Below, in pieces: positions 1-64,000 of a stretch of 64,000 nucleotides of DNA. Position 1 is the stretch's first letter, and each line of letters opens with the position of its first letter. Source of the DNA: Pseudomonadales bacterium (GTDB lineage Bacteria > Pseudomonadota > Gammaproteobacteria > Pseudomonadales > Ketobacteraceae); assembly GCA_002701845.1 (NCBI GenBank), contig NZXG01000061.1, positions 186,001-250,000 on the forward strand, read 5' to 3'. The position numbers and the translations under genes were made by a program. The notes beneath the pieces were generated by a model, which ran no database searches, was not told the origin of the DNA, and was given only the letters and a program-made list of their open reading frames with translations.

Positions 1-1
1 T

Positions 2-517
2 CGTCTGACCATGCCGGTGTTCGGCACGGTTACCGCCAGCGGCGATGCCCGCAGTAACACCCAACAGGGCCTGAGCTGGCTGGATCAGGGCTTTGATTAT
101 ATTCTGCAGCTCTCCGGCCTGTGTAATGAAGAAGACGTGAGCTGCGAAGACGTGGTCAATGGCGCCTATGACAGTATTCAGCGCTATGCGGCACTGGATC
201 CCAACCGCCAGACCGCCGTCATCACCGCCTTTGTGGATCAAAACAACTGCGGTGACGGCATCGGCTACAATGACGATGGCTCCCGCAAGCAGGGCTGGAG
301 CAATAACCTGCAACGGTTCGAAGATGAGGGCGATACTTTTTGCGGGGAAACCATCTATGCCATTGGCCAGGCGGAGGTTTATTTCCAGCGCCCGGATTGT
401 CTGCCGAACGCACTGGGCATTTGTACCGGTGGCTTCGCCGCTCCCTCCGCCGATGGCTCCCGGGAAGTGGCCAATCTTTACAACCCGTTCTGGCATGCGC
501 GACTGGTGGTCCGTTAG
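2..517 (+). CDS. TadG-like Tad pilus protein, C-terminal part (5' cut by window)
   Basis: The frame is open to the first base of the window, so the gene starts upstream; what remains is about 171 codons ending in TAG. The end of the protein (AEVYFQRP, then NPFWHARLVV) resembles the C-terminus of TadG-like proteins of Tad pilus systems, which are membrane-anchored by an N-terminal pseudopilin-like helix and have a large periplasmic part. Several cysteines (near the NEEDVSCED, NNCGDG, TFCGE, PDCLP and GICTGG segments) could form disulfides, consistent with a periplasmic location. It lies 9 bp before a TadE-like gene and heads the Tad gene run. The function is inferred mainly from context; the diagnostic N-terminus is missing. 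Confidence 0.6.
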   Translation, partial: RLTMPVFGTVTASGDARSNTQQGLSWLDQGFDYILQLSGLCNEEDVSCEDVVNGAYDSIQRYAALDPNRQTAVITAFVDQNNCGDGIGYNDDGSRKQGWSNNLQRFEDEGDTFCGETIYAIGQAEVYFQRPDCLPNALGICTGGFAAPSADGSREVANLYNPFWHARLVVR

Positions 518-526
518 GAGCAGTCT

Positions 527-1351
527 ATGAGTGGTAACGCTTTGTCCCGTCACTATCAGTATCAACAGGGCCAGGCCATGTCGGAATTTATCGTCTCCAT
601 GGCCTGGGTGATTCCGTTCATTCTGATGCTGGTGGCCATCGGCCATATGATCAATGTGCAGACCGAAACCCATAAGGCTGCCCGTTATGTGGCCTGGGAG
701 CGCACAGCCTACACCAATCAGGATTACCAGCAGCGGCTGCAGGACACCACGGATGGTTTCAATAACGAAGTGGCCCAGCGCTTCTTCGTCAATGGGGGAG
801 TGGGCTTTTCCGCCGGTGCCACCGGTTATTCGAAGCGCTGGGAGGATTGGGATTCGGACCAGACCGTGGTGCAGCTGAACGACGGCATTCGGGTGTTGCA
901 GCCGGATGAGAATGACGTGAACCTGTCCACCGCCATGAACTATCTGGCGGCCAATCGTGGTCAGGTGGACTGGCTGGAGGACAATGCCGGAGTGGAGGTG
1001 AACACGGCGGCGGGTGCCACCCTGGAAGTGGATTTTAACACCGAGAATACCTATGCCCTGGAGGCCATGGAAAACACCCCCCGGGTTGACTCTTCCTACG
1101 TGTTGATTGCCGACAGCTGGGCACCGGTATCGGAACAACAGTATCAGGAGCGAGTGGCTGGCGTGCGTTACGATACTCTGGCCCGGCAACAGCGCTGGTT
1201 TGAGAATGGCATCTTTATCAAACCCCTGCAGCCGGTGTTCCTCGAGCTCAGGGACCGGCTCTACATCAATGGCAATGATTCCTTTGAAATGGTATCGGAA
1301 AATCAGTCCACGGCACTGCCACAGGCGGCACTGGAACCGTACCAGCCTTAA
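527..1351 (+). CDS. TadE-like pseudopilin of the Tad pilus
   Basis: A 274-residue protein with a short basic leader followed by G-QAMSEF and a hydrophobic helix (residues about 22-42). This is the Flp/TadE prepilin-peptidase pattern: cleavage after Gly with Glu at +5 of the mature protein. TadE and TadF are minor pseudopilins needed for Flp fibre assembly. At 274 residues it is longer than many TadE proteins, and the C-terminal region has no motif I recognise. GGAG lies about 6 bases before the ATG, which supports this start. It follows the TadG-like gene closely and shares its strand, so they are probably cotranscribed. Confidence 0.7.
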   Translation: MSGNALSRHYQYQQGQAMSEFIVSMAWVIPFILMLVAIGHMINVQTETHKAARYVAWERTAYTNQDYQQRLQDTTDGFNNEVAQRFFVNGGVGFSAGATGYSKRWEDWDSDQTVVQLNDGIRVLQPDENDVNLSTAMNYLAANRGQVDWLEDNAGVEVNTAAGATLEVDFNTENTYALEAMENTPRVDSSYVLIADSWAPVSEQQYQERVAGVRYDTLARQQRWFENGIFIKPLQPVFLELRDRLYINGNDSFEMVSENQSTALPQAALEPYQP

Positions 1352-1366
1352 TCCTCCGCACCCTTG

Positions 1367-2092
1367 ATGTTGATAGCAGTCATCGGCAAACGAATCTTAC
1401 CCCTGCTGGCTTGGTTGGTGCCGGCACTCATGCTTGCCGGTCAGGTGCAGGCAGCGGCGCGGGACCCCCTGACCATCGAGCTGCCGGCCACGGAAGTGAT
1501 TCCCGGTGCCCAGTGGCAATGGGTGGGGCAGCGCATGGCCATTAACGATATCCCCATATCCATCAAGGTATTCACCTATCCGGGCAGCGCCGAGGAAGTA
1601 AAGCGCTTCTATCTGGATCGTTGGCGGCTGTCCGGCCTGGGCAAATTGTCCCAGCAGACTGTGGGTAATGCCCGGATCATCACCTATCAATTGGATCAGC
1701 ACGTATACTCCGTGCAGTTCGCCCAGCATGGCGACAATGTGGACGGCAAGCTGGTGGTGTCTCTGTCGCCCCTGAGCCGGCGTCCAAGTCGTGACACCCG
1801 GTTGCCGTTGCCACCCCGCACCCAGGTGGCGAGTAAAGTGGAGTCCCTGGATGGGGGCCGGCGCTCAGAAACCCTGACTCTTGAGTCACGGCTGGGTGTG
1901 CCGCAAGTGATCGACTTCTATATCAACCGGTTACAGAATGATGGCTGGCAGCGTTACAGCGCATCCGGCGATGGCCGTAGTGGCGCAGTGATCAGTTTCC
2001 AACGGCAGGGAGAACTGTTACAGTTGAATATCAAGGGATTACAAGGTCGCAACAGTAACAGTAGCGAAGTGCTTTTAAACTGGGTCAAATAA
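1367..2092 (+). CDS. secreted protein of unknown function with internal duplication, in Tad locus
   Basis: A 241-residue protein with a signal peptide (hydrophobic LLAWLVPALMLAGQ, then VQAAA as the likely cleavage region). I do not recognise the family. The mature part contains two related units, each opening with a helix of the form V-x-x-F-Y-x-x-R (EVKRFYLDRW near residue 77 and QVIDFYINRL near 181) followed by beta-rich sequence, so it looks like a tandem duplication of one small alpha/beta domain. A TTG one codon upstream (1364) is an alternative start; the ATG is preferred. It sits between two pseudopilin genes, so a periplasmic role in pilus biogenesis is an inference from position. Confidence 0.6.
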   Translation: MLIAVIGKRILPLLAWLVPALMLAGQVQAAARDPLTIELPATEVIPGAQWQWVGQRMAINDIPISIKVFTYPGSAEEVKRFYLDRWRLSGLGKLSQQTVGNARIITYQLDQHVYSVQFAQHGDNVDGKLVVSLSPLSRRPSRDTRLPLPPRTQVASKVESLDGGRRSETLTLESRLGVPQVIDFYINRLQNDGWQRYSASGDGRSGAVISFQRQGELLQLNIKGLQGRNSNSSEVLLNWVK

Positions 2093-2108
2093 ATTTATAA
2101 GAAGAACA

Positions 2109-2321
2109 ATGAAAGCTCGTCGACAGTGCGGAAACATTATTTCTGAATACCTTGTGGTGCTGCTTTTTCTCACCTCGGTACTGGCTTACGCCATCATGGG
2201 TCGCCCAGGCTCCAGCCCCGATGGGGGTGCGGACGGGGATCCCGATACCAACGATCCCATTATCATTTCCGCCATCAACGACAAGCAGCAGGATTTTGCT
2301 CGCGACATTTATCAGCCCTAA
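2109..2321 (+). CDS. Flp-like type IVb pilin or minor pseudopilin
   Basis: A 70-residue protein with a basic leader MKARRQCG, then NIISEY and a hydrophobic helix (LVVLLFLTSVLAYAIM). G followed by four residues and then Glu-Tyr is the Flp pilin maturation signature recognised by the TadV prepilin peptidase. After the helix comes an acidic, Pro/Gly/Asp-rich tail unlike the very short tail of classical Flp, so it may be a minor subunit rather than the main pilin. It is 16 bp downstream of the previous gene and 11 bp before cpaB. A main flp gene and the peptidase tadV are not visible in the window and may lie upstream. Confidence 0.65.
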   Translation: MKARRQCGNIISEYLVVLLFLTSVLAYAIMGRPGSSPDGGADGDPDTNDPIIISAINDKQQDFARDIYQP

Positions 2322-2332
2322 CGGTAGTTGCC

Positions 2333-3142
2333 ATGAGACCCAACAATAAAAACAGCATTTTGCTTTTGCTCTGTGCCATTGCCGCCGGTGCCGGTGGCTG
2401 GTATCTCTCCACCAGTCACATTCAGAGTGAAATTTCCGAGTACAAATCCAGCTTTGATGCCGAGCGGGAGGCGGTGGACGTAGTGGTGGCGAAGCGGGAT
2501 CTGCAGGTGGGTGAAGAAGTCAACACCAGCACTGCCTCTGTGCGTAAAATACCCAAGGTTTATGTCAACGCGGAAGCGGTTCCGCCCTCGCAGTTTTCGT
2601 TGCTGGATGGCCGGCAACTGGTGCATCCGGTGCGTGCCGGCCAACCCATACTGGGCTTGCACGTAAGCAGCGCCAAAATTGAGGGGCTTTCCAGCCTGCT
2701 GCGGGAAGGGGAGCGTGCCATTACCATTCCGGTGTCCACCCTGGACACCTTTTCCGGTTTTCTGTCGCCGGGGGATTTCGTGGATCTGATGATTACGGTT
2801 AAGGATGGCCAGGTGCAACGCACCGTGCCCCTGGCGCAAAACCTGCGGGTACTGGCCGCCGGCCAGGATCTTGATGACGGTATTCCCGAGCAGGGCAGGA
2901 ATCGCTACACCGAAATTACCCTGGGGGTCACGCCTCTGTATGCCACCCGCTTGATTCATGCCCAGAAAGTGGGGGATATCAGTATCCTGCTGCGGCGGCC
3001 GGAGGATGAGGCCGACCGGTTTGAGGATTATGTGACCCTGGACAACCTGGTGGATATTCCCAATGAAGTGAAACCCGAGCCGCCCAAGCCGAAGCCGGAG
3101 CCCTGGGGGTTCGAGGTGATTAAAGGCGGTAAGCGCTCCTGA
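2333..3142 (+). CDS. cpaB: Flp pilus assembly protein CpaB/RcpC
   Basis: A 269-residue protein with one N-terminal membrane helix (residues about 9-25) and a periplasmic region. The segment VVVAKRDLQVGEEV and the conserved LREGERAITIPV and LSPGDFVDLM stretches are typical of the SAF/CpaB domain. CpaB/RcpC proteins are thought to bind the periplasmic side of the Tad secretin and influence pilin modification or stability. The C-terminus is Pro/Lys-rich (EVKPEPPKPKPEP). The gene lies directly before the secretin gene, the usual Tad order. Confidence 0.87.
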   Translation: MRPNNKNSILLLLCAIAAGAGGWYLSTSHIQSEISEYKSSFDAEREAVDVVVAKRDLQVGEEVNTSTASVRKIPKVYVNAEAVPPSQFSLLDGRQLVHPVRAGQPILGLHVSSAKIEGLSSLLREGERAITIPVSTLDTFSGFLSPGDFVDLMITVKDGQVQRTVPLAQNLRVLAAGQDLDDGIPEQGRNRYTEITLGVTPLYATRLIHAQKVGDISILLRRPEDEADRFEDYVTLDNLVDIPNEVKPEPPKPKPEPWGFEVIKGGKRS

Positions 3143-3170
3143 TTATAAAAATAAAAGGACCAAAGAAGTT

Positions 3171-4463
3171 ATGGCGAAGTTGTATGCTCGAGCGTGGTTG
3201 CTGGCGCTCCTGGCAATGTTGTCCATGGGGTTGGCGCGGGCGGCGGATGATAGCTACTCCGGCACCGTCAATATCATAGAAGGCCAGACCCGTCTGATGC
3301 CCTATCCCGGCGTGAGTCGGGTTTCCATCGGCCATCCGGATATAGCCAATGCCCAGCCCACGGGCCCGGATGAAATTCTCCTGACCGGTCTGAAGGCCGG
3401 GGTCACCGATTTGCGGATCTGGAAGGGTAGCTCTCAGGTGCGCTACCTGTTGAAAGTGGTGGACAATTCCTGGGTGCAAATACTGGAAGTGGCCAATATC
3501 GTGCTGGCTGACGTGGAAGGCGTAAACGCCCGGGAGGAAAACGGCATAGTGTTTATCGAGGGGCGAATTCTGCGGGAGCAGGATATTCCCATCATCGAAG
3601 ACATGAAAAAGAAACTGTCCAAGGAAATATCCGAAGGGGGCGTGGTGTTTAATGTCATCCGCCCCAAAGTGAGTCTGCAGGCCATGATCCTGTTGGATGT
3701 ACAGGTGGTGGAAGTGCGCCGGGATGACCTGATGAACGTAGGCATAAACTGGGATGGCAGTGCTCCGGGTCCGTTCTACGAGATGATCGGCGCATTTCAT
3801 GGCGTGGTGGATTTTGACAAGTACGCGTCTTTTTTCGGCTTTGGTTATCGTGAGGGTACTACCGAGCCACTCACAGAAATTGGGTCCACCATCAATATGC
3901 TGCAAACCAATGGTATTGCGCGGGTACTGGCCCAACCCAAGCTGGTGACCAAGAGCGGCTCCAAAGCGGAGTTTCTGGCAGGGGGTGAGATACCCATTCC
4001 CATCCGCGGCGGCGATGGCGACCTGACGGTGGAATTCAAACAGGTGGGCGTGATCCTCGACTTTGAACCGGTGGCGGACCCGGACGGCTTTATCAATACC
4101 AAGATCAATGTGGAAGTCAGTGCGGTGGATGAAAGTGTGGAGGTGCTGGATATCCCCGGCTTTATCACTCGTAAGACTAATATGGAAATGAATGTGCAGA
4201 CCGGCCAGACCATGGTGATCTCCGGGATGTTGCAGGCGGAAGACAGCAAGGCGGTGTCCAAGGTGCCGGGGCTGGGCTCCATTCCCATTTTGGGGGAGCT
4301 GTTCAAGTCTCGGGATTTCCGGGAGAACTCCACCGAACTGGTGATTTTCGTCACGCCGTATCTGGTGGATCCGGACAGCAAACGCAACCGGGATATGCTG
4401 GACTACGCCGGCAAGTTGAACACGGATGCGTCCGAAGACATGAAATTCAGTATTTTTGACTGA
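3171..4463 (+). CDS. cpaC: Tad pilus secretin CpaC/RcpA
   Basis: A 430-residue outer-membrane secretin with a signal peptide ending near LARAADD. The N-terminal part (about 30-105) matches the pilus-secretin N domain (tight beta repeats, VSRVSIGHPDIANA). The C-terminal half carries the secretin core: AEFLAGGEIPIPIRGG, VEFKQVGVILDFEPV, and the signature VPGLGSIPILGELFKS followed by STELVIFVTPYLVDP. It would form the outer-membrane pore of the Tad machine. A purine-rich AAGGACCAAAGAAG precedes the ATG. Its end is close to, or overlaps, the TadA gene depending on which TadA start is used. Confidence 0.9.
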   Translation: MAKLYARAWLLALLAMLSMGLARAADDSYSGTVNIIEGQTRLMPYPGVSRVSIGHPDIANAQPTGPDEILLTGLKAGVTDLRIWKGSSQVRYLLKVVDNSWVQILEVANIVLADVEGVNAREENGIVFIEGRILREQDIPIIEDMKKKLSKEISEGGVVFNVIRPKVSLQAMILLDVQVVEVRRDDLMNVGINWDGSAPGPFYEMIGAFHGVVDFDKYASFFGFGYREGTTEPLTEIGSTINMLQTNGIARVLAQPKLVTKSGSKAEFLAGGEIPIPIRGGDGDLTVEFKQVGVILDFEPVADPDGFINTKINVEVSAVDESVEVLDIPGFITRKTNMEMNVQTGQTMVISGMLQAEDSKAVSKVPGLGSIPILGELFKSRDFRENSTELVIFVTPYLVDPDSKRNRDMLDYAGKLNTDASEDMKFSIFD

Positions 4464-4497
4464 GCCAAATTCACGCCAGCTGTGCGGACTGAACCCA

Positions 4498-6165
4498 ATG
4501 CTTCAATTCGAGGTTTTTGATAGCAATAACAACAAGGCCATCTACGAATTTAAAGAGGGTAGGGTTGTGCTGGGCAAAGGGGATCACTGTGATGTGATCC
4601 TCACCGACAGTCATGTGTCCCGTAATCACGCCGAGATTGAGGTGAGCAAGGTTGGGGCCGTGGTACGGGATCTGAACAGTACCAATGGTACTTGGGTTAA
4701 TAATGAGCGACTGCTGGCCGAGCTGATACTATCGCCGGGAGATGTGCTGCGGTTTGGTGAGATCGGTATCCGGGTGCTGACAGCGCCGGAATTCAAATCG
4801 GTGTTTGAGGAAGGCAGCGACCGCCGCCAGCAGGTGGACCCCAGAAAACAGGAGAGTGAAGAGCTGGTGGCGCTCAAACGCCGCATCCACTCCCTGATCC
4901 TCGAGTATCTGGATCTGCGCAAGCGGGCAAACCTGCAAACCATGAGTCAGGACGAGCTGCGCCACGAAGCGGAAAAAGCCACCCAGGAAATTATTCGCGA
5001 CCATGTATCCCGAATCCCCGAAGGCATCACCCGGGATCAGTTGCAACAACAGGTGGTGGCCGAAGCAGTGGGCCTGGGGGCACTGGAGCCCCTGGTGAAC
5101 GACGATCATGTCACCGAGATCATGGTCAATGGGCCGGACCAGATTTACGTGGAGAAAGACGGCAGACTGACCTTGTCGGAAAGTGGATTCACCAGTACCC
5201 AATCGCTGCTGGCCATTATCGATCGAATTGTGGCGCCGTTGGGTCGGCGCATCGACGAAAGCTCCCCTATGGTGGATGCCCGGCTGCCGGATGGTTCCCG
5301 GGTCAATGCGGTGATTCCGCCCCTGGCCCTTAACGGTCCTTCCATCACTATCCGTAAATTCGCCAAAAAAAATCTCTACATGTCGGATCTGATCCGCTAC
5401 GGTTCCATTTCGGAAGCCATGGGCCTGTTTTTGAAAGCAGCGGTGGAGCTGAAACAGAATATTGTTATTTCCGGCGGTACCGGCTCCGGTAAAACCACAC
5501 TGTTGAATATCCTCTCCAATTTTATCGGGCCGGAAGATCGCATTATCACCATTGAAGACGCCGCCGAACTGAAACTGAATCAGCCCCATGTGGTTTCTCT
5601 GGAAAGCCGGCCCCCCAACGCGGAAGGCAAAGGCAAGGTGAGCATTCGGGATCTGGTGATCAATGCCCTGCGGATGCGCCCGGACCGCATCGTGGTGGGG
5701 GAGTGTCGGGGTGGTGAAGCCCTGGATATGTTGCAGGCCATGAATACCGGCCATGATGGTTCGCTGACTACGGGTCACGCCAATTCTCCACGGGATTTTC
5801 TCAGCCGCCTGGAAGTCATGGTGATGATGGCCGGTGTGGATCTGCCGTCCCGAGCCATCCGGGAGCAGATTGCATCGGCGGTGGATATTCTGGTGCAGCA
5901 AACCCGCTTGGCGGATGGGACCCGTAAGATTACCCATATCATGGAAGTCACAGGCTTTGAAAACGACGCGGTGAAACTGGAGCCGGTATTCGAATTCGTG
6001 CGCAAGGGCTACGACGCCAACGGCAAGATCGTGGGTTTCTACCGGCCCACCGGCTATGTGCCGGCATTTTATCGTAATGCCATTGATCAGGGCATCGAGT
6101 TGGATACCTCGTTGTTCAACACTGAGGTGGATACTGATACCCCCGGTCGGGCGGAGGTGATCTGA
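4498..6165 (+). CDS. tadA: Tad pilus ATPase TadA/CpaF with N-terminal FHA domain
   Basis: A 555-residue protein. Residues about 1-90 form a forkhead-associated domain ([31 protein letters not shown]), a phosphothreonine-binding module. The rest is a type II/IV secretion ATPase of the CpaF family: Walker [11 protein letters not shown] near residue 326, Walker B region [12 protein letters not shown] near 396, and the [13 protein letters not shown] segment. It would power Flp pilus assembly in the cytoplasm. ATG at 4498 is chosen because the FHA fold begins there; an in-frame TTG at 4456, overlapping the secretin stop, would add 14 residues. The FHA fusion implies that the motor docks onto, or is controlled by, a phosphorylated partner (inference). 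Confidence 0.9.
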
Positions 6166-7040
6166 TGCAGTCGTTACAAAATCTGCTGGGAAGTAACGCC
6201 CTACTGGTGAGTTTTGTGCTGATTTCAGTGGCGTTTTTCTGCCTGGCCTGGGTGGTGGCCACTATTGCCCGTCAACTGTTCGCCCTCTACCAACGGAATT
6301 TTCTGCAGCAGGTGGACAAGGGGCTGCGGGATGTGGTGGTGATGATGGAGCCGGGGCAGGTCTTCACTCTGACCCTGGTAACCGCCGTGATCATAGTGCC
6401 CATTATTCTGCTGACCACCAACTGGGTGATTGCCCTGGGATTGGCAGTGGTGATTTTTATCGCCCCCACGATGGTGTTAAAGGTGATGAAAAAACGGCGT
6501 TCGGACGAATTCGTAGAGCAGCTGCCGGATGCCCTGTCGGCCATCGCCTCCTCTCTGCGCTCCGGTCTTAACCTGGTGAAAGCCTTTCAGCAGGTGGCCA
6601 AAAACCAGCCCCAGCCCCTGGCCCAGGAGTTTACCCAGGTGTTGGTGGAATATCGGGTGGGTACGGATCTTAACGATTCTCTGGACGATCTGGCCCGGCG
6701 TATTGATCGCCAGGATCTACTGTTGATGAATTCCGCCATAAAAATCTCACGCACCGTCGGCGGCAACCTGGCCGATACCCTGGAAGTTCTGTCCCGAACC
6801 CTGCGGGAGAAATCCAAAGTGGAAGGTAAAATCCGCGCCCTCACTTCCATGGGCAAAGCCCAGGGAACTCTGGCCACGGTGTTTCCGGCATTTATCGGCT
6901 ATGTGTTTTACAAAGTGGAACCGGCGGCCATGTCCAAGCTGTTTGTCACGCCCCTGGGCTGGATCTTTCTGGCGGTGATGGGGACCATGGCGGTCATGGC
7001 CTATTTCATGATTCAAAAGATCGTTAACGTGGACGTCTAG
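6165..7040 (+). CDS. tadB: Tad inner-membrane platform protein TadB
   Basis: A 291-residue polytopic protein with an N-terminal helix (about 12-40), paired helices near 68-100 and two C-terminal helices. The central cytoplasmic part (LPDALSAIASSLRSGLNLVKAF, then MNSAIKISRTVGGNLADTLE) is the type II secretion system F domain. TadB and TadC form the inner-membrane platform on which TadA acts. The ATG overlaps the last base of the tadA stop, indicating translational coupling. Confidence 0.88.
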   Translation: MQSLQNLLGSNALLVSFVLISVAFFCLAWVVATIARQLFALYQRNFLQQVDKGLRDVVVMMEPGQVFTLTLVTAVIIVPIILLTTNWVIALGLAVVIFIAPTMVLKVMKKRRSDEFVEQLPDALSAIASSLRSGLNLVKAFQQVAKNQPQPLAQEFTQVLVEYRVGTDLNDSLDDLARRIDRQDLLLMNSAIKISRTVGGNLADTLEVLSRTLREKSKVEGKIRALTSMGKAQGTLATVFPAFIGYVFYKVEPAAMSKLFVTPLGWIFLAVMGTMAVMAYFMIQKIVNVDV

Positions 7041-7049
7041 GAGGGCTTC

Positions 7050-7967
7050 ATGGTAGCGCAGTTTCTACCGATTTTCCTGATGTCCTCCGCCATGGGGCTG
7101 GGAGCCTACGCGCTGATCAACCTGGTGCTGCGAACCCGGGCCAAAGCCAAAGAGGACTGGCGTGATCCGCCACCGCTGATCTACAAGCTGTTCAAGCCCA
7201 TCGTGCGCCTGTTTGCCTCGGATATGCGCAGTATCATGCCCGACAGCCTGTATCGACGGATTAACACCCGACTCAGTACTGGCGGTATGAACTATGCCAT
7301 TCTGGCGGAAGAGTTCTTTACCCTGAAATTCGTTTGTTTGATTGCCATGTGCCTGCTGTCCTATGTTTTATTCACCGCAGATACCCAGTGGGGCGCAGAG
7401 ATCAAGTTATTGCTGCTGTCACTGATTCCCCTGGGATTTTTCTACCCGGACATCTGGCTTAATGACAAAATCAAGGTGCGCCGTGCCCGGGTGGCCAAGG
7501 AATTCCCGTTTCTGCTGGATCTGCTGGTGCTTTCCATGCGGGCGGGCCTGAACTATTCCACCTCCCTGGGGCAGGCTATTTCCAACCTGCCGGAAGGCCC
7601 GGTGAAAGACGAGTTCGGTAAACTGTTGCGGGAAATCCGTGCCGGCAAGGTGCGGCGGGCTGCGCTGCTGGATCTGGCCCAACGGATGGATACCAAATCC
7701 ATCAGTAACTTTGTGTCCGCCATCAATCAGGCGGAGGAAACCGGGGGCGAAATCGTGGAAGTGCTGACCCTGCAGGCGGAGCAGCGCCGGGTGGAACGCT
7801 TCAATCAGGCCGAAGAGGCTGCGAATAAGGCACCGGTAAAAATGCTGTTGCCTCTGGTGTTGTTTTTGTTTCCCATTATCTTCATGCTCATTGCGTTTAT
7901 TCTGATCGTGAAAATGGCGGAAACCAATTTCCTGCCGGCAGTTTTGATGAATCTGCTGGCGGGGTAA
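7050..7967 (+). CDS. tadC: Tad inner-membrane platform protein TadC
   Basis: A 305-residue polytopic protein, paralogous to TadB. The F domain is visible as FLLDLLVLSMRAGLNYSTSL followed by NFVSAINQAEETGGEIVEVL, with a C-terminal helix pair around MLLPLVLFLFPIIFMLIAF. Membrane segments also occur near residues 5-25 and 90-130. AGGAGG lies 5-10 bases before the ATG, 9 bp after tadB. It would be the second platform subunit of the pilus machine. Confidence 0.87.
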   Translation: MVAQFLPIFLMSSAMGLGAYALINLVLRTRAKAKEDWRDPPPLIYKLFKPIVRLFASDMRSIMPDSLYRRINTRLSTGGMNYAILAEEFFTLKFVCLIAMCLLSYVLFTADTQWGAEIKLLLLSLIPLGFFYPDIWLNDKIKVRRARVAKEFPFLLDLLVLSMRAGLNYSTSLGQAISNLPEGPVKDEFGKLLREIRAGKVRRAALLDLAQRMDTKSISNFVSAINQAEETGGEIVEVLTLQAEQRRVERFNQAEEAANKAPVKMLLPLVLFLFPIIFMLIAFILIVKMAETNFLPAVLMNLLAG

Positions 7968-7970
7968 CCA

Positions 7971-8336
7971 GTGAGCCGTCATTACCGTCTCAGGCGCCTG
8001 GACCAAGGGGGGCGTGAGCTGGAGACCGGGCTCACCAGAATCCGTTATGCCGATACTTTTCGATTGCGGCTGGTGGGTCTACTGGGGCGTTCGTCACTGG
8101 CGTCCGACGAGGGCCTGCTGCTGCAGCCGGGGGGCAGCATTCACACCTTTTTTATGCGCTTCAGTCTCGATCTGGTATTTTTGGGGGATCAGCACCGGGT
8201 TCTGCGGATTTGCGAAGGGGTTGGGCCTTGGCAGGTTAGGCTCGCGCCAAAAGGCACCCGCAGTGTGTTGGAAATTGCAGAAGGTAACGTTAAGCGAACA
8301 GGAATTCACTTGGATGACCTGTTGTTATTTGATTAA
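7971..8336 (+). CDS. DUF192 family protein
   Basis: A 121-residue protein starting at GTG 3 bp after the tadC stop. The order LRLVGLLGR, GLLLQPGGSIHTFFMRFSLDLVFLG, then a beta-rich C-terminus matches the DUF192 family: small single-domain proteins of unknown function in which the central hydrophobic HTFFM motif is conserved. No signal peptide is seen. It is translationally close to tadC and in the same strand run, so it is probably expressed with the pilus genes, but no pilus role is known for the family. Confidence 0.72.
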   Translation: MSRHYRLRRLDQGGRELETGLTRIRYADTFRLRLVGLLGRSSLASDEGLLLQPGGSIHTFFMRFSLDLVFLGDQHRVLRICEGVGPWQVRLAPKGTRSVLEIAEGNVKRTGIHLDDLLLFD

Positions 8337-8371
8337 ATGCTGAAAAATATAAGAATAATTGGCCTCAGTAT

Positions 8372-8389
8372 CATCTCCACGCGGAGATG
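8372..8389 (+). other. small stem-loop in the leader of the FHA/TPR gene
   Basis: CATCTCC and GGAGATG form a perfect 7-bp stem around a 4-base loop, ending 12 bases before the ATG at 8402. There is no T-run, so it is not an intrinsic terminator. It lies in one of the few gaps (65 bp) of the Tad run and could affect translation of the downstream gene or mark a processing site. Confidence 0.4.
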
Positions 8390-8401
8390 CAGGGTAGAGT
8401 A

Positions 8402-9955
8402 ATGAGTCAAAACCCCGAAAATTTCCGGGTGGAATCCACCCCGGTTCTGGATTTGAAGAAATCCGGCCTCAAGAATCACAGCGAGCCGGGTATCGGCCCC
8501 GCACCCTCCTGGGATGCGGACCGTACCGAGGTCTACGCTGACCTGGATGAATCCGACGCCATTGCCACCCTGTCCACGGATGCCGGCGAATCCTGTCCCA
8601 TAACCACGTTTCCGTTCGTTATTGGTCGTGGCACTGAGTGCGATCTGGTGCTCCAGGGCAAGGGCGTCTCCCGCAAACACGCGGAGATTGTGTTTCAGTC
8701 CGGTCGGTTTGTGGTGAACGACCTGGAAAGCCTCAATGGGATCAAGGTCAACGGCTACAAGGTGGCCCGGGTTATTCTGGAAGAGAACGACAATATCAAA
8801 CTCGGTGAGGTGGCTCTGACCTTTCACTCTGGCGAGAAGGGCGCAGCGGATTCCGCACCGGAACCGGAGAAGAAGAGCCTGTTTGCAAAGCGCGCGAAAG
8901 GCACGCCAGCACCGGCGGACGACACCTTCGGCCCCAACCCCTGGAAAAAAATGGTCAGCGCCCTGGCTTTGATCATGGCAGTGGGACTGTTGGCCTACGC
9001 CGGATTTATGTACCTGCAGCGCAGCAGTCAGCCGCCGCTGGCGGGGTTCAATCAGGATCGAGTTGCTCCGGCCCCCAGCGGCACGTCTGCCGGAGTTCCG
9101 GCTGGCGATATTGCTCCTTCACAACCGGCATCCGCAGCAACGACACCGGCGCCCACGGCAGCGACCCGCCAGTCTTCTACAGAGGCTCCCCCGGCAGCCA
9201 GTGCGATTGATCCCCCACCCAGTCTGGCTTTGGCCCCGGTGCGGCAGGGCAATACGGACAATACGGTTTCGCGGCCCCCCGAACCTGTGGCGGCAGCCCC
9301 GGAACCCAAGGCCCCTCCGGCGCCCAAACCCAAGCCAAAACCCAATCTGAACAGCCAGGCCGCCGCCGCCCGCAGCACCGCCCAGAGTCTGTATATCCAG
9401 GGTAAGGCGCCGGCAGCATTGCAGGAATTGAAGCAGTATATCGGTAATGCGGCGGTCTCCAAATCCTATCAGGATCAAGTCAGTGAGACCTACCGGGATA
9501 TCGATGCCCTGTATTCCCAGTACACCAGCGGTCAGCGGGCTTTCGCCGCCGGTGACAAGGATCAGGCGTTCAGTCTGTGGACCGCCTTTATGGCCCGGGA
9601 AGCCAAAGTGCTGGATGGGCAAAAGAGTTCTTATAGCCGCTCCATTACCACCAAGGTGATGGACGAGTATGTGGAGCGGGGCAACCAGGCCTCCAACCAG
9701 GGCGACTATCATCGGGCTTATAACTACTGGAACAAGGCCATCGAGCTGGGGGACAGTGTCACCGCCAAGATTGCTCTGGACAATCTGAACAACAAGGCCC
9801 GCCAGCTCTATCGTCAGGCCCTGCGGCTGGAATATGTTAACACCAGCAAGGCCAAGGCCATGTGGGCGGAAGTGACCACTCTGCTGCCACCCGGGACCGA
9901 ATATCACACCAAGGCCAGTGCCAAACTGGCCTGGTACGAGAAATGGGGTAGCTGA
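8402..9955 (+). CDS. FHA domain membrane protein with C-terminal TPR-like region
   Basis: A 517-residue protein. Residues about 63-143 form an FHA domain (FVIGRGTECDLVL, VSRKHAEIVF, NDLESLNGIKVNG). A single membrane helix follows near 184-205 (MVSALALIMAVGLLAYAGFM), then a long Pro/Ala-rich linker (about 215-320) ending in KAPPAPKPKPKP, and a helical TPR-like region to the end. The topology would be FHA in the cytoplasm and repeats in the periplasm. An in-frame ATG 15 bases upstream is possible, but 8402 follows a purine-rich stretch. Its stop overlaps the next ATG. It may link phosphorylation signals to the assembled Tad complex (inference). Confidence 0.75.
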   Translation: MSQNPENFRVESTPVLDLKKSGLKNHSEPGIGPAPSWDADRTEVYADLDESDAIATLSTDAGESCPITTFPFVIGRGTECDLVLQGKGVSRKHAEIVFQSGRFVVNDLESLNGIKVNGYKVARVILEENDNIKLGEVALTFHSGEKGAADSAPEPEKKSLFAKRAKGTPAPADDTFGPNPWKKMVSALALIMAVGLLAYAGFMYLQRSSQPPLAGFNQDRVAPAPSGTSAGVPAGDIAPSQPASAATTPAPTAATRQSSTEAPPAASAIDPPPSLALAPVRQGNTDNTVSRPPEPVAAAPEPKAPPAPKPKPKPNLNSQAAAARSTAQSLYIQGKAPAALQELKQYIGNAAVSKSYQDQVSETYRDIDALYSQYTSGQRAFAAGDKDQAFSLWTAFMAREAKVLDGQKSSYSRSITTKVMDEYVERGNQASNQGDYHRAYNYWNKAIELGDSVTAKIALDNLNNKARQLYRQALRLEYVNTSKAKAMWAEVTTLLPPGTEYHTKASAKLAWYEKWGS

Positions 9956-10482
9956 TGAAAACGGTCCTGAGCGTTGTTTTGCTATTGGTCCTGACCGGCT
10001 GTGGCAGTCTGGGGGGTTCCAAGCCGGACACCTTCAGACAGGTCAAATCCGAGCAGGCGTTGCTGCGGGAGCAGTTGAAAATTCACTACGATCGCGGTGA
10101 GGAGCTGTACCAGAGCGGCCAGCTGGACGCTGCCCGGAAAGAGTTTGAAGCCATGTTGGCGCTGCGCGGGGATGAACCCAATGCCAATTACCGGCTTGGC
10201 ACCATTGCCTTCAAACAGCGCCGGTTTGATCAGTCCGCCAATTACTTCGCGGCAGTTATCGCTGCCGACCCCAAACATTACAAGGCCCATTACAACCTGG
10301 CCTCAATACGTCTGATGCAGGCGGAGAACCATTTCAAATACTATGCCGCCTTGGTGGATCCGGACGCGGATATCAAGAAGGTATCCCGTCTCATGGCGGA
10401 TATTGATCGGTTCACCCGCAACCATATGCCGTCCGTGCCGGAACAGACCCTGGATCAACTGGCGGGCAGCCTGAAAAAATAA
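9955..10482 (+). CDS. tadD: TadD-like TPR lipoprotein
   Basis: A 175-residue lipoprotein with lipobox LTGC at residues about 18-21 and tetratricopeptide repeats (EELYQSGQLDAARKEFEAML, then ANYRLGTIAFKQRRFDQSANYF and the following unit). TadD is a pilotin-like TPR lipoprotein needed for Tad secretin assembly; this gene fits in size, lipobox and location. The residue after the lipid Cys is Gly, which does not suggest inner-membrane retention. The start overlaps the previous stop by one base (TGATG), pointing to coupled translation. Confidence 0.78.
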   Translation: MKTVLSVVLLLVLTGCGSLGGSKPDTFRQVKSEQALLREQLKIHYDRGEELYQSGQLDAARKEFEAMLALRGDEPNANYRLGTIAFKQRRFDQSANYFAAVIAADPKHYKAHYNLASIRLMQAENHFKYYAALVDPDADIKKVSRLMADIDRFTRNHMPSVPEQTLDQLAGSLKK

Positions 10483-10486
10483 CTCT

Positions 10487-11152
10487 ATGGTTCACGTGGT
10501 GTCCATCAGTCAGAAGGGAAGCAAGTCCACCGTCAACGAGGACGCCTGCCTGGCGCTGCCGGCGAAGGGTATATTCGTGGTGGCCGATGGCGTGGGCGGC
10601 GGCCCCGCCGGGGATTTCGCCTCGCGCACCCTGGTGAATGAGATTGAGGGCCGTTGCGCCAGTGGGGAAAACCCGGAACAGGATCTTTTGGCCGCCATTC
10701 AAAGCGCCAACCAGAAGATATTCCACGCCGGACAGCAGCCCCGCCTCAATGGCATGGCCACCACGGTGGCGGCACTGGTGCTGGGGGCCGGTTCCATCCT
10801 GGTCTGCCACGTGGGCGACAGCCGAGTGTACCGGCTGGCCGCAGGGCGGTTGACGGCGCTCACCCGGGATCATTCCAAGTTGCTGGATCGGGGCGGGGAA
10901 AGCAAAAAGTCCGTGGTGACCAACGCCCTGGGGCTGCGGGACACGGTGAAAATAGAGTTAAATCGCTTTGATCTCGAACCCGAAGACAGGTTGTATCTGA
11001 TGACGGATGGCATCAGCGATGTGGTGGAGGAGCAGCGGATGGCGGAATTGTTGGGACACCAGGGTTCCACCTCGGAGGGACTGATGGCGCTGGTGGCGGA
11101 AAGCGAAGCCCTGGGTGGCAAAGATGACAAGACCATTCTGTGCGTGTTCTAA
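10487..11152 (+). CDS. PP2C-type Ser/Thr protein phosphatase
   Basis: A 221-residue cytosolic phosphatase carrying the PP2C/PPM metal-binding motifs in order: NEDA near residue 17, VADGVGGG near 29, CHVGDSRVYRL near 106, LMTDGISDVV near 167 and KDDKTIL close to the end. All the expected Asp ligands are present, so it should be active. It would dephosphorylate Ser/Thr in a partner protein, plausibly the ligand of the two FHA domains encoded upstream. No Ser/Thr kinase is visible in the window. It starts 4 bp after tadD. Confidence 0.85.
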   Translation: MVHVVSISQKGSKSTVNEDACLALPAKGIFVVADGVGGGPAGDFASRTLVNEIEGRCASGENPEQDLLAAIQSANQKIFHAGQQPRLNGMATTVAALVLGAGSILVCHVGDSRVYRLAAGRLTALTRDHSKLLDRGGESKKSVVTNALGLRDTVKIELNRFDLEPEDRLYLMTDGISDVVEEQRMAELLGHQGSTSEGLMALVAESEALGGKDDKTILCVF

Positions 11153-11185
11153 GAAGTGCCTGGACAAGTCACAGGGGAGATAATA

Positions 11186-11839
11186 ATGACAAACAGAAAC
11201 CCTATCTCCGTAGTCAGACAAACCGGTGTTTCCATGATCGAAACCATTCTGGTAATGCCCATCATGCTGGTGATCGGGTTGGGTATAATCCACGGCGGTC
11301 TGGTGTTCCAGGCGCAGTCCAACCTGGAGTATGCGGCACTGATGGCGGCCCGGGCCGGGGCTGCCAACAACATCGATATTGAAGCCATGGTGGTTGAGGC
11401 GGAATACCGAATGCGGGCCACCACCGGAGTGTCGGCGGAAAACCAGGATGACATCGATGGCGCTCTGGGTCGCTTCAATATCGAAGTGCTCAACCCCACA
11501 CAGGGTATGTTTAATGATTGCGGGCTACCGCCGGCCACGCCGGGGGTATGTAACGGTTCATTGATTTGCCAGGAATTGCCATTCTTTGGCCTGCAGTTTT
11601 ATGATCATAACGATCTGAGATGCGATGGCGCCAATATCCAGGATGCGAATCTGCTGCGGGTACGGCTCACCTACTTGTACGACAGTAAAGTGCCGTTGCT
11701 CAATAACATCCGCTTTATAGGTGAGAGCAGTCTGCCGGAGGCCATAGCCGGTACGCCAATAACTGCCGTGGCCACGGTGCGCATGCAGTCGCCGGCGCGG
11801 CTCACGGAATTCAATCAGCCGTATATTTATTCCGACTGA
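11186..11839 (+). CDS. TadE-like pseudopilin
   Basis: A 217-residue protein with a leader ending QTG, then VSMIET and a hydrophobic helix (ILVMPIMLVIGLGII). G followed by four residues and Glu is the prepilin-peptidase site seen in TadE proteins. AGGGGAGA lies a few bases before ATG 11186, so this start is preferred over an in-frame ATG 30 bases earlier. The mature part has two Cys-containing stretches and an RLTYLYDSKVPLL segment typical of TadE C-termini. It is the last gene of the Tad run; its 3' end overlaps the convergent dehydrogenase gene by 13 bp. Confidence 0.75.
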   Translation: MTNRNPISVVRQTGVSMIETILVMPIMLVIGLGIIHGGLVFQAQSNLEYAALMAARAGAANNIDIEAMVVEAEYRMRATTGVSAENQDDIDGALGRFNIEVLNPTQGMFNDCGLPPATPGVCNGSLICQELPFFGLQFYDHNDLRCDGANIQDANLLRVRLTYLYDSKVPLLNNIRFIGESSLPEAIAGTPITAVATVRMQSPARLTEFNQPYIYSD

Positions 11840-12702
11840 AACCGGCCCAGCCGGGCCAACAGGCTGGAAGTGTCCCAGCGACCACCACCCATGGCCTGCA
11901 CCTCGGCGTAAAACTGATCCACCAGTGCCGCCACCGGAAGTTGCGCGCCGTTATTGCGGGCCTCCGCCAGACAGATCGCCAGATCCTTGCGCATCCAGTC
12001 CACCGCGAAACCGTGATCATAATGGTCCTGGGCCATGGTCTGATGGCGGTTGTCCATCTGCCAGGACTGGGCCGCTCCCTTGCCGATCACATCGAACACC
12101 TGGGCCACATCAAGACCGGCTTGCTGGGCAAACTGGACTCCCTCCGCCAGGCTTTGAATCAGGCCGGCAATGCAGATCTGGTTGACCATTTTGGTTAATT
12201 GTCCACTGCCCACGGGCCCCAGCAAAGTGGCTTGCCTGGCGTAGGTCTGGAGTGCCGGCAAAATCCGTTCGAAGGTGGCCTGGTTGCCACCACACATTAC
12301 CGTGAGCTGACCGTTTTCCGCTCCCTGTTGACCACCGGATACCGGCGCATCAATGAAGTCCACCTGCTTTTCCTGCAATCTGGCCGCAAGGTGGCGCGCA
12401 CAATCCGCTGACGCGGTGGTATGGTCCACCATAATGGCACCGCGGGCGATGCCAGCCAGAATGCCGTTGTCCTGCAAAGTGACCTGCTCCAGATCCCGGT
12501 CGTTACCCACGCAGGTAAACACAATTTCCGCACCTTCACTGGCGGCGGCGGGGGTGGATGCCTGGCGGCCGGCAAACTGCTGCAGCCAGCGCCCGGCCTT
12601 GTCTGCGCTGCGATTGAACACACAGACGTCATGGCCGCTGCGGGCCAGATGGCCCGCCATGGGGAAGCCCATAACGCCGAGTCCGATAAATGCCAGTTTC
12701 AT
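11827..12702 (-). CDS. NAD(P)-dependent 3-hydroxyisobutyrate/2-hydroxy-3-oxopropionate dehydrogenase-like enzyme
   Basis: A 291-residue member of the beta-hydroxyacid dehydrogenase family. The Rossmann motif GLGVMGFPMAGHL is at the N-terminus, the substrate motif DAPVSGGQQGA near residue 118 and the catalytic-Lys segment GSGQLTKMVNQ near 165. The family oxidises 3-hydroxyisobutyrate (valine breakdown) or reduces tartronate semialdehyde; the sequence alone does not decide between them. ATG 12702 is chosen because the Rossmann fold begins at residue 2; an open frame extends 37 codons further but crosses the gltA terminator. It is monocistronic between convergent Tad genes and gltA. Confidence 0.8.
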   Translation of the reverse strand: MKLAFIGLGVMGFPMAGHLARSGHDVCVFNRSADKAGRWLQQFAGRQASTPAAASEGAEIVFTCVGNDRDLEQVTLQDNGILAGIARGAIMVDHTTASADCARHLAARLQEKQVDFIDAPVSGGQQGAENGQLTVMCGGNQATFERILPALQTYARQATLLGPVGSGQLTKMVNQICIAGLIQSLAEGVQFAQQAGLDVAQVFDVIGKGAAQSWQMDNRHQTMAQDHYDHGFAVDWMRKDLAICLAEARNNGAQLPVAALVDQFYAEVQAMGGGRWDTSSLLARLGRFQSE

Positions 12703-12745
12703 ACAGAGGGTCCCCTGGTGAATGGCTGGTGATAGATTGCGCAAT

Positions 12746-12774
12746 AAAAAAGGCTGCCAGCGGCAGCCTTTTTT
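12746..12774 (-). terminator. rho-independent terminator of gltA
   Basis: A perfect 13-bp inverted repeat (A6-GGCTGCC / GGCAGCC-T6) with a 3-base loop lies 17 bp past the gltA stop. Flanking A and T runs make it bidirectional in form, but only gltA transcription reaches it from a gene. Confidence 0.88.
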
Positions 12775-12790
12775 ATTATCTCTGGGGTTA

Positions 12791-14071
12791 TCAGCGTTTG
12801 TCCAGGGGCACAAAATCCCGCTGCGGGGAACCCGTATACAGCTGGCGGGGACGACCGATGCGGTAGGAGCCGCTGATCATTTCGTGCCAGTGAGCCACCC
12901 AGCCCACAGTACGCGCCAGGGCGAAGATCACCGTAAACATACTGGTGGGGATGCCAATGGCCTTGAGAATAATGCCGGAATAGAAGTCCACATTGGGATA
13001 CAGATTCTTGTCGATGAAGTACTGGTCGGAGCGGGCAATCTCCTCCAGCTTCATGGCCAGTTCCAGCAGCGGATCCTTAATGCCCAGCTCCCCTAATACC
13101 TCGTGGCAGGTTTCCCGCATCACCTTGGCCCGGGGATCGTAGTTCTTGTACACCCGGTGGCCAAAACCCATGAGCCGGAACGGATCATTCTTGTCCTTGG
13201 CCTTGGCGACGAATTTCTCGACGTTGGAAACGTCGCCAATCTGAGTCAGCATATTCAGCACCGCCTCGTTGGCGCCACCATGAGCCGGGCCCCACAGGGC
13301 AGCGATGCCGGCGGCGATACAGGCAAAGGGATTGGCGCCGGAAGAGCCCGCCAGACGAACCGTCGAAGTGGAGGCATTCTGTTCGTGATCGGCGTGGAGA
13401 ATAAAGATTTTATCCATGGCCTTGGCGAGAATGGGGTTCACCTCGTAATCCTCGCAGGGAACGCCGAACATCATGCGCAGGAAATTTTCCGAGTAGCTGA
13501 GGTCGTTCTTGGGATACATGAACGGTTGGCCCAGGGAGTACTTGTAACACATGGCGGCCAGGGTGGGCATTTTGGCTATCAGCCGGAAGGCGGCAATTTC
13601 ACGGTGCTGTTCATCGGAAATTTCCAGGGAGTCATGATAGAAAGCGGAGAGGGCACCCACCACGCCACACATAATCGCCATTGGGTGCGCGTCCCGGCGG
13701 AATCCCTGATAAAAACCACGCAGCTGCTCGTGCACCATGGTGTGGTTATTGATAGTGCTGACAAACTGTTCCTTCTGCGCCGCGGTGGGCAGCTCCCCGT
13801 AAAGCAACAGGTAACAGACTTCCAGATAATCGGAGTGATCCGCCAGCTGATCGATGGGATATCCACGATGCAGCAGTATGCCTTTGCCCCCATCAATATA
13901 GGTGATCTTGGATTCACAGGCGGCGGTAGACACGAAACCGGGGTCGTATGTAAACACACCTGCCCCGGTGAGTTGGCTGACGTCCACCACGTCGGGGCCG
14001 ATGGTGCCGGAGTATATGGGAAGATCGAGGGTGTTGTCGCCTAGCTTCAACTGAGCGCTTTTCTCAGTCAT
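12791..14071 (-). CDS. gltA: citrate synthase (type II)
   Basis: A 426-residue enzyme condensing acetyl-CoA with oxaloacetate, the entry step of the TCA cycle. The length and the sequence match the hexameric, NADH-sensitive Gram-negative type. Active-site segments are visible: [12 protein letters not shown], the [10 protein letters not shown] His region, and the [14 protein letters not shown] segment containing the His and Arg of the second site. AGGAGAG lies 4 bases before the ATG. It is divergent from sdhCDAB, as in Pseudomonas. Confidence 0.97.
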
Positions 14072-14304
14072 ATTACTCTCCTGTTACTCGGTTTGCGGGC
14101 TGCCCAGGGCGGAATTATGCCTGAACCGGCCACCTGACGCCTGATGGGCGCACGGGTCGTGCCCACTTGCTCGTTGATATGGAGCTTCTGCTTTCAAGCC
14201 CTGTGCCACAGCTGGAGATTGTGACATGATCCGGGGCAAAGTCGTGAATGGTTTTGACCTCATGAGCAAAATAGCCTCTGCGGGCTGAGCTCAAGTGGTG
14301 GCCA

Positions 14305-14333
14305 AAGCTAATCACTCAGTGAAAGTTTGTCAA
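14305..14333 (-). promoter_or_regulatory. candidate sigma70 promoter for gltA
   Basis: On the minus strand a perfect TTGACA (-35, 14333-14328) is followed after 17 bases by TAGCTT (-10, 14310-14305), which matches the consensus poorly. It would give a leader of about 225 bases before gltA. The -35 is strong; the weak -10 keeps confidence low. Confidence 0.35.
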
Positions 14334-14478
14334 TTTATTTCAGGCCGGACTGATGGTTTTGTAAACGAGTCAAAGGCTCTCGTTCAGGTTTCGGCTATAT
14401 TGGTGCAGGCTCTGGCGCGGGTGCGCCAAAGTGGGGATAAATGCTTGTTATACAATCGTCTATACGGTCAATGACCAT

Positions 14479-14507
14479 TTGTGTTTCAATGTCGATGAGA
14501 CTATACT
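14479..14507 (+). promoter_or_regulatory. candidate sigma70 promoter for sdhCDAB
   Basis: TTGTGT (-35, 14479-14484), a 17-base spacer, then TATACT (-10, 14502-14507). The spacing is ideal and the -10 differs from consensus at one position. Transcription would begin near 14514, leaving about 120 bases of leader before sdhC. Confidence 0.55.
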
Positions 14508-14634
14508 CCGGCACCGAATGGGGGTAGGGGAACATCGGTTGGAATTGAATAACTGCTTGTTTTCACTTGCCTAACAATTCTCGGATCTTCCTTCAACGCT
14601 CCGTCTTGGAGCCTTAGTCACAGTGGTTAAAAGC

Positions 14635-15009
14635 GTGAAGAGTCAACGACCTGTCAATCTGGATATCTCGACATTCAAGTTTACGCCGCAGATGATCGCT
14701 TCCATCACTCATCGCATTGCGGGAGTGGGTATTTTCATCGGCATGGCTTTCTTGATCTGGGGCCTGGGTATGTCTTTGCAAAGCCAGGATTCATTTGAGC
14801 AACTGCGGGAATGCCTGGGTTCAGTGGTTGCCAAGCTTATTATCTGGGTCATCCTGGCAGGTTTGATCTATCACTTCATCGCCGGCATCCGCCACCTGTT
14901 GATGGACCTGGGTTACTTTGAAACCCTGGAGGGTTCGCGAGTCCTGTCCGTGGCAGTGATGGTCTTGTCCGCGGTACTGATTATCGTTGCGGGGGTATGG
15001 GTATGGTAA
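14635..15009 (+). CDS. sdhC: succinate dehydrogenase cytochrome b556 subunit
   Basis: A 124-residue membrane subunit with three helices (about 24-45, 64-85, 101-124). The opening VKSQRPVNLDI and the haem-ligand region AGIRHLLMD (His near residue 80) are characteristic of SdhC. With SdhD it anchors the SdhAB dimer and reduces ubiquinone. GTG 14635 is chosen because the Pseudomonas family starts with this KSQRPVNLD sequence; another in-frame GTG lies 12 bases upstream. The end overlaps the start of sdhD. Confidence 0.92.
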   Translation: MKSQRPVNLDISTFKFTPQMIASITHRIAGVGIFIGMAFLIWGLGMSLQSQDSFEQLRECLGSVVAKLIIWVILAGLIYHFIAGIRHLLMDLGYFETLEGSRVLSVAVMVLSAVLIIVAGVWVW

Positions 15010-15371
15010 CCAGCGTCACCAGTCTCGGGAAAAACGGCCTTTACGATTGGGTTATCCAGCGTGCAACCGCTGTAATCCTGGGTGTCTATTTTGTGGCTAT
15101 TATTGGATTTTTGATTGCCAATCCTGAGTTAACCTATAGTCAATGGCATGGCTATATGACCTCCACCTACATGCGGGTGTTCACGCTGATTGCGTTACTG
15201 GCCATGGCCGCTCACGCCTGGGTGGGGCTGTGGACTGTATCCACGGACTACCTGACTACCCGCCAGTTGGGCGCTGCCGGAACCCCTCTGCGCATCGCCT
15301 TTCAGGCAGTTTGTGCTTTGGTCACCATCGTCTATGTGGTGTGGGGCATCCAGATATTGTGGGGAATTTAG
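15003..15371 (+). CDS. sdhD: succinate dehydrogenase membrane anchor subunit
   Basis: A 122-residue protein with three membrane helices (about 22-42, 57-78, 96-118). It begins MVTSVTSLGKNGLYDWV, the typical opening of pseudomonad SdhD; an in-frame ATG two codons earlier (14997) is possible. The SdhD/SdhC pair binds haem b and ubiquinone. It overlaps sdhC by 7 bases and is 3 bp from sdhA, so the four genes form one operon. Confidence 0.91.
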   Translation: MVTSVTSLGKNGLYDWVIQRATAVILGVYFVAIIGFLIANPELTYSQWHGYMTSTYMRVFTLIALLAMAAHAWVGLWTVSTDYLTTRQLGAAGTPLRIAFQAVCALVTIVYVVWGIQILWGI

Positions 15372-15374
15372 AGT

Positions 15375-17147
15375 ATGGCCAACATGAGAACCTTAACCTT
15401 TGATGCAGTGATCGTTGGTGGCGGCGGCGCCGGCATGCGGGCGGCCCTGCAGCTGGCCCAGTCCGGGCAGAACACGGCATTGATCTCGAAGGTGTTTCCC
15501 ACCCGCTCGCACACGGTGTCCGCCCAGGGCGGCATCACCTGCGCCATTGCCAGTGCCGATCCCAACGACGACTGGCGCTGGCACATGTACGATACCGTAA
15601 AGGGTTCTGATTACATCGGCGATCAGGATGCCATCGAATACATGTGCAGCGTGGGCCCCCAGGCGGTGTTTGAGCTGGAACATATGGGCCTCCCGTTTTC
15701 CCGCACCGAAGCCGGCCGGATCTACCAGCGTCCGTTCGGCGGTCAGTCCAAGAATTTCGGCGAGGGCGGCCAGGCTGCCCGCACCTGTGCCGCTGCGGAC
15801 CGCACCGGGCACGCGCTGCTGCACACGTTGTACCAGCAGAACGTGCGTTGTAACACCAATTTCTATAACGAATGGTATGCCGTGGATCTGGTGACCAATC
15901 AGGACAATGCGGTAACCGGGGTGATCGCCATTTCCATGGAGACCGGCGAGAGCGTTTACTTCAAAGCCAAGGCTACGGTGTTTGCCACCGGGGGCTCCGG
16001 CCGAATCTATGCCTCCACCACCAACGCCCTGATCAACACCGGCGACGGTGTGGGCATGGCGCTGCGGGCCGGATTCCCGGTGCAGGACATTGAAATGTGG
16101 CAGTTTCACCCTACCGGGATCGCCGGTGCCGGGGTGCTGGTCACCGAAGGCTGCCGGGGCGAGGGCGGTTACCTGGTCAATAAAGACGGCGAGCGTTTCA
16201 TGGAACGTTATGCGCCCAATGCCAAAGACCTGGCGGGACGGGACGTGGTGGCGCGGTCCATGATGCAGGAAATCCTCGATGGCCGGGGTTGCGGACCCGA
16301 AGGCGACCACGTGTTCCTGAAGCTGGATCATCTGGGGGAAGAGGTCTTGCATAAGCGACTGCCCGGCATTTGTGAACTGGCCATTACCTTTGCCGGTACC
16401 GATCCGGTGAAGGAACCGATCCCCGTGGTGCCCACCTGCCATTACATGATGGGAGGCATCCCCACCAATGTGCACGGTCAGGCGCTGACCCAGGGTGCTG
16501 ACGGCAACGACAAGGTCATTGACGGTCTCTACGCCGTGGGCGAGGTGGCCTGCGTGTCGGTACACGGCGCCAACCGTCTGGGTGGAAACTCTCTGCTGGA
16601 CCTGGTGGTGTTTGGTCGCGCCGCCGGTCTCTTTATCGAGCAGGCCTTAAAGGAAGGCATTGAGCAGCGGGAGTCTTCGGAATCGGATCTCGAACGCTCC
16701 TATAATCGTCTCAACCGCCTGGAGAACAGCAAGGACGGCGAGGACGTATCCAAGCTGCGTAAGGCCCTGCAAACCAGCATGCAGAATAATTTCGGCGTGT
16801 TCCGCAAGGGTGATCTGATGCAGGCCGGTGTTAAAGAACTGGAAGAGCTGCGGCAGCGTATTGCCAACACCCATCTTGAAGACAAAAGCGCCGCTTTCAA
16901 TACCGCTCGTATCGAAGCACTGGAACTGGACAATCTGCTGGAAGTGGCCGAGGCCACGGCGATTGCCGCGGAAGGTCGGCAGGAGAGCAGGGGAGCCCAC
17001 AGCCGCTATGATTTCCCGGACCGGGATGATGAAAACTGGCTGGCACACTCTATCTACGATCCCACCACCAAAAAGCTGGGCAAACGCCAGGTGAACTTCT
17101 CACCCAAACAGGTGGATACCTTCCAGCCCAAGGTCCGAACTTACTGA
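15375..17147 (+). CDS. sdhA: succinate dehydrogenase flavoprotein subunit
   Basis: A 590-residue catalytic subunit that oxidises succinate to fumarate. The FAD-binding [11 protein letters not shown] is at the N-terminus, the covalent FAD-His motif [11 protein letters not shown] near residue 42, the substrate region [11 protein letters not shown], and the [17 protein letters not shown] motif near 396. The C-terminus ends in KPKVRTY, as usual. All motifs are intact. It is second-to-last in the sdhCDAB operon. Confidence 0.98.
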
Positions 17148-17158
17148 GGTGATAGCCC

Positions 17159-17866
17159 ATGTTGCAGGTTAGTATTTATCGCTACAATCCGGATACCGAT
17201 ACCGAGCCGTACATGAAAGAGTATCAGATCGATACCGGCGGCAAAGACCTGATGGTATTGGACGTGTTGAGCCTGGCGAAGGAGCAGGATTCCACCATTG
17301 CTTACCGCCGCTCCTGCCGCGAAGGTGTGTGCGGGTCCGATGGCATGAATATCAATGGCAAGAATGGTCTGGCCTGCATCACACCGGTATCGGAAGCCAC
17401 CGGTGGCAAAGGCAAGCTGGTTTTGCGTCCCTTACCCGGCCTGCCGGTGGTGCGGGATCTGGTGGTGGATATGACCATGTTCTACAACCAGTACGAAAAG
17501 ATTAAGCCGTACCTGGTTAACAATACGCCAGTCCCGCCCATCGAGCGGCTCCAGGATCCGGAGGATCGGGACAAGCTGGATGGCCTGTACGAGTGTATTC
17601 TGTGCGCCTGCTGTTCTTCCTCTTGCCCGTCGTTCTGGTGGAACCCGGAAAAATTTATCGGGCCGGCTGGATTGTTACAGGCCTATCGGTTCATTGCCGA
17701 TACTCGTGATACCATGACCGAGCAGCGGCTTTCCGATCTGGATGACCCGTTCAGCCTGTTCCGGTGTCGCGGCATTATGAATTGTGTCAACGTTTGTCCC
17801 AAGGGGTTAAACCCCACCAAGGCGATCGGCCACATTCGTAACCAGCTGTTGCAGCAAGGCACTTAA
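17159..17866 (+). CDS. sdhB: succinate dehydrogenase iron-sulfur subunit
   Basis: A 235-residue protein with the plant-ferredoxin-type 2Fe-2S site (SCREGVCGSD, then GLACIT) and the C-terminal 4Fe-4S and 3Fe-4S sites (CILCACCSSSCPSFWW and CRGIMNCVNVCPKGLNP). It passes electrons from SdhA to the quinone site. It is 11 bp after sdhA and is the last sdh gene; no terminator is seen after it, so read-through into sucA is possible as in other gammaproteobacteria. Confidence 0.97.
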   Translation: MLQVSIYRYNPDTDTEPYMKEYQIDTGGKDLMVLDVLSLAKEQDSTIAYRRSCREGVCGSDGMNINGKNGLACITPVSEATGGKGKLVLRPLPGLPVVRDLVVDMTMFYNQYEKIKPYLVNNTPVPPIERLQDPEDRDKLDGLYECILCACCSSSCPSFWWNPEKFIGPAGLLQAYRFIADTRDTMTEQRLSDLDDPFSLFRCRGIMNCVNVCPKGLNPTKAIGHIRNQLLQQGT

Positions 17867-17870
17867 ACGG

Positions 17871-17898
17871 TTGTTTATTCGCCAAAAACCGATATAAT
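17871..17898 (+). promoter_or_regulatory. candidate sigma70 promoter for sucAB
   Basis: TTGTTT (17871-17876), a 16-base spacer and a perfect TATAAT (17893-17898). It begins 5 bp after the sdhB stop and would start transcription near 17905. An internal promoter between sdhB and sucA is known in enteric bacteria. Confidence 0.6.
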
Positions 17899-17917
17899 GC
17901 AGTGGGCTGAAAGGCCG

Positions 17918-17941
17918 GGCTACCCCGTTCGCGGGGTAGCC
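17918..17941 (+). other. strong stem-loop in the sucA leader
   Basis: GGCTACCCCG and CGGGGTAGCC form a perfect 10-bp stem closed by a TTCG loop. There is no T-run after it, so it is not a standard terminator. Its place about 13 bases past the predicted transcription start suggests an mRNA 5' stabiliser or a partial block to sdh read-through. Confidence 0.55.
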
Positions 17942-18202
17942 AGAGATAAAGACGCTACACTTGATGTTGGGAATGCAGTGGGGTCCGTTCATATGACGCC
18001 TGATCCCAGTTGCCAATTTCCCTGCTCCGCTCAAAAAGCGGCTGCGGGTTGATTCTGAAAATACAGGGCTAATCGGTAAAACCGAACTATCTGGAAGCGC
18101 ATTGGGCTCAACCGGCCGGTCGCACGCCTAACATGTTTACACGTGTCTGCTGCTGAATCGCGTCTTTGCAGATAGTGTCCTAGATCGACACGGTGATCTG
18201 CA

Positions 18203-21034
18203 ATGGAAGACAGTTTGATGTACCGACAGTGGAGCACGTCGCACCTCTCAGGTTCGAATGCCACCTATGTCGAAGAGCTCTACGAAGCCTATCTGAAAGA
18301 TCCCAATTCCGTCCCGGAAGAATGGCGCGACAATTTCGATAAGCTCCCCCGCGTCAACGGTATCGAAGGCGAAGTTCCCCACTCCACCATCCGCGAACAT
18401 TTCCTGTATCAAGCCAAGAACAAAAGCCGGGTGCAACCTCTGGCGGTCAGCAGCGTTTCCTCCGAGCATGAGAAGAAACAGGTCAAAGTGCTGCAACTGA
18501 TCACCGGCTATCGGGTCCGGGGTCATCAGAAAGCCATGCTTGATCCACTGAATATTATGGAGCGGGAGACCGTTCCTGATCTGGAACTCACCCACCACGG
18601 ATTGTCAGCCGCCGATCTGGAGACGATTTTTCAGACCGGGAATGTGTTCCTGGGGCGGGAAGAAGCCACCCTGCGGGAAATTGTCGAGGCGCTGGACCGA
18701 ACCTACTGCACCTCCATCGGTGTGGAATACATGCACATCGTGGACACCGCCGAGAAGCGCTGGATTCAACAGCGTATGGAGAGTGTCCGTTCCCACCCCA
18801 ACTACAGTGTGGACGTCAAAACCCATCTGCTGGAGCGGTTGATCGCTGCCGAAGGCCTGGAGCGCATGCTGGCCACCAAATACCCCGGCACCAAGCGCTT
18901 TGGTCTGGAGGGGGCGGAAAGTCTGATACCCTGCCTGGATGAAATCGTGCAGCGGGCCGGCAGCTATGGCGCCAAGGAGCTGGTAATCGGGATGGCCCAT
19001 CGGGGGCGACTCAATGTGCTGGTGAATATTCTGGGTAAAAACCCGGCGGATCTGTTCAGCGAATTTGAGGGCACCAAAAAGAACGAAGTGGGTTCCGGTG
19101 ATGTGAAATACCACCAGGGCTTCTCTTCCAACGTGATGACACCGGGCGGAGAATTACACCTGGCGCTGGCGTTCAATCCCTCGCATCTGGAAATTGTATC
19201 TCCGGTGGTGGAAGGCTCCGTCCGCGCCCGCCAGGATCGTCGTAAGGATAAAAAAGGCGATAAGGTGGTGCCGGTGTTGATCCACGGCGATGCCGCGTTC
19301 GCCGGTCAGGGCGTGGTCATGGAAACCTTTCAGATGTCCCAGACCCGTGGTTTCAAAACCGGGGGAACGGTACATATTATCGTCAACAATCAGGTGGGCT
19401 TTACCACCAGTTACCGCCATGACGCGCGCTCCACGGAATACTGCACCGATGTGGCGAAAATGGTGCAGGCACCGATTTTCCACGTCAATGGTGACGATCC
19501 CGAGGCCGTGCTTTTTGTCACCCAAATGGCCATCGATTTCCGTCAGCAATTCAAAAAGGATGTGGTTATCGATCTGATCTGTTATCGGGCCCGGGGCCAC
19601 AACGAGGCTGACGAACCCGCCATCACCCAGCCGATGATGTATTCCGTGATTCGTAAAAAGAAGAATCCCCGGGAGATCTACGCGGACCGATTGGTGGAAC
19701 AGGGTACCTTTGATCAGGACCGTATTAAGGCCATGACGGACGAGTACCGGTCTGCCCTTGATGATGGGCAGCATGTGGTCAAATCCCTGGTGAAACAGCC
19801 CAACACCGAACTGTTCGTGGACTGGAGTCCTTATCTGGGCCATGACTACGAAGCGTATTACGACACCAGTGTGGATGCCAAACTGATTCACGATTTGGCG
19901 CAGAAGTTGGACCAGCTGCCAGAAAGTTTTGTGGTGCAGCGACAGGTCACCAAGATTCGCGAGGATCGGCAGAAGATGGCAGCGGGTGCGCTTTCCATAG
20001 ACTGGGGTTTTGGCGAAACCATGGCCTATGCAACCCTGCTGCATGAGGGCTATCCGGTGCGGATCACCGGGCAGGACGTGGGCCGGGGCACCTTTTCTCA
20101 TCGCCACGCGGTGATTCACAACCAGAAAGCGCCCGGTACCCATGTGCCGTTGAAAACCATCGGCGAGAAAGACGTCCGCTTTGATATCTATGATTCCCTG
20201 TTATCGGAAGAGGCGGTGGTAGCTTTCGAATATGGCTATGCCACCACCGCACCCAAGGGCCTGGTGGTGTGGGAAGCCCAGTTCGGTGACTTTGCCAATG
20301 GCGCCCAGGTGGTGATCGATCAGTTTATCTCCTCCGGTGAACACAAGTGGATGCGGTTGTGTGGTCTCACCATGTTGCTGCCCCATGGTTACGAAGGCCA
20401 GGGTCCCGAGCACTCTTCGGCTCGCCTGGAGCGCTTCCTGCAACTGTGCGCGGAGCACAATATTCAGGTATGTGTACCCACCACCCCGGCTCAGGTTTTT
20501 CATATGCTGCGCCGGCAGGCCATTCGCCCCCTGCGCAAACCCCTGATCGTGATGTCACCCAAGAGCCTGCTGCGGCATAAACTGGCCAAGAGCAGTCTGG
20601 ATGATTTGGCCAATGGCCACTTCAAGGTGGTGCTGGACGATGCCTGGGAACACGATCCCAAGCAGATCAAACGGGTGGTGTTGTGTAGCGGAAAGGTGTA
20701 CTACGACTTGTTCGAACACCGGGCTCATAAAGAGATCCAGGACACCTTGGTGGTGCGCATTGAGCAACTGTACCCGTTCCCGGAACAGGAGCTGTACGAC
20801 ATGCTGGCGCCCTACAAAAACGTGAAGTCCATCGTCTGGTGCCAGGAAGAACCCATGAATCAGGGCGCCTGGTATTGCAGCCAGCATCACATGCGTCACG
20901 TGGTTCACCGGCTTTACCCCAAACTCTTGCTTCAATATTCGGGTCGCGAGGCATCCGCGGCACCGGCAGCGGGTTACATGTCCCTGCACCTGGAAGAGCA
21001 GGCGAATCTGGTGGATCAGGCCTTCACCAGTTGA
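18203..21034 (+). CDS. sucA: 2-oxoglutarate dehydrogenase E1 component
   Basis: A 943-residue thiamine-diphosphate enzyme that decarboxylates 2-oxoglutarate and succinylates the lipoyl group of SucB. The N-terminal peripheral segment (LSGSNATYVEELYEAYLKDP) is standard; the catalytic core shows GMAHRGRLNVL, then the ThDP Mg region HGDAAFAGQGVV and NNQVGFTT, and RARGHNEADEP. The C-terminal half carries HRHAVIHNQ and GYATTAPKGLVVWEAQFGDF. ATG 18203 is chosen by family length; another in-frame ATG lies five codons later. It is followed 64 bp later by sucB. Confidence 0.97.
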   Translation: MEDSLMYRQWSTSHLSGSNATYVEELYEAYLKDPNSVPEEWRDNFDKLPRVNGIEGEVPHSTIREHFLYQAKNKSRVQPLAVSSVSSEHEKKQVKVLQLITGYRVRGHQKAMLDPLNIMERETVPDLELTHHGLSAADLETIFQTGNVFLGREEATLREIVEALDRTYCTSIGVEYMHIVDTAEKRWIQQRMESVRSHPNYSVDVKTHLLERLIAAEGLERMLATKYPGTKRFGLEGAESLIPCLDEIVQRAGSYGAKELVIGMAHRGRLNVLVNILGKNPADLFSEFEGTKKNEVGSGDVKYHQGFSSNVMTPGGELHLALAFNPSHLEIVSPVVEGSVRARQDRRKDKKGDKVVPVLIHGDAAFAGQGVVMETFQMSQTRGFKTGGTVHIIVNNQVGFTTSYRHDARSTEYCTDVAKMVQAPIFHVNGDDPEAVLFVTQMAIDFRQQFKKDVVIDLICYRARGHNEADEPAITQPMMYSVIRKKKNPREIYADRLVEQGTFDQDRIKAMTDEYRSALDDGQHVVKSLVKQPNTELFVDWSPYLGHDYEAYYDTSVDAKLIHDLAQKLDQLPESFVVQRQVTKIREDRQKMAAGALSIDWGFGETMAYATLLHEGYPVRITGQDVGRGTFSHRHAVIHNQKAPGTHVPLKTIGEKDVRFDIYDSLLSEEAVVAFEYGYATTAPKGLVVWEAQFGDFANGAQVVIDQFISSGEHKWMRLCGLTMLLPHGYEGQGPEHSSARLERFLQLCAEHNIQVCVPTTPAQVFHMLRRQAIRPLRKPLIVMSPKSLLRHKLAKSSLDDLANGHFKVVLDDAWEHDPKQIKRVVLCSGKVYYDLFEHRAHKEIQDTLVVRIEQLYPFPEQELYDMLAPYKNVKSIVWCQEEPMNQGAWYCSQHHMRHVVHRLYPKLLLQYSGREASAAPAAGYMSLHLEEQANLVDQAFTS

Positions 21035-21098
21035 ATCCTATTCATCATTAACAACGCCTAAATTTGCTTGAGACCACAGCGGCGATTAAGGAACACAA

Positions 21099-22364
21099 AT
21101 GACAACTGAGATTAAAGCCCCCCAATTTCCTGAAGCAGTAGCCGATGGCACCGTTGCCACCTGGCACAAGAAACCAGGCGAGTCTGTATCCCGGGACGAA
21201 TTGTTGGTGGATATCGAAACCGACAAGGTCGTGCTGGAAGTGGTGGCCCCTCACGACGGTGTCGTGGGTAAAGTGGTAAAGGAAGAAGGGGACACGGTGC
21301 TTAGCCAGGAGCTGGTTGGCTATCTGGAAGAGGGCGAGGGCAGTGCACCGGACCCGGAACCGGCCAAATCGGAAAGCAAGCCCGCCGCGGAAACCGCAAG
21401 CAAGCAGCCCGCCGCCAAAGCAGCTGAGCCTGAAGCCGCCAGTGGTGAGGAAAACTGGGGCCCCGCCGTGCGCAAGCTGATTTCCGAGAACAACCTGGAC
21501 CCGGCGCAGATCAGCGGCACCGGCAAAGGTGGGCGAATTACCAAAGAAGACGTGCTCAATTACATGAAGAGCGGAGCCGCCGCCAAGTCAACCGCAGACA
21601 AAGCCGCGTCCGCGTCATCCGCTGAGTCCGCAGCCGCTCCCTCACCAGCGCCGGAACCCGGTGCCCGGGAAGAGCGCCGGGTGCCCATGACCCGGTTGCG
21701 GGCCCGGGTTGCCGAGCGCCTGGTGGCGGCCCAGCAAAATGCCGCCATGCTCACTACGTTTAACGAAGTGAACATGAAGCCAGTCATGGAAATGCGCAAA
21801 AACTATAAAGATATGTTTGAAAAAGCCCATGGCCACCGGCTCGGTTTTATGTCCTTCTTTACCATTGCGGCTTCGGAGGCACTGAAACGTTATCCTGCCG
21901 TAAACGCATCCATTGATGGTAATGATATTGTCTATCACGGTTACTACGATATCGGAGTGGCGGTATCCACGGATCGTGGCCTGGTGGTGCCCATCCTGCG
22001 CGACGTCGATAAAATGGGCTTCGCTGAAATCGAAGGCAAGATCGTCGATTACGGTAAAAAAGCGCAGTCTGGCAAGCTGTCACTGGAGGAAATGACCGGT
22101 GGAACGTTCACTATTTCCAATGGGGGGGTGTTTGGTTCCCTGTGGTCCACCCCCATTCTGAACCCACCACAGACGGCCATTTTGGGTATGCACAAGATTC
22201 AGGAGCGCCCCATGGCAGTCAATGGCCAGGTGGAAATACTGCCCATGATGTATCTGGCGCTGTCTTACGACCATCGGTTGATTGATGGCAAGGAGGCGGT
22301 ACAGTTCCTGGTCACCATCAAGGAGCTGATAGAGGATCCGGCGCGGATGTTGCTGGATCTGTAA
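21099..22364 (+). CDS. sucB: dihydrolipoyllysine-residue succinyltransferase (E2)
   Basis: A 421-residue E2 subunit. Domain order: lipoyl domain (residues 1-80, lipoyl Lys in [12 protein letters not shown]), an Ala/Pro/Glu-rich linker, the E3/E1 binding domain ([20 protein letters not shown], about 123-160), a second flexible linker, and the acyltransferase core with the catalytic [13 protein letters not shown] motif near 390. It forms the core of the 2-oxoglutarate dehydrogenase complex. Confidence 0.97.
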
Positions 22365-22409
22365 GACCTGGTTCGAGTCACCGTCTGTGCCGGCAGTGGC
22401 TTGGTGTGA

Positions 22410-23879
<1,470 letters not shown>

Positions 23880-23896
23880 GTTTGCCGGGTTTTTCA

Positions 23897-23930
23897 ATCG
23901 GGCCGGGGATTATCTCAGCCCGATTTTTTT
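23897..23930 (+). terminator. rho-independent terminator after lpd
   Basis: ATCGGGC and GCCCGAT form a 7-bp stem around a 14-base loop, followed by a run of T (23925-23930). It lies 18 bp after the lpd stop and may partly separate sucAB-lpd from sucCD transcription. Confidence 0.7.
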
Positions 23931-24068
23931 CACTGGACTACGACTGTTCAGACAGCAGGTGAAGTCCCGCCTGCAGCGCACTAAGCGCAAACCGGTGCGA
24001 GGGAAATCAATCGCGTCAACCATGTTTAACGTGGACATTCCACACAATACGAGATCAATGGTGAGCCA

Positions 24069-25229
24069 ATGAACTTACATGAGTATCAAGCCAAGCAATT
24101 GTTCGCTCAGTATGGCCTGCCTGTTTCCAAGGGGATTGCTGCCAGCACCCCTCACGAAGCAGCCGAGGCCGCTGATGTGATCGGAGGTGATCGCTGGGTT
24201 GTTAAAGCGCAGGTGCACGCTGGGGGGCGTGGCAAAGCCGGGGGCGTGAAACTGGTGAACTCGAAGGAAGAGATTATCGAGTTTGCCAAGGTCAAGCTGG
24301 GCACCAATCTGGTGACCTACCAGACCGATGCCAAAGGTCAACCCGTCAACAAAATTCTGGTGGAAACCTGCACCGATATTGATAAAGAACTTTACCTGGG
24401 TGCGGTGGTGGACCGCGGTACCCGACGGGTGGTATTTATGGCGTCCACCGAAGGCGGTGTGGAAATCGAAAAGGTGGCAGAGGAAACGCCGGAAAAAATC
24501 CTCAAAGCTGAAATTGATCCTCTTATCGGTGCGCAGCCGTTCCAGGCCCGTAATCTGGGCTATAAGCTTGGTCTCACCAATGATCAGGTGAAGCAATTCA
24601 CCAAGATTTTCATGGGCCTTGCCAAATTGTTTGAAGAGAAAGACATCTCGCTGATCGAGGTGAACCCGCTGGTGATCACTTCCGAGGGCAACCTGCACTG
24701 TCTGGACGCTAAACTGGTGGTGGACGGCAATGCAGTATTGCGGCACCCCGATCTGGCGGATATGTATGATCCCACTCAGGAAGACGAGCGCGAGCGACGG
24801 GCGGCAGAGTGGGATCTGAACTATGTGGCACTGGAAGGTAACATTGGTTGTATGGTAAACGGGGCCGGACTGGCCATGGCCACCATGGACCTGATCAAGC
24901 TCAAGGGCGGTCAGCCCGCCAACTTCCTGGACGTTGGTGGTGGTGCCACCAAAGAGCGGGTAACCGAGGCGTTCAAGATCATTCTCTCCGATGCCAGTGT
25001 CGAAGCCGTTTTGGTGAATATTTTCGGTGGCATTGTCCGCTGTGACCTGATTGCCGAGGGGGTTATCGGTGCAGTGCAGGAAGTGGGTGTAAAAGTACCT
25101 GTGGTGGTACGCCTGGAAGGTAATAATGCCGATGTGGGTGCCAAGCTCCTGTCAGAAAGTGGAATGAACATCATCGCGGCCAGTGGATTCAATGATGCTG
25201 CGGAAAAAGTCGTCGCAGCGGTGAAGTGA
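24069..25229 (+). CDS. sucC: succinate-CoA ligase (ADP-forming) beta subunit
   Basis: A 386-residue ATP-grasp subunit that makes ATP (or GTP) from succinyl-CoA. The N-terminus [18 protein letters not shown] is the family signature. [17 protein letters not shown] (nucleotide-binding), the Mg site EVNPLV and the phosphate-helix region [28 protein letters not shown] are intact. The gene overlaps nothing, lies 189 bp after lpd and 10 bp before sucD. Confidence 0.97.
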
Positions 25230-25239
25230 GAGGTTAATC

Positions 25240-26112
25240 ATGAGCGTTTTAATCAATAAGGACACCAAAGTCATATGCCAGGGTTTTACTGGTGCTCAAG
25301 GGACCTTGCACAGCACCCAGGCAATCGAATACGGCACCAAGATGGTGGGTGGTGTAACCCCCGGTAAAGGCGGCAGCGAACACTTGGGTCTGCCGGTATT
25401 CAATACCGTGGCGGAAGCCAAAGCCGAAACCGATTGTGATGCCACGGTGATTTACGTCCCGGCCGCCTTTTGTAAGGATTCCATTCTGGAAGCCGCCGAC
25501 GCCAATATTCCGCTGATTGTATGTATCACTGAGGGCATACCAGTACTGGACATGCTGTATGTGAAAGAGTACGTCAGCGCCAAGGGCCTGCGGTTGATCG
25601 GCCCCAATTGTCCCGGCATTATCACTCCCGGCGAGTGCAAGATTGGCATCATGCCCGGTCACATCCACCAGCCCGGCAAGGTGGGCATTGTGTCCCGCTC
25701 CGGTACCCTCACCTATGAGGCGGTGAATCAGACCACAGCGCTGGGATTTGGCCAGAGCACCTGTATCGGCATCGGCGGCGACCCGATTCCCGGCACTACC
25801 TTCATTGACGCGCTGGCGTTGCTGCAGGACGATCCGCAAACAGAAGCCATCATTATGGTGGGTGAAATTGGCGGTACTGCCGAGGAAGAGGCGGCGGACT
25901 TTATCAAGCACAATGTCACCAAGCCGGTGGTCTCTTATATTGCCGGGGTTACCGCGCCTCCCGGCAAGCGCATGGGTCATGCCGGCGCCATCATTGCCGG
26001 TGGCAAAGGCACAGCGGATGACAAGTTCCAGGCTTTGCAGTCCGCCGGGGTGAAAACTGTCCGCAATCCCTCGGAAATGGGCGCCTCTTTGAAGGAACTC
26101 ACCGGCTGGTAA
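25240..26112 (+). CDS. sucD: succinate-CoA ligase (ADP-forming) alpha subunit
   Basis: A 290-residue subunit with the CoA-binding Rossmann domain ([14 protein letters not shown] near residue 12) and the phosphorylated active-site His in [19 protein letters not shown] near 246. It pairs with SucC to form succinyl-CoA synthetase. GAGAGGTTAATC precedes the ATG. It is the last gene of the TCA block and is followed by a strong terminator. Confidence 0.97.
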
Positions 26113-26141
26113 TCCCGGCACCCTGAATCCAGCGCCATTGA

Positions 26142-26175
26142 AACCGGCTGCAGATTACTGTCAGCCGGTTTTTTT
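26142..26175 (+). terminator. rho-independent terminator of the suc operon
   Basis: AACCGGCTG and CAGCCGGTT form a 9-bp stem with an 11-base loop; the stem ends in T and is followed by five more T residues. It lies 29 bp after sucD. Confidence 0.85.
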
Positions 26176-26250
26176 ATGTGTTAATGTTGGCCGAAATCAC
26201 GCCGGTGCCTCACCGCCCACACGTACGGTACGCAACGCTCAGGTGAAAAT

Positions 26251-27096
26251 ATGGGATACCAGCACCAACCATTCACCACAGCTCTGATCTCCCAGACAGG
26301 TATGTGGCGCTTAACCGCGCCTCTGCGGGCGTATTTTCGCCCCCGCTTTTACGGCCTGGAAAATTTTGACCCGGCCAAACCCACCCTGATGGTGGGTAAT
26401 CATACTCTGTTCGGGATACTCGATGTGCCGTTGTTGCTGGCCCGCATCTACCGCGATACCGGGGTACTGGTGCGCGCCCTGGCGGATCATCAGCATTATT
26501 ACGTCCCGCTGTGGCGCACTCTCCTGGATCGTACCGGTGCGGTGGAGGGTACCCGGGAAAACTGCAGTGAACTGATGCGACGGGGTGAACATGTGCTGGT
26601 GTTTCCGGGGGGCGCCCGGGAAGTGGCAAAACGCAAAGGCGAGCAGTATCAGCTGACCTGGAAGCGTCGCACCGGTTTTTGTGCCATGGCGATCCAACAC
26701 CATTATAATATTCTGCCGTTCGCGTCGGTGGGGCCCGATGATATGTATGACATTCTGCTGGATGCCGAGGATATATTACACTCCCCGGTGGGAAAATTAC
26801 TGCGCCGGGCAGGATTGTTGGAAAAGCATGGTCTGTTGCGGGGCGGCGATATGCTGATGCCAGTGCCACGGGGCCTGGGCGCGTCCATTATACCGCGACC
26901 GGAAACTTTTTATTTCGCCTTGGGGGAGCCAGTTACCGTGGCTCCGTTCAGTGGTCGACACGATGATCAGGATGCATTGTTTGAATTGCGGGATCAGGTG
27001 GCCTATGCGATTCAGGATTTGATCGGTGAACTGCTGTTGCTGCGGGAAACAGATGTGGATAAAAGCTGGCTGCGGCGGCTTGCCAATCAATTGTGA
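26251..27096 (+). CDS. acyltransferase of the PlsC/DAGAT-like group
   Basis: A 281-residue protein with MVGNHTLFGILDVPLLL near residue 47 and LVFPGGAREVAKRKGE near 116. The NH(T/M)L-G-x-D and FPGGxRE blocks are those of the DGAT2/TMEM68/phytyl-ester-synthase type of glycerolipid acyltransferase rather than of classical PlsC with HX4D. It would transfer a fatty acyl chain to a lipid alcohol at the membrane; the acceptor cannot be told. CAGGTGAAAAT precedes the ATG. It is monocistronic after the suc terminator and convergent with the GGDEF/EAL gene. Confidence 0.72.
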   Translation: MGYQHQPFTTALISQTGMWRLTAPLRAYFRPRFYGLENFDPAKPTLMVGNHTLFGILDVPLLLARIYRDTGVLVRALADHQHYYVPLWRTLLDRTGAVEGTRENCSELMRRGEHVLVFPGGAREVAKRKGEQYQLTWKRRTGFCAMAIQHHYNILPFASVGPDDMYDILLDAEDILHSPVGKLLRRAGLLEKHGLLRGGDMLMPVPRGLGASIIPRPETFYFALGEPVTVAPFSGRHDDQDALFELRDQVAYAIQDLIGELLLLRETDVDKSWLRRLANQL

Positions 27097-27114
27097 CCAA
27101 CGGCTAGCCGTTGG
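27097..27114. other. 18-bp perfect palindrome at a convergent gene junction
   Basis: CCAACGGCTAGCCGTTGG reads the same on both strands; it begins immediately after the acyltransferase stop and contains the stop codon of the GGDEF/EAL gene. As RNA it would form a 7-bp stem with a CUAG loop from either direction, but no T-run follows. Confidence 0.5.
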
Positions 27115-29503
27115 ACTGCCATCGGGAATAGCTGTGTATTTTTCGGTACAGATCCTCTGCGCTCATGGGTTTGCCATAATAAAAACCCTGCACATAGTCG
27201 CACTGGTTTTCCTTGAGAAAATCCGCCTGCTCCTCAATTTCCACACCCTCGGCCACCACTTTGAGTCCCAGTTTATGCGCCATTGCAATGACCGCGCTGG
27301 TTATTTCCATATCGTCCTTATCCACCGGGATATCGGTGACAAATGACCGGTCTACCTTGAGCACGTGGATAGGCAATCGTTTCAGATAATTCAGGGATGA
27401 ATAGCCGGTGCCAAAGTCGTCGATGGCGAGGATAATCCCCAATTGCTTGAGCATGTCCAGGGTGGCGATGGTGGCGTCGACATTTTCCATCAGCAGGCTT
27501 TCGGTGATTTCCACCTCCAACTGCCGGCTTTGAATGCCGGTGGCCTGAATCAAATCATTGATGATGGTGACCAGATTGGCGTCGTGAAACTGGCGGGGGG
27601 AGAGGTTGACCGCCACATGCCCGTCCGCCGGCAACAGACCCCGTTCGGTGAACTCGCGGATTTGTTCGCAGGCATTGCGCAACACCCATTCGCCGATGGG
27701 CAGGATCAGCCCGGAGTCTTCCGCCACTGGAATAAACTCAGAGGGAGGTACAAACCCCCGCTCCGGATGGTGCCAGCGCAGTAGTGCCTCATAGCCCACC
27801 AGCGTATTGGTGGTCAGATCGATTTGTGGCTGATAGTAAAGTTCAAATTCATCCTTTTGCAACGCCACCCGCAATTCCGCTTCCAGCTCCAGCTGGCGGG
27901 TCAGTTCCACGTTCATCTCGTCGGAGAAAAACTGATAATTATCCCGCCCTCTGGCCTTGGCCCGGTACATGGCCAGGTCCGCATTCTTCATCAACGCACT
28001 GGCATCCGCTGCATCCTTCAGTCCGATGCTGATGCCAATACTGGTGGTAATGATCACTTCCAGCCCCGTGAGGCGAATGGGTACTTTAAGGACATCCAGC
28101 ACTTTACGGGCGACCGCGTCCGCTTCGTGGGTGTTATGAATTTCCGGCACCAGAATGGTAAATTCATCACCTCCCATGCGCGCTACCGTGTCACCTGGGC
28201 GGGTGCAGAACCGCAGGCGGTGGGCGATGGCCTTTAACAACTCATCACCCTGATCATGGCCCATGGTGTCATTGATTTTTTTGAAATGATCAATATCCAG
28301 GAAGAACAGCGCCAGCATGCTGTCTTCCCGCTCCGCGTGCTTGATGGCCTTTTCCAGACGGTTGCGGAACAGGTGCCGGTTGGCCAGCTTGGTCAGGGGA
28401 TCGTACAAAGCCAGTTGTTCCAGTTGCAGCTGCACTGATTTCAGTTCTGATATGTCCGACAGGCTGCCCAGATAGCCGACGATACGGCCATTGCCCTCAT
28501 ACAGTGGCTTGGCCTGACAGATCACATTAACATCTTCACCATCGTCCCGCAGCATGCGGTATTCCATGCGGAACTCCTCGCCACGGTCCAGGGATTCGCG
28601 CCAGCGGGACAACACCTGGAAACGTTCTTCCGGGTGCAGGGTTTTCACCCAGCTTTCCTGGGTAAGATGAATGTCGTAGATGTTGGTGATTTCCCGCCAG
28701 CGGGTATTGACGTAGGTGTATTGCCCCTGCTCATCCGTTTGAAATACCCCTACCGGCGAGGACGCCGTGAGCGTTCGGAAACGTTCCTCACTGTCTCGCA
28801 ACGCCACATTATCATGTTCGATCTTGGCCACCATGCCGTTGAAAGCATCCACCAGATTTCCCAGTTCATCATCGGTGATCCGTTCCGCTCTGAGGGCGTA
28901 GTTATCCGACTGGCGAATGCGGATAGCGGTGTCCTGCAGGCGTTTGATGGGGCCGGTGATAAAGGATTGCAGGCGCATGGCCAACAGCAGGCTGATGAAC
29001 AAGGTAAACAATATGGTGATGATACCGGTGGTGATATGCAAAAACAGGCTTTCCCGCAAGCCCGCCCGATCCACCAATAGATACAGGGTGCCAATGACCG
29101 TGTCATCAAAAATAACCGGTTCCTTGATGACATCAAAATTCCGGTAGCTGCTGGCACCCGGCATACGCAATGCACAACGTTCCTGTGCGTAGGAACTGCG
29201 TTCAAAAGCGGCAAACAATTGATCGTCTGCATCGTACAGACAGGCCAGGGTAATGGCCTTGTGGGCTTTCAGGGATTCCAGGTTGTCTGTGGCGCTTTCC
29301 TGATCCAGAAACTCCAGGGCTGCGGTGCTGCGATCCGCCAGAATGGTGGCAATGACCTTAAATTCCTGTGCCGCTTTACTGTGGGCACTGTGATAGTCGT
29401 AGAGCGAGAAGAAAATACCGGAAACCAACAGCGCCAGACCGGTGGTGGTCATGGCAATCAATACGGTTTTGAAGCGCAGGGAGACGCTGCGTAACTGCTT
29501 CAT
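27104..29503 (-). CDS. membrane GGDEF-EAL c-di-GMP enzyme with CHASE8, HAMP and PAS domains
   Basis: A 799-residue sensor. Order: helix 1 (about 12-35), a periplasmic region resembling CHASE8 ([19 protein letters not shown]), helix 2 (about 155-178), HAMP (to about 235), PAS (about 240-355, [16 protein letters not shown]), GGDEF ([12 protein letters not shown] near 441) and EAL ([14 protein letters not shown] near 571, [10 protein letters not shown] further on). Both catalytic signatures are intact, so it could synthesise or hydrolyse c-di-GMP; the direction is not predictable. AGAGG lies 7 bases before the ATG. c-di-GMP often controls adhesion, so cross-talk with the Tad pilus is possible but speculative. 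Confidence 0.9.
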
Positions 29504-29792
29504 CCGCAGGCCTCTGCGCTGGGTGGCACAGTAGTAGAGCCTGCCAGCTGTTGCCTTAACTCTCGTTCGCGCACCTTGTTCAACCTGACAGTTGTTTTAG
29601 CGGTGAGTGTTACTGGCGCCGCAGACATCATTCCGAATGCGGCTACCAATCGGCCTGTACCTCAGCTCAAGTTTAGTCTTGCTGAGACATTTTACAAGAT
29701 TTACAAAGAGTTATAGGGGGGACTGTCGAATTTGTATGATTTGCAGCCAAAGCACTCCGGGGGGGTTGTGGTGGCGGGTTTGTCAATCCGGT

Positions 29793-30494
29793 TCAGGCGG
29801 TACCCGGATCCACCAGCAGTTCCCGTTTCTCATAGACACCGGCGATTCGCTGGCCATCCCAATGGTACACCAGCCAGCGGCTCTGCACCGGTCGGGACAC
29901 CGCGGTCGGGCGCAGGGCGGCAATGCAGTAGCCGCCGGCGCGGCGCACAGACGGGTAGAGGATGCCGTAGTGGCCCTGGGCCCGCACCTGGGCGCCATAG
30001 GTCTGGGCTGGACCGTATTGACCCGGATCGGGATGCAACAGATGGCCGTGCTGTTCCCGGTCCAGCTCGATCAGTGGCTTCTCCACGGTTCCTTTATAAA
30101 CCCTCATATCCACCTCGCAGGCCGGTTCCCGGGTATAGCCCAGAAAGCGCTCGCGGTGGAAAACGGTTTCCCGAATGGCGGTTTCCAGGTCCCGTGCCGC
30201 GTAGTAAATTCCGTAGCGGCCATCGGTGAAACGGCTGGGGTAGCCGGTGTGGGTAAAGGCGGCCATCACCACGGTGGCGCCGGGACCACTGATCCGGTCT
30301 TCCGGAGCCACCCGCTGCAGATTGCCCACTTCCTCCAGCAGGCGTTCGTTGGTGAGAGACTCCAGCTCAAAGGCGTCCGCCATCAATTCCGGTGGTGTGA
30401 AGCGTTCGAAAAAATTGATGGGAGGATGACGGGTGGGGATGATCCGGTACTGGGGGCCTTCCACCCAGGTGTGCCGGTGTGGGGAACTGGTCAT
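29793..30494 (-). CDS. RES-domain toxin (NAD+-degrading type)
   Basis: A 233-residue protein of the RES family. Features are the Arg/Tyr/Glu-rich core GRYGIYYAARDLETAIRETVFH near residue 120 and the downstream RAQGHYGILYPSVRRAGG with a GxxxxSVR motif typical of RES toxins. RES toxins deplete NAD+ by phosphorolysis or hydrolysis. The preceding gene is a matching Xre/MbcA-type antitoxin whose TGA overlaps this ATG by one base (TGATG), the usual order antitoxin-toxin. Confidence 0.85.
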   Translation of the reverse strand: MTSSPHRHTWVEGPQYRIIPTRHPPINFFERFTPPELMADAFELESLTNERLLEEVGNLQRVAPEDRISGPGATVVMAAFTHTGYPSRFTDGRYGIYYAARDLETAIRETVFHRERFLGYTREPACEVDMRVYKGTVEKPLIELDREQHGHLLHPDPGQYGPAQTYGAQVRAQGHYGILYPSVRRAGGYCIAALRPTAVSRPVQSRWLVYHWDGQRIAGVYEKRELLVDPGTA

Positions 30495-30916
30495 CAATGT
30501 CCCCGTTCACCATCCAGGTAGCGTCGCACGTCACTGAGATCCGTCACCCGACCGTTCAGCATGACCTCCAGTGCCGAGCGGCCCCCGAACTGGGGTGCCT
30601 GGTTGGGTCTGTTGATCCACTCGGCTGCCCGCCGGGCGCTGGGGAGCAGTATGTTCAAGGCCTTGTAAATCCCCATAAGGTAGGAAACCCGTTCCAGGGT
30701 ATCCCGTGACAGGCGCACCGGGCGCCCGGATTTGCCTTCGGCAAATTCCCGCATCCGGTAAAAACTGCTTTTGGGGGGATTGCCCAACAGAATCATTTGC
30801 TGTTTGCTGGTTAAACCCCACTCCTCGGTGATACCGAAAAAGTTCACCAGGGCCGCGGCACTGAGGCGTCCCTCTTTGCTGTCGTAGCGGGGTTCAACGG
30901 CGGTATGGGTATACAT
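30494..30916 (-). CDS. Xre/MbcA/ParS-type antitoxin
   Basis: A 140-residue antitoxin. The N-terminal half has an Xre-like helix-turn-helix region (WGLTSKQQMILLGNPPKSSFYRM) and the C-terminal half the toxin-binding domain seen with RES toxins: AAEWINRPNQAPQFGGRSALEVML, ending DLSDVRRYLDGERG. It should neutralise the downstream RES protein and repress its own promoter. The operator candidate lies just upstream. Confidence 0.85.
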   Translation of the reverse strand: MYTHTAVEPRYDSKEGRLSAAALVNFFGITEEWGLTSKQQMILLGNPPKSSFYRMREFAEGKSGRPVRLSRDTLERVSYLMGIYKALNILLPSARRAAEWINRPNQAPQFGGRSALEVMLNGRVTDLSDVRRYLDGERGH

Positions 30917-30946
30917 AAAAGACCATCAAGCAGACTGTTTCCGGCT

Positions 30947-30991
30947 AGTATACTCCCATTTGGGAAAAAATAAAAATCTAGTCCCATTTGG
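30947..30991 (-). promoter_or_regulatory. toxin-antitoxin promoter/operator candidate
   Basis: On the minus strand TATACT (30952-30947) is a near-consensus -10 about 31 bases before the antitoxin ATG; no clear -35 was found. Immediately upstream of it lies the inverted repeat TCCCATTTGGGA (30954-30965), and TCCCATTTGG recurs at 30982-30991. Repeated palindromic sites overlapping the promoter are typical of toxin-antitoxin autorepression. Confidence 0.5.
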
Positions 30992-31126
30992 TCCATTTTC
31001 CCATCACGCTATGACTTCACCAGGGAGGCCTGCTTCCCCGCCCCTCTGGTCAAACCGGCCTAAATGTATGCTATTATTAGGGTTTATTGGCCACAGGTGG
31101 CGGCGGCGCCAACGGGAGCAGGTAAC

Positions 31127-31618
31127 ATGAGCGACCACAATCCATCCGATGCCGGGGCGAGCCTGGAGCAGAATCTGAATTTGTTTCTGCAAGGGGTACC
31201 GCACAGTATGGCGCTGGGCATGACACTGGAAGAGGTCGGTGATAACGAACTGGTGATTCGCCTGCCATATTCGCAGAAGATTGTGGGCAACCCGGAGACC
31301 GGGGTGATCCATGGCGGCGCCATCACCAGCCTTATGGATCAGGCCTGTGGACTGGCGGTGGCCCAGGCACTGGCACCGACTTTCGATATTACCCCCACCA
31401 TCGATTTGCGCATCGACTACATGCGTCCGGCTCAGCCCGGCCAGGACGTGCTGGCCAGAGTCAGTGCCTATCGCAAAACCCGTAACCTGGTGTTCGCCCG
31501 TGGTATTGCCTATCAGCAAAACAGGAAAGAGCCAGTGGCTCACTGCGTGGCTAACTTTATGCGCATGGGGCTTAGCAAACTGCCCTGGCAGCAGCTGGCG
31601 GGAGACCAACCCCAATGA
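31127..31618 (+). CDS. hotdog-fold PaaI-type thioesterase
   Basis: A 163-residue protein of the PaaI/YbgC hotdog group, with GVIHGGAITSLMDQACGLAV near residue 60 (the HGG and Asp positions of the thioesterase active site) and DLRIDYMRPAQPGQDVLARV further on. It probably hydrolyses an acyl-CoA; the substrate is unknown. ATG 31127 follows GGAGCAGG at good distance and is preferred over an in-frame ATG 63 bases upstream. The stop overlaps the start of a second thioesterase gene (ATGA). Confidence 0.82.
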   Translation: MSDHNPSDAGASLEQNLNLFLQGVPHSMALGMTLEEVGDNELVIRLPYSQKIVGNPETGVIHGGAITSLMDQACGLAVAQALAPTFDITPTIDLRIDYMRPAQPGQDVLARVSAYRKTRNLVFARGIAYQQNRKEPVAHCVANFMRMGLSKLPWQQLAGDQPQ

Positions 31619-32046
31619 ATCTCAGTGAAACCCTCGAGCAATGTCGTGCCGACAACGATTATCAGACGCTGGTTGATGCCATTCCCTATGCCCGAACCAT
31701 TGGCATGGGCTGCATGAAAGCGGGTGATGAAGTGATTTTTACCCTGCCGGCGCTGGCCTCCAATGTGGGTAATCCGACCCTGCCGGCTATTCATGGCGGG
31801 GTGTTGGGGGGCTTTATTGAGCAGTCCCTGCAACTCCACGTGATGATGGTGATGGATACCCCGGCACTGCCCAAGGTGATTGATCTTTCAATTGATTATC
31901 TGAGCGCGGGCCTGTTTCGGGACAGTTTCGCCGAATGTGAGGTTTTGCGTATGGGGCGGCGCATTGCCAACGTGGCGGTAAAGGTCTGGCAGGGAAAGAA
32001 AAACGAGCCCATCGTCAGTGCCCGGGCGCACCTGTTGTTAATCTGA
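31615..32046 (+). CDS. second hotdog-fold thioesterase-like protein
   Basis: A 143-residue protein similar in plan to the preceding one: AIHGGVLGGFIEQSLQLHVM near residue 61 and DLSIDYLSAGLFRDSFAECEVLRMGRRIANV. The position held by Asp in the first enzyme is Glu here, also usual in hotdog thioesterases. Its ATG overlaps the upstream stop by 4 bases, so the two are cotranslated and may form a heteromeric enzyme or act on related acyl-CoAs (inference). Confidence 0.75.
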   Translation: MNLSETLEQCRADNDYQTLVDAIPYARTIGMGCMKAGDEVIFTLPALASNVGNPTLPAIHGGVLGGFIEQSLQLHVMMVMDTPALPKVIDLSIDYLSAGLFRDSFAECEVLRMGRRIANVAVKVWQGKKNEPIVSARAHLLLI

Positions 32047-32143
32047 GTCGGTCTGAAGAAGTGATTGTTTAAAAAAACAACAACTAATACACTATAAGCC
32101 TGTAATCCTGATGATCTGACCCGGGGGTTGGCGGATATCCGGT

Positions 32144-33460
32144 ATGGAAGCGGTTTTGCTTATTCTGGCTGCTTTGAGCCTGACATTATTGACAATTAGC
32201 GGTTTGCGCCTGGCCTTCGCCAGATCTGCAGTTTGGGGCTGGGTCTGTGCCTTGATCCCGCCGGCCTGGGTGGCGTTTTACAGCAGTCGCTGGGACGTCA
32301 TGCGGACGCAGGCGGTGATTCATCTGACCGCGTTTTGCGCGGTTTGCCTGTGCGGGGTGCTGTACATCCGCGCCCACCCCCTGTGGTTTGACGGCCATGC
32401 CCTGGCCCCCGTGCGCAACTGGGTGGCTCCCGCCCACCGGCCGGATCCGCTGGTGTTGAACCGTCCGGTTTTTATCAGTGACTACGAGGTGCAGCAACAG
32501 GCACTGGCACAGGCCTCGACGGCAGAAGGCAGTTTCGCCCGTTACCGGGGCGAGCCGTTGCGCTTTTCCCGGGTCCTGTATCGGGATGGCGTGTTACGCT
32601 TCAAGCAAGCTGAAACACCGGCGTCGGTGGAATTCTTGATTGATTTGGGTCCGTCGGCGCCGGGTTTCGACAAGGATGGGTTGACCCTGGATATCACGCC
32701 CACCAGCGTAAAGGCACCCCTGGTGCTGGTGATTCGGGAGCAGCCCGCCTCCGCCGCGCCGTTGGTGGATGCCTACAGCAGTGGCTACTGGCTGGAACTG
32801 CTGTTGACCCGTACTGACCAACAGCAGTTCGAGGGGCAGATCCTGTTGCGCCTGCCTGATGCGGATAAAAGTTATCTGGCCGGATCTTTTCAGGCCTCGC
32901 CGCTGGATTTGCAGTGGCAACTGGGCGAGGTCGACCGGGATTATGATTCCAACGACACCATTGAATATGTTGCCCGGCAATATCTCAGCAACCACCTGAG
33001 TTCGAATCTGCGCGCGGTGGAGGGTTTTCGTGATACCTACTTCCAGACCGGACTGCCGGAATCCACCGCCAGCACCCGGGCCCGGATCACATTGGCGGAT
33101 GGCTCGCAATTGGAGCTGGGGTTGTCGCTGTTTAAAAATGCCGCTGGATGGGTGGTTGAACCGGCGCCTACCCGGGATCTGATTAGCGCGTTACAGACCA
33201 TGCGGCAGGCGCCCACGGCCTCCATACCACCCGCTTCGGTGCTGGCGCAACCCTCCCGCCTGGCCACTACAGAGCTGGAACAGCTGGTGGGGCAGAAGGT
33301 GACCCTGGTGACTCACGACGGTCGCTCCCGCCATGGTCAGATTCAGGCCGTGGACCGGTACAACGTGTCTCTGGTGAACCGGATCGGCGCCGGTGAAATG
33401 GCCGTGCTGGTGCGGCGCCGGGATATCAAAGAAGTGCTGCTGGGTACCCCGTCGCCCTAA
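32144..33460 (+). CDS. membrane protein with C-terminal LSm-like domain, function unknown
   Basis: A 438-residue protein with two or three N-terminal membrane helices (about 3-25, 29-45 and 58-75), a long beta-rich central region with no family I recognise, a Pro/Ala linker (about 345-368) and a final segment of about 60 residues, ELEQLVGQKVTLVTHDGR followed by GQIQAVDRYNVSLVNRI, that looks like an LSm/Sm fold. The order L-xx-LVG-x-V-TL-DGR-xxG-x-xxxD is the Sm1 motif. An RNA-binding or oligomerising role is suggested by that domain alone. It is convergent with the RND pump gene. Confidence 0.6.
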   Translation: MEAVLLILAALSLTLLTISGLRLAFARSAVWGWVCALIPPAWVAFYSSRWDVMRTQAVIHLTAFCAVCLCGVLYIRAHPLWFDGHALAPVRNWVAPAHRPDPLVLNRPVFISDYEVQQQALAQASTAEGSFARYRGEPLRFSRVLYRDGVLRFKQAETPASVEFLIDLGPSAPGFDKDGLTLDITPTSVKAPLVLVIREQPASAAPLVDAYSSGYWLELLLTRTDQQQFEGQILLRLPDADKSYLAGSFQASPLDLQWQLGEVDRDYDSNDTIEYVARQYLSNHLSSNLRAVEGFRDTYFQTGLPESTASTRARITLADGSQLELGLSLFKNAAGWVVEPAPTRDLISALQTMRQAPTASIPPASVLAQPSRLATTELEQLVGQKVTLVTHDGRSRHGQIQAVDRYNVSLVNRIGAGEMAVLVRRRDIKEVLLGTPSP

Positions 33461-33512
33461 GCCTTATGGTGCCGTTTCTGCCCTCGGCGGGCCGATGCAT
33501 CCGGTTGTCCGG

Positions 33513-36500
33513 TCAGCGGTTCCCGGTCACTGCCATGTCCAACTCCGATGCCCGTTTGCCCTGGCTGGCGGCACGATGGTCCCTGGCGATAAAAGTGTAA
33601 ATGGTGGGCAGAATAAACAGAGTAAACAGGGTACCGATCACCATTCCCATCACCACCACGATACCAATGGCGAATCGGCTGTTGGAACCCGCGCCACTGG
33701 CAAACAGCAGCGGAATCATGCCCGCCACCATGGCCGCGGTGGTCATCAACACCGGCCGCATTCGCACCCGGGCGGCCTTATGGATGGCCCGGGTGCGGTC
33801 CAGTTGTTCATGAATCTGCATTTGATTGGCAAAGGCCACCATCAGAATGCCATGCTTTGAAATCAGTCCGATCAGGGTAACCAGGCCGATCTGGGTGTAA
33901 ATGTTGAGCGTGGTGTAGCCCAGGTACAGGGGTACCAGAGCGCCGCAGATGGCCAATGGCACAGTCACCAGAATCACCAACGGATCCCGGAACGATTCGT
34001 ACTGTGCCGCCAGCACCAGAAAAATGACCACCAGGGCGGCACCAAAAGAAAACATCAGTCGATTGCCTTCGGTAACATACTGGCGACTGTCGGAAAGCCA
34101 TTCAATGCTGGCGCCGGTGGGTAATTCCTGTTGCCGCAGGAACTCCACCGCCTGGCCCATGGTAACCCCGGGTGCCAGTACCGCCGACAGTGTCACCGAA
34201 TTGAGTTGGTTAAACTGGGGTAACCGGTTGGCCTGGGGGCGCACTCCCACCTCGATGACCGTGGCCAGTGGCACCAGATCACCGGACTGGGCTTTTACAT
34301 AATAGTCGCCCAGGTTTTCCGGACTCAAGCGGTGTGCCGGTGGCACCTGGGTAATGACATCGTAGGAGCGGTCATACCAGTTGAAGCGGTTAATCAGGTT
34401 CTCCCCCAGCAATACCGCCAGGGTATCGGCAATGGCCTGCATACTGATGCCAAGCTCACCGGCTTTGGCCCGGTCGATGGTAATCCTTGCCTCCGCACTG
34501 TCGAATGCCAGATCACTGTCAACGAAGGCGAACAGGCCGCTGCCCCAGGCGGCGCCTTTAATACCTTCCATGGCCTGATACAGGGAGGCAAAACTTTCCG
34601 CCGAGCGCACCACCATCTGGACCGGCAGGCCGCCACTGCCGGCGGGCAGAGGCGGTGGTGGGAAAATAGCGGCGGAAACCCCGGTGAGACCGGCCACCCG
34701 GCCATTGAGTTCGGCCTGCAAATCCGCTGAACCCCGTTGCCGTTGCTCCCAGGGCTGGAGAATGACGCCGCCGAAGGCATTGTTCTGACCACCCACGCCA
34801 TTATTCATGAAGCTGCTCTCCTGCTCCGGCAGGCTTAAGAAAATATCGGTGATCTTCTGGGTATGATGGGAGGTATAGTCGATATTGGCGTATTGGGGGG
34901 CCTTCACCGATGCGAAGATATAACCGTGGTCCTCCGCCGGCGCCAGCTCCCGCTTGACACCACTGAACAACAGCACAATGCCCGCCAGCACCACCAGACC
35001 CACCGCCAGTACCGCCGGTCGCAGGGCCAGAGTGTGGCCCAGCAGGTGGCTGTATAGTTGTTCCAGGCGCCCCACGTAAGCTTCGATCAATTGGGAGAAA
35101 CGCCCTTCGTGAACTTTGTCATTAAGTAGCACCGAGCTCATCATCGGTGACAGGGTCAACGCTACCACACCGGAAATAAACACCGACCCTGCCAGGGTGA
35201 AGGCGAATTCCCGAAACAGCGCCCCGGTGAGACCGGCGGTGAGACCGATGGGGGCATAGACCGCGGCCAGGGTAATGGTCATGGCGATCACCGGCCCGAC
35301 AATTTCCCGGGCGCCCACCAAAGCCGCCCGGATCGGGGTCAGGCCTTCCTCAATGTGGCGGTGAATATTCTCCACCACCACGATGGCATCATCCACCACC
35401 AGGCCGATGGCCAGCACCATAGCCAACAGTGTGAGAATGTTGAGAGAGAAACCGAACATCAGCATCAGCAGGGCGGTTCCGATCAGTGACAGGGGAATGG
35501 TCACCACCGGAATAATGACGGCCCGAAATGACCCCAGAAACAGGAAAATCACGATAATGACGATGATCATCGCTTCCACCAGGGTTTTGGTTACCTCGCG
35601 GATGGAAGCGTTGACGAAGTGGGCCACATCGAACTGACTGATAACCTGTAACCCTGGTGGCGCCACCCGTTGGATATCCGGCAGCAGCGCTTTCACCGCT
35701 TTGACGATTTCCAGTGGGTTGCCATCCGGCGTCGGGGAGATGGCCATCACCACCGCCCGTCGGCCACTGCTGGTGAAGCTGGAATCGTAGTTCTGTCCTC
35801 CCAGTTCCACCGTGGCCAGGTCACCCAGTCGCACCAGACCGTTGTCACCGTTTTTCACCACCATGTCCCGAAAGTCGTTCAAATCTCTCAAGTCGGTGGA
35901 AGCGGTTACATTGAGTACGGTAGCTTTGTCCCGCAACTGCCCCGGTGCCGCCTGCACGTTGTTGTCACGCAGGGCGGCGGCCACTTCCCCCGCAGACACT
36001 CCCCGGGCGGCGAGCTTTTGCGGATCCAACCAGATGCGCATGGCCAGGGTCTGGGCACCGCCATACTGAATCGAAGCCACTCCGGACACCGACGTTACCA
36101 GGGGTTGTGCCACCCGACTGGCAAAATCCGTAATCACTGGTATTGGCAGGTCTTCACCAATAAAAGACAGATACTGAACCGGGGAGGCGCCGTCGGTGAT
36201 TTTGTTAACAATGGGATCATTGGCCCCGGGCGGCAGGCGATAGCTCACTTGTTGGACCTTGGACAGGATCTCGGTCATGGCCCGATCCGAGTCGGCGTTG
36301 AGCACCAGCTTGGCTTTGATTTCGCTTTTGCCCTGAGTGGACGTGGAGGTCAGATATTCAATGCCACTGGCGGTGGAGACCGCCTGGGCGATGGGTGTGG
36401 TGACGAATCCCTGCATCACATCCTGAGTGGCGCCGGGATACTGGGTGGTGATGACAATAGTGGCGCTTTCCATCGCCGGATATTCCCGGATGGGTAACGA

Positions 36501-36590
36501 TAACATGGCGCTGCCGCCCACCAGCAGCAACAGCAGACTGACCACGATGGAGAGGACGGGGCGGCGGATAAACAGATCAGTAAAGTGCAT
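33513..36590 (-). CDS. RND (HAE1) efflux pump permease, MexI-like
   Basis: A 1025-residue inner-membrane proton/drug antiporter. It starts MHFTDLFIRRPVLSIVVS and continues with PIREYPAMESATIVITTQYPG, very like MexI. The proton relay Asp pair is in GLVVDDAIVVVENIHRH near residue 405; twelve helices and two large periplasmic loops fit the family. It partners with the adaptor encoded immediately upstream (2 bp gap); an outer-membrane channel gene is not present here. A SoxR-type promoter upstream of the adaptor probably controls both, as for mexGHI-opmD in Pseudomonas. Confidence 0.92.
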   Translation of the reverse strand: MHFTDLFIRRPVLSIVVSLLLLLVGGSAMLSLPIREYPAMESATIVITTQYPGATQDVMQGFVTTPIAQAVSTASGIEYLTSTSTQGKSEIKAKLVLNADSDRAMTEILSKVQQVSYRLPPGANDPIVNKITDGASPVQYLSFIGEDLPIPVITDFASRVAQPLVTSVSGVASIQYGGAQTLAMRIWLDPQKLAARGVSAGEVAAALRDNNVQAAPGQLRDKATVLNVTASTDLRDLNDFRDMVVKNGDNGLVRLGDLATVELGGQNYDSSFTSSGRRAVVMAISPTPDGNPLEIVKAVKALLPDIQRVAPPGLQVISQFDVAHFVNASIREVTKTLVEAMIIVIIVIFLFLGSFRAVIIPVVTIPLSLIGTALLMLMFGFSLNILTLLAMVLAIGLVVDDAIVVVENIHRHIEEGLTPIRAALVGAREIVGPVIAMTITLAAVYAPIGLTAGLTGALFREFAFTLAGSVFISGVVALTLSPMMSSVLLNDKVHEGRFSQLIEAYVGRLEQLYSHLLGHTLALRPAVLAVGLVVLAGIVLLFSGVKRELAPAEDHGYIFASVKAPQYANIDYTSHHTQKITDIFLSLPEQESSFMNNGVGGQNNAFGGVILQPWEQRQRGSADLQAELNGRVAGLTGVSAAIFPPPPLPAGSGGLPVQMVVRSAESFASLYQAMEGIKGAAWGSGLFAFVDSDLAFDSAEARITIDRAKAGELGISMQAIADTLAVLLGENLINRFNWYDRSYDVITQVPPAHRLSPENLGDYYVKAQSGDLVPLATVIEVGVRPQANRLPQFNQLNSVTLSAVLAPGVTMGQAVEFLRQQELPTGASIEWLSDSRQYVTEGNRLMFSFGAALVVIFLVLAAQYESFRDPLVILVTVPLAICGALVPLYLGYTTLNIYTQIGLVTLIGLISKHGILMVAFANQMQIHEQLDRTRAIHKAARVRMRPVLMTTAAMVAGMIPLLFASGAGSNSRFAIGIVVVMGMVIGTLFTLFILPTIYTFIARDHRAASQGKRASELDMAVTGNR

Positions 36591-36592
36591 GC

Positions 36593-37762
36593 TCAGATCT
36601 CCACCGGGGGCAGCAGTTGCTTCACCTGAACCCTGGCACCGGGTGATAGTTTCAACTGCCCCTCGGTGATCACCACGTCATTGACTTTCACGCCGCTACT
36701 GATAACCGCCAGATCACCCATGCGCCGCGCCACGGTGACCCGCACAAATTCGGCAGTACCGCCAGTGGTGGGATCCTCGCCCCGGATCACCACCAGATTG
36801 TCTCCCGCGGCGCTGGTTTGAATGGCGGTGGTGGGTACCACCAGCTGATCCCGCTGCGCCGGTAGTTGCAACGCTGCGTTGACAAACATACCCGCTCGCA
36901 GCAGGTTATCGGGATTGTCCAGTACCGCGCGCACTGTGATGTTGCGGGTTTCCGCATTGACCTGCGGTTCGATGGTCTCCACGCGGGCGGTAAACTCCCG
37001 CTCCGGCCAGGCATCGGCGGTAATCCGCACCTGGGCCTGGGGTTGTAGCCAGCGCAGCTGCTGTTGGGGTATCGCAAAATCCACGAACAACTGACTGGTG
37101 TCGGTGAGGGTGGCGATGGCATCCCCCGGCTGCAGATACTGGCCAAGATCAACACGACGGATTCCCAACTGGCCAGCGAACGGCGCCCGTACCTGTTTCT
37201 GCTCAATCCGGGCCTCCATCTGGGTGACGATGGCCGCTGCCTGATCCGCCTCGGCCCTGCGTTCGTCCAGGTTTTCCCGCGACTCCGCGCCGCTATCGAT
37301 TAGCCGTCTGGAACGTTTCAATTGCGCACTGCTGAGTTGGGCCCGCGCTTGCGCCGCAGCCCGATCCGCCCGTTCCGGGGCGTCATATAACTGCACCAGC
37401 AGGCTGTCCGCCGCCACGGTTTGACCGCCTTCAAACTCGATCTTCACCACCCGGCCTGCGGTTTCCGTTGACAGCATCACTGACCGCACCGCCCGCAGGG
37501 TGCCCACCGCCTGCAGGGAGCGGGGTATATCTCTGGGCTGAAGGCGCATGGCGGCCGCCGCAATGGGAGGCCGTTCGCCAGCGGCGGTCACCTGCTGTCG
37601 GCTCTCTCGCCAGGCGAACAGTGCGGCGAACAGAATCAGAGTCAGCACCAGCACCAACATGGTGATCAACCAGCGGCGGGTCCGGCTGGCCTGCTGAGGA
37701 ATGACAGCAGCATTCGCTTCTGGTGTCGAATTGGCGGACTGGGGATGGGAAGGATCATTCAT
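36593..37762 (-). CDS. RND efflux periplasmic adaptor, MexH-like
   Basis: A 389-residue membrane fusion protein. One N-terminal helix (about 30-50) is followed by a lipoyl-like half (LRAVRSVMLSTETAGRVVKIEFEGGQTV), an alpha-hairpin (about 135-185, rich in Ala/Arg/Glu), the second lipoyl half (QVRAPFAGQLGIRRVDLGQYLQPGD) and a beta-barrel region. It links the RND permease to an outer-membrane channel. ATG 37762 is chosen; an open frame runs 23 codons further upstream, but that extension has no family-like sequence. The leader of about 115 bases begins at the SoxR-type promoter. Confidence 0.9.
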   Translation of the reverse strand: MNDPSHPQSANSTPEANAAVIPQQASRTRRWLITMLVLVLTLILFAALFAWRESRQQVTAAGERPPIAAAAMRLQPRDIPRSLQAVGTLRAVRSVMLSTETAGRVVKIEFEGGQTVAADSLLVQLYDAPERADRAAAQARAQLSSAQLKRSRRLIDSGAESRENLDERRAEADQAAAIVTQMEARIEQKQVRAPFAGQLGIRRVDLGQYLQPGDAIATLTDTSQLFVDFAIPQQQLRWLQPQAQVRITADAWPEREFTARVETIEPQVNAETRNITVRAVLDNPDNLLRAGMFVNAALQLPAQRDQLVVPTTAIQTSAAGDNLVVIRGEDPTTGGTAEFVRVTVARRMGDLAVISSGVKVNDVVITEGQLKLSPGARVQVKQLLPPVEI

Positions 37763-37884
37763 AACTGCAGTGTTCCACACATGGATGAGGACCTGGCCCG
37801 GCATTGGGCCTGGAAACGGAGCCGCTGGCAAGCGCTATTGGCATTCTCGCGATCTGCCGTTGGACGATTACTGAGGCTGGCTCA

Positions 37885-37915
37885 TTCTAAAACCTCAACC
37901 TTGCTTGAGGTCAAG
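37885..37915 (-). promoter_or_regulatory. SoxR-dependent promoter with soxbox
   Basis: On the minus strand TTGACC (-35, 37915-37910) and TAGAAT (-10, 37890-37885) are separated by 19 bases, the long spacing of MerR-family activated promoters. Between them lies the perfect palindrome CCTCAA-N6-TTGAGG (37894-37911), which matches the SoxR operator. It would drive the RND operon leftward; SoxR on the other strand starts 25 bp away, so binding could also affect soxR. Confidence 0.85.
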
Positions 37916-37936
37916 ACATTGGTTATAACTGTCAGC

Positions 37937-38398
37937 ATGGATAATGAAACCAAAGCGGTGGCCACTCAATTACTCAGTGTCGGGCAGATTGCCCGCCGCA
38001 GCGGCATACCGGTGTCCACCTTGCATTTCTATGAAACCAAGGGGTTGATTCAAAGCCAGCGCACCGCGGCCAATCAGCGCCGGTATCAACGCCACATATT
38101 GCGCCAGCTGGCGCTGATCAAAGTGGCGCAGAGCCTGGGTATGTCGCTGGAGGACATCCGTCATCAATTGTCCACGCTCCCTGCGGACGGACCGCCCTCG
38201 GCGGAGGACTGGGAACGGCTTTCCTCCTGCTGGCGACAGCAGCTGGATCAGAAAATAGAGACCATGAAGGCGTTGCGGGACAAGCTGACTGAATGTATCG
38301 GTTGTGGTTGTCTTTCGGTAAAGGACTGCCCGCTGCGTAATCCTCAGGATCGTGCCGCGGCGCTTGGCCCGGGAGCCCGGGCGTTCGATCCCCAGTAG
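37937..38398 (+). CDS. soxR: redox-sensitive transcriptional activator SoxR
   Basis: A 153-residue MerR-family regulator, the usual SoxR length. The winged helix is at the N-terminus (LSVGQIARRSGIPVSTLHFYE), a dimerisation helix follows, and the C-terminus carries the 2Fe-2S cluster cysteines in CIGCGCLSVKDCPLRNP. Oxidation of the cluster by redox-cycling compounds activates SoxR. ATG 37937 gives a protein aligned with the family from its first residues; an open frame extends further upstream through the soxbox and is not used. Confidence 0.95.
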   Translation: MDNETKAVATQLLSVGQIARRSGIPVSTLHFYETKGLIQSQRTAANQRRYQRHILRQLALIKVAQSLGMSLEDIRHQLSTLPADGPPSAEDWERLSSCWRQQLDQKIETMKALRDKLTECIGCGCLSVKDCPLRNPQDRAAALGPGARAFDPQ

Positions 38399-38431
38399 GG
38401 CCCCAGCCCGGTACTTCCGGCGGGGTGGGAG

Positions 38432-39046
38432 TCAGCGGCCAACCAGCATCAGATTCAGACTGCGGGGGCCATGGGCCCCCAGCTGCAGGGTCTGCTCGAT
38501 ATCCGCGGTTCGGGAGGGTCCGGAAATAATGTGCACGGCCGGGGGCAGGGTGTCGTCGTGCTCCACCCGCCATTGGGCCCAAACGTCATTTTTCGTGGCC
38601 AGGATGCGCCCTGCATCCAGCAGCAGCCAGTGATGTTCGGCCAGGAAGTTGGCATAGCCCGGAGCCTCTGGTCGTGACAATACCACCAGGGTGCCGGTAT
38701 CGGCCACGGCACACCAGGACTGGTTGATCCAAACGCTGTGAGGGCGGCGCAGATCGCTCAGTGGCCCCGGTTCCCAGCCCGCTGCCCGGGCATCACTGAG
38801 GAGCGGCCCACTGACTACCGGCGCTGAAGGCAATTCCTGCTCCTGCATCCACTGGCGAATCCGCTGCAGCCCCTGGGTGACCTCATCGCAATGTTCACAG
38901 TGAATATGGTTGTCCCGCGCCAGTTGCCGGAACCGGGTCGGGTCACCGTGGACGGGGGACAGTGGGTTGGCCGGAGCCCGGCTGGCCGCGCTGGGTGCCT
39001 GTCTGAGCCGGCTCAGGATCCGGTCCCGGCTGTGGCTACCGTTCAT
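38432..39046 (-). CDS. lutC: LutC/LldG-type lactate utilisation protein
   Basis: A 204-residue LUD-domain protein. It ends in TLQLGAHGPRSLNLMLVGR and contains the core ADTGTLVVLSRPEAPGYANFLAEHH, IISGPSRTADIE, a standard LutC/YkgG signature. LutABC is an iron-sulfur L-lactate oxidation complex. The start at 39046 is set by the motif-bearing N-terminus MNGSHSRDRILSRL; it overlaps the lutB end by 11 bases, in the usual lutABC order. Confidence 0.88.
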   Translation of the reverse strand: MNGSHSRDRILSRLRQAPSAASRAPANPLSPVHGDPTRFRQLARDNHIHCEHCDEVTQGLQRIRQWMQEQELPSAPVVSGPLLSDARAAGWEPGPLSDLRRPHSVWINQSWCAVADTGTLVVLSRPEAPGYANFLAEHHWLLLDAGRILATKNDVWAQWRVEHDDTLPPAVHIISGPSRTADIEQTLQLGAHGPRSLNLMLVGR

Positions 39047-40427
39047 TCCGGCTCGCCCGATGCCACTGCTCCACAAAGGTACCCCGGCCAGCGGGTCGCA
39101 ATGGCCGCCGGCCCTGGCCCCAGAACGGAGGGGGGACCAGCCACAGCGCACCACGCAACAGCTTCAGGGTCAGGCGGAAGCAGCGGGGATGCCGGCTCAG
39201 CCAGCCATAGATTCCCAGGCCCCGACGCCACCCCTGGGGCTCCAGTTGCTGCTCATGCTGCCGGTCCCGTAACTGGCGCAGCAATCGGGGCAGCGGAATG
39301 CCCATGGGGCAGACTTCTTCACAGCGCCCGCAAAAACTGGAGGCGTTGGGCAGGGGGCGGGTGCTTGCCAGCTCGTGCAACAACGGCTCCAGCACCGAAC
39401 CCATGGGGCCCGGATACACACTGCCGTAGGCATGGCCCCCCACGTTGCTGTAAACCGGACAGTGATTGAGGCAGGCACCACATTTGATACAACGCAGAAT
39501 GTCACGGTAAGGGCCTGCCAGCAGGTCACTGCGACCGTTGTCCAGCAGCACCACGTGATAGGACTGCGGTGAGCCTGCTGCGTCATCCTGCACCGGGCCC
39601 TGGTAGAACGACGTGTAGGCGGTCATGGCCTGTCCAGTGGCGCTGCGCCCCAGCACCTCCAATACCGCGTTGGCATCCTCCAGGGTGGCGACGATCTTTT
39701 CAATGCTGGCCACCACGATCCGGGTCCGGGGCAGGTTGGCGCTAAGATCGCCATTACCTTCATTAGTCACCAGCACCACAGATCCGGTTTCGGCCACCAG
39801 CAGGTTGGCGCCGATAATACCCACATCAGCGCTCAGAAATTGTGCCCGCAATTGTTGCCGGGCTTCGGCCACCAGATTCGCAATGCTGTCCCCCGTCCGG
39901 GGCGGCTGCCGATGATGGCGGGCGAACAGGTCCGCCACCTGGTGCCGGGTTTTGTGGATGGCCGGGGCGATTATGTGGCTGGGGGGTTCCTGGGCCAGTT
40001 GAATAATGTATTCCCCCAAATCGGTTTCCACCAGCTCAAAACCGGCGGCTTCCAGGGCCGGGTTCAGACCGGTTTCCTCGCCCACCATGGATTTGCCCTT
40101 GATAATGCGCCGGCCCCCGGCCTGCCGGCAGATATCGATCACGGTCCGGTTCAGCTCCGCGCCGTCCAGGGCCCAGTGCACCCGTCCGCCATTGGCGGTA
40201 ACCTGGCACTCGAACCGCTCCAGCAGGTATGCAGCCTCACTCAGAGCCCGCTCCTTGGCGGCCCTGGCCTGCTGTTTGAGATGCTCAAAATCATCCACCA
40301 GTTCAAGGGCCTTGGCGCGCCGCGCCACAAACCCGGTCTGGGCCCGATCCAGGGCCTGTTGCAGAGTGGTATCCTGGAGTGCCTTGTTGGCCTGGCGTTT
40401 GAAGGCATTGGCCTGATACCGCATCAT
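39036..40427 (-). CDS. lutB: LutB/LldF iron-sulfur lactate oxidation protein
   Basis: A 463-residue protein with the LUD domain (residues about 60-290, including GIIGANLLVAETGSVVLVTNEGN) and a C-terminal pair of 4Fe-4S motifs: CIKCGACLNHCPVY near 312 and CGRCEEVCPMGIPLP near 362. It is the ferredoxin-like core of the LutABC complex, which oxidises L-lactate to pyruvate. It overlaps lutA by 4 bases at its start and lutC by 11 at its end, so the three are translated together. Confidence 0.92.
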   Translation of the reverse strand: MMRYQANAFKRQANKALQDTTLQQALDRAQTGFVARRAKALELVDDFEHLKQQARAAKERALSEAAYLLERFECQVTANGGRVHWALDGAELNRTVIDICRQAGGRRIIKGKSMVGEETGLNPALEAAGFELVETDLGEYIIQLAQEPPSHIIAPAIHKTRHQVADLFARHHRQPPRTGDSIANLVAEARQQLRAQFLSADVGIIGANLLVAETGSVVLVTNEGNGDLSANLPRTRIVVASIEKIVATLEDANAVLEVLGRSATGQAMTAYTSFYQGPVQDDAAGSPQSYHVVLLDNGRSDLLAGPYRDILRCIKCGACLNHCPVYSNVGGHAYGSVYPGPMGSVLEPLLHELASTRPLPNASSFCGRCEEVCPMGIPLPRLLRQLRDRQHEQQLEPQGWRRGLGIYGWLSRHPRCFRLTLKLLRGALWLVPPPFWGQGRRPLRPAGRGTFVEQWHRASRNER

Positions 40428-41083
40428 GGCGTTCGCCTCCCGCCGCTCACAGGTGCCAGCAGCTCAGCCACATGGTAGACAGGTAATTGACGGGGTCCGC
40501 CGGCCACGGATTCCAAATGCAACAGGCAGCCCAGATCGGCGCTCACCACCGCCTCGGCGGCCAGGGCGGCGCAGGCGTCCAGCTTCTGGTGCCCCAGGCG
40601 CTGGGACAAGCGGTCAAACTTGGCGGCAAAGCTGCCACCGAAACCGCAACAGATCTCGGCGTTCGCCGGCTCCTCCACCTGGTAACCGGCCGCCAGTAGC
40701 AGCTGACGGGTGTCGGAGTGGGAGCGGGTTTCCCGGCGGCTGGCGCAGCTGGTGTGATGAGCCAGGCGGCGTGGATCGCTGGTGCGCCGTTGCGGCTGCC
40801 ATTGTTGCTGGCGCAGAAACTGGCTGAGCTCCCGGGTGCGTCCGGCCAGATCCAGGGCGGCCTCGTGCCAGTGGGGATCGTCCGCCAACAGCAGCGGGTA
40901 GTGATTGATAAACATGCCGGCACAGGAGGCTGAGGGCACCACAACAAAGTCAAAATCCGCCAACAGTTGCAACTGGCTCCTGGCCACGGCCCGGGCCTGT
41001 TGCCGATGGCCGCCGTTGTAGCCGGGCTGACCGCAACAGGTCTGATCCCTGGGCACGCTGAGGCGGTGGCCCACTGCAGTCAC
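40424..41083 (-). CDS. lutA: LutA/LldE-type CCG-domain protein, start uncertain
   Basis: As given (GTG start at 41083) the protein has 219 residues with TCCGQPGYNGGH near residue 15, SASCAGMF, HHTSCASRR and EICCGFGGSFAAKF, the two CCG (heterodisulfide-reductase-like) domains of LutA. But the reading frame stays open upstream to 41204 and encodes ALYVSCLLNSLRPQLGHACAQL, which is the normal LutA N-terminus. No ATG, GTG or TTG lies in that extension; a TGGAGG sits 5 bases before an ATC codon at 41173-41171, the position where a start would be expected. Real start probably upstream (249 residues), by a rare codon or after a start-codon mutation. Confidence 0.8.
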   Translation of the reverse strand: MTAVGHRLSVPRDQTCCGQPGYNGGHRQQARAVARSQLQLLADFDFVVVPSASCAGMFINHYPLLLADDPHWHEAALDLAGRTRELSQFLRQQQWQPQRRTSDPRRLAHHTSCASRRETRSHSDTRQLLLAAGYQVEEPANAEICCGFGGSFAAKFDRLSQRLGHQKLDACAALAAEAVVSADLGCLLHLESVAGGPRQLPVYHVAELLAPVSGGRRTP

Positions 41084-41173
41084 CAGTTGCGCGCAGGCAT
41101 GGCCCAGTTGTGGCCGCAGGCTGTTCAGTAGGCAGCTGACGTAAAGGGCGGTATGGGGCGGGGTCGCGCTGAT

Positions 41174-41517
41174 ATTGGCCTCCAGTGAAATGCGTTTTTT
41201 CTTTTAAACCGTTGCCGGGTCCGGGAGATGCGGTCAGCAACGCTGTGTCGGGCAGCCATGGCATCCCTGCCGTTTTCCCCAGACCCGAGGATAACAAAAA
41301 ATTGCTTCCGGGGGCTTGATATCAGGCTCGGAGACCCCAGATAGCTCCATGATTCTCAGTTTTAACTCGGCCCGGGTGGGCCCCGGGCCGGTTCGACCCG
41401 TTCGGTTAGAACCGTAGTAGTCAGTGCCGCTATGGTTTTGGTGTGGACTTTGACTACTGTGATTTTGAAGTTAATTTGAAGTTAATGTGAAGTTAATGAA
41501 AGGAGCGTGCCAGCACC
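41174..41517. other. lutA-htpG divergent intergenic region
   Basis: About 340 bp between divergent genes. The lutA side holds the ribosome-binding-like TGGAGG (41178-41183) and an open frame with no start. The htpG side has a promoter candidate, TTGACT (41450-41455) followed after 16 bases by TAATTT (41472-41477), which overlaps the 11-bp repeats described separately. No gene was identified in the remainder. Confidence 0.5.
41466..41497 (+). repeat. three tandem 11-bp repeats upstream of htpG
   Basis: TGAAGTTAAT occurs at 41466-41475, 41477-41486 and 41488-41497, each followed by a variable base, so the period is 11 bp, about one helical turn. The last copy ends two bases before AAAGGAG, the ribosome-binding site of htpG. 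Confidence 0.85.
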
Positions 41518-43437
41518 ATGACAGCCGACGCCACCAAAGAAACCCTGGGTTTTCAGACCGAAGTCAAACAACTGTTGCATCTGATGATCCACTCCTTGTA
41601 CAGCAACAAGGAAATTTTTCTGCGGGAACTGATTTCCAACGCCTCGGACGCGGCGGATAAGTTGCGGTTCCTCAGCCTCTCCAATCCCGACATTATGGAA
41701 GGAGAGGGCGACCTGAAAATCCGGATAGACTTTGATGCTGACGAAAAGACCGTCACCATCAGCGATAACGGTATTGGTATGAACCGGGAGGATGTGATCC
41801 ACCACCTGGGAACCATTGCCAAATCCGGCACCAGTGAATTCCTGCAAAAACTCACAGGGGACGAGAAAAAAGACTCCCAATTGATCGGCCAGTTTGGCGT
41901 GGGCTTTTATTCCGCCTTTGTGGTGGCTGACCGGGTGGATGTTCTTACCCGCAAAGCCGGCGAGCCGGCCGACAACGGCGTGCGCTGGTCTTCCGCCGGT
42001 GAGGGTGAGTTCACGGTGGAGCCCGCGACCCGAGCCCAGCGGGGCACCACGGTGACCCTGCATCTGCGGGAGGGCGAAGAGGAGTTCGCCGACGGTTGGC
42101 GCCTGCGCAGTATTATCACCAAATATTCCGATCATATTTCCCTGCCCATTGAGATGCTGAAGAATGAACCTGCGGCAGGGGATGACAACGAAGCGGAAAC
42201 CAAAGCGGAAGATAAGGCGCCGGAGTACGAAGTGGTGAACAAGGCCACTGCACTCTGGACCCGATCCCGCAACGAGATCAGTGATGAGGAATACAAGGAA
42301 TTCTACAAACACATTGCTCATGACTTTGAAGAACCCCTGAGCTGGACCCACAACCGGGTGGAAGGCAAACAGGAATACACTTCCCTGCTGTACATTCCCA
42401 AGCGGGCCCCTTTCGACCTGTATCAACGGGAGGCGTCCCGGGGCCTGAAGTTGTATGTGCAGCGGGTGTTCATCATGGACGACGCCGATCAGTTCATGCC
42501 CATGTATTTGCGCTTTATGAAAGGGGTACTGGATTCCAATGATCTGCCGTTGAATATTTCCCGCGAGATCCTGCAATCCAACCGCACCGTGGAAACCATC
42601 AAGAGCGCCCTTACCAAACGTTCCCTGGATATGATCCGCAAACTGGAGCCGGAAGACTATAAAGCCTTCTGGAAGCAGTTTGGTCAGGTGTTAAAGGAAG
42701 GTCCGGCGGAGGATTATGCCAACCGGGAGAAGATTGCCGGCCTGCTGCGGTTTGCCAGCACTCATACCGGCACTTCGGAACAGGTGGTGTCACTGGACGA
42801 TTACATCGAACGGATGAAGGAAGGTCAGGAGAAAATCTATTACATCACTGCGGAAAATTATACTGCCGCCGCCAACAGCCCTCATTTGGAAATCTTCCGC
42901 AAGAAAGGCGTGGAAGTGTTGCTGATGTACGATCGCATCGACGAATGGATGATGGGTTACCTGTTTGACTACAAAGACAAGCACTTCGCCAATATCGCCA
43001 AAGGCGATCTGGACCTGGGGGAGATCGAAACCGAAGAGGATAAAAAGCAGCAGGAAGAAGTGGAAAAGTCCTCCGAGGATCTGGTGAAGCGCCTGCAGGA
43101 GGCCCTGGCCGCCAAGGTGTCTGAGGTGAAGGTGTCCCACCGCTTGACCGACTCCCCGGCCTGTCTGGTGGCCGGTGCTTACGACATGGGGGCGCAAATG
43201 CGTCAGATTATGGAAGCGGCCGGCCAAAGTCTGCCGGAGAGCAAGCCCACCATGGAAATCAACCCCGGTCATCCGCTGATGGAAAGGCTCAATGCCGAGG
43301 TGCAGGAAGACCAGTTCGCCGAGCTGGCCAACGTGGTGTTTGACCAGGCGGCGTTATCCGAAGGCCGCCCGCTGGAGGATCCCGCTCAGTATGTTAAGAG
43401 GATTAACAAACTGTTGATGGACGCCCTGGGCAGCTGA
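41518..43437 (+). CDS. htpG: molecular chaperone HtpG (Hsp90)
   Basis: A 639-residue ATP-dependent chaperone. The GHKL ATP site shows [11 protein letters not shown] near residue 40, [13 protein letters not shown] near 82 and [13 protein letters not shown] near 125. Middle and C-terminal dimerisation domains follow, with [15 protein letters not shown] and the closing [10 protein letters not shown]. The length is standard. An AAAGGAG lies 13 bases before the ATG. It is monocistronic, with its own terminator. Confidence 0.96.
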
Positions 43438-43463
43438 GCGGTATATTCCACGGTTCCGCACCC

Positions 43464-43495
43464 AAAGACGCCGGCATTGTCCGGCGTCTTTTCTT
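43464..43495 (+). terminator. rho-independent terminator of htpG
   Basis: AAAGACGCCGG and CCGGCGTCTTT form an 11-bp stem with a 6-base loop, followed by TCTT. It lies 26 bp after the htpG stop. Confidence 0.85.
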
Positions 43496-43567
43496 GTAGA
43501 CCACCATTCCATCCCCGGGTAACCCTGTTATCATAGGTCTGGTATTTCGCACGCAATGGGAGGCAAC

Positions 43568-43891
43568 GTGGTCGAATATTCAATCACTTACCCGTTCACC
43601 CGGGAAGATGCCGAAGAAATACGTGAACCCCTGCTGTCTTTGGTTATGGATCTGATTAAATCGGTCCAGGAGACAGAAGACGGGTACATACTGGTTTTTG
43701 GCCGGGTTCCCCAGGCGGTGGATCCGGTGGCCAAGCTGATGCAGGTGGAGCGCTTGATGAACTCGTTCATGCGCATGTCACTGATCATGGAATCCAATGA
43801 GGGGCCGGTAAAGCTTGAGCTGACCGGGCCGGCGGGAATGAAAGAATTCCTGTATTCCGAATACGGTCTGAAACGTTGGATGCTGTCTTAG
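43568..43891 (+). CDS. small protein of unknown function upstream of gpsA
   Basis: A 107-residue protein I do not recognise. It is predicted soluble, mixed alpha/beta, with an ITYPFTREDAEEIREPLLSL opening, two helical segments and a C-terminal YSEYGLKRWML. GGGAGG lies 5 bases before GTG 43568, better than the ATG 12 bases upstream, which overlaps that site. It is 21 bp before gpsA and probably cotranscribed with it. The translated sequence has no frameshift and normal codon usage, so it is likely a real gene. Confidence 0.6.
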   Translation: MVEYSITYPFTREDAEEIREPLLSLVMDLIKSVQETEDGYILVFGRVPQAVDPVAKLMQVERLMNSFMRMSLIMESNEGPVKLELTGPAGMKEFLYSEYGLKRWMLS

Positions 43892-43912
43892 GCACAAACT
43901 CTGGATACGCTG

Positions 43913-44965
43913 ATGAATGCGGAAGTGAAGCGGACTGCCGTCCTCGGAGGTGGCAGCTTTGGTACGGCTATTGCGAATATTCTGGCGGACAATGGCCATG
44001 ACGTAAAACTGTGGATGCGCAATGAAAAGACGGTACATGACATTGCCACCCGCCACGAAAACACCCAATACCTCCCTGGTAAACAGCTTAACCCCTCCAT
44101 CGTGCCCACCACCTGTCTGGAAACCGCGGTCAATCATGCCGACGTATTGTTCGTCGCCATCCCCAGCAAAGCGTTTCGCACGGTGGTGGAGCAAGCGGCC
44201 CAATGGCTGACACCGGATACCATTCTGGTGAGCACCACCAAGGGCATCGAAGCCGATGGTTTCAAGCTGATGAGTCAGATTCTGGAGGAGAACACCCCCT
44301 GTTCCCGCATCGGGGTATTGAGCGGTCCCAATCTGGCCAAAGAAGTGGCGGATCGCCAGCTCACCGGGTCGGTGATTGCCAGTGAGTACGAATCCGTGCG
44401 TCAGGGCATCCAGGATATTCTCTCCTGCAGTTATTTTCGGGTCTACGCCAACAGTGACCGGTTTGGCGTGGAGCTGGGGGGTGCACTGAAAAATATTTAC
44501 GCCATAGCCTCCGGTATGGCCGGCGCCATGGGCATGGGGGAGAACACCAAAAGTATGCTGATTACCCGCAGCCTGGCGGAAATGAGCCGGTTTGCCTCCC
44601 GTCTGGGGGGCAATCCCATGACCTTTCTGGGTCTGGCCGGCGTGGGGGACCTGTTCGTGACCTGTACTTCACCCCTGAGCCGCAATTATCAAGTGGGTCA
44701 GGCTCTGGCCCAGGGCAAGGATCTGGATGACATTCTCAGCCACCTGGGGGGCACCGCCGAGGGGGTCAATACCATTCGGCTGGTGAAACAGAAGTCCCAG
44801 GATCTGGAGGTGTACATGCCGCTGGTGCATGGCCTGTACGCCATCCTGTTTGACAGCAAAGGCCTGCGGGAGGTGATCAGTCAGCTGATGCTGGGTGAGC
44901 AGAACACCGATGTGGAGTTTATTTTACCGGGGCCGGACAAACTGGCCAACCTGAAACGGGATTGA
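43913..44965 (+). CDS. gpsA: glycerol-3-phosphate dehydrogenase [NAD(P)+]
   Basis: A 350-residue enzyme that reduces dihydroxyacetone phosphate to sn-glycerol 3-phosphate for phospholipid synthesis. [13 protein letters not shown] is the NAD(P) site, PSKAFRTVV and [11 protein letters not shown] follow, and the catalytic Lys is in [16 protein letters not shown] near residue 190, then [14 protein letters not shown]. It is slightly longer than the common 330-340. It is followed 3 bp later by the DUF4389 gene. Confidence 0.96.
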
Positions 44966-44968
44966 GCC

Positions 44969-45256
44969 ATGAATGAATCGGAGCCGGAAAAAGATTCACT
45001 GTTGCTTACCGTGCTGTACATGGTGCTGTTTTATTTTATTTTCGCCGTTGCCGGCTATGTGCTGATTGCCCTGGGCGTAATTCAGGTGGTGGTGCGACTG
45101 TTGTCCGGCTCACCCAATGCAGAATTGCAGCGTTTCGGCGCCAGCTTTGGTCGTTATCTGGGGCAGATCGTTCACTACATTGCCATGCACACCGACACTA
45201 AACCCTATCCCTTTTCGACCTGGCCGCAACCCGACGACCAGCGGGATACCCCATGA
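44969..45256 (+). CDS. DUF4389 membrane protein
   Basis: A 95-residue protein with one long hydrophobic stretch (about 15-45, VLYMVLFYFIFAVAGYVLIALGVI) and the family pattern RFGASFGRYLGQIVHYIAMHTDTKPYPFS. Proteins of this family are small inner-membrane proteins, often next to gpsA and sixA in pseudomonads; the function is unknown. The end overlaps the sixA start by 4 bases. Confidence 0.78.
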   Translation: MNESEPEKDSLLLTVLYMVLFYFIFAVAGYVLIALGVIQVVVRLLSGSPNAELQRFGASFGRYLGQIVHYIAMHTDTKPYPFSTWPQPDDQRDTP

Positions 45257-45720
45257 TTCATTTGTACCTCATGCGCCACGGCCATGCCGTGGGCCACGCC
45301 CCCACCGATGATCAGCGGCCTTTGTCAGAGACGGGTCGGGCCGAAGTGGCCGCCATGGTGGCAAAGTTGCTGCCGGTGCCTCCTATGGAGATTCAGGCGA
45401 GCCCTTACCTGCGTGCCCGGCAGACGGCAGAACTTGTACATCAAGGGCTGCGGGCCGGGGGCGTGGAGGTGCCGGTGGTCATCCGCGATGGTATGACCCC
45501 GGAGGCCGATCCCGGACAATGGCTGGCGCAGTTCCCCGGCAATGGCGGTGGCCCGTTGTTGCTGGTAACTCACAACCCCTTTGTATCCAGCCTGCTGAGT
45601 CTGCTTACCCAGGGTCATTACCAGGCTGACATTGGTATGCATACCGGTTCCATTGCCAGCCTGACTGCCACGGTGATGGGGCCGGGAACCGCGCAATTAC
45701 AGTGGTACGAGGCCCCTTGA
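45253..45720 (+). CDS. sixA: phosphohistidine phosphatase SixA
   Basis: A 155-residue histidine-phosphatase-family protein. The catalytic RHG is in YLMRHGHAVGH at residues 4-14, and the second catalytic His in LLLVTHNPFVSSLL near 113. SixA removes phosphate from His residues of HPt or nitrogen-PTS proteins. It overlaps the DUF4389 gene (ATGA) and closes a gpsA-DUF4389-sixA operon. Confidence 0.88.
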   Translation: MIHLYLMRHGHAVGHAPTDDQRPLSETGRAEVAAMVAKLLPVPPMEIQASPYLRARQTAELVHQGLRAGGVEVPVVIRDGMTPEADPGQWLAQFPGNGGGPLLLVTHNPFVSSLLSLLTQGHYQADIGMHTGSIASLTATVMGPGTAQLQWYEAP

Positions 45721-45738
45721 TCCGGCCACTGATCCTGG

Positions 45739-45767
45739 TTGATTTTTGTCAGAGAATCAGGGATATT
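45739..45767 (+). promoter_or_regulatory. candidate promoter for the acyl-CoA ligase gene
   Basis: TTGATT (45739-45744), 17-base spacer, GATATT (45762-45767). Both hexamers match the consensus at four positions. It would give a leader of about 90 bases before the ATG at 45864. Confidence 0.35.
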
Positions 45768-45863
45768 GAATTTTATTCATCGCTCCAGCTGGCTGCGCAG
45801 CCACAGAATACCGCCGCGGAACAGTTAGAAAACCTGAACAAAATAATAGAGAAAGGTGAGCCC

Positions 45864-47573
45864 ATGAGCGCCAGTGCAAGTCTTAATGCCATCTCCTCCA
45901 CCGGTATCAATACCGGTATTCCCCTGCCTCTGGAGCGGTTTTATCATTGGGAGAAACACAGTCCGGCCCGGATCTGTTTCACCCAGCCTTTGGGTGGTGG
46001 CGCGGTGCAGGACATCACCTGGCAGGAGGCCGGTCAGCAAATCAGAGCCATGGCTGCCTATCTGCGGCAGATTGGAGTGAAGCCCGGGGATAACGTGGCC
46101 CTGATTTCAAAGAACTGTGCCCACTGGATTATGGCGGACCTGGCCATCTGGATGGCCGGTGGCGTTTCCGTGCCGCTCTATCCCACGCTCACCGCTGATA
46201 GTGTGCGGCAGATACTGGAGCACAGCGAGTCCAACTATCTGTTTGTGGGTAAGCTGGATGACTGGCCCGCCATGGCGCCGGGAGTCGCGGGCCACATCCA
46301 GTGTATCAGCTTCCCCCTGAGCCCGGACAATGATTTCCCCACCTGGCATGACATCATCGAAACCACCACGCCGCTTGCCGACAGCCCCACCCGCAGCCAC
46401 GGGGAACTGGCCACCATTATCTATACCTCCGGTACCACCGGTACCCCCAAAGGGGTAATGCATACCTTTAACGGCATTGCCTGCGGTGCCAGTCAGGCCG
46501 CCAATATATACGATGCCAGCAGTGAAGACCGGATGCTTTCCTATCTGCCGCTGTCCCATGTGGCGGAACGGATGGTGGTGGAGATGCTGCAGTTGTATCA
46601 GGGCATGCATGTGTTTTTTGCTGAGTCGCTGGACACCTTTACCCAGGATCTGCAACGGGCGAGACCCACAGTGTTTTTTGCCGTACCCCGGATCTGGGCG
46701 AAATTTCAGGCCGGAGTGTTTGCCCGCATGGATGAACGCAAACTGAATCTGTTGTTCAGGGTGCCCGTGGTCGCGGGCATCATCAAGAAGAAACTACGGG
46801 AGGCCCTGGGGCTGCACGAAACCCGGCTCGCTTTCAGTGGCGCCGCGCCGATTTCAGGGTCTCTACTGGACTGGTATCGGCGCCTCGGGATCGAGATTCT
46901 GGAAGTCTATGGCATGACCGAGAATATGGGTTACTCCCACAGCACACGCCAGGGTGAGGGCCGGGTAGGCTACGTGGGCCAGGCCAATCCTCAGGTGGAG
47001 GTCAAGCTGGGGCAGGGCAATGAAGTGCTGGTGCGATCGCCCACCACCATGGTGGGTTACTACAAGGAGCCGGAAAAAACCCGGGAAACCCTGACGGAGG
47101 ATGGCTTTCTGCGTACCGGCGACGTGGGCGTCATCGATGCTGATGGCAGTTTGAAAATCACCGGCCGCATCAAGGAAATCTTCAAGACCAGCAAGGGCAA
47201 GTATGTGGCGCCGTTCCCCATTGAATCCCGCCTTCTGGCCAGCGGGCATGTGGAACAGTGCTGCGTGGTGGGTCATTCCATGCCCCAGCCAATGGCACTG
47301 GTGGCCCTGGCAGAAGCGGATTTACAGGCGCTACGTGACGGCGAAGGACGGGAGCAGATTCAGCGGGATCTGGAGGCCTTGTTTAACGAGGTTAATGGTG
47401 CCCTTGACCCCCATGAAAAGCTAAAGACCATCGTGGTGACCAACGGTGAATGGTCCATCGAAAATGGGATTATGACCCCCACTTTAAAGATCAAACGCAA
47501 TGTGCTGGAAGACCGCTATCAGGAGCGGATTGAGGATTGGTACGAAACCAAGGAAAAAGTGCAGTGGGAATAG
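45864..47573 (+). CDS. long-chain acyl-CoA synthetase (AMP-forming)
   Basis: A 569-residue adenylate-forming enzyme that activates fatty acids with ATP and CoA. The P-loop is TIIYTSGTTGTPKGVMHTF near residue 177, the adenine region GIEILEVYGMTENMGYSHS near 344, and the C-terminal RTGDVGVID, GRIKEIFKTSKGKYVAPFPIE near 432. That last motif is typical of the long-chain (ACSL/ACSBG) branch. GAAAGGTGAG lies before ATG 45864; an upstream in-frame extension of 54 codons covers the promoter and is not used. An alpha/beta hydrolase gene follows after 42 bp. Confidence 0.9.
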   Translation: MSASASLNAISSTGINTGIPLPLERFYHWEKHSPARICFTQPLGGGAVQDITWQEAGQQIRAMAAYLRQIGVKPGDNVALISKNCAHWIMADLAIWMAGGVSVPLYPTLTADSVRQILEHSESNYLFVGKLDDWPAMAPGVAGHIQCISFPLSPDNDFPTWHDIIETTTPLADSPTRSHGELATIIYTSGTTGTPKGVMHTFNGIACGASQAANIYDASSEDRMLSYLPLSHVAERMVVEMLQLYQGMHVFFAESLDTFTQDLQRARPTVFFAVPRIWAKFQAGVFARMDERKLNLLFRVPVVAGIIKKKLREALGLHETRLAFSGAAPISGSLLDWYRRLGIEILEVYGMTENMGYSHSTRQGEGRVGYVGQANPQVEVKLGQGNEVLVRSPTTMVGYYKEPEKTRETLTEDGFLRTGDVGVIDADGSLKITGRIKEIFKTSKGKYVAPFPIESRLLASGHVEQCCVVGHSMPQPMALVALAEADLQALRDGEGREQIQRDLEALFNEVNGALDPHEKLKTIVVTNGEWSIENGIMTPTLKIKRNVLEDRYQERIEDWYETKEKVQWE

Positions 47574-47615
47574 CCACGGCGCCAACCAACGGACTCCGGA
47601 ATCTGTACAGTGACC

Positions 47616-48398
47616 ATGTTGATCCATTTTGCCCATGCCAATGGTGTTCCCGCCGCCAGTTATCAACCGTTGTTTGATGCCCTGGCGCCCCATACGGTCA
47701 TCGCCAAACCCATGTTCGGCCATGACCCGCGTTTTCCGGTGACTCACCAGTGGCAATTTCTGGCGGACGAGCTGCTGGAGTTTCTCCAGCAAGAGGCAGC
47801 GGAACCGGTGCTGGCGGTGGGGCACAGCATGGGGGCCGTACTCTCGTTTCTAGCCATGTGCAAGGCACCGCAGCGATTTCGCGGCGTGTTGATGCTGGAT
47901 CCACCGTTGTTATGGGGCTCCATGGCCTGGGGCTGCAAACTGGCCAAGTTGCTGGGCAAAATGGATAACGTCACGCCGGCGGGCAAGTCCCGTTATCGCC
48001 GCAGGCACTGGCCTGATGAATCCGCGGCTCGAGAATACTTTGCCAGCAAGCCCTTATTTCAGTTTGAACCACGATGTTTCGAGGCTTTTTGTGGCTGCGC
48101 CCTGAAACCGTCAACCCAGGGTGGGGTAGAGCTGGCTTTCTCGGTGGATACCGAGGTGGAGATCTTCCGTCATACCCCCGACAATCTCAAGCGGCAGCGG
48201 CCACCGGCCCAGATACCGGTGCAAGTGATTTACGGGGATCGCAGTGATGCCAGTCTTAGCCGCTGTGTGGAACCCTTTGCCCGCCACTTTGGGTATCAAA
48301 CCCAGCGTATTGCTGGTGAACATATGTACCCCTTGCAACAGCCGGACCAAACCGTGGGGCTGATCAAGGCGTTTGCGGAAGCCTCAGCTCCTCAGTAA
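47616..48398 (+). CDS. alpha/beta hydrolase
   Basis: A 260-residue alpha/beta-hydrolase-fold protein. The oxyanion segment is HFAHANGVPAASY at the N-terminus, the nucleophile elbow AVGHSMGAVLS near residue 70, and a late His in AGEHMYPLQQP near 235, giving a plausible Ser-Asp-His triad (Asp probably in YGDRSDASLS). Substrate unknown. GTG 47610 is an alternative start. It follows the acyl-CoA ligase gene and could act on related esters or thioesters (inference). It is convergent with the MeaB gene, 40 bp apart. Confidence 0.8.
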   Translation: MLIHFAHANGVPAASYQPLFDALAPHTVIAKPMFGHDPRFPVTHQWQFLADELLEFLQQEAAEPVLAVGHSMGAVLSFLAMCKAPQRFRGVLMLDPPLLWGSMAWGCKLAKLLGKMDNVTPAGKSRYRRRHWPDESAAREYFASKPLFQFEPRCFEAFCGCALKPSTQGGVELAFSVDTEVEIFRHTPDNLKRQRPPAQIPVQVIYGDRSDASLSRCVEPFARHFGYQTQRIAGEHMYPLQQPDQTVGLIKAFAEASAPQ

Positions 48399-48438
48399 CT
48401 TTAGCCCTTCCGTAACCTCAGCCACTGTCTCACCATAG

Positions 48439-49464
48439 TTACGTGATCTGCGCACCCTTGACATGTTCCACCACCGCCTGCCGCAATCGCAATTCTTTCT
48501 CCTCGTAACTGAGTTGTGGCTGTTGCATCAGTTCCGGTGTGTCCATTGGCGCTATCAGGTGCAGGCCGAATTCCCCATAGCGCCGCTGAATGGTTTTCTT
48601 CAGATAAAACCGCTCAGCGTGCTGCCACCGCTGCGGGGGTTGTAACGACAGGATATGCTGCCCCAGAATGTCGATACCTTTGTGGCGGGTGGCGCTGGTG
48701 AGAAAAATATTGTCCCGGGCCGCCTGCTGGAAGTCATCCTCGGCCCGTAAGGCCACCAGCCGGGCCTGTTTCAGGGAGCTCCGCAACATGTGATAGCTGC
48801 TGCGGGCCAGCTTCTCCTCGTCGCATTTGTTCACGATAAAGGCATCCGGAATTTCCATGATACCGCACTTCATAAACTGGATCTGGTCGCCCCCCAGGGG
48901 CTGCATTACCAGAAAGGTGTAATCGGTCATGTTCTGGATGTCGATTTCGTTCTGACCAATGCCTACGGTTTCAATAAAAATATAATCGAACAGATGCCGC
49001 AGAATCCGGCAGGCGTGAAAGGTGGCTTCGGTCACGCCCCCCAGTTCCAGATTGGAGGCCTGGGAGCGAAAAAAAAGACGCGGTTCCCGCCGACCGTAGT
49101 GCATGCGGGTGCGGTCCCCCAGAATGGAACCCCCGGAGGCCTGACTGGAGGGGTCTATGGCCAGTACCGCGATCTTGAGTTGATCATCCTGTGCCAACAG
49201 GTAACGGCACAATTCAGCCAGCAACGATGACTTGCCGGCCCCCGGGGTGCCGGTGAAGCCGAGAATGGCAGCCGGTTTTGCATAGTCCCCCGGGTGCCTG
49301 GCGATATGATGCTGAATTTGGCTGCGCAGGGCGGCGTTCTCCGGCAGCCGGTTTTCAAACAAGCTCACCAGCTTGCCCAGGGGCCATTTTTTCAGGGCCC
49401 GGGCCTGGGCCAGGCGTTCCACCCATTGCGGGTCCAGCGGGGCATTGGTATCGGATTCCGGCAT
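48439..49464 (-). CDS. meaB: MeaB/ArgK-type GTPase, mutase chaperone
   Basis: A 341-residue G3E-family GTPase. The P-loop is FTGTPGAGKSSLLAELCR near residue 72, then IAVLAIDPSSQASGGSILGDRTRM, the switch region FIETVGIGQNEIDI near 170, and the base-specificity motif NKCDEEK near 218. Proteins of this family protect and reload B12-dependent mutases; the adjacent mutase gene (overlap 16 bp upstream of the ATG given here as start) makes that its likely client. An alternative start at 49515 would overlap the mutase by 35 bases. It is the last gene of the cluster on this strand. Confidence 0.88.
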   Translation of the reverse strand: MPESDTNAPLDPQWVERLAQARALKKWPLGKLVSLFENRLPENAALRSQIQHHIARHPGDYAKPAAILGFTGTPGAGKSSLLAELCRYLLAQDDQLKIAVLAIDPSSQASGGSILGDRTRMHYGRREPRLFFRSQASNLELGGVTEATFHACRILRHLFDYIFIETVGIGQNEIDIQNMTDYTFLVMQPLGGDQIQFMKCGIMEIPDAFIVNKCDEEKLARSSYHMLRSSLKQARLVALRAEDDFQQAARDNIFLTSATRHKGIDILGQHILSLQPPQRWQHAERFYLKKTIQRRYGEFGLHLIAPMDTPELMQQPQLSYEEKELRLRQAVVEHVKGAQIT

Positions 49465-49480
49465 CCCTGAATGGCGCTCG

Positions 49481-51505
49481 TCAGGCCGCGTGCTGTTTTT
49501 GTTCCAGCACCACATCCATGATGCTGTTCATGATATCCATCAGATCGTAATCCTTGGGGGTAAACACCTGCCGTACCCCCAACGCCTGCAACCCCGGTAT
49601 ATCCGCCTGGGGAATGATACCGCCGAGTACCACCGGAATGGCGTCCCGGGCGCCTTCTTTGTCCAGTTCCTGCATCAGTTGTTCGATAATCTCGTTATGG
49701 GACCCGGACAGCAGGGAAATACCGATCACGTCCACGTCTTCTTCGATGGCGGACTGGACAATATCCACGGCGCTGAGTCGAATGCCAAAGTAAATCACAT
49801 CGAATCCGGCATGGCGCGCCGCCACCGAGATCATTTCGGCACCGTTGGAGTGGCCATCCAGCCCCGGCTTGCCCACCACCATGCGGGGGCGGTGCCCGAA
49901 CTGTTCAATGAATTTTTCCACTTTTGCCCGCACGGTGTTGAGCTTGTCGTTGGCCAGGGAAAGCGTCTGGCCTTCCACGCCGGTGGGGGGACGGTATTCC
50001 CCGAAGACTTCCCGCAGGGTGCCGGCCCACTCCCCGGTGCTGATTCTGGCGTGGGCGCAGGCAATGGAGGCCTCCATCAGGTTGCGTCCGGCCTTGGCGT
50101 CTTCCCGCAACCGTTGCAGACAGGCCTGGGCCTTGCTCTCATCCCGTTGCCGGCGGGTTTCTTCCAGCGCCTCCAGGGTCTGCTGGGCGGAGGCGGAATC
50201 CACCTTAAAGACACCACCGTCGGCGGCGGACAGCAGGGGAGAGGCAATGCCATCGGCCCAGCGGTTTTTCCCGACCACGACCTGCTCGCCGGTATTGATC
50301 CTGGCCATGCGTTCGGCCTGGGAAATTACCAGTTGGGATTTCATATAACCGTTTTTGATGGCTTCAATACCACCACCGGCGTCGAGAATTTTCTCAATTT
50401 CGGCTTTGGCCTGGCTTTTCAGATCATCCACTTTGGACTGTACCACCGGGGAACCGTCGAACAGATCCGGGTATTCCAGCAGATCGGTTTCATAGGCCAG
50501 AATCTGTTGCAGCCGCAGGGACCATTGTTGATCCCAGGGGCGGGGCAGGGACAGAGCCTCGTTCCAGGCCGGCAACTGTAGCGCCCGGCAGCGGGCATTG
50601 CGGGACAGGGTGACCCCCAGGGCCTCGATCAGAATACGCCAGGCATTGTTCTCCGGCTGCTCCTCAGTGAGGCCCAGGGAATTCACCTGCACACCATAAC
50701 GGAAACGGCGGAATTTGGGATTCTTGACGCCATAGCGTTGGCGACAGATTTCATCCCAGAGCTCCGTGAACGCCCGCATCTTGCACATTTCTTCGATAAA
50801 ACGCATGCCGGCATTAACGAAGAAGGAAACCCGACCCACGCAGCGTTCGAATTCCTCTTCATCGAAGCAATTCCGCTGCTTGATGGCATCGAGCACGGTG
50901 ATGGCGGTGACCAGCGAGTAAGCCAGCTCCTGCACCGGAGTGGCGCCGGCCTCCTGCAAATGATAGGAGCACACGTTGGACGGGTTCCATTTGGGAATGT
51001 GCTTGAGACAGTACTCGTACATATCCACGATCAGACCGATGGACTGATCCGGCGGAAACACGTAAGTGCCGCGGGCCAGAAACTCCTTGATCAAATCGTT
51101 CTGAGTGGTGCCCTGCAGTTTTTCCAGTTCAATACCCCGTTCCTCCGCCAACGCCACGTACAATGACAACAGCCACATGGAAGTGCCGTTGATGGTCATG
51201 GAGGTGTTGATCTCCGCCATGTCGATCTGTTCGAACAGAATGGCGAAATCATCCAGGGTATTGATGGGCACACCCACCTTACCGATTTCCGGGCGGGCGA
51301 TGTCCTCGTCGGAGCTGTAGCCGCACTGGGTGGGTAGGTCGAAGGCGATACTGAGCCCGGTCTGACCCCGGGACAGGTTGCTGCGGTAAAGCTCGTTGGA
51401 CGCGCGCACGTTAGTGTGGCCGGCGTACGTGCGAAAAATCCAGGGCCGGTCCCTGCTGGGGTTGCCGTCCTGGTCATGGATGATGTGGGCCGGTTTCTCA
51501 GTCAT
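49481..51505 (-). CDS. ecm: ethylmalonyl-CoA mutase (MeaA-type, B12-dependent)
   Basis: A 674-residue adenosylcobalamin mutase. The TIM-barrel part shows FRTYAGHTNVRASNELY, IAFDLPTQCGYSSDE, GTTQNDLIKEFLARGTY and KWNPSNVCSYHLQEAGATP. The C-terminal B12 domain (about 520-665) has the lower-ligand motif GLDGHSNGAE (Asp-x-His-x2-Gly). The Tyr in CGYSSD and the Arg in LARGTY correspond to carboxylate-binding residues of methylmalonyl-CoA mutase, so a dicarboxylic CoA substrate is expected; the NVCSYHLQEAGATPVQELA stretch is what I associate with MeaA/Ecm rather than methylmalonyl-CoA mutase. It converts ethylmalonyl-CoA to methylsuccinyl-CoA. Single-chain form. Confidence 0.87.
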   Translation of the reverse strand: MTEKPAHIIHDQDGNPSRDRPWIFRTYAGHTNVRASNELYRSNLSRGQTGLSIAFDLPTQCGYSSDEDIARPEIGKVGVPINTLDDFAILFEQIDMAEINTSMTINGTSMWLLSLYVALAEERGIELEKLQGTTQNDLIKEFLARGTYVFPPDQSIGLIVDMYEYCLKHIPKWNPSNVCSYHLQEAGATPVQELAYSLVTAITVLDAIKQRNCFDEEEFERCVGRVSFFVNAGMRFIEEMCKMRAFTELWDEICRQRYGVKNPKFRRFRYGVQVNSLGLTEEQPENNAWRILIEALGVTLSRNARCRALQLPAWNEALSLPRPWDQQWSLRLQQILAYETDLLEYPDLFDGSPVVQSKVDDLKSQAKAEIEKILDAGGGIEAIKNGYMKSQLVISQAERMARINTGEQVVVGKNRWADGIASPLLSAADGGVFKVDSASAQQTLEALEETRRQRDESKAQACLQRLREDAKAGRNLMEASIACAHARISTGEWAGTLREVFGEYRPPTGVEGQTLSLANDKLNTVRAKVEKFIEQFGHRPRMVVGKPGLDGHSNGAEMISVAARHAGFDVIYFGIRLSAVDIVQSAIEEDVDVIGISLLSGSHNEIIEQLMQELDKEGARDAIPVVLGGIIPQADIPGLQALGVRQVFTPKDYDLMDIMNSIMDVVLEQKQHAA

Positions 51506-51530
51506 GTCGCTTGCTTCCCCAGTCAGTGCT

Positions 51531-52709
51531 TCAGCCGCGCTTTTTCACCAGCAGTCGGCGTTCGATTTCAAAGATCTTGTGGCTGATCTTTTCCTTGCCC
51601 AGGCCTTTCTTGCTGTTTTCCTTGATAAACAGGTCACTGCCGTACTGCTCCAGGGCAGCGGCGGCGGTGATGTTTTTGACGCCGATGAACTGCACACTGA
51701 CCACCGCGGCGTGATCCTGCAGTTCGTCCGGCGCAGCTTCCACCCGCAAAATCCGGCTCAGGGCATACACCGTGTCGCCGGCAACGGCGGGCTGGGTGTG
51801 ATAACCCTCGGTGAAACCCAGCTCCCATAGCGCATTTTCGGACAGGTCCCGGCTTGCCAGGCCTTCCAGCCAGGCGAACACCAGCCCGCCATAAACAATG
51901 GGGTTGCCACTCATGGGGCCACTGAGGCTCTGGCTGAACACCTTGTCGTAATGCAGTGGATGGGTGTTGCCCACCTGATAGGTAAGGGCGAAGTGCTCTT
52001 CACTGATGGTGCGGCCATTATTGTGGACGATGATATCGCCAGCCTGAAAATGCTCGGCGTAAGTATTCCAGCCGGTAACGGATTGGGTCACATGACGAAT
52101 CGCGGTGGGCAGGGCGTCCGGCAACTCCACACTGGCGTCTTCCTGCCAGGGGAACGCTGGCGTTGCGCCTTCGGCCACGGGTACCGTGGGCAGTCGATCA
52201 CCCCGATAGGCTACCATCAGCTTACGTTCATATTGCAGCACCACCTGTTGATGTTGGTTCAGCCCCAGGGTGCGAATGGTGACAATACCGGGTTTATCTT
52301 CCCCCCGTTCCTTGCGATCCACCACCATGGTCATGGCCCGAACGGTATCACCGGGGAATACCGGCGCCAGAAACTGAGCATTGTAATAACCCAGGTTGGC
52401 GATGACTTTTTCGGAATCGTTCTGTACCCCTAAAGACAGCACCACATTGAACACCATCTGTGGCGACGCCGGAATCTGCTCGAAGCCGTGGGACTTGGCG
52501 TATTCCAGATCCAGATACAGAGGGTTGCACTGCATGTACGTGCGGGAGAAAAAATCAATGGCGGACTGGGAAAACGTATAGCCCCGGGGATGCACAAACA
52601 ACTGCCCGGGAACATACTCTTCCAGATAGCGGCCGTATTGCGGGTACCGCACCTGATCCAGACTGATGTCCTGATCCGGTGCCAGCTCCTGTTGTGGTGC
52701 GAATTTCAT
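51531..52709 (-). CDS. mesaconyl-CoA hydratase (MaoC-like, double hotdog)
   Basis: A 392-residue protein of two MaoC-like halves. The N-half shows GQLFVHPRGYTFSQSAIDFFSR and VIANLGYYNAQFLAPVFPGDTV; the C-half AEHFQAGDIIVHNNGRTISEEH and HPLHYDKVFSQS. That layout is the one described for mesaconyl-C1-CoA hydratase of the ethylmalonyl-CoA pathway, though this protein is about 40 residues longer than the alphaproteobacterial enzyme, mostly at the N- and C-termini. AAGGAG lies 6 bases before the ATG. Between the dehydrogenase and the mutase genes, each within 30 bp, so the assignment by context is strong. Confidence 0.83.
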   Translation of the reverse strand: MKFAPQQELAPDQDISLDQVRYPQYGRYLEEYVPGQLFVHPRGYTFSQSAIDFFSRTYMQCNPLYLDLEYAKSHGFEQIPASPQMVFNVVLSLGVQNDSEKVIANLGYYNAQFLAPVFPGDTVRAMTMVVDRKERGEDKPGIVTIRTLGLNQHQQVVLQYERKLMVAYRGDRLPTVPVAEGATPAFPWQEDASVELPDALPTAIRHVTQSVTGWNTYAEHFQAGDIIVHNNGRTISEEHFALTYQVGNTHPLHYDKVFSQSLSGPMSGNPIVYGGLVFAWLEGLASRDLSENALWELGFTEGYHTQPAVAGDTVYALSRILRVEAAPDELQDHAAVVSVQFIGVKNITAAAALEQYGSDLFIKENSKKGLGKEKISHKIFEIERRLLVKKRG

Positions 52710-52726
52710 AAGTCACTCCTTGTGCG

Positions 52727-54394
52727 TCAGGCGGCTTTTTCCACGAGGGCTTTGGCAATCACTTTCAGGGCCAGGGTTTCCTCCGCGCCTTCGAAAATGG
52801 AGAGCACCCGGGCATCAATGTAGTAGCGGCTCACGGCGGACTCTTCCGCATAGCCCATGCCGCCGTGGATCTGCATGGCCTCGCGGCACAGCCATTCGCT
52901 GGATTTGCAGGAGTAGAGTTTCACCAGGCTGGCTTCCATCTGGCCCTTACCTTCATCCATCAGTCGCGCCACGTGGTAGGTGAACTGGCGGGATACCTGC
53001 AGCAACATGGCCATGCGTGCAATTTTCACCAGGGTCAGTTGGTAATCGGCGATGGGCTTGCCAAACACCACCCGCTCCCGGGCATAGTTCAGGGCCCGTT
53101 CGAAGGCCGCCTGCATCAGGCCGGTGGCCCGGGCCGCGGTCTGAATGCGGCCGCCGGCGAATCCCGCCATGGTGTAATAAAAGCCCTTGCCAATGCCTTC
53201 CGCGCCGCCGAGCACATGACTGTCGGGCACGAAACAATTGTCAAAAAACACCGTAAAACTGTGCATACCCCGGTAGCCGATGGTGGGAATGGCCTTGCCG
53301 GTGAGCGTGCCCCCATTCTCCTGTTCGTGGGCGAAAGCGTGACCCGGGAAGGAGGGTTTCTCCACCAGGAACATGGTCAGACCCTTATGACCGGAGCTCA
53401 TGTCCGGGTTGGTGCGGGCCAGGGTCAGCAATACACCGGCCCGACCGGCAAACGTACACCAGGTTTTTTCTCCGTCCAGCACCCAGCCGCCTTCCACCTG
53501 GCTGGCTTTGAGCTTCATACCGGCCACATCGGAGCCGTAGTTGGGTTCGGTCACCGCCACCGCATTCAGTGGTTCGGCCTGCGCCAGTTTTGGCAGCCAG
53601 TATTGCTTCTGTTCTTCAGTGCCACCTTTTAACAGGGCCCGGGTCATGATTTCCGGACGGGTGATCAGGCTGCCGGCGGCCCCCAGTGAGCCCCGGGACA
53701 ATTCCTCGGTCACCACGATCATCCCCAGGTTGTCTTCGCTGTCGTCGGGCTGAATACCGCCATACTGCATGGGAATGGAAAGGCCGAAACACCCCAGCTC
53801 CACCAGGGGTTTGAGAATGTCGTCGGGAATATCCAGATCCTTGGTATGAATGGGTTCCGCCAGGGGCATCACCACCTCGTTGGCAAAATCCCGGAACTGA
53901 TCCCGCATCATTTCCTTTTCGTCGTCCAGCAGGTATTCGCCCACGAAGCCATCGTCGGCCAATACCTGCTTGCCAACCGCCTCCAGGTTTTCGGTGGACA
54001 GGTGCTGGTTGATAAAAGCATCCACTTCCGCCGAGTCCACCGTGGCCTGCAACTGTTGCCGGTCAAAACCGAAGTCCGCACGGCGCGCGCTGAAGCGGGC
54101 CCGCACTCCCTGCAGCGCCTCGGCGGCATATTGCAATGCCAGACGCTCTTCGATACGACCGCTTTCCCCTTTGAGCTTTTCCACCTGCTCACTGTATTGC
54201 AGCATAACGCGGGCTGCGGTGATTTCCGCTTCACAGTACGCCACTTCATAACAGGCCAGCTGTTTTTCATCCAGCTTACTGCCGGAAACCCGGCCGTCCT
54301 GGCTGCTGAACGCCTTTAGATGGCTCAGCGCGCTGTCCAGCACGGTCTGGGCCTGGTTGATCAGAGTGTGGGCTTGTTGGATTGCAGATGACAT
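52727..54394 (-). CDS. mcd: (2S)-methylsuccinyl-CoA dehydrogenase
   Basis: A 555-residue FAD acyl-CoA dehydrogenase. It has an N-terminal helical extension of about 150 residues (AHTLINQAQTVLDSALSHL, with a long coiled-coil-like region) before the standard core, which begins at DEKEMMRDQFRDFANEVV. Core motifs include AVTEPNYGSDVAGMKL, GRIQTAARATGLMQAAFERAL and REAMQIHGGMGYAEES. The extension and length are typical of methylsuccinyl-CoA dehydrogenase (about 550) rather than of ordinary short-chain enzymes (about 380). GGAG 6 bases before ATG 54394 sets the start; ATGs at 54409 and 54406 are alternatives. Confidence 0.86.
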   Translation of the reverse strand: MSSAIQQAHTLINQAQTVLDSALSHLKAFSSQDGRVSGSKLDEKQLACYEVAYCEAEITAARVMLQYSEQVEKLKGESGRIEERLALQYAAEALQGVRARFSARRADFGFDRQQLQATVDSAEVDAFINQHLSTENLEAVGKQVLADDGFVGEYLLDDEKEMMRDQFRDFANEVVMPLAEPIHTKDLDIPDDILKPLVELGCFGLSIPMQYGGIQPDDSEDNLGMIVVTEELSRGSLGAAGSLITRPEIMTRALLKGGTEEQKQYWLPKLAQAEPLNAVAVTEPNYGSDVAGMKLKASQVEGGWVLDGEKTWCTFAGRAGVLLTLARTNPDMSSGHKGLTMFLVEKPSFPGHAFAHEQENGGTLTGKAIPTIGYRGMHSFTVFFDNCFVPDSHVLGGAEGIGKGFYYTMAGFAGGRIQTAARATGLMQAAFERALNYARERVVFGKPIADYQLTLVKIARMAMLLQVSRQFTYHVARLMDEGKGQMEASLVKLYSCKSSEWLCREAMQIHGGMGYAEESAVSRYYIDARVLSIFEGAEETLALKVIAKALVEKAA

Positions 54395-54494
54395 CGGCGT
54401 CTCCATCATTGGCGAAAACCGGGGAGCCAGACTCGGCGGGCCCCGGCAGGGTTGACTACAAATCTAACCGGCGTGGGCTGAGCCGGGACCGGGC

Positions 54495-55925
54495 TCAGCC
54501 ATGGGCCCGGTTGGCAACAATCTGCACGAAGGAGCGGGAGCGCAGCTCGTCCATGGTGATACCGGTATCCATGGCTTCCTGCTCGGTGATGGCGCCGCAG
54601 GCAATTCCCCGCAGGAAGAAATTCAACAGGCCCTGGCCGGTGGCCGCATCGTCAAAGGTATTGCCCACCAGCGTGGCCTGGGCGGCCTTGTTGATAAAGG
54701 CTTTCAGACGCGCCGAAGCATCCGGCAGCCCCTCCAGGAAGAAGGCGTAAACCGCAGCGTAGCGAATGGGAAGCTGGCCCGGATTCAGATCCCACCCCTG
54801 ATAGTAGGCGTGGCGCAGGGAGTGCTGAATGTTGTCGAAATGCAGCTTCCAGGCACTGTGCACCACAGCCACATTTTCCTGCACTTGCTGTGGGGTCAGG
54901 TCACCCTTGTGGGGGCCGATGGGCATTACCGTAGTGGCACCGTCACAAATAGTGAGGCCGGTACCGGCGCAGGCCACCTGCAGCACATGGCGGGCAAAAT
55001 CCGATGCCGGGTGGGTGTGGGTCTGGTGGGCGGCGGTGATGTTGCAGGTGGCGGTGTAATCGTAGGTGCCAAAAATGGCCGAGCGGCAACGACCGCGGCC
55101 CGCTGCCGCCAGCAGGCGCACCTGATTGGAACCGTCAGCGTCAATAATGGCCTGCGTGGTTTCAATCATGATTTCCAGTTTCAGGGAACCCGCCTCGTAG
55201 CCGCACTTGGGCTCAATAATATCCAGCAGATCCGCCAGCGCCGCCACCTGTTCCGGGTGGGTGACCTTGGGCAGGGTGATCACAAAATTGGGAGGCAGTT
55301 TGCCGCCGGTGACTTCCGCCAGCCGGGTCAGAAACAGATCCAGAGTGCGCACCGAGCGCTGTCGGCATTCTTCGGTGAAGGTCTTGATACGAATTCCGAT
55401 GAAGGGGGGCAGGCCGCCTTCCTCTATGCCCTTGGCCACTTCTTCGGCGGCCCTAACGGCATCACGGTCTTCCTCTTCGTCCGGGCGGTTACCGTAACCG
55501 TCCTCGAAATCGATACGGTTATCCTCGATGGGTTCCTCGTGCAGTTTTTTTACCACCCGGTCGTACACAGTGTACGCAAGCCAGGCGGCAGGGTTGGCCT
55601 CTTTCATGTGATCCGGGTCAGCCGCCACAGCTTCCCCCAACCGGTTGGCTTCGGCGGCAGTCTGGGGCAAGGATTCATAACCGTTCATCTTCAGGATCCG
55701 CGCCAGGGCACAAAAATCCGGAGCATAGGTGGTCAATGCGCGCTGTGCCAGTCCGCCCAGCTTTTGTGCCGATCCGGCTTTGAACAGATTGGCACCGCCG
55801 TACACCGTATGCACCGGCTGGCGCTCGGAGGAGTCTCCGGGGTAAAGTGAGCTGTGCTTTTGGTTGGACTCGGCCAGTCGGGCCAGGATGGGTTGGGTCT
55901 CGGAATCGGTCAGCGTCAGTTTCAT
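54495..55925 (-). CDS. large HpcH/HpaI-type aldolase, candidate beta-methylmalyl-CoA lyase
   Basis: A 476-residue protein with a CitE/HpcH-like TIM-barrel plan. Visible segments are FEDGYGNRPDEEEDRDA near residue 145, FIGIRIKTF near 175, FVITLPKVTHPEQV near 218, KLEIMIETTQAIID (metal-ligand Glu) near 252 and SAIFGTYDYTATCNI (metal-ligand Asp) near 286. It is far longer than malyl-CoA lyases (about 320). It seems to belong to the large aldolase group that databases have labelled phosphoenolpyruvate kinase; that label has no support here. By position it could cleave beta-methylmalyl-CoA into glyoxylate and propionyl-CoA. It is the promoter-proximal gene of the cluster. Confidence 0.72.
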   Translation of the reverse strand: MKLTLTDSETQPILARLAESNQKHSSLYPGDSSERQPVHTVYGGANLFKAGSAQKLGGLAQRALTTYAPDFCALARILKMNGYESLPQTAAEANRLGEAVAADPDHMKEANPAAWLAYTVYDRVVKKLHEEPIEDNRIDFEDGYGNRPDEEEDRDAVRAAEEVAKGIEEGGLPPFIGIRIKTFTEECRQRSVRTLDLFLTRLAEVTGGKLPPNFVITLPKVTHPEQVAALADLLDIIEPKCGYEAGSLKLEIMIETTQAIIDADGSNQVRLLAAAGRGRCRSAIFGTYDYTATCNITAAHQTHTHPASDFARHVLQVACAGTGLTICDGATTVMPIGPHKGDLTPQQVQENVAVVHSAWKLHFDNIQHSLRHAYYQGWDLNPGQLPIRYAAVYAFFLEGLPDASARLKAFINKAAQATLVGNTFDDAATGQGLLNFFLRGIACGAITEQEAMDTGITMDELRSRSFVQIVANRAHG

Positions 55926-56250
55926 AGATTGCCTATTTGCCCTTAACAGATTCTTTAAACAAGCGTTTTAATTTCAGCCCGTGTCCGTGGAACCCCTGAT
56001 ATCAGGGAACTGAGGGCAGACAAAAGGGTGAAATTACGGATATTGCGAAGCCACATAGTGTAACGGCCACTGCAAGATAAAGGTAGATTATATAGTGGAC
56101 CAGGAGTCACGGCCAGGGAGCCGGGAGCAAGCGTCCGGGGCCGGTAGTAGGAGACGACGATCTTTTAACCGGGTAAATTCTGTGGATGCTGCGGCTGGTG
56201 GATTGCGCCAGACGCAAGAATAACAACAAGAACAGGGATGGAAAAACAGC
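55926..56250. promoter_or_regulatory. divergent regulatory region of the ethylmalonyl-CoA cluster
   Basis: A 325-bp gap between the leftward aldolase operon and a rightward lipoprotein gene. It contains two palindromes: TTTAAAC-AAGC-GTTTTAA (55954-55971, near-perfect, with an AAAC-N4-GTTT core) about 30 bases before the aldolase ATG, and CCCTGATATCAGGG (55994-56007, perfect). Both are good candidates for binding of dimeric repressors such as a TetR- or PsrA-like fatty-acid sensor. No clear sigma70 hexamers and no gene were identified. Confidence 0.45.
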
Positions 56251-58287
56251 ATGGGGAAGCAACCAGCACATTGGATTTGGATGTGGGTTTGCCTGCTGGG
56301 TTTGATGGCCTGCGGCAGCGACACCCGGCCAAAAATGGATTGGGAAGCGGAGGGCTACTTGAGTTTTCCCTGGCCCAATGACTTGAGGCGCCTACCGGAC
56401 GGCTCTCTGGATCTGAAAGGGTTCCCCGGCCTGTGGCAACCGCTATTGAACCACGTTGTGCAAAAAGGTCAGGTTCTTGCGAGGGGATTCGGTACCAATG
56501 CCGGGGTGATGTTTCAGTTTACCCGGCCATTGAACGGTGCCAGCCTGCCGGATGCCCGCGGCTCCCTGGTGGACGATGCCAATATCATGCTGGTGAATAT
56601 TGATCCTGAATCCAGCGCGTATATGCAGCGGGTGCCGGTGCGGACCCATTTCGATGCCGTGGGCACACTGCACCAGCCGGGTCATCTGCTCACACTGATG
56701 CCCTCACCCGGCTACGCGCTGGAGCCCAGCGCCACCTACGCAGCCATCCTTTTTACCGGGCTGGAGGATGTTAACGGCAGGGCGGTAACGCCGGCCGCCA
56801 GTGTTATTGCTCTGCAGCAGGGGCGTCCGGTGCCGGGCCTGGACCCGGAACGCGAGCGGACCCTGCAACAGCAGTGGCAACAGGTGGCCACTTATGTGCA
56901 GCGTCAGACTCTGTGGCAGCCGGATCAGATAGCAGCCTTTACCGTCTACACAACCATGGATCCCACCCGCTGGAGCCGTGGAGTGGCGGCAGCCGTCGCC
57001 GCCTTCCCGGATGCTGAGGTTCTGCAGGCCGTGGAGTTTGATCTCCCGGAGTTGCCCTGCGGCTATTACAATGTGCTGCCCCTGCGGGCCACAGTGCATC
57101 TCCCGGTGTGGCAGGCGGGGCCTTTTCCCTATCTGACCCAGGGCATGGTGCAACTGGATTCTGCCACCGGCATGGCGATTCGGCAGGGCTCCGAGGCCAC
57201 CAAAATGACTGTGCATATAGGCTGTCAGCGCAGCGAGAAGCCCAGGCTGCCAATGATCCACGCCGATGGCACCGGGGGCTCCAGTTATTCGGCGGGGAAG
57301 ATCACCGGTTACGCCTACGACGACTTTCCCTTTGATCAGGTTGCTCTGTCTGTGGCGCCGCACCAAACGGGTATCCGGGCCAGTGCGCTGCTTTCAGAGG
57401 TACAGCAGTTGCTGGCGGAATTCGGGGTTGAGGTTTCCGGCACCGATCTGGAAGGGGTCGCCTTCTACAATTTTATAAATCCCGCCGCCAACGTGGGCAA
57501 TCACATTCAGAGCGCGGCTGATCAGTTGTTTTTAAGACGCATCGCCAGGCTGCTGCCGCAAATGCTCCAGCGCCAGGGAATTGATCAGATGGCGCTGAAT
57601 TTCGATTTCCCCTCATTCAGCGTGCATCAGGAGCGGGCGATTCTGGCCGGTGTCAGCCAGGGCGCCAGTATTGTGCCAATGGCGCTGGCCATGGACCCCG
57701 CCTTTAGTGGGGCATATCTGCATGCCGCCGCCAGCCATGCTTATTTTCAAGCGGTCCATCGGGGCACCGTCCGGCAGTTGATACCCCTGGGCCTGCCGGG
57801 TTTTGTGGAATCCGAGGTGGATTATTTTCATCCCCTGATGCAGCTGCTGCAGACCTTCCACGAGCCTGCCGACGGGGTTAACTATGCCCCCCTCATCAGG
57901 GCTGATCATTTACTCCAGAGCGCCGGATATAATGATGGATGCGTGGCCAGGGAAGCCTCCGCCGCCATGGGATTTGCGTTGGCGCGCGCGGGCCCGATGG
58001 CGCCGGTGGCTCCCTTTGTCGACATTCCCGAGTTTTTTGACCCGGATAATTTGCTGAATCTGCCCCGCAGCACTTTGCCTTTGGCCACCAATAACCTGGC
58101 AACCGGTGGCCTGGGTCTGTTCCTGCAATTGCCGGGGGATCATTACTCCAGCCTGAGCTCAGACACGCAGCTTGGATTCTTTCTCAGGGCAACGGGATCC
58201 GATCCGGGTGCTGTGATACCGAAGCCAGCCACCTCATTGGGCCGTTACGGCTGTGATCGCCGGCTGGAGCAGGGTTATAACCCCTGA
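56251..58287 (+). CDS. predicted lipoprotein with alpha/beta-hydrolase features
   Basis: A 678-residue protein with a lipobox (LLGLMACGS, Cys near residue 22) after a hydrophobic signal. The mature part begins with a beta-rich segment (FSFPWPNDLRRLPDGSLDLKGFP type; the order PWPND is notable) and later shows AGVSQGASIVPMALA near 472, a Ser-centred GxSxG-like nucleophile elbow, with Asp/His candidates towards the C-terminus (LPGDHYSS near 641). A secreted or outer-membrane lipid/ester hydrolase is plausible, but I do not recognise a named family. It is divergent from the aldolase operon and followed by the DUF4892 gene. Confidence 0.62.
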   Translation: MGKQPAHWIWMWVCLLGLMACGSDTRPKMDWEAEGYLSFPWPNDLRRLPDGSLDLKGFPGLWQPLLNHVVQKGQVLARGFGTNAGVMFQFTRPLNGASLPDARGSLVDDANIMLVNIDPESSAYMQRVPVRTHFDAVGTLHQPGHLLTLMPSPGYALEPSATYAAILFTGLEDVNGRAVTPAASVIALQQGRPVPGLDPERERTLQQQWQQVATYVQRQTLWQPDQIAAFTVYTTMDPTRWSRGVAAAVAAFPDAEVLQAVEFDLPELPCGYYNVLPLRATVHLPVWQAGPFPYLTQGMVQLDSATGMAIRQGSEATKMTVHIGCQRSEKPRLPMIHADGTGGSSYSAGKITGYAYDDFPFDQVALSVAPHQTGIRASALLSEVQQLLAEFGVEVSGTDLEGVAFYNFINPAANVGNHIQSAADQLFLRRIARLLPQMLQRQGIDQMALNFDFPSFSVHQERAILAGVSQGASIVPMALAMDPAFSGAYLHAAASHAYFQAVHRGTVRQLIPLGLPGFVESEVDYFHPLMQLLQTFHEPADGVNYAPLIRADHLLQSAGYNDGCVAREASAAMGFALARAGPMAPVAPFVDIPEFFDPDNLLNLPRSTLPLATNNLATGGLGLFLQLPGDHYSSLSSDTQLGFFLRATGSDPGAVIPKPATSLGRYGCDRRLEQGYNP

Positions 58288-58396
58288 CCAAGGTATTCGC
58301 CAAGAACTCGCCGGCGGGTCTACGTTTATTGAACACTGCTTGAATCGGAGCAGGGGCTCTGCTAGTTTCCAAGTCGTTGAGCGTGAAGGAATTACC

Positions 58397-59245
58397 ATGA
58401 ATTTATCGATGCAACGACTGGTGCTGTGCGGGCTGCTGATGGCATCCGGTGCCAGCCTGGCCCTGACCACCGAACGAATTTTTCAGGACGCCAGGATCGT
58501 AGATGAAGAACGCAGTGACGATCGCCACTACCTGCTGCCCCTGGGCCGGGTGAAGTATGACCGCAGCCTGGGGCGGGATGTGCCCGCCCGGTACAAACGC
58601 ATGGACGGGGAGTTTGAAGCGATTGTCTGGGAGCTTACCGGTGGCGAACCGTTGCCAGAGGCCAAGCAGCGGATAGACGCTCACCTGGAGGACCCCCGCT
58701 TCGAATTGTTGTTCCAGTGCCAGTCGCGGGATTGCGGTGAAAGTTTTGCCTGGGCCAACTCGGTGTTTGAAAAGCCCATTTTGTATGGTAACGACCGCAG
58801 TCAAAACCTGTGGGTGATCAAAGACGTGGGCGCGCAGGTATATCATGTGTTTTACCTGGTGGAGCGGCCCAATCGCCGCAAATATCTCTACGAGGAAACC
58901 TTTAAAGTCCCCGATCTGATACTCAGTGACTCAGTCATCAAGGAGGCCCTGGAACGGGATGGCTACCTGATTCTCGGGGAAATCCCTGTCAATGCAGCAG
59001 GGGCCCCGGAGTTCGCGGATCTGATTGAGCGCCTGAAACCCCATGTCAAAGCCGTGCCTCCCCAACTTCTGGTGATTCACCGCCACGGCAGCGCCAATCA
59101 GGTGCCCATGCTGGAACCGTTACGCAAGGCCCTGGCACAGGCCGGCATCGAGGCGCAGGTAGAGGACCTCGGCAATAGCGCCCCCCGACCCCATGCACCC
59201 GCCAGGGCCTGGTTGGAATGGGTGGACCCGGAGTGGCAGCCCTGA
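58397..59245 (+). CDS. DUF4892 domain secreted protein
   Basis: A 282-residue protein with a signal peptide (LVLCGLLMASGASLALTT, cleaved near residue 24). The mature part includes HYLLPLGRVKYDRSL, FQCQSRDCGESFAWANSVF and VFYLVERPNRRKYLYEE, which I associate with DUF4892 proteins of pseudomonads. A GRDVPARYKR segment precedes. Two Cys around CQSRDC may form a short disulfide. Function unknown. GAAGGA lies 6 bases before ATG 58397; an in-frame start 48 codons upstream overlaps the end of the previous gene and is unlikely. Confidence 0.72.
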   Translation: MNLSMQRLVLCGLLMASGASLALTTERIFQDARIVDEERSDDRHYLLPLGRVKYDRSLGRDVPARYKRMDGEFEAIVWELTGGEPLPEAKQRIDAHLEDPRFELLFQCQSRDCGESFAWANSVFEKPILYGNDRSQNLWVIKDVGAQVYHVFYLVERPNRRKYLYEETFKVPDLILSDSVIKEALERDGYLILGEIPVNAAGAPEFADLIERLKPHVKAVPPQLLVIHRHGSANQVPMLEPLRKALAQAGIEAQVEDLGNSAPRPHAPARAWLEWVDPEWQP

Positions 59246-59305
59246 TCTGGGATCCAACCCAACAAGGGGTTAGAATGCCGCATTGACTTAAGGGGAAATC
59301 AGTCC

Positions 59306-60256
59306 ATGGCCATACCAACGGATCCCGCCCGCGACCCTCTCAACACTGAAGAGGCCGTGACCCATCTGATCAGTGTCCGGGACTACCTGCGCTGGAGCGT
59401 CAGCCTGTTTAATGAACACGAACTGACGCTGGGTCACGGATTCGAAGACCCCTGGGATGAGGCGGTGGCTCTGGTACTGCACACCCTGCACCTGCCCTGG
59501 GATGTGGACGCGCGGATTCAGGACGCCCGCCTGCTGCCCACGGAGCGGCGGGAGCTCTGTGCCCTGTTGCAGCGGCGAGTAATGGATCGGGTCCCCACCG
59601 CTTACCTGACTGGCGTGGCCTGGTTCGCCGGGTTGCCATTCCAGGTGGATCAACGGGTATTGATTCCCCGCTCACCCATTGGCGAACTTATTGAGCGCCA
59701 GTTTACCCCGTGGATCGAACCCGACACTGTGGAATCCATCCTCGACATGTGCACCGGCAGCGGTTGTATCGGCATCGCCTGTGCCCAGTATTTCCCGGAC
59801 GCCCAGGTGGATTGCGTGGACCTCAGTGAAGACGCCCTGGATGTGGCCGAGAATAACGTCCAGAACCTGGGTCTCGAGCAGCGGGTGAACATTATCTACT
59901 CTGACCTGTTCGAGGCCCTGGACGGACGCACCTACGACATTATTGTCTCCAACCCGCCTTACGTGGACCAGGCGGATATGGACGCTCTGGCGGATGAATA
60001 TCACCACGAGCCCCGCATGGGTCTGGAAGCCGGAGCCGATGGCCTGGACATCGTTCGGTGCATGCTGCCGGAGCTGTCCCGTCATCTTAATCCCGGTGGC
60101 ATTGCGGTGATCGAAGTGGGTAATTCCTGGGCGGCGATGGAGCAGGCCTATCCCGGCGTGGGCTTTACCTGGCTGGAACTGGAGCGGGGCGGACTGGGCG
60201 TGCTGCTGTTGACCAAGGATCAGATCGATCACCATCAAGTTGATTTTGTGCTTTAG
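59306..60256 (+). CDS. prmB: ribosomal protein L3 N5-glutamine methyltransferase
   Basis: A 316-residue S-adenosylmethionine methyltransferase of the HemK/PrmB group that methylates a Gln of ribosomal protein L3. The SAM motif I is ILDMCTGSGCIGIACAQYFPD near residue 147 and the Gln-binding motif IVSNPPYVDQADM near 213. The N-terminal helical domain (LISVRDYLRWSVSLF) is typical of PrmB. AAGGGGAAA precedes the ATG. It lies upstream of aroC, as in Pseudomonas. Confidence 0.92.
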   Translation: MAIPTDPARDPLNTEEAVTHLISVRDYLRWSVSLFNEHELTLGHGFEDPWDEAVALVLHTLHLPWDVDARIQDARLLPTERRELCALLQRRVMDRVPTAYLTGVAWFAGLPFQVDQRVLIPRSPIGELIERQFTPWIEPDTVESILDMCTGSGCIGIACAQYFPDAQVDCVDLSEDALDVAENNVQNLGLEQRVNIIYSDLFEALDGRTYDIIVSNPPYVDQADMDALADEYHHEPRMGLEAGADGLDIVRCMLPELSRHLNPGGIAVIEVGNSWAAMEQAYPGVGFTWLELERGGLGVLLLTKDQIDHHQVDFVL

Positions 60257-60374
60257 AAAACGTTTTTAACTATCTGAAATAGAAAATAAATCATAGTCAT
60301 ATTTTGGTTGTGCAAGTTATCGGGGAGGCGAGTATAATGCCCCTCTCCAAGGCTATGGCAGTGCAGAGCGGATC

Positions 60375-61475
60375 ATGTCGGGAAACACCTTTGGTAAATT
60401 GTTTACGGTCACCACCTTTGGCGAAAGTCACGGTCCGGCCCTGGGTTGTATCGTGGATGGCTGTCCACCGGGGCTGTCCCTCACCGAAGCAGACCTGCAA
60501 CGGGATCTGGACCGCCGCAAGCCCGGCACCTCGAAATACACCACCCAACGCCGGGAAGACGATCAGGTGGAGATTCTTTCCGGTGTGTTTGAAGGCCAAA
60601 CCACCGGCACCTCTATCGGCCTGCTGATCCGCAATCAGGATCAGAAATCCAAAGATTACAGCAACATCAAAAACAGCTTCCGTCCGGCCCATGCGGACTA
60701 CACCTATCAACAGAAATACGGCCTGCGGGATTACCGGGGCGGTGGCCGTTCCTCGGCGCGGGAAACCGCCATGCGGGTGGCCGCCGGCGCCATTGCCAAA
60801 AAGTATCTTCAACAGCAGGGCATCCAGGTCAGGGGATACGTTTCCCAACTGGGGCCGATACGGCCCCGGGCATTTGATTGGGACGCGGTAGAGCAGAACC
60901 CGTTTTTCTGTCCGGATCCTGATGTGGTGCCACAGATGGAAGCCCTGATCGATGAGTTGCGCCGGGATGGCAGTTCCATTGGTGCCCGGGTCACGGTGGT
61001 GGCCAGTGGCGTCATGCCCGGGTTGGGAGAGCCCGTATTCGATCGCCTGGATGCGGAGCTGGCCCATGCCCTGATGAGCATCAACGCGGTCAAAGGGGTG
61101 GAAATCGGTGCCGGTTTCCTATCTGTGACCCAGCGCGGTGAAGAGCATCGTGATGAGATCACCCCCCAGGGCTTCACCTCCAACAACGCGGGCGGCGTGT
61201 TGGGTGGCATTTCCACCGGCCAGGACATCGTCAGTCATATCGCCCTTAAGCCCACCTCCAGCCTGCGCATTCCCGGGCAGAGCATTGACATTAACGGCGC
61301 CCCCGCGGAGGTGGTCACTACCGGACGCCACGACCCCTGTGTGGGTGTCCGCGCCACTCCCATTGCCGAGGCCATGGTGGCGCTGGTCCTGATGGACCAC
61401 TGGCTGCGCCATCGGGGGCAAAACGCGGATGTGGCCAGCGCCACCCCAGTGGTGCCGGGCACTGTTCAGGGGTAA
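60375..61475 (+). CDS. aroC: chorismate synthase
   Basis: A 366-residue FMN-dependent enzyme that makes chorismate from EPSP, the last common step of aromatic amino acid synthesis. Signatures present: [20 protein letters not shown] at the N-terminus, [21 protein letters not shown] near residue 118, and [18 protein letters not shown]-like and [17 protein letters not shown] segments near the C-terminus. It is followed directly (no gap) by an MFS gene starting TAAATG. Confidence 0.96.
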
Positions 61476-62660
61476 ATGGTGCCACCCAGGATTCCTTACT
61501 GGCGGCTGTCGTCCTTCTACTTTTATTTCTTTGGTCTGTTGGGGGCTCTGCTGCCCTTCTGGGGCCTGTATCTGCGGGAGCAGGGCTTCAGTCTGGGGCA
61601 AATCGGTCAGCTGATGGCGATACTGGTGGGTACCAAGCTGGTGGCTCCCAATGCCTGGGGCTGGCTGGCGGACCATACCGGCCACCGGCTCACGGTGATC
61701 CGCTTCGGCGCGGTGCTGGCGGTACTGATTTTTGCGTTTATGTTCAGCCGGCCCGGGTTCTGGGGCATGGCGCTGGTGATGGCCGGCTTCAGTTTTTTCT
61801 GGAATGCCATACTGCCGCAGTTCGAGGTGATTACTTTGCGCCACCTGGGCCCGGCAACGGATCGCTACAGTCGGATTCGGGTCTGGGGTTCCGTGGGTTT
61901 TGTCTGCGCGGTGGTGGGGCTGGGTTGGTATTTTGATGCTTATCCCCTCACCGGATTGCCCTATGTCGCACTCACCCTGCTGATGTTGATCGCGGTGTCC
62001 AGTTTTCTGGTACACAGCCCGGAAGGTCGCGTGGTACAGCGGGGCAGCCTGCAGGCATTTATTGCCCATCTGCGCCAGCCCCAGGTCATCCTGTTCTTCA
62101 GTATTTGTTTCCTGATGCAGGTTTCCCACGGTCCATACTACGCCTTCTTCTCCATCTATATGGAGGATTACGGTCACAGCAAAACCGTGATCGGCGTGCT
62201 TTGGGCCTGGGGTGTGGTGGCGGAAATCGGCGTGTTTCTGATCATGCACCGGCTGTTCCGGCGCTTCAATGTGCGTACATTGACCCTGGCCTGTCTGCTG
62301 CTGGCGGCGGGCCGCTGGCTGGTGACCGGGATGGTGCCTCAGTATCTCGGCGTTATTTTTCTGGTGCAGACAGCCCATGCGGCCACTTTCGGGGTGTTTC
62401 ATGCGGTGGCGATTTATCTGATCCACCGGTTCTTTTCCAAGCCCGCCGCCGGTCAGGGCCAGGCCCTGTACAGCGCCCTCAGCTTCGGTGCCGGTGGTGC
62501 GGCGGGGGCGTATATCTCCGGCATCATAGTTGAAAATCAGGGTGCTTCCATGGCTTACTTGATGGCCGGTCTGGCCGCTTTGCTGGCCAGTGGTCTGGCC
62601 CTGGGCCTGCGCTCGCACACAGAACAACGGGAGTTTAATGACGGATCTCAATCAGCTTAA
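61476..62660 (+). CDS. MFS transporter (HcaT-like, 12 helices)
   Basis: A 394-residue polytopic protein with about twelve hydrophobic segments. The N-terminus IPYWRLSSFYFYFFGLLGALLPF and the loop LADHTGHRLTVIRFGAVLA (MFS loop 2-3 motif, G-x-x-x-D-x-x-G-x-R-like) fit the LacY/HcaT branch, and RIRVWGSVGF is the second motif typical of that group. The substrate is unknown. The ATG abuts the aroC stop, so it is translationally coupled to aroC. The same aroC-MFS-mtn order is found in Pseudomonas aeruginosa. Confidence 0.85.
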   Translation: MVPPRIPYWRLSSFYFYFFGLLGALLPFWGLYLREQGFSLGQIGQLMAILVGTKLVAPNAWGWLADHTGHRLTVIRFGAVLAVLIFAFMFSRPGFWGMALVMAGFSFFWNAILPQFEVITLRHLGPATDRYSRIRVWGSVGFVCAVVGLGWYFDAYPLTGLPYVALTLLMLIAVSSFLVHSPEGRVVQRGSLQAFIAHLRQPQVILFFSICFLMQVSHGPYYAFFSIYMEDYGHSKTVIGVLWAWGVVAEIGVFLIMHRLFRRFNVRTLTLACLLLAAGRWLVTGMVPQYLGVIFLVQTAHAATFGVFHAVAIYLIHRFFSKPAAGQGQALYSALSFGAGGAAGAYISGIIVENQGASMAYLMAGLAALLASGLALGLRSHTEQREFNDGSQSA

Positions 62661-63252
62661 ACAAAATGTCATCGATATCGGTCGCTGGGTGGATTCCCAC
62701 CATTGGTGTCCCGCCACCAGTGGCAATCTGTCCGCCCGCATCGACCAGCAGCGCATACTGATCACCGTCTCCGGCCAGGCCAAGGGCAGCCTCACCGCTG
62801 ATTCGCTGATGGAAGTGGGTGCCGAGGGCAAGCCCTACGCCGCTGAACAGCGGCCGTCGGCGGAAACCCTGCTGCATACGCTGATCTACGGTCACATACC
62901 CGGCGCGCGCTATGTGATCCACACCCATTCGGTTTACGGCACGGTATTCAGCCGGGTAATCTGGAACGGTGAAATCCGCTTCAAGAATTACGAAATGCAG
63001 AAAGCCTTCGCCGGCGTCACCTCCCATGAACAGGAGATCGTGGTACCGGTTTACGGCAACAATCAGGATATGGTGGCACTGGCCCGACAGGTGAATGAGT
63101 ACCTGGCCGCGGGCCCGCAGTGCCCGGCCTTTATTTTGGCGGGACATGGCGTATACACCTGGGGCGGCTCGGTGGCGGAGGCCAAACGCCACAGCGAGGC
63201 CCTGGAATTTTTGCTGGAATGCGAATACAAAAGCTGTCTGCTTTTGAAATAG
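62638..63252 (+). CDS. mtnB: methylthioribulose-1-phosphate dehydratase
   Basis: A 204-residue class II aldolase-fold enzyme of the methionine salvage pathway. Substrate and metal sites are TSGNLSARID near residue 27, AETLLHTLIYG near 79 (catalytic Glu), IHTHSVYGTVFS near 96 (zinc His-x-His) and ILAGHGVYTWG near 163 (third zinc His). GGGAG lies 4 bases before ATG 62638, which overlaps the MFS end by 23 bases. It precedes mtnD and mtnC. Confidence 0.93.
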   Translation: MTDLNQLKQNVIDIGRWVDSHHWCPATSGNLSARIDQQRILITVSGQAKGSLTADSLMEVGAEGKPYAAEQRPSAETLLHTLIYGHIPGARYVIHTHSVYGTVFSRVIWNGEIRFKNYEMQKAFAGVTSHEQEIVVPVYGNNQDMVALARQVNEYLAAGPQCPAFILAGHGVYTWGGSVAEAKRHSEALEFLLECEYKSCLLLK

Positions 63253-63297
63253 AGGTTGGAAATCGGGTTGAGAAATAGAGTTTGGAAATAGAGGAAA
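63246..63297 (+). repeat. 26-bp imperfect tandem duplication between mtnB and mtnD
   Basis: Two units start GAAATAGAG(G/T)TTGGAAAT at 63246 and 63272, each 26 bases long, with a third GAAATAGAG at 63285. The first unit contains the mtnB stop codon; the second supplies the GAGGAAAG ribosome-binding site of mtnD. Confidence 0.75.
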
Positions 63298-63302
63298 GCC
63301 CA

Positions 63303-63857
63303 ATGAGCACACTGTATGTGTTTAATGATAAAAATGCCGCCCAGGCGGATCTGGTGACGGAGGATCTGGAGCAAATTGGCGAAGTGCTCAACCGCAAGGG
63401 CATCCGCTTCGAGCAATGGCAGGCCAATGCGCCCCTGACCGACAATGCCTCCAATGACGAGATCCTGGAAGCCTACCGGGAGCCCATTGAGCGGCTGCAA
63501 TCCGAAGGCGGTTACCAGGCGGTGGATGTCATCAGCATGAACCCGGACCACCCCGACAAACGGGCCATGCGCAATAAGTTTCTTGACGAGCATCGGCATT
63601 CCGAAGACGAGGTGCGGTTTTTCGTGCGCGGCGACGGCCTGTTTTATCTGCACCTGGACGATGGGGTTTACGCGGTGCAGTGCTGTCGGGGCGATCTGAT
63701 CAGTGTGCCCGCCAACACGCCCCATTGGTTCGATATGGGGGATAACCCCCACTTTACCGCCATTCGGTTGTTTACCAACCCGGAAGGCTGGGTGGCCAAT
63801 TTCACCGGGGAAAAAATTGCCGATGAATTTCCCCGTTACGAGGCGCTGGCCAAGTGA
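63303..63857 (+). CDS. mtnD: acireductone dioxygenase
   Basis: A 184-residue cupin that oxidises the acireductone of methionine salvage. The metal ligands are in [15 protein letters not shown] (His-x-His with Glu) near residue 95 and [10 protein letters not shown] (last His) near 138. GAGGAAAG lies 5 bases before ATG 63303. The stop overlaps the GTG of mtnC (GTGA), so mtnBDC are cotranscribed. Confidence 0.94.
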
Positions 63858-64000
63858 CCATTCAAGCGATTGTCACTGATATCGAAGGCACCACCACCAG
63901 CATCGCCTTTGTGACAGAGGTGCTGTTTCCCTACGCCCGGGCCCGGATTCAAACTTTCATCGCCGCGCATCAGACCGAGCCTCAGGTGGCCGCGGAGATA
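63854..64000 (+). CDS. mtnC: enolase-phosphatase E1 MtnC, N-terminal part (3' cut by window)
   Basis: The first 49 codons of a gene starting at GTG 63854, overlapping the mtnD stop by 4 bases. The translation opens [20 protein letters not shown] and continues [11 protein letters not shown], the HAD-phosphatase motif (nucleophile Asp in TDIEGT) and following segment of MtnC. It converts diketo-methylthiopentyl phosphate in two steps to the acireductone used by MtnD. The rest lies outside the window. Confidence 0.93.

Follow-up and report, generated by a model that had tools for sequence, protein, structure and literature searches.

Closest described systems

The closest described counterparts of the DUF6986 protein studied here are the R. 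sphaeroides-type malyl-CoA lyase (Mcl1; structures 4l9y, 4l9z and 5ugr), the Chloroflexus-type malyl-CoA/beta-methylmalyl-CoA/citramalyl-CoA lyase (4l7z, 4l80, 6kin and 6kkh), and malate synthases A and G. For the R. sphaeroides lyase, PMC3832036 assigns roles to Asp42/Glu44/Asp45, Arg76, Glu141, Asp168 and Asp299. With this enzyme the DUF6986 protein shares the predicted fold of residues 42-442, the positions of the Mg2+ ligands and the arginine, probably that of the lid aspartate, and the place in the pathway after mesaconyl-CoA hydratase (Mch), but its chain exceeds that of the lyase by about 140 residues, has additional helices at the N-terminus and belongs to a Pfam family of its own. The Chloroflexus-type lyase has the same fold (Z 22.1-23.2) and a C-terminal DDAT-like motif, and differs in genetic setting in Accumulibacter, which has both (see below). 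Malate synthases A and G are alike in fold, in part of the N-terminal helices and in an EDAAT-like motif, but the DUF6986 protein remains below their Pfam cut-off (PF01274, 18.8 versus 26.4 bits) and its genome encodes a separate malate synthase.

Organization of the DUF6986 operon

The window, a 64,000-nucleotide stretch of a Ketobacteraceae genome, carries a minus-strand operon in the order DUF6986, mcd, mch, ecm and meaB. The first gene (54495..55925, minus strand; PF22484 at 6e-179) encodes 476 aa, as the sequence-only reading had stated for the head of this cluster; a plus-strand reading of the interval was rejected. After 85 bases follows mcd (52727..54409, minus strand, 560 aa), the (2S)-methylsuccinyl-CoA dehydrogenase gene, whose product matched the solved enzyme 8ciw with 597.1 bits over residues 11-559, and 17 bases further mch (51531..52709, minus strand), encoding a mesaconyl-CoA hydratase of 392 aa (PF19315 MC_hydratase, 85.6 bits, residues 17-342) with no NCBIfam equivalog above its cut-off. 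Separated from it by 25 bases, ecm (49481..51505, minus strand, 674 aa) encodes a coenzyme-B12-dependent acyl-CoA mutase (PF01642 and PF02310), which scored 504.6 bits against the methylmalonyl-CoA mutase equivalog, below the cut-off of 876, and is taken as ethylmalonyl-CoA mutase by its mutase domains and context only. It overlaps by 35 bases with meaB (48439..49515, minus strand, 358 aa; PF03308, 192.4 bits), the gene of the mutase-associated GTPase. The ethylmalonyl-CoA pathway set Mcd, Mch and Ecm is thus together in one operon.

Among 80 related loci, mcd lay directly after DUF6986 in 34, of which 32 continued with mch, and three Chloroflexota loci showed the arrangement ccr - acyl-CoA dehydrogenase - DUF6986. 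Because the same order recurs in distant lineages, the operon order is not a matter of chance.

The DUF6986 family

The window protein matched Pfam DUF6986 (PF22484) with 595.5 bits (cut-off 27), its residues 17-468 covering positions 1-407 of the 408 in the profile. The HpcH/HpaI likeness proposed from the sequence held, with an HpcH_HpaI match barely above the cut-off (25.7 versus 25 bits); the score against the NCBIfam haloarchaeal malyl-CoA lyase was 22.5 bits, below the 500-bit cut-off. The protein falls outside the MCLR and MCLC sequence clades, whose members have about 330-350 aa. It had been described as some 150 residues longer than Mcl-type lyases, and longer it is, by 129-144 residues relative to the two canonical lyases read (L089 and L020, 332-347 aa). 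The kinase name formerly attached to the group was not seen: three of five plasmid records annotate DUF6986 as "aldolase/citrate lyase family protein", and no evidence toward a kinase function was found.

A single-sequence search of the PDB with the window protein matched no lyase, and its two matches (E 0.26-0.28) were put down to chance. The DUF6986 profile retrieved 5ugr at 0.00034; the helical proteins retrieved as well (bridging integrators, amphiphysin) were also attributed to chance, as were the adenylosuccinate synthetase matches of 13 of 70 family members (best 0.00013). At E <= 0.01 the malate synthase TIM-barrel model was matched by 63 of the 70, and PF04115 (AllA) was not among the families matched by these 70 rows. 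In one open-access library, searched for the family name, the missing lyase, a purine role and Ketobacter/HdN1 metabolism, no earlier functional assignment of DUF6986 was found.

Predicted fold and catalytic residues

The predicted model of the window protein (pLDDT 86.9; below 50 at residues 32-42) fits a TIM barrel with a putative C-terminal lid. Superposition, which the sequence-only reading had proposed as a check, gave the R. sphaeroides malyl-CoA lyase 4l9y as best match (Z 24.2, rmsd 2.4, 274 residues), aligned with model residues 42-442 at 18% sequence identity, and malate synthase A followed nearly level (3cv2, Z 23.8 over 292 residues). Foldseek by itself placed the putative lyases 3qqw and 3r4i on top. 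The extra N-terminal helical region, residues 1-131 (55533..55925, minus strand), presents model helices at 7-27, 52-67, 71-78 and 90-130. Structural alignments start at model residue 42 for the listed lyase rows and the haloarchaeal malate synthase rows, and at residue 1 or 5 for the malate synthase A and G rows. Since lyase matches start at 42 and the D-x-E-D strand lies at 135-139, residues 1-131 of the model may combine a helix at the N-terminus with an insertion and not form a simple extension.

Profile-profile alignment (hhalign) of DUF6986 with malyl-CoA lyases gave a probability of 95.9% and an E value of 2.9e-9, with the catalytic residues aligned, and invariance was scored over 70 aligned DUF6986 rows. 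D139, E141 and D142 of the segment D139-F-E141-D142 (55500..55511) correspond to Asp42/Glu44/Asp45 of the R. sphaeroides lyase, R179 (55389..55391) to Arg76, which is proposed to accept the hydroxyl proton, and E255 in KLEIMIET (55161..55163) and D289 in FGTYDYT (55059..55061) to the Mg2+ ligands Glu141 and Asp168, all on the minus strand and all invariant. The Glu and Asp of the latter two motifs had already been placed at metal-ligand positions from the sequence, and the alignment bears this out. The counterpart of the lid acid Asp299 probably lies in the equally invariant pair D425-D426 (54648..54653, minus strand) of the C-terminal motif FDDAATGQG, which resembles EDAAT of malate synthase; for this lid aspartate (Asp299 / Asp318) the alignment pairs D425, and the malate synthase motif points to D426.

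Proposed reaction

We consider it probable that DUF6986 is a C-C lyase that depends on Mg2+, has the HpcH/HpaI - CitE - malate synthase fold and catalyses the final step of an ethylmalonyl-CoA-type route, with release of glyoxylate. The modelled fold, the catalytic residues and the operon support the glyoxylate/propionyl-CoA-forming cleavage already suggested for this gene. We infer its substrate, direction and residue roles as follows. Ecm with MeaB would convert ethylmalonyl-CoA to methylsuccinyl-CoA, Mcd would oxidize this to mesaconyl-CoA, Mch would hydrate it to beta-methylmalyl-CoA, and DUF6986 would cleave the latter to glyoxylate and propionyl-CoA. If the mechanism follows that of the R. 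sphaeroides lyase, the Mg2+ that chelates the glyoxylate half would be bound by E255 and D289, R179 would take the hydroxyl proton before the C-C bond breaks, and the propionyl-CoA enolate would receive its proton from the C-terminal lid, through D425 or D426. The malate synthase encoded elsewhere in the genome would then turn glyoxylate into malate.

Other lyases and related enzymes in the operon genomes

A standard mcl1 elsewhere in the genome, with the family not co-occurring with ecm/mcd, had been named as evidence that would speak against this function; an HpcH/HpaI search (E <= 0.01) of the window genome, 99.98% complete, found no such gene, the only other match being a CitE-like protein on contig C60. 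Canonical lyase and DUF6986 appeared mutually exclusive in Pseudomonadota with a full-length mesaconyl-CoA hydratase: 37 of 38 genomes carried the lyase (184 to 582 bits) and no true DUF6986 (no match above 32.4 bits), and the 38th, the window genome, presented the reverse pattern (DUF6986 595.4 bits, best lyase match 90.6 bits). The 27-bit DUF6986 cut-off was formally passed by 11 of the 37 via their lyase-type genes. Co-occurrence was not countable within the 369 Gammaproteobacteria sampled, where the window genome was the sole carrier of DUF6986.

Thirty-two genomes had the operon. A canonical lyase was lacking in 12 of the 13 that are gammaproteobacterial, the exception, G029, encoding a 44%-identical relative of the R. 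sphaeroides-type lyase, and ten of the 32, complete HdN1 included, gave no HpcH/HpaI match at E <= 1e-10. A Chloroflexus-type lyase was read in 15 of the 32 (14 Accumulibacter/Propionivibrio and G009), and G015 probably has one too, judging by a match beside its other lyase; G009 and G015 also carry the R. sphaeroides type. In Accumulibacter/Propionivibrio the extra lyase belongs to a separate Mct-lyase-Mch (3-hydroxypropionate) cluster at 12 loci, whereas DUF6986 is in the mcd-ecm operon. Because other lyases are present, DUF6986 is not a mere replacement in Accumulibacter/Propionivibrio, G009, G015 and G029. That it always replaces Mcl1 was an idea we dropped, as Accumulibacter and SAR324-labelled genomes have canonical lyases. 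The suggested co-occurrence of the family with mcd/ecm was seen at the operon level, and strict replacement holds for part of the operon genomes only, 15 or 16 of the 32 also having the Chloroflexus-type lyase.

Ccr was not found in the window genome (best TIGR01751 match 93.3 bits, cut-off 378.55) and was absent above the cut-off from 12 of the 13 gammaproteobacterial operon genomes, this one included; the other 19 of the 32 have it. The same 12, the window genome among them, had no isocitrate lyase at E <= 1e-30; they are not the same 12 that lack a canonical lyase. Malate synthase was matched in all 13 gammaproteobacterial and all 14 Accumulibacter/Propionivibrio operon genomes. Since malate synthase is kept and isocitrate lyase is missing, the gammaproteobacterial operon should supply glyoxylate. 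Without Ccr the usual entry to the pathway is absent, and a biotin-dependent carboxylase acting on butyryl-CoA might supply the ethylmalonyl-CoA.

Members beside purine-degradation genes

Outside the pathway clusters were 41 of the 80 loci, and 34 of these had purine-degradation genes, the neighbours being amidohydrolase/allantoinase, allantoicase, UraD and HIUase; AllA ureidoglycolate lyase was lacking in nearly all genomes of the purine-type loci. This second kind, about half of the loci, and the absence of Ccr and isocitrate lyase from the window genome go beyond the sequence-only reading. Purine-type proteins are 51-62% identical to the window protein and have the same catalytic residues, but their neighbour genes differ. 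A comparison of 32 operon-type with 31 purine-type rows revealed differences fixed or nearly so (operon/purine) at 303 H/M, 332 T/N, 381 N/H, 422-423 NT/DV, 442 A/N and 284 I/H, and the operon-type proteins formed one clade together with L052 (100/100).

Breakdown of purines (uric acid) also yields glyoxylate, and the common theme of both contexts would be its Mg2+-assisted release. We tentatively propose, at less than even confidence, that DUF6986 is one glyoxylate-releasing lyase family filling two pathway holes. It would act as (S)-ureidoglycolate lyase (ureidoglycolate to glyoxylate and urea) in purine degraders and, after a single switch in the tree and a handful of nearly fixed changes, as a beta-methylmalyl-CoA lyase that was disseminated together with mcd-mch-ecm. 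Among Ketobacter and HdN1 relatives, the route completed by this enzyme would provide malate synthase with glyoxylate and need neither isocitrate lyase nor Ccr nor a canonical malyl-CoA lyase.

Alternative explanations

An unlikely reading is that DUF6986 is a malate-synthase-like glyoxylate consumer (acetyl-CoA and glyoxylate to malate) and that something else cleaves beta-methylmalyl-CoA. The EDAAT-like motif, alignments of malate synthase structures from model residue 1, the Z score of 3cv2 less than one unit from the best lyase and the TIM-barrel matches of most members favour it, and it suits both gene contexts, purine degradation yielding glyoxylate too. However, all the gammaproteobacterial and Accumulibacter/Propionivibrio operon genomes already have a malate synthase, the window protein is under the malate synthase cut-off, and the ten genomes with no HpcH/HpaI match would have no such protein left for the cleavage. 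Less probable still is that the CitE-like protein of C60 is the methylmalyl-CoA lyase of the genome and DUF6986 an accessory. It is the sole other HpcH/HpaI match, and solved malyl-CoA lyases are among its relatives (5ugr 1.1e-32, 4l9y 1.4e-29); yet its best solved relatives are the CitE-type chains 1z6k and 6aq4, while true lyases of the two types match solved enzymes of their own type with 418 and 685 bits. Its identity to canonical lyases is 28-32%, and a small tree, in which branches were long, placed it in neither of their clades. It also scored under the NCBIfam cut-offs against which it was run, its neighbouring genes look like a different catabolic cluster, and ten other operon genomes yielded no counterpart at E <= 1e-10.

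A further proposal agrees with DUF6986 as the lyase and differs on its role: the gammaproteobacterial operon would salvage ethylmalonyl-CoA made mistakenly from butyryl-CoA, with a small flux and not bulk assimilation. Butyryl-CoA is expected to be abundant during life on alkanes. HdN1 lives on alkanes, according to PMC3151549, and the gammaproteobacterial genomes without Ccr fit as well. We find salvage doubtful, if less so than the two preceding readings, because those 12 genomes keep malate synthase without isocitrate lyase and hence need a glyoxylate source, and because Ccr is present in the other 19 operon genomes.

Significance

Glyoxylate release by DUF6986 is a testable function for a Pfam family of unknown function. 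In Accumulibacter, for which PMC12604563 reports up-regulation of the ethylmalonyl-CoA genes when phosphate is low, it would identify a second lyase. It would also provide a candidate enzyme to act on ureidoglycolate in those purine degraders where allantoicase is present and AllA is not. For Ketobacter, HdN1 and their kin, it suggests how acetyl-CoA could be turned into C4 compounds when isocitrate lyase is missing.

The DUF6986 gene and its operon

The open reading frame at 54495-55925 (minus strand), which the sequence-only reading had described as a 476-residue HpcH/HpaI-like first gene of a cluster, is present as claimed and encodes a Pfam DUF6986 protein (PF22484, 595.5 bits, residues 17-468). 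Its HpcH_HpaI match was barely above the cut-off (25.7 vs 25) and its malate synthase barrel match was under it (18.8 vs 26.4); by membership the protein is a DUF6986, outside the known malyl-CoA lyase clades. The genes downstream on the same strand form a set fitting the ethylmalonyl-CoA pathway. First comes an acyl-CoA dehydrogenase whose match to 8ciw, a solved (2S)-methylsuccinyl-CoA dehydrogenase (Mcd), covers almost its full length (597.1 bits); a PF19315 mesaconyl-CoA hydratase (Mch), a B12-dependent acyl-CoA mutase that carries the cobalamin domain in the same chain, and MeaB come after it. The gaps along the cluster are 85, 17 and 25 bases, then a 35-base overlap. The mutase was named ethylmalonyl-CoA mutase (Ecm) from gene context; its closest solved relatives are methylmalonyl-CoA mutases, and it scored 504.6 bits against the methylmalonyl-CoA mutase equivalog (cut-off 876). 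By the look of their translations only, window positions 1-12000 hold a Flp/Tad pilus-like cluster, and 12794-25226 hold citrate synthase, succinate dehydrogenase, 2-oxoglutarate dehydrogenase and succinyl-CoA synthetase genes.

Predicted structure and catalytic residues

An AlphaFold2 model of the protein (70-row alignment; mean pLDDT 86.9, pTM 0.86) was superposed on solved structures with VIA-align. R. sphaeroides malyl-CoA lyase 4l9y ranked first (Z 24.2, rmsd 2.4, 274 residues, 18% identity), tied to within less than one Z unit with E. coli malate synthase A 3cv2 (Z 23.8, 292 residues). Alignments began at model residue 42 for the lyases and for haloarchaeal malate synthase structures, and at 1 or 5 for malate synthases A and G. 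In profile-profile alignment, DUF6986 matched a 29-row lyase profile (14 R. sphaeroides-type and 15 Chloroflexus-type sequences) with a probability of 95.9% (E 2.9e-9) and a 7-row malate synthase profile with 91.7%. Lyase counterparts were paired with D139/E141/D142, R179, K220, E255, D289 and D425, all of which, together with D426, are invariant in 70/70 DUF6986 rows; residue roles follow a malyl-CoA lyase study (PMC3832036). Type labels were anchored on solved structures: the lyase of locus L089 on 5ugr (418 bits, R. sphaeroides type) and that of locus L020 on 6kin and 4l7z (685 and 674.5 bits, Chloroflexus type).

Distribution and gene neighbourhoods

One scan of a species-genome collection gave 129 DUF6986 relatives, the best 80 of which were taken as loci, with neighbours called by tblastn using the window proteins. 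Mcd directly follows DUF6986 at 34/80 loci with at least 58% identity (L004-L031, L033-L036, L041, L063; L043, at a contig end with masked bases and a partial Mcd, was kept out of the count). Mch comes next in 32 of the 34, and every contig of sufficient length continues with Ecm and MeaB. The two exceptions, a SAR324-labelled genome (L022) and Propionivibrio aalborgensis (L034), had no mch found between mcd and ecm; L034 does carry the hydratase of an adjoining 3-hydroxypropionate cluster. Four Chloroflexota loci (L032, L037, L039, L042) have an acyl-CoA dehydrogenase (43-47% identity) immediately upstream, preceded in all except L037 (a 6-kb contig) by a crotonyl-CoA carboxylase/reductase (Ccr) gene; TIGR01751 was above cut-off at L032, L042 and the corresponding place in the genome of L039. 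The remaining 41 loci showed no pathway cluster of these kinds.

The family was found in the window genome only among 369 sampled Gammaproteobacteria, and in 0/14 control genomes. Plasmid matches numbered 5 in 72,556 records, all actinobacterial (33-39% identity), and four neighbourhoods were inspected: a Tsukamurella gene adjoins guanine deaminase and an annotated 'allantoicase/(S)-ureidoglycine aminohydrolase', a Paenarthrobacter gene adjoins a nucleobase symporter, the distant gene of Gordonia plasmid p174 (L163) has a PaaI-family thioesterase on one side and a urease operon on the other, malate synthase G being some 9 kb off, and the region in the Nocardia record carries no annotation.

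Search for a standard lyase

The sequence-only reading had proposed that DUF6986 stands in for the canonical beta-methylmalyl-CoA lyase (mcl1), and no standard mcl1 was found elsewhere in the window genome (4.9 Mb, 99.98% complete). Besides DUF6986, its sole HpcH/HpaI match at E <= 0.01 is a CitE-like protein on contig C60. The nearest solved structures of this protein are CitE-type chains, presumably from M. tuberculosis (1z6k, 9.6e-34; 6aq4, 2.7e-33), with lyase 5ugr only just behind (1.1e-32). It is 28-32% identical to canonical lyases, is placed in neither of their clades by a small, long-branched tree, and matches four NCBIfam models, each under cut-off. Around it are genes with the appearance of acyl-CoA dehydrogenase, CoA-transferases and enoyl-CoA hydratases; the wider cluster (C60:42000-59778, locus L084) looks catabolic, with what appear to be a P450, a Rieske oxygenase, CaiB-type and other CoA-transferases, and two enoyl-CoA hydratases.

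Among 398 evenly drawn Pseudomonadota, 63 had a PF19315 match (E <= 1e-15). We retained by eye the 38 with a single match over most of the model, namely the window genome and 37 others, and discarded 25 with partial matches (G079, G743 and G794 had both halves as separate matches). The L089 lyase query matched all 38 genomes, at 184 to 582 bits in the 37 others and at 90.6 bits (31%) in the window genome. PF22484 gave 595.4 bits in the window genome and weak matches (25.8-32.4 bits; 11 genomes above the 27-bit cut-off) in 15/37 others, all coinciding with lyase-type genes found by the L089 query. Six of these Pseudomonadota (G454, G476, G457, G448, G484, G582) have two adjoining lyase genes, one with 80-82% and the other with 39-40% identity to L089, an arrangement resembling that of the SAR324-labelled G009.

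The operon genomes

Thirty-two operon genomes were searched, the window genome (G000) and those of 31/39 pathway-type loci (L012, L018, L019, L021, L031, L033, L037 and L043 left out): 13 gammaproteobacterial (G000-G008, G010, G012, G022, G029), 14 Accumulibacter/Propionivibrio, tallied separately and called non-gammaproteobacterial as shorthand, two SAR324-labelled (G009, G015) and three Chloroflexota (G024, G028, G030). Most are metagenome assemblies of unstated completeness, and absences are safest for G000 and HdN1 (G005). HpcH/HpaI matches at E <= 1e-10 occurred in 22/32, and were not found in G001-G007, G010, G012 and G022, complete HdN1 included. In BLAST the one such protein of G008 matched no canonical lyase, and G029 has a relative (44% identical) of the R. 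sphaeroides type. A canonical lyase is absent from 12/13 gammaproteobacterial operon genomes, G000 having the C60 protein only and G029 being the exception. The three Chloroflexota genomes have CitE-like proteins that share 33-36% identity with the R. sphaeroides type and 38-40% with the C60 protein.

Ccr passed its cut-off in 20/32 genomes: the 19 non-gammaproteobacterial ones and, in addition, G022. Isocitrate lyase (PF00463, E <= 1e-30) matched in 15/32 (G022 and the 14 Accumulibacter/Propionivibrio), and malate synthase was found in 28/32 (not in G009, G015, G024, G030). Thus 12 gammaproteobacterial operon genomes, all but G022, lack both isocitrate lyase and Ccr and keep malate synthase. 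Malate synthase without isocitrate lyase must draw glyoxylate from another source, and the DUF6986 operon is an obvious candidate in these genomes.

A Chloroflexus-type lyase occurs as well in 14/14 Accumulibacter/Propionivibrio genomes, a result that counts against reading DUF6986 simply as a lyase replacement. In 12 loci (L017, L019, L020, L024, L025, L026, L028, L030, L034, L035, L036, L043) this lyase lies 2-6 kb from DUF6986, next to genes for a CoA-transferase and for a second hydratase of mesaconyl-CoA. The L020 transferase is a 2-methylfumaryl-CoA isomerase, i.e., mesaconyl-CoA C1-C4 transferase, Mct (TIGR04253, 844.5 vs 725 bits), and its second hydratase is PF19315, 28.5% identical to the operon hydratase. 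All belong to the second half of the 3-hydroxypropionate bi-cycle, and their presence in Accumulibacter is reported in PMC6593406 and, for Mct, also in PMC9813914. The two gene sets stand side by side, each with its own hydratase and lyase (L034 has a single hydratase), an arrangement that fits DUF6986 as the ethylmalonyl-CoA lyase; the Chloroflexus-type enzyme may also serve both sets. G009 has both canonical lyase types, and G015 an R. sphaeroides-type lyase plus an adjoining match.

DUF6986 beside purine-degradation genes

ORF clustering at the 41 non-pathway loci found allantoicase in 24, UraD in 22, HIUase in 28 and an amidohydrolase, taken as allantoinase, in 24; 34/41 have at least one of the four, and none was seen at L038, L047, L050, L052, L068, L074 and L076. 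A frequent order is amidohydrolase, allantoicase, UraD, HIUase, DUF6986. Pfam confirmed amidohydrolase, allantoicase, OHCU decarboxylase and HIUase at L083, urate oxidase and a polysaccharide-deacetylase-family protein at L073, and a class V aminotransferase immediately after DUF6986 at L064.

Genomes of 35/41 such loci (L038, L045, L047, L050, L052 and L076 left out) formed a purine set, in which allantoicase was found in 31/35, vs 2/32 operon genomes (G001, G002), and malate synthase in 22/35. AllA (PF04115, E <= 1e-4) matched in two (G057, G058), weakly and over part of the model, and not in G000 or G005; the E. coli control matched. For the step from ureidoglycolate to glyoxylate, 30/31 allantoicase genomes thus had no AllA match, and DUF6986 frequently adjoins allantoicase there. 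An enzyme that binds a 2-hydroxy acid through Mg2+ and sets glyoxylate free could carry out this step; equally, the purine-type protein might consume glyoxylate.

A maximum-likelihood tree was built from 76 rows (the window protein and 75/80 loci, five with masked bases being omitted). Operon-type rows formed a single clade of 38 (support 100/100); the tree is unrooted and gives no direction of switch between types. The clade takes in L052, a gammaproteobacterial gene on a 12-kb contig without mcd, mch or ecm. We compared 32 operon-type rows (L052 included) with 31 purine-type rows, keeping out 7/70: L070, with a HIUase gene nearby, and L038, L047, L050, L068, L074 and L076, with no purine gene seen. 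The types (operon/purine) differ at 303 H/M and 332 T/N (100% each side), 381 N/H (100/97%), 422 N/D (100/90%), 423 T/V (97/100%), 442 A/N (97/100%) and 284 I/H (88/97%).

The name DUF6986 and any earlier functional assignment were not found in the one open-access library searched; earlier work under a different name or published elsewhere may exist. Predicted structure, residues, operon and, in one sample, mutual exclusion with the standard enzyme support DUF6986 as the putative lyase of the pathway, and the modelled window protein most likely acts like a malyl-CoA lyase. Beyond that proposal, the analysis adds the absence of Ccr and isocitrate lyase, a second gene cluster in Accumulibacter, and a purine-degradation half of the family whose residue differences may naturally be read as two substrate specificities.
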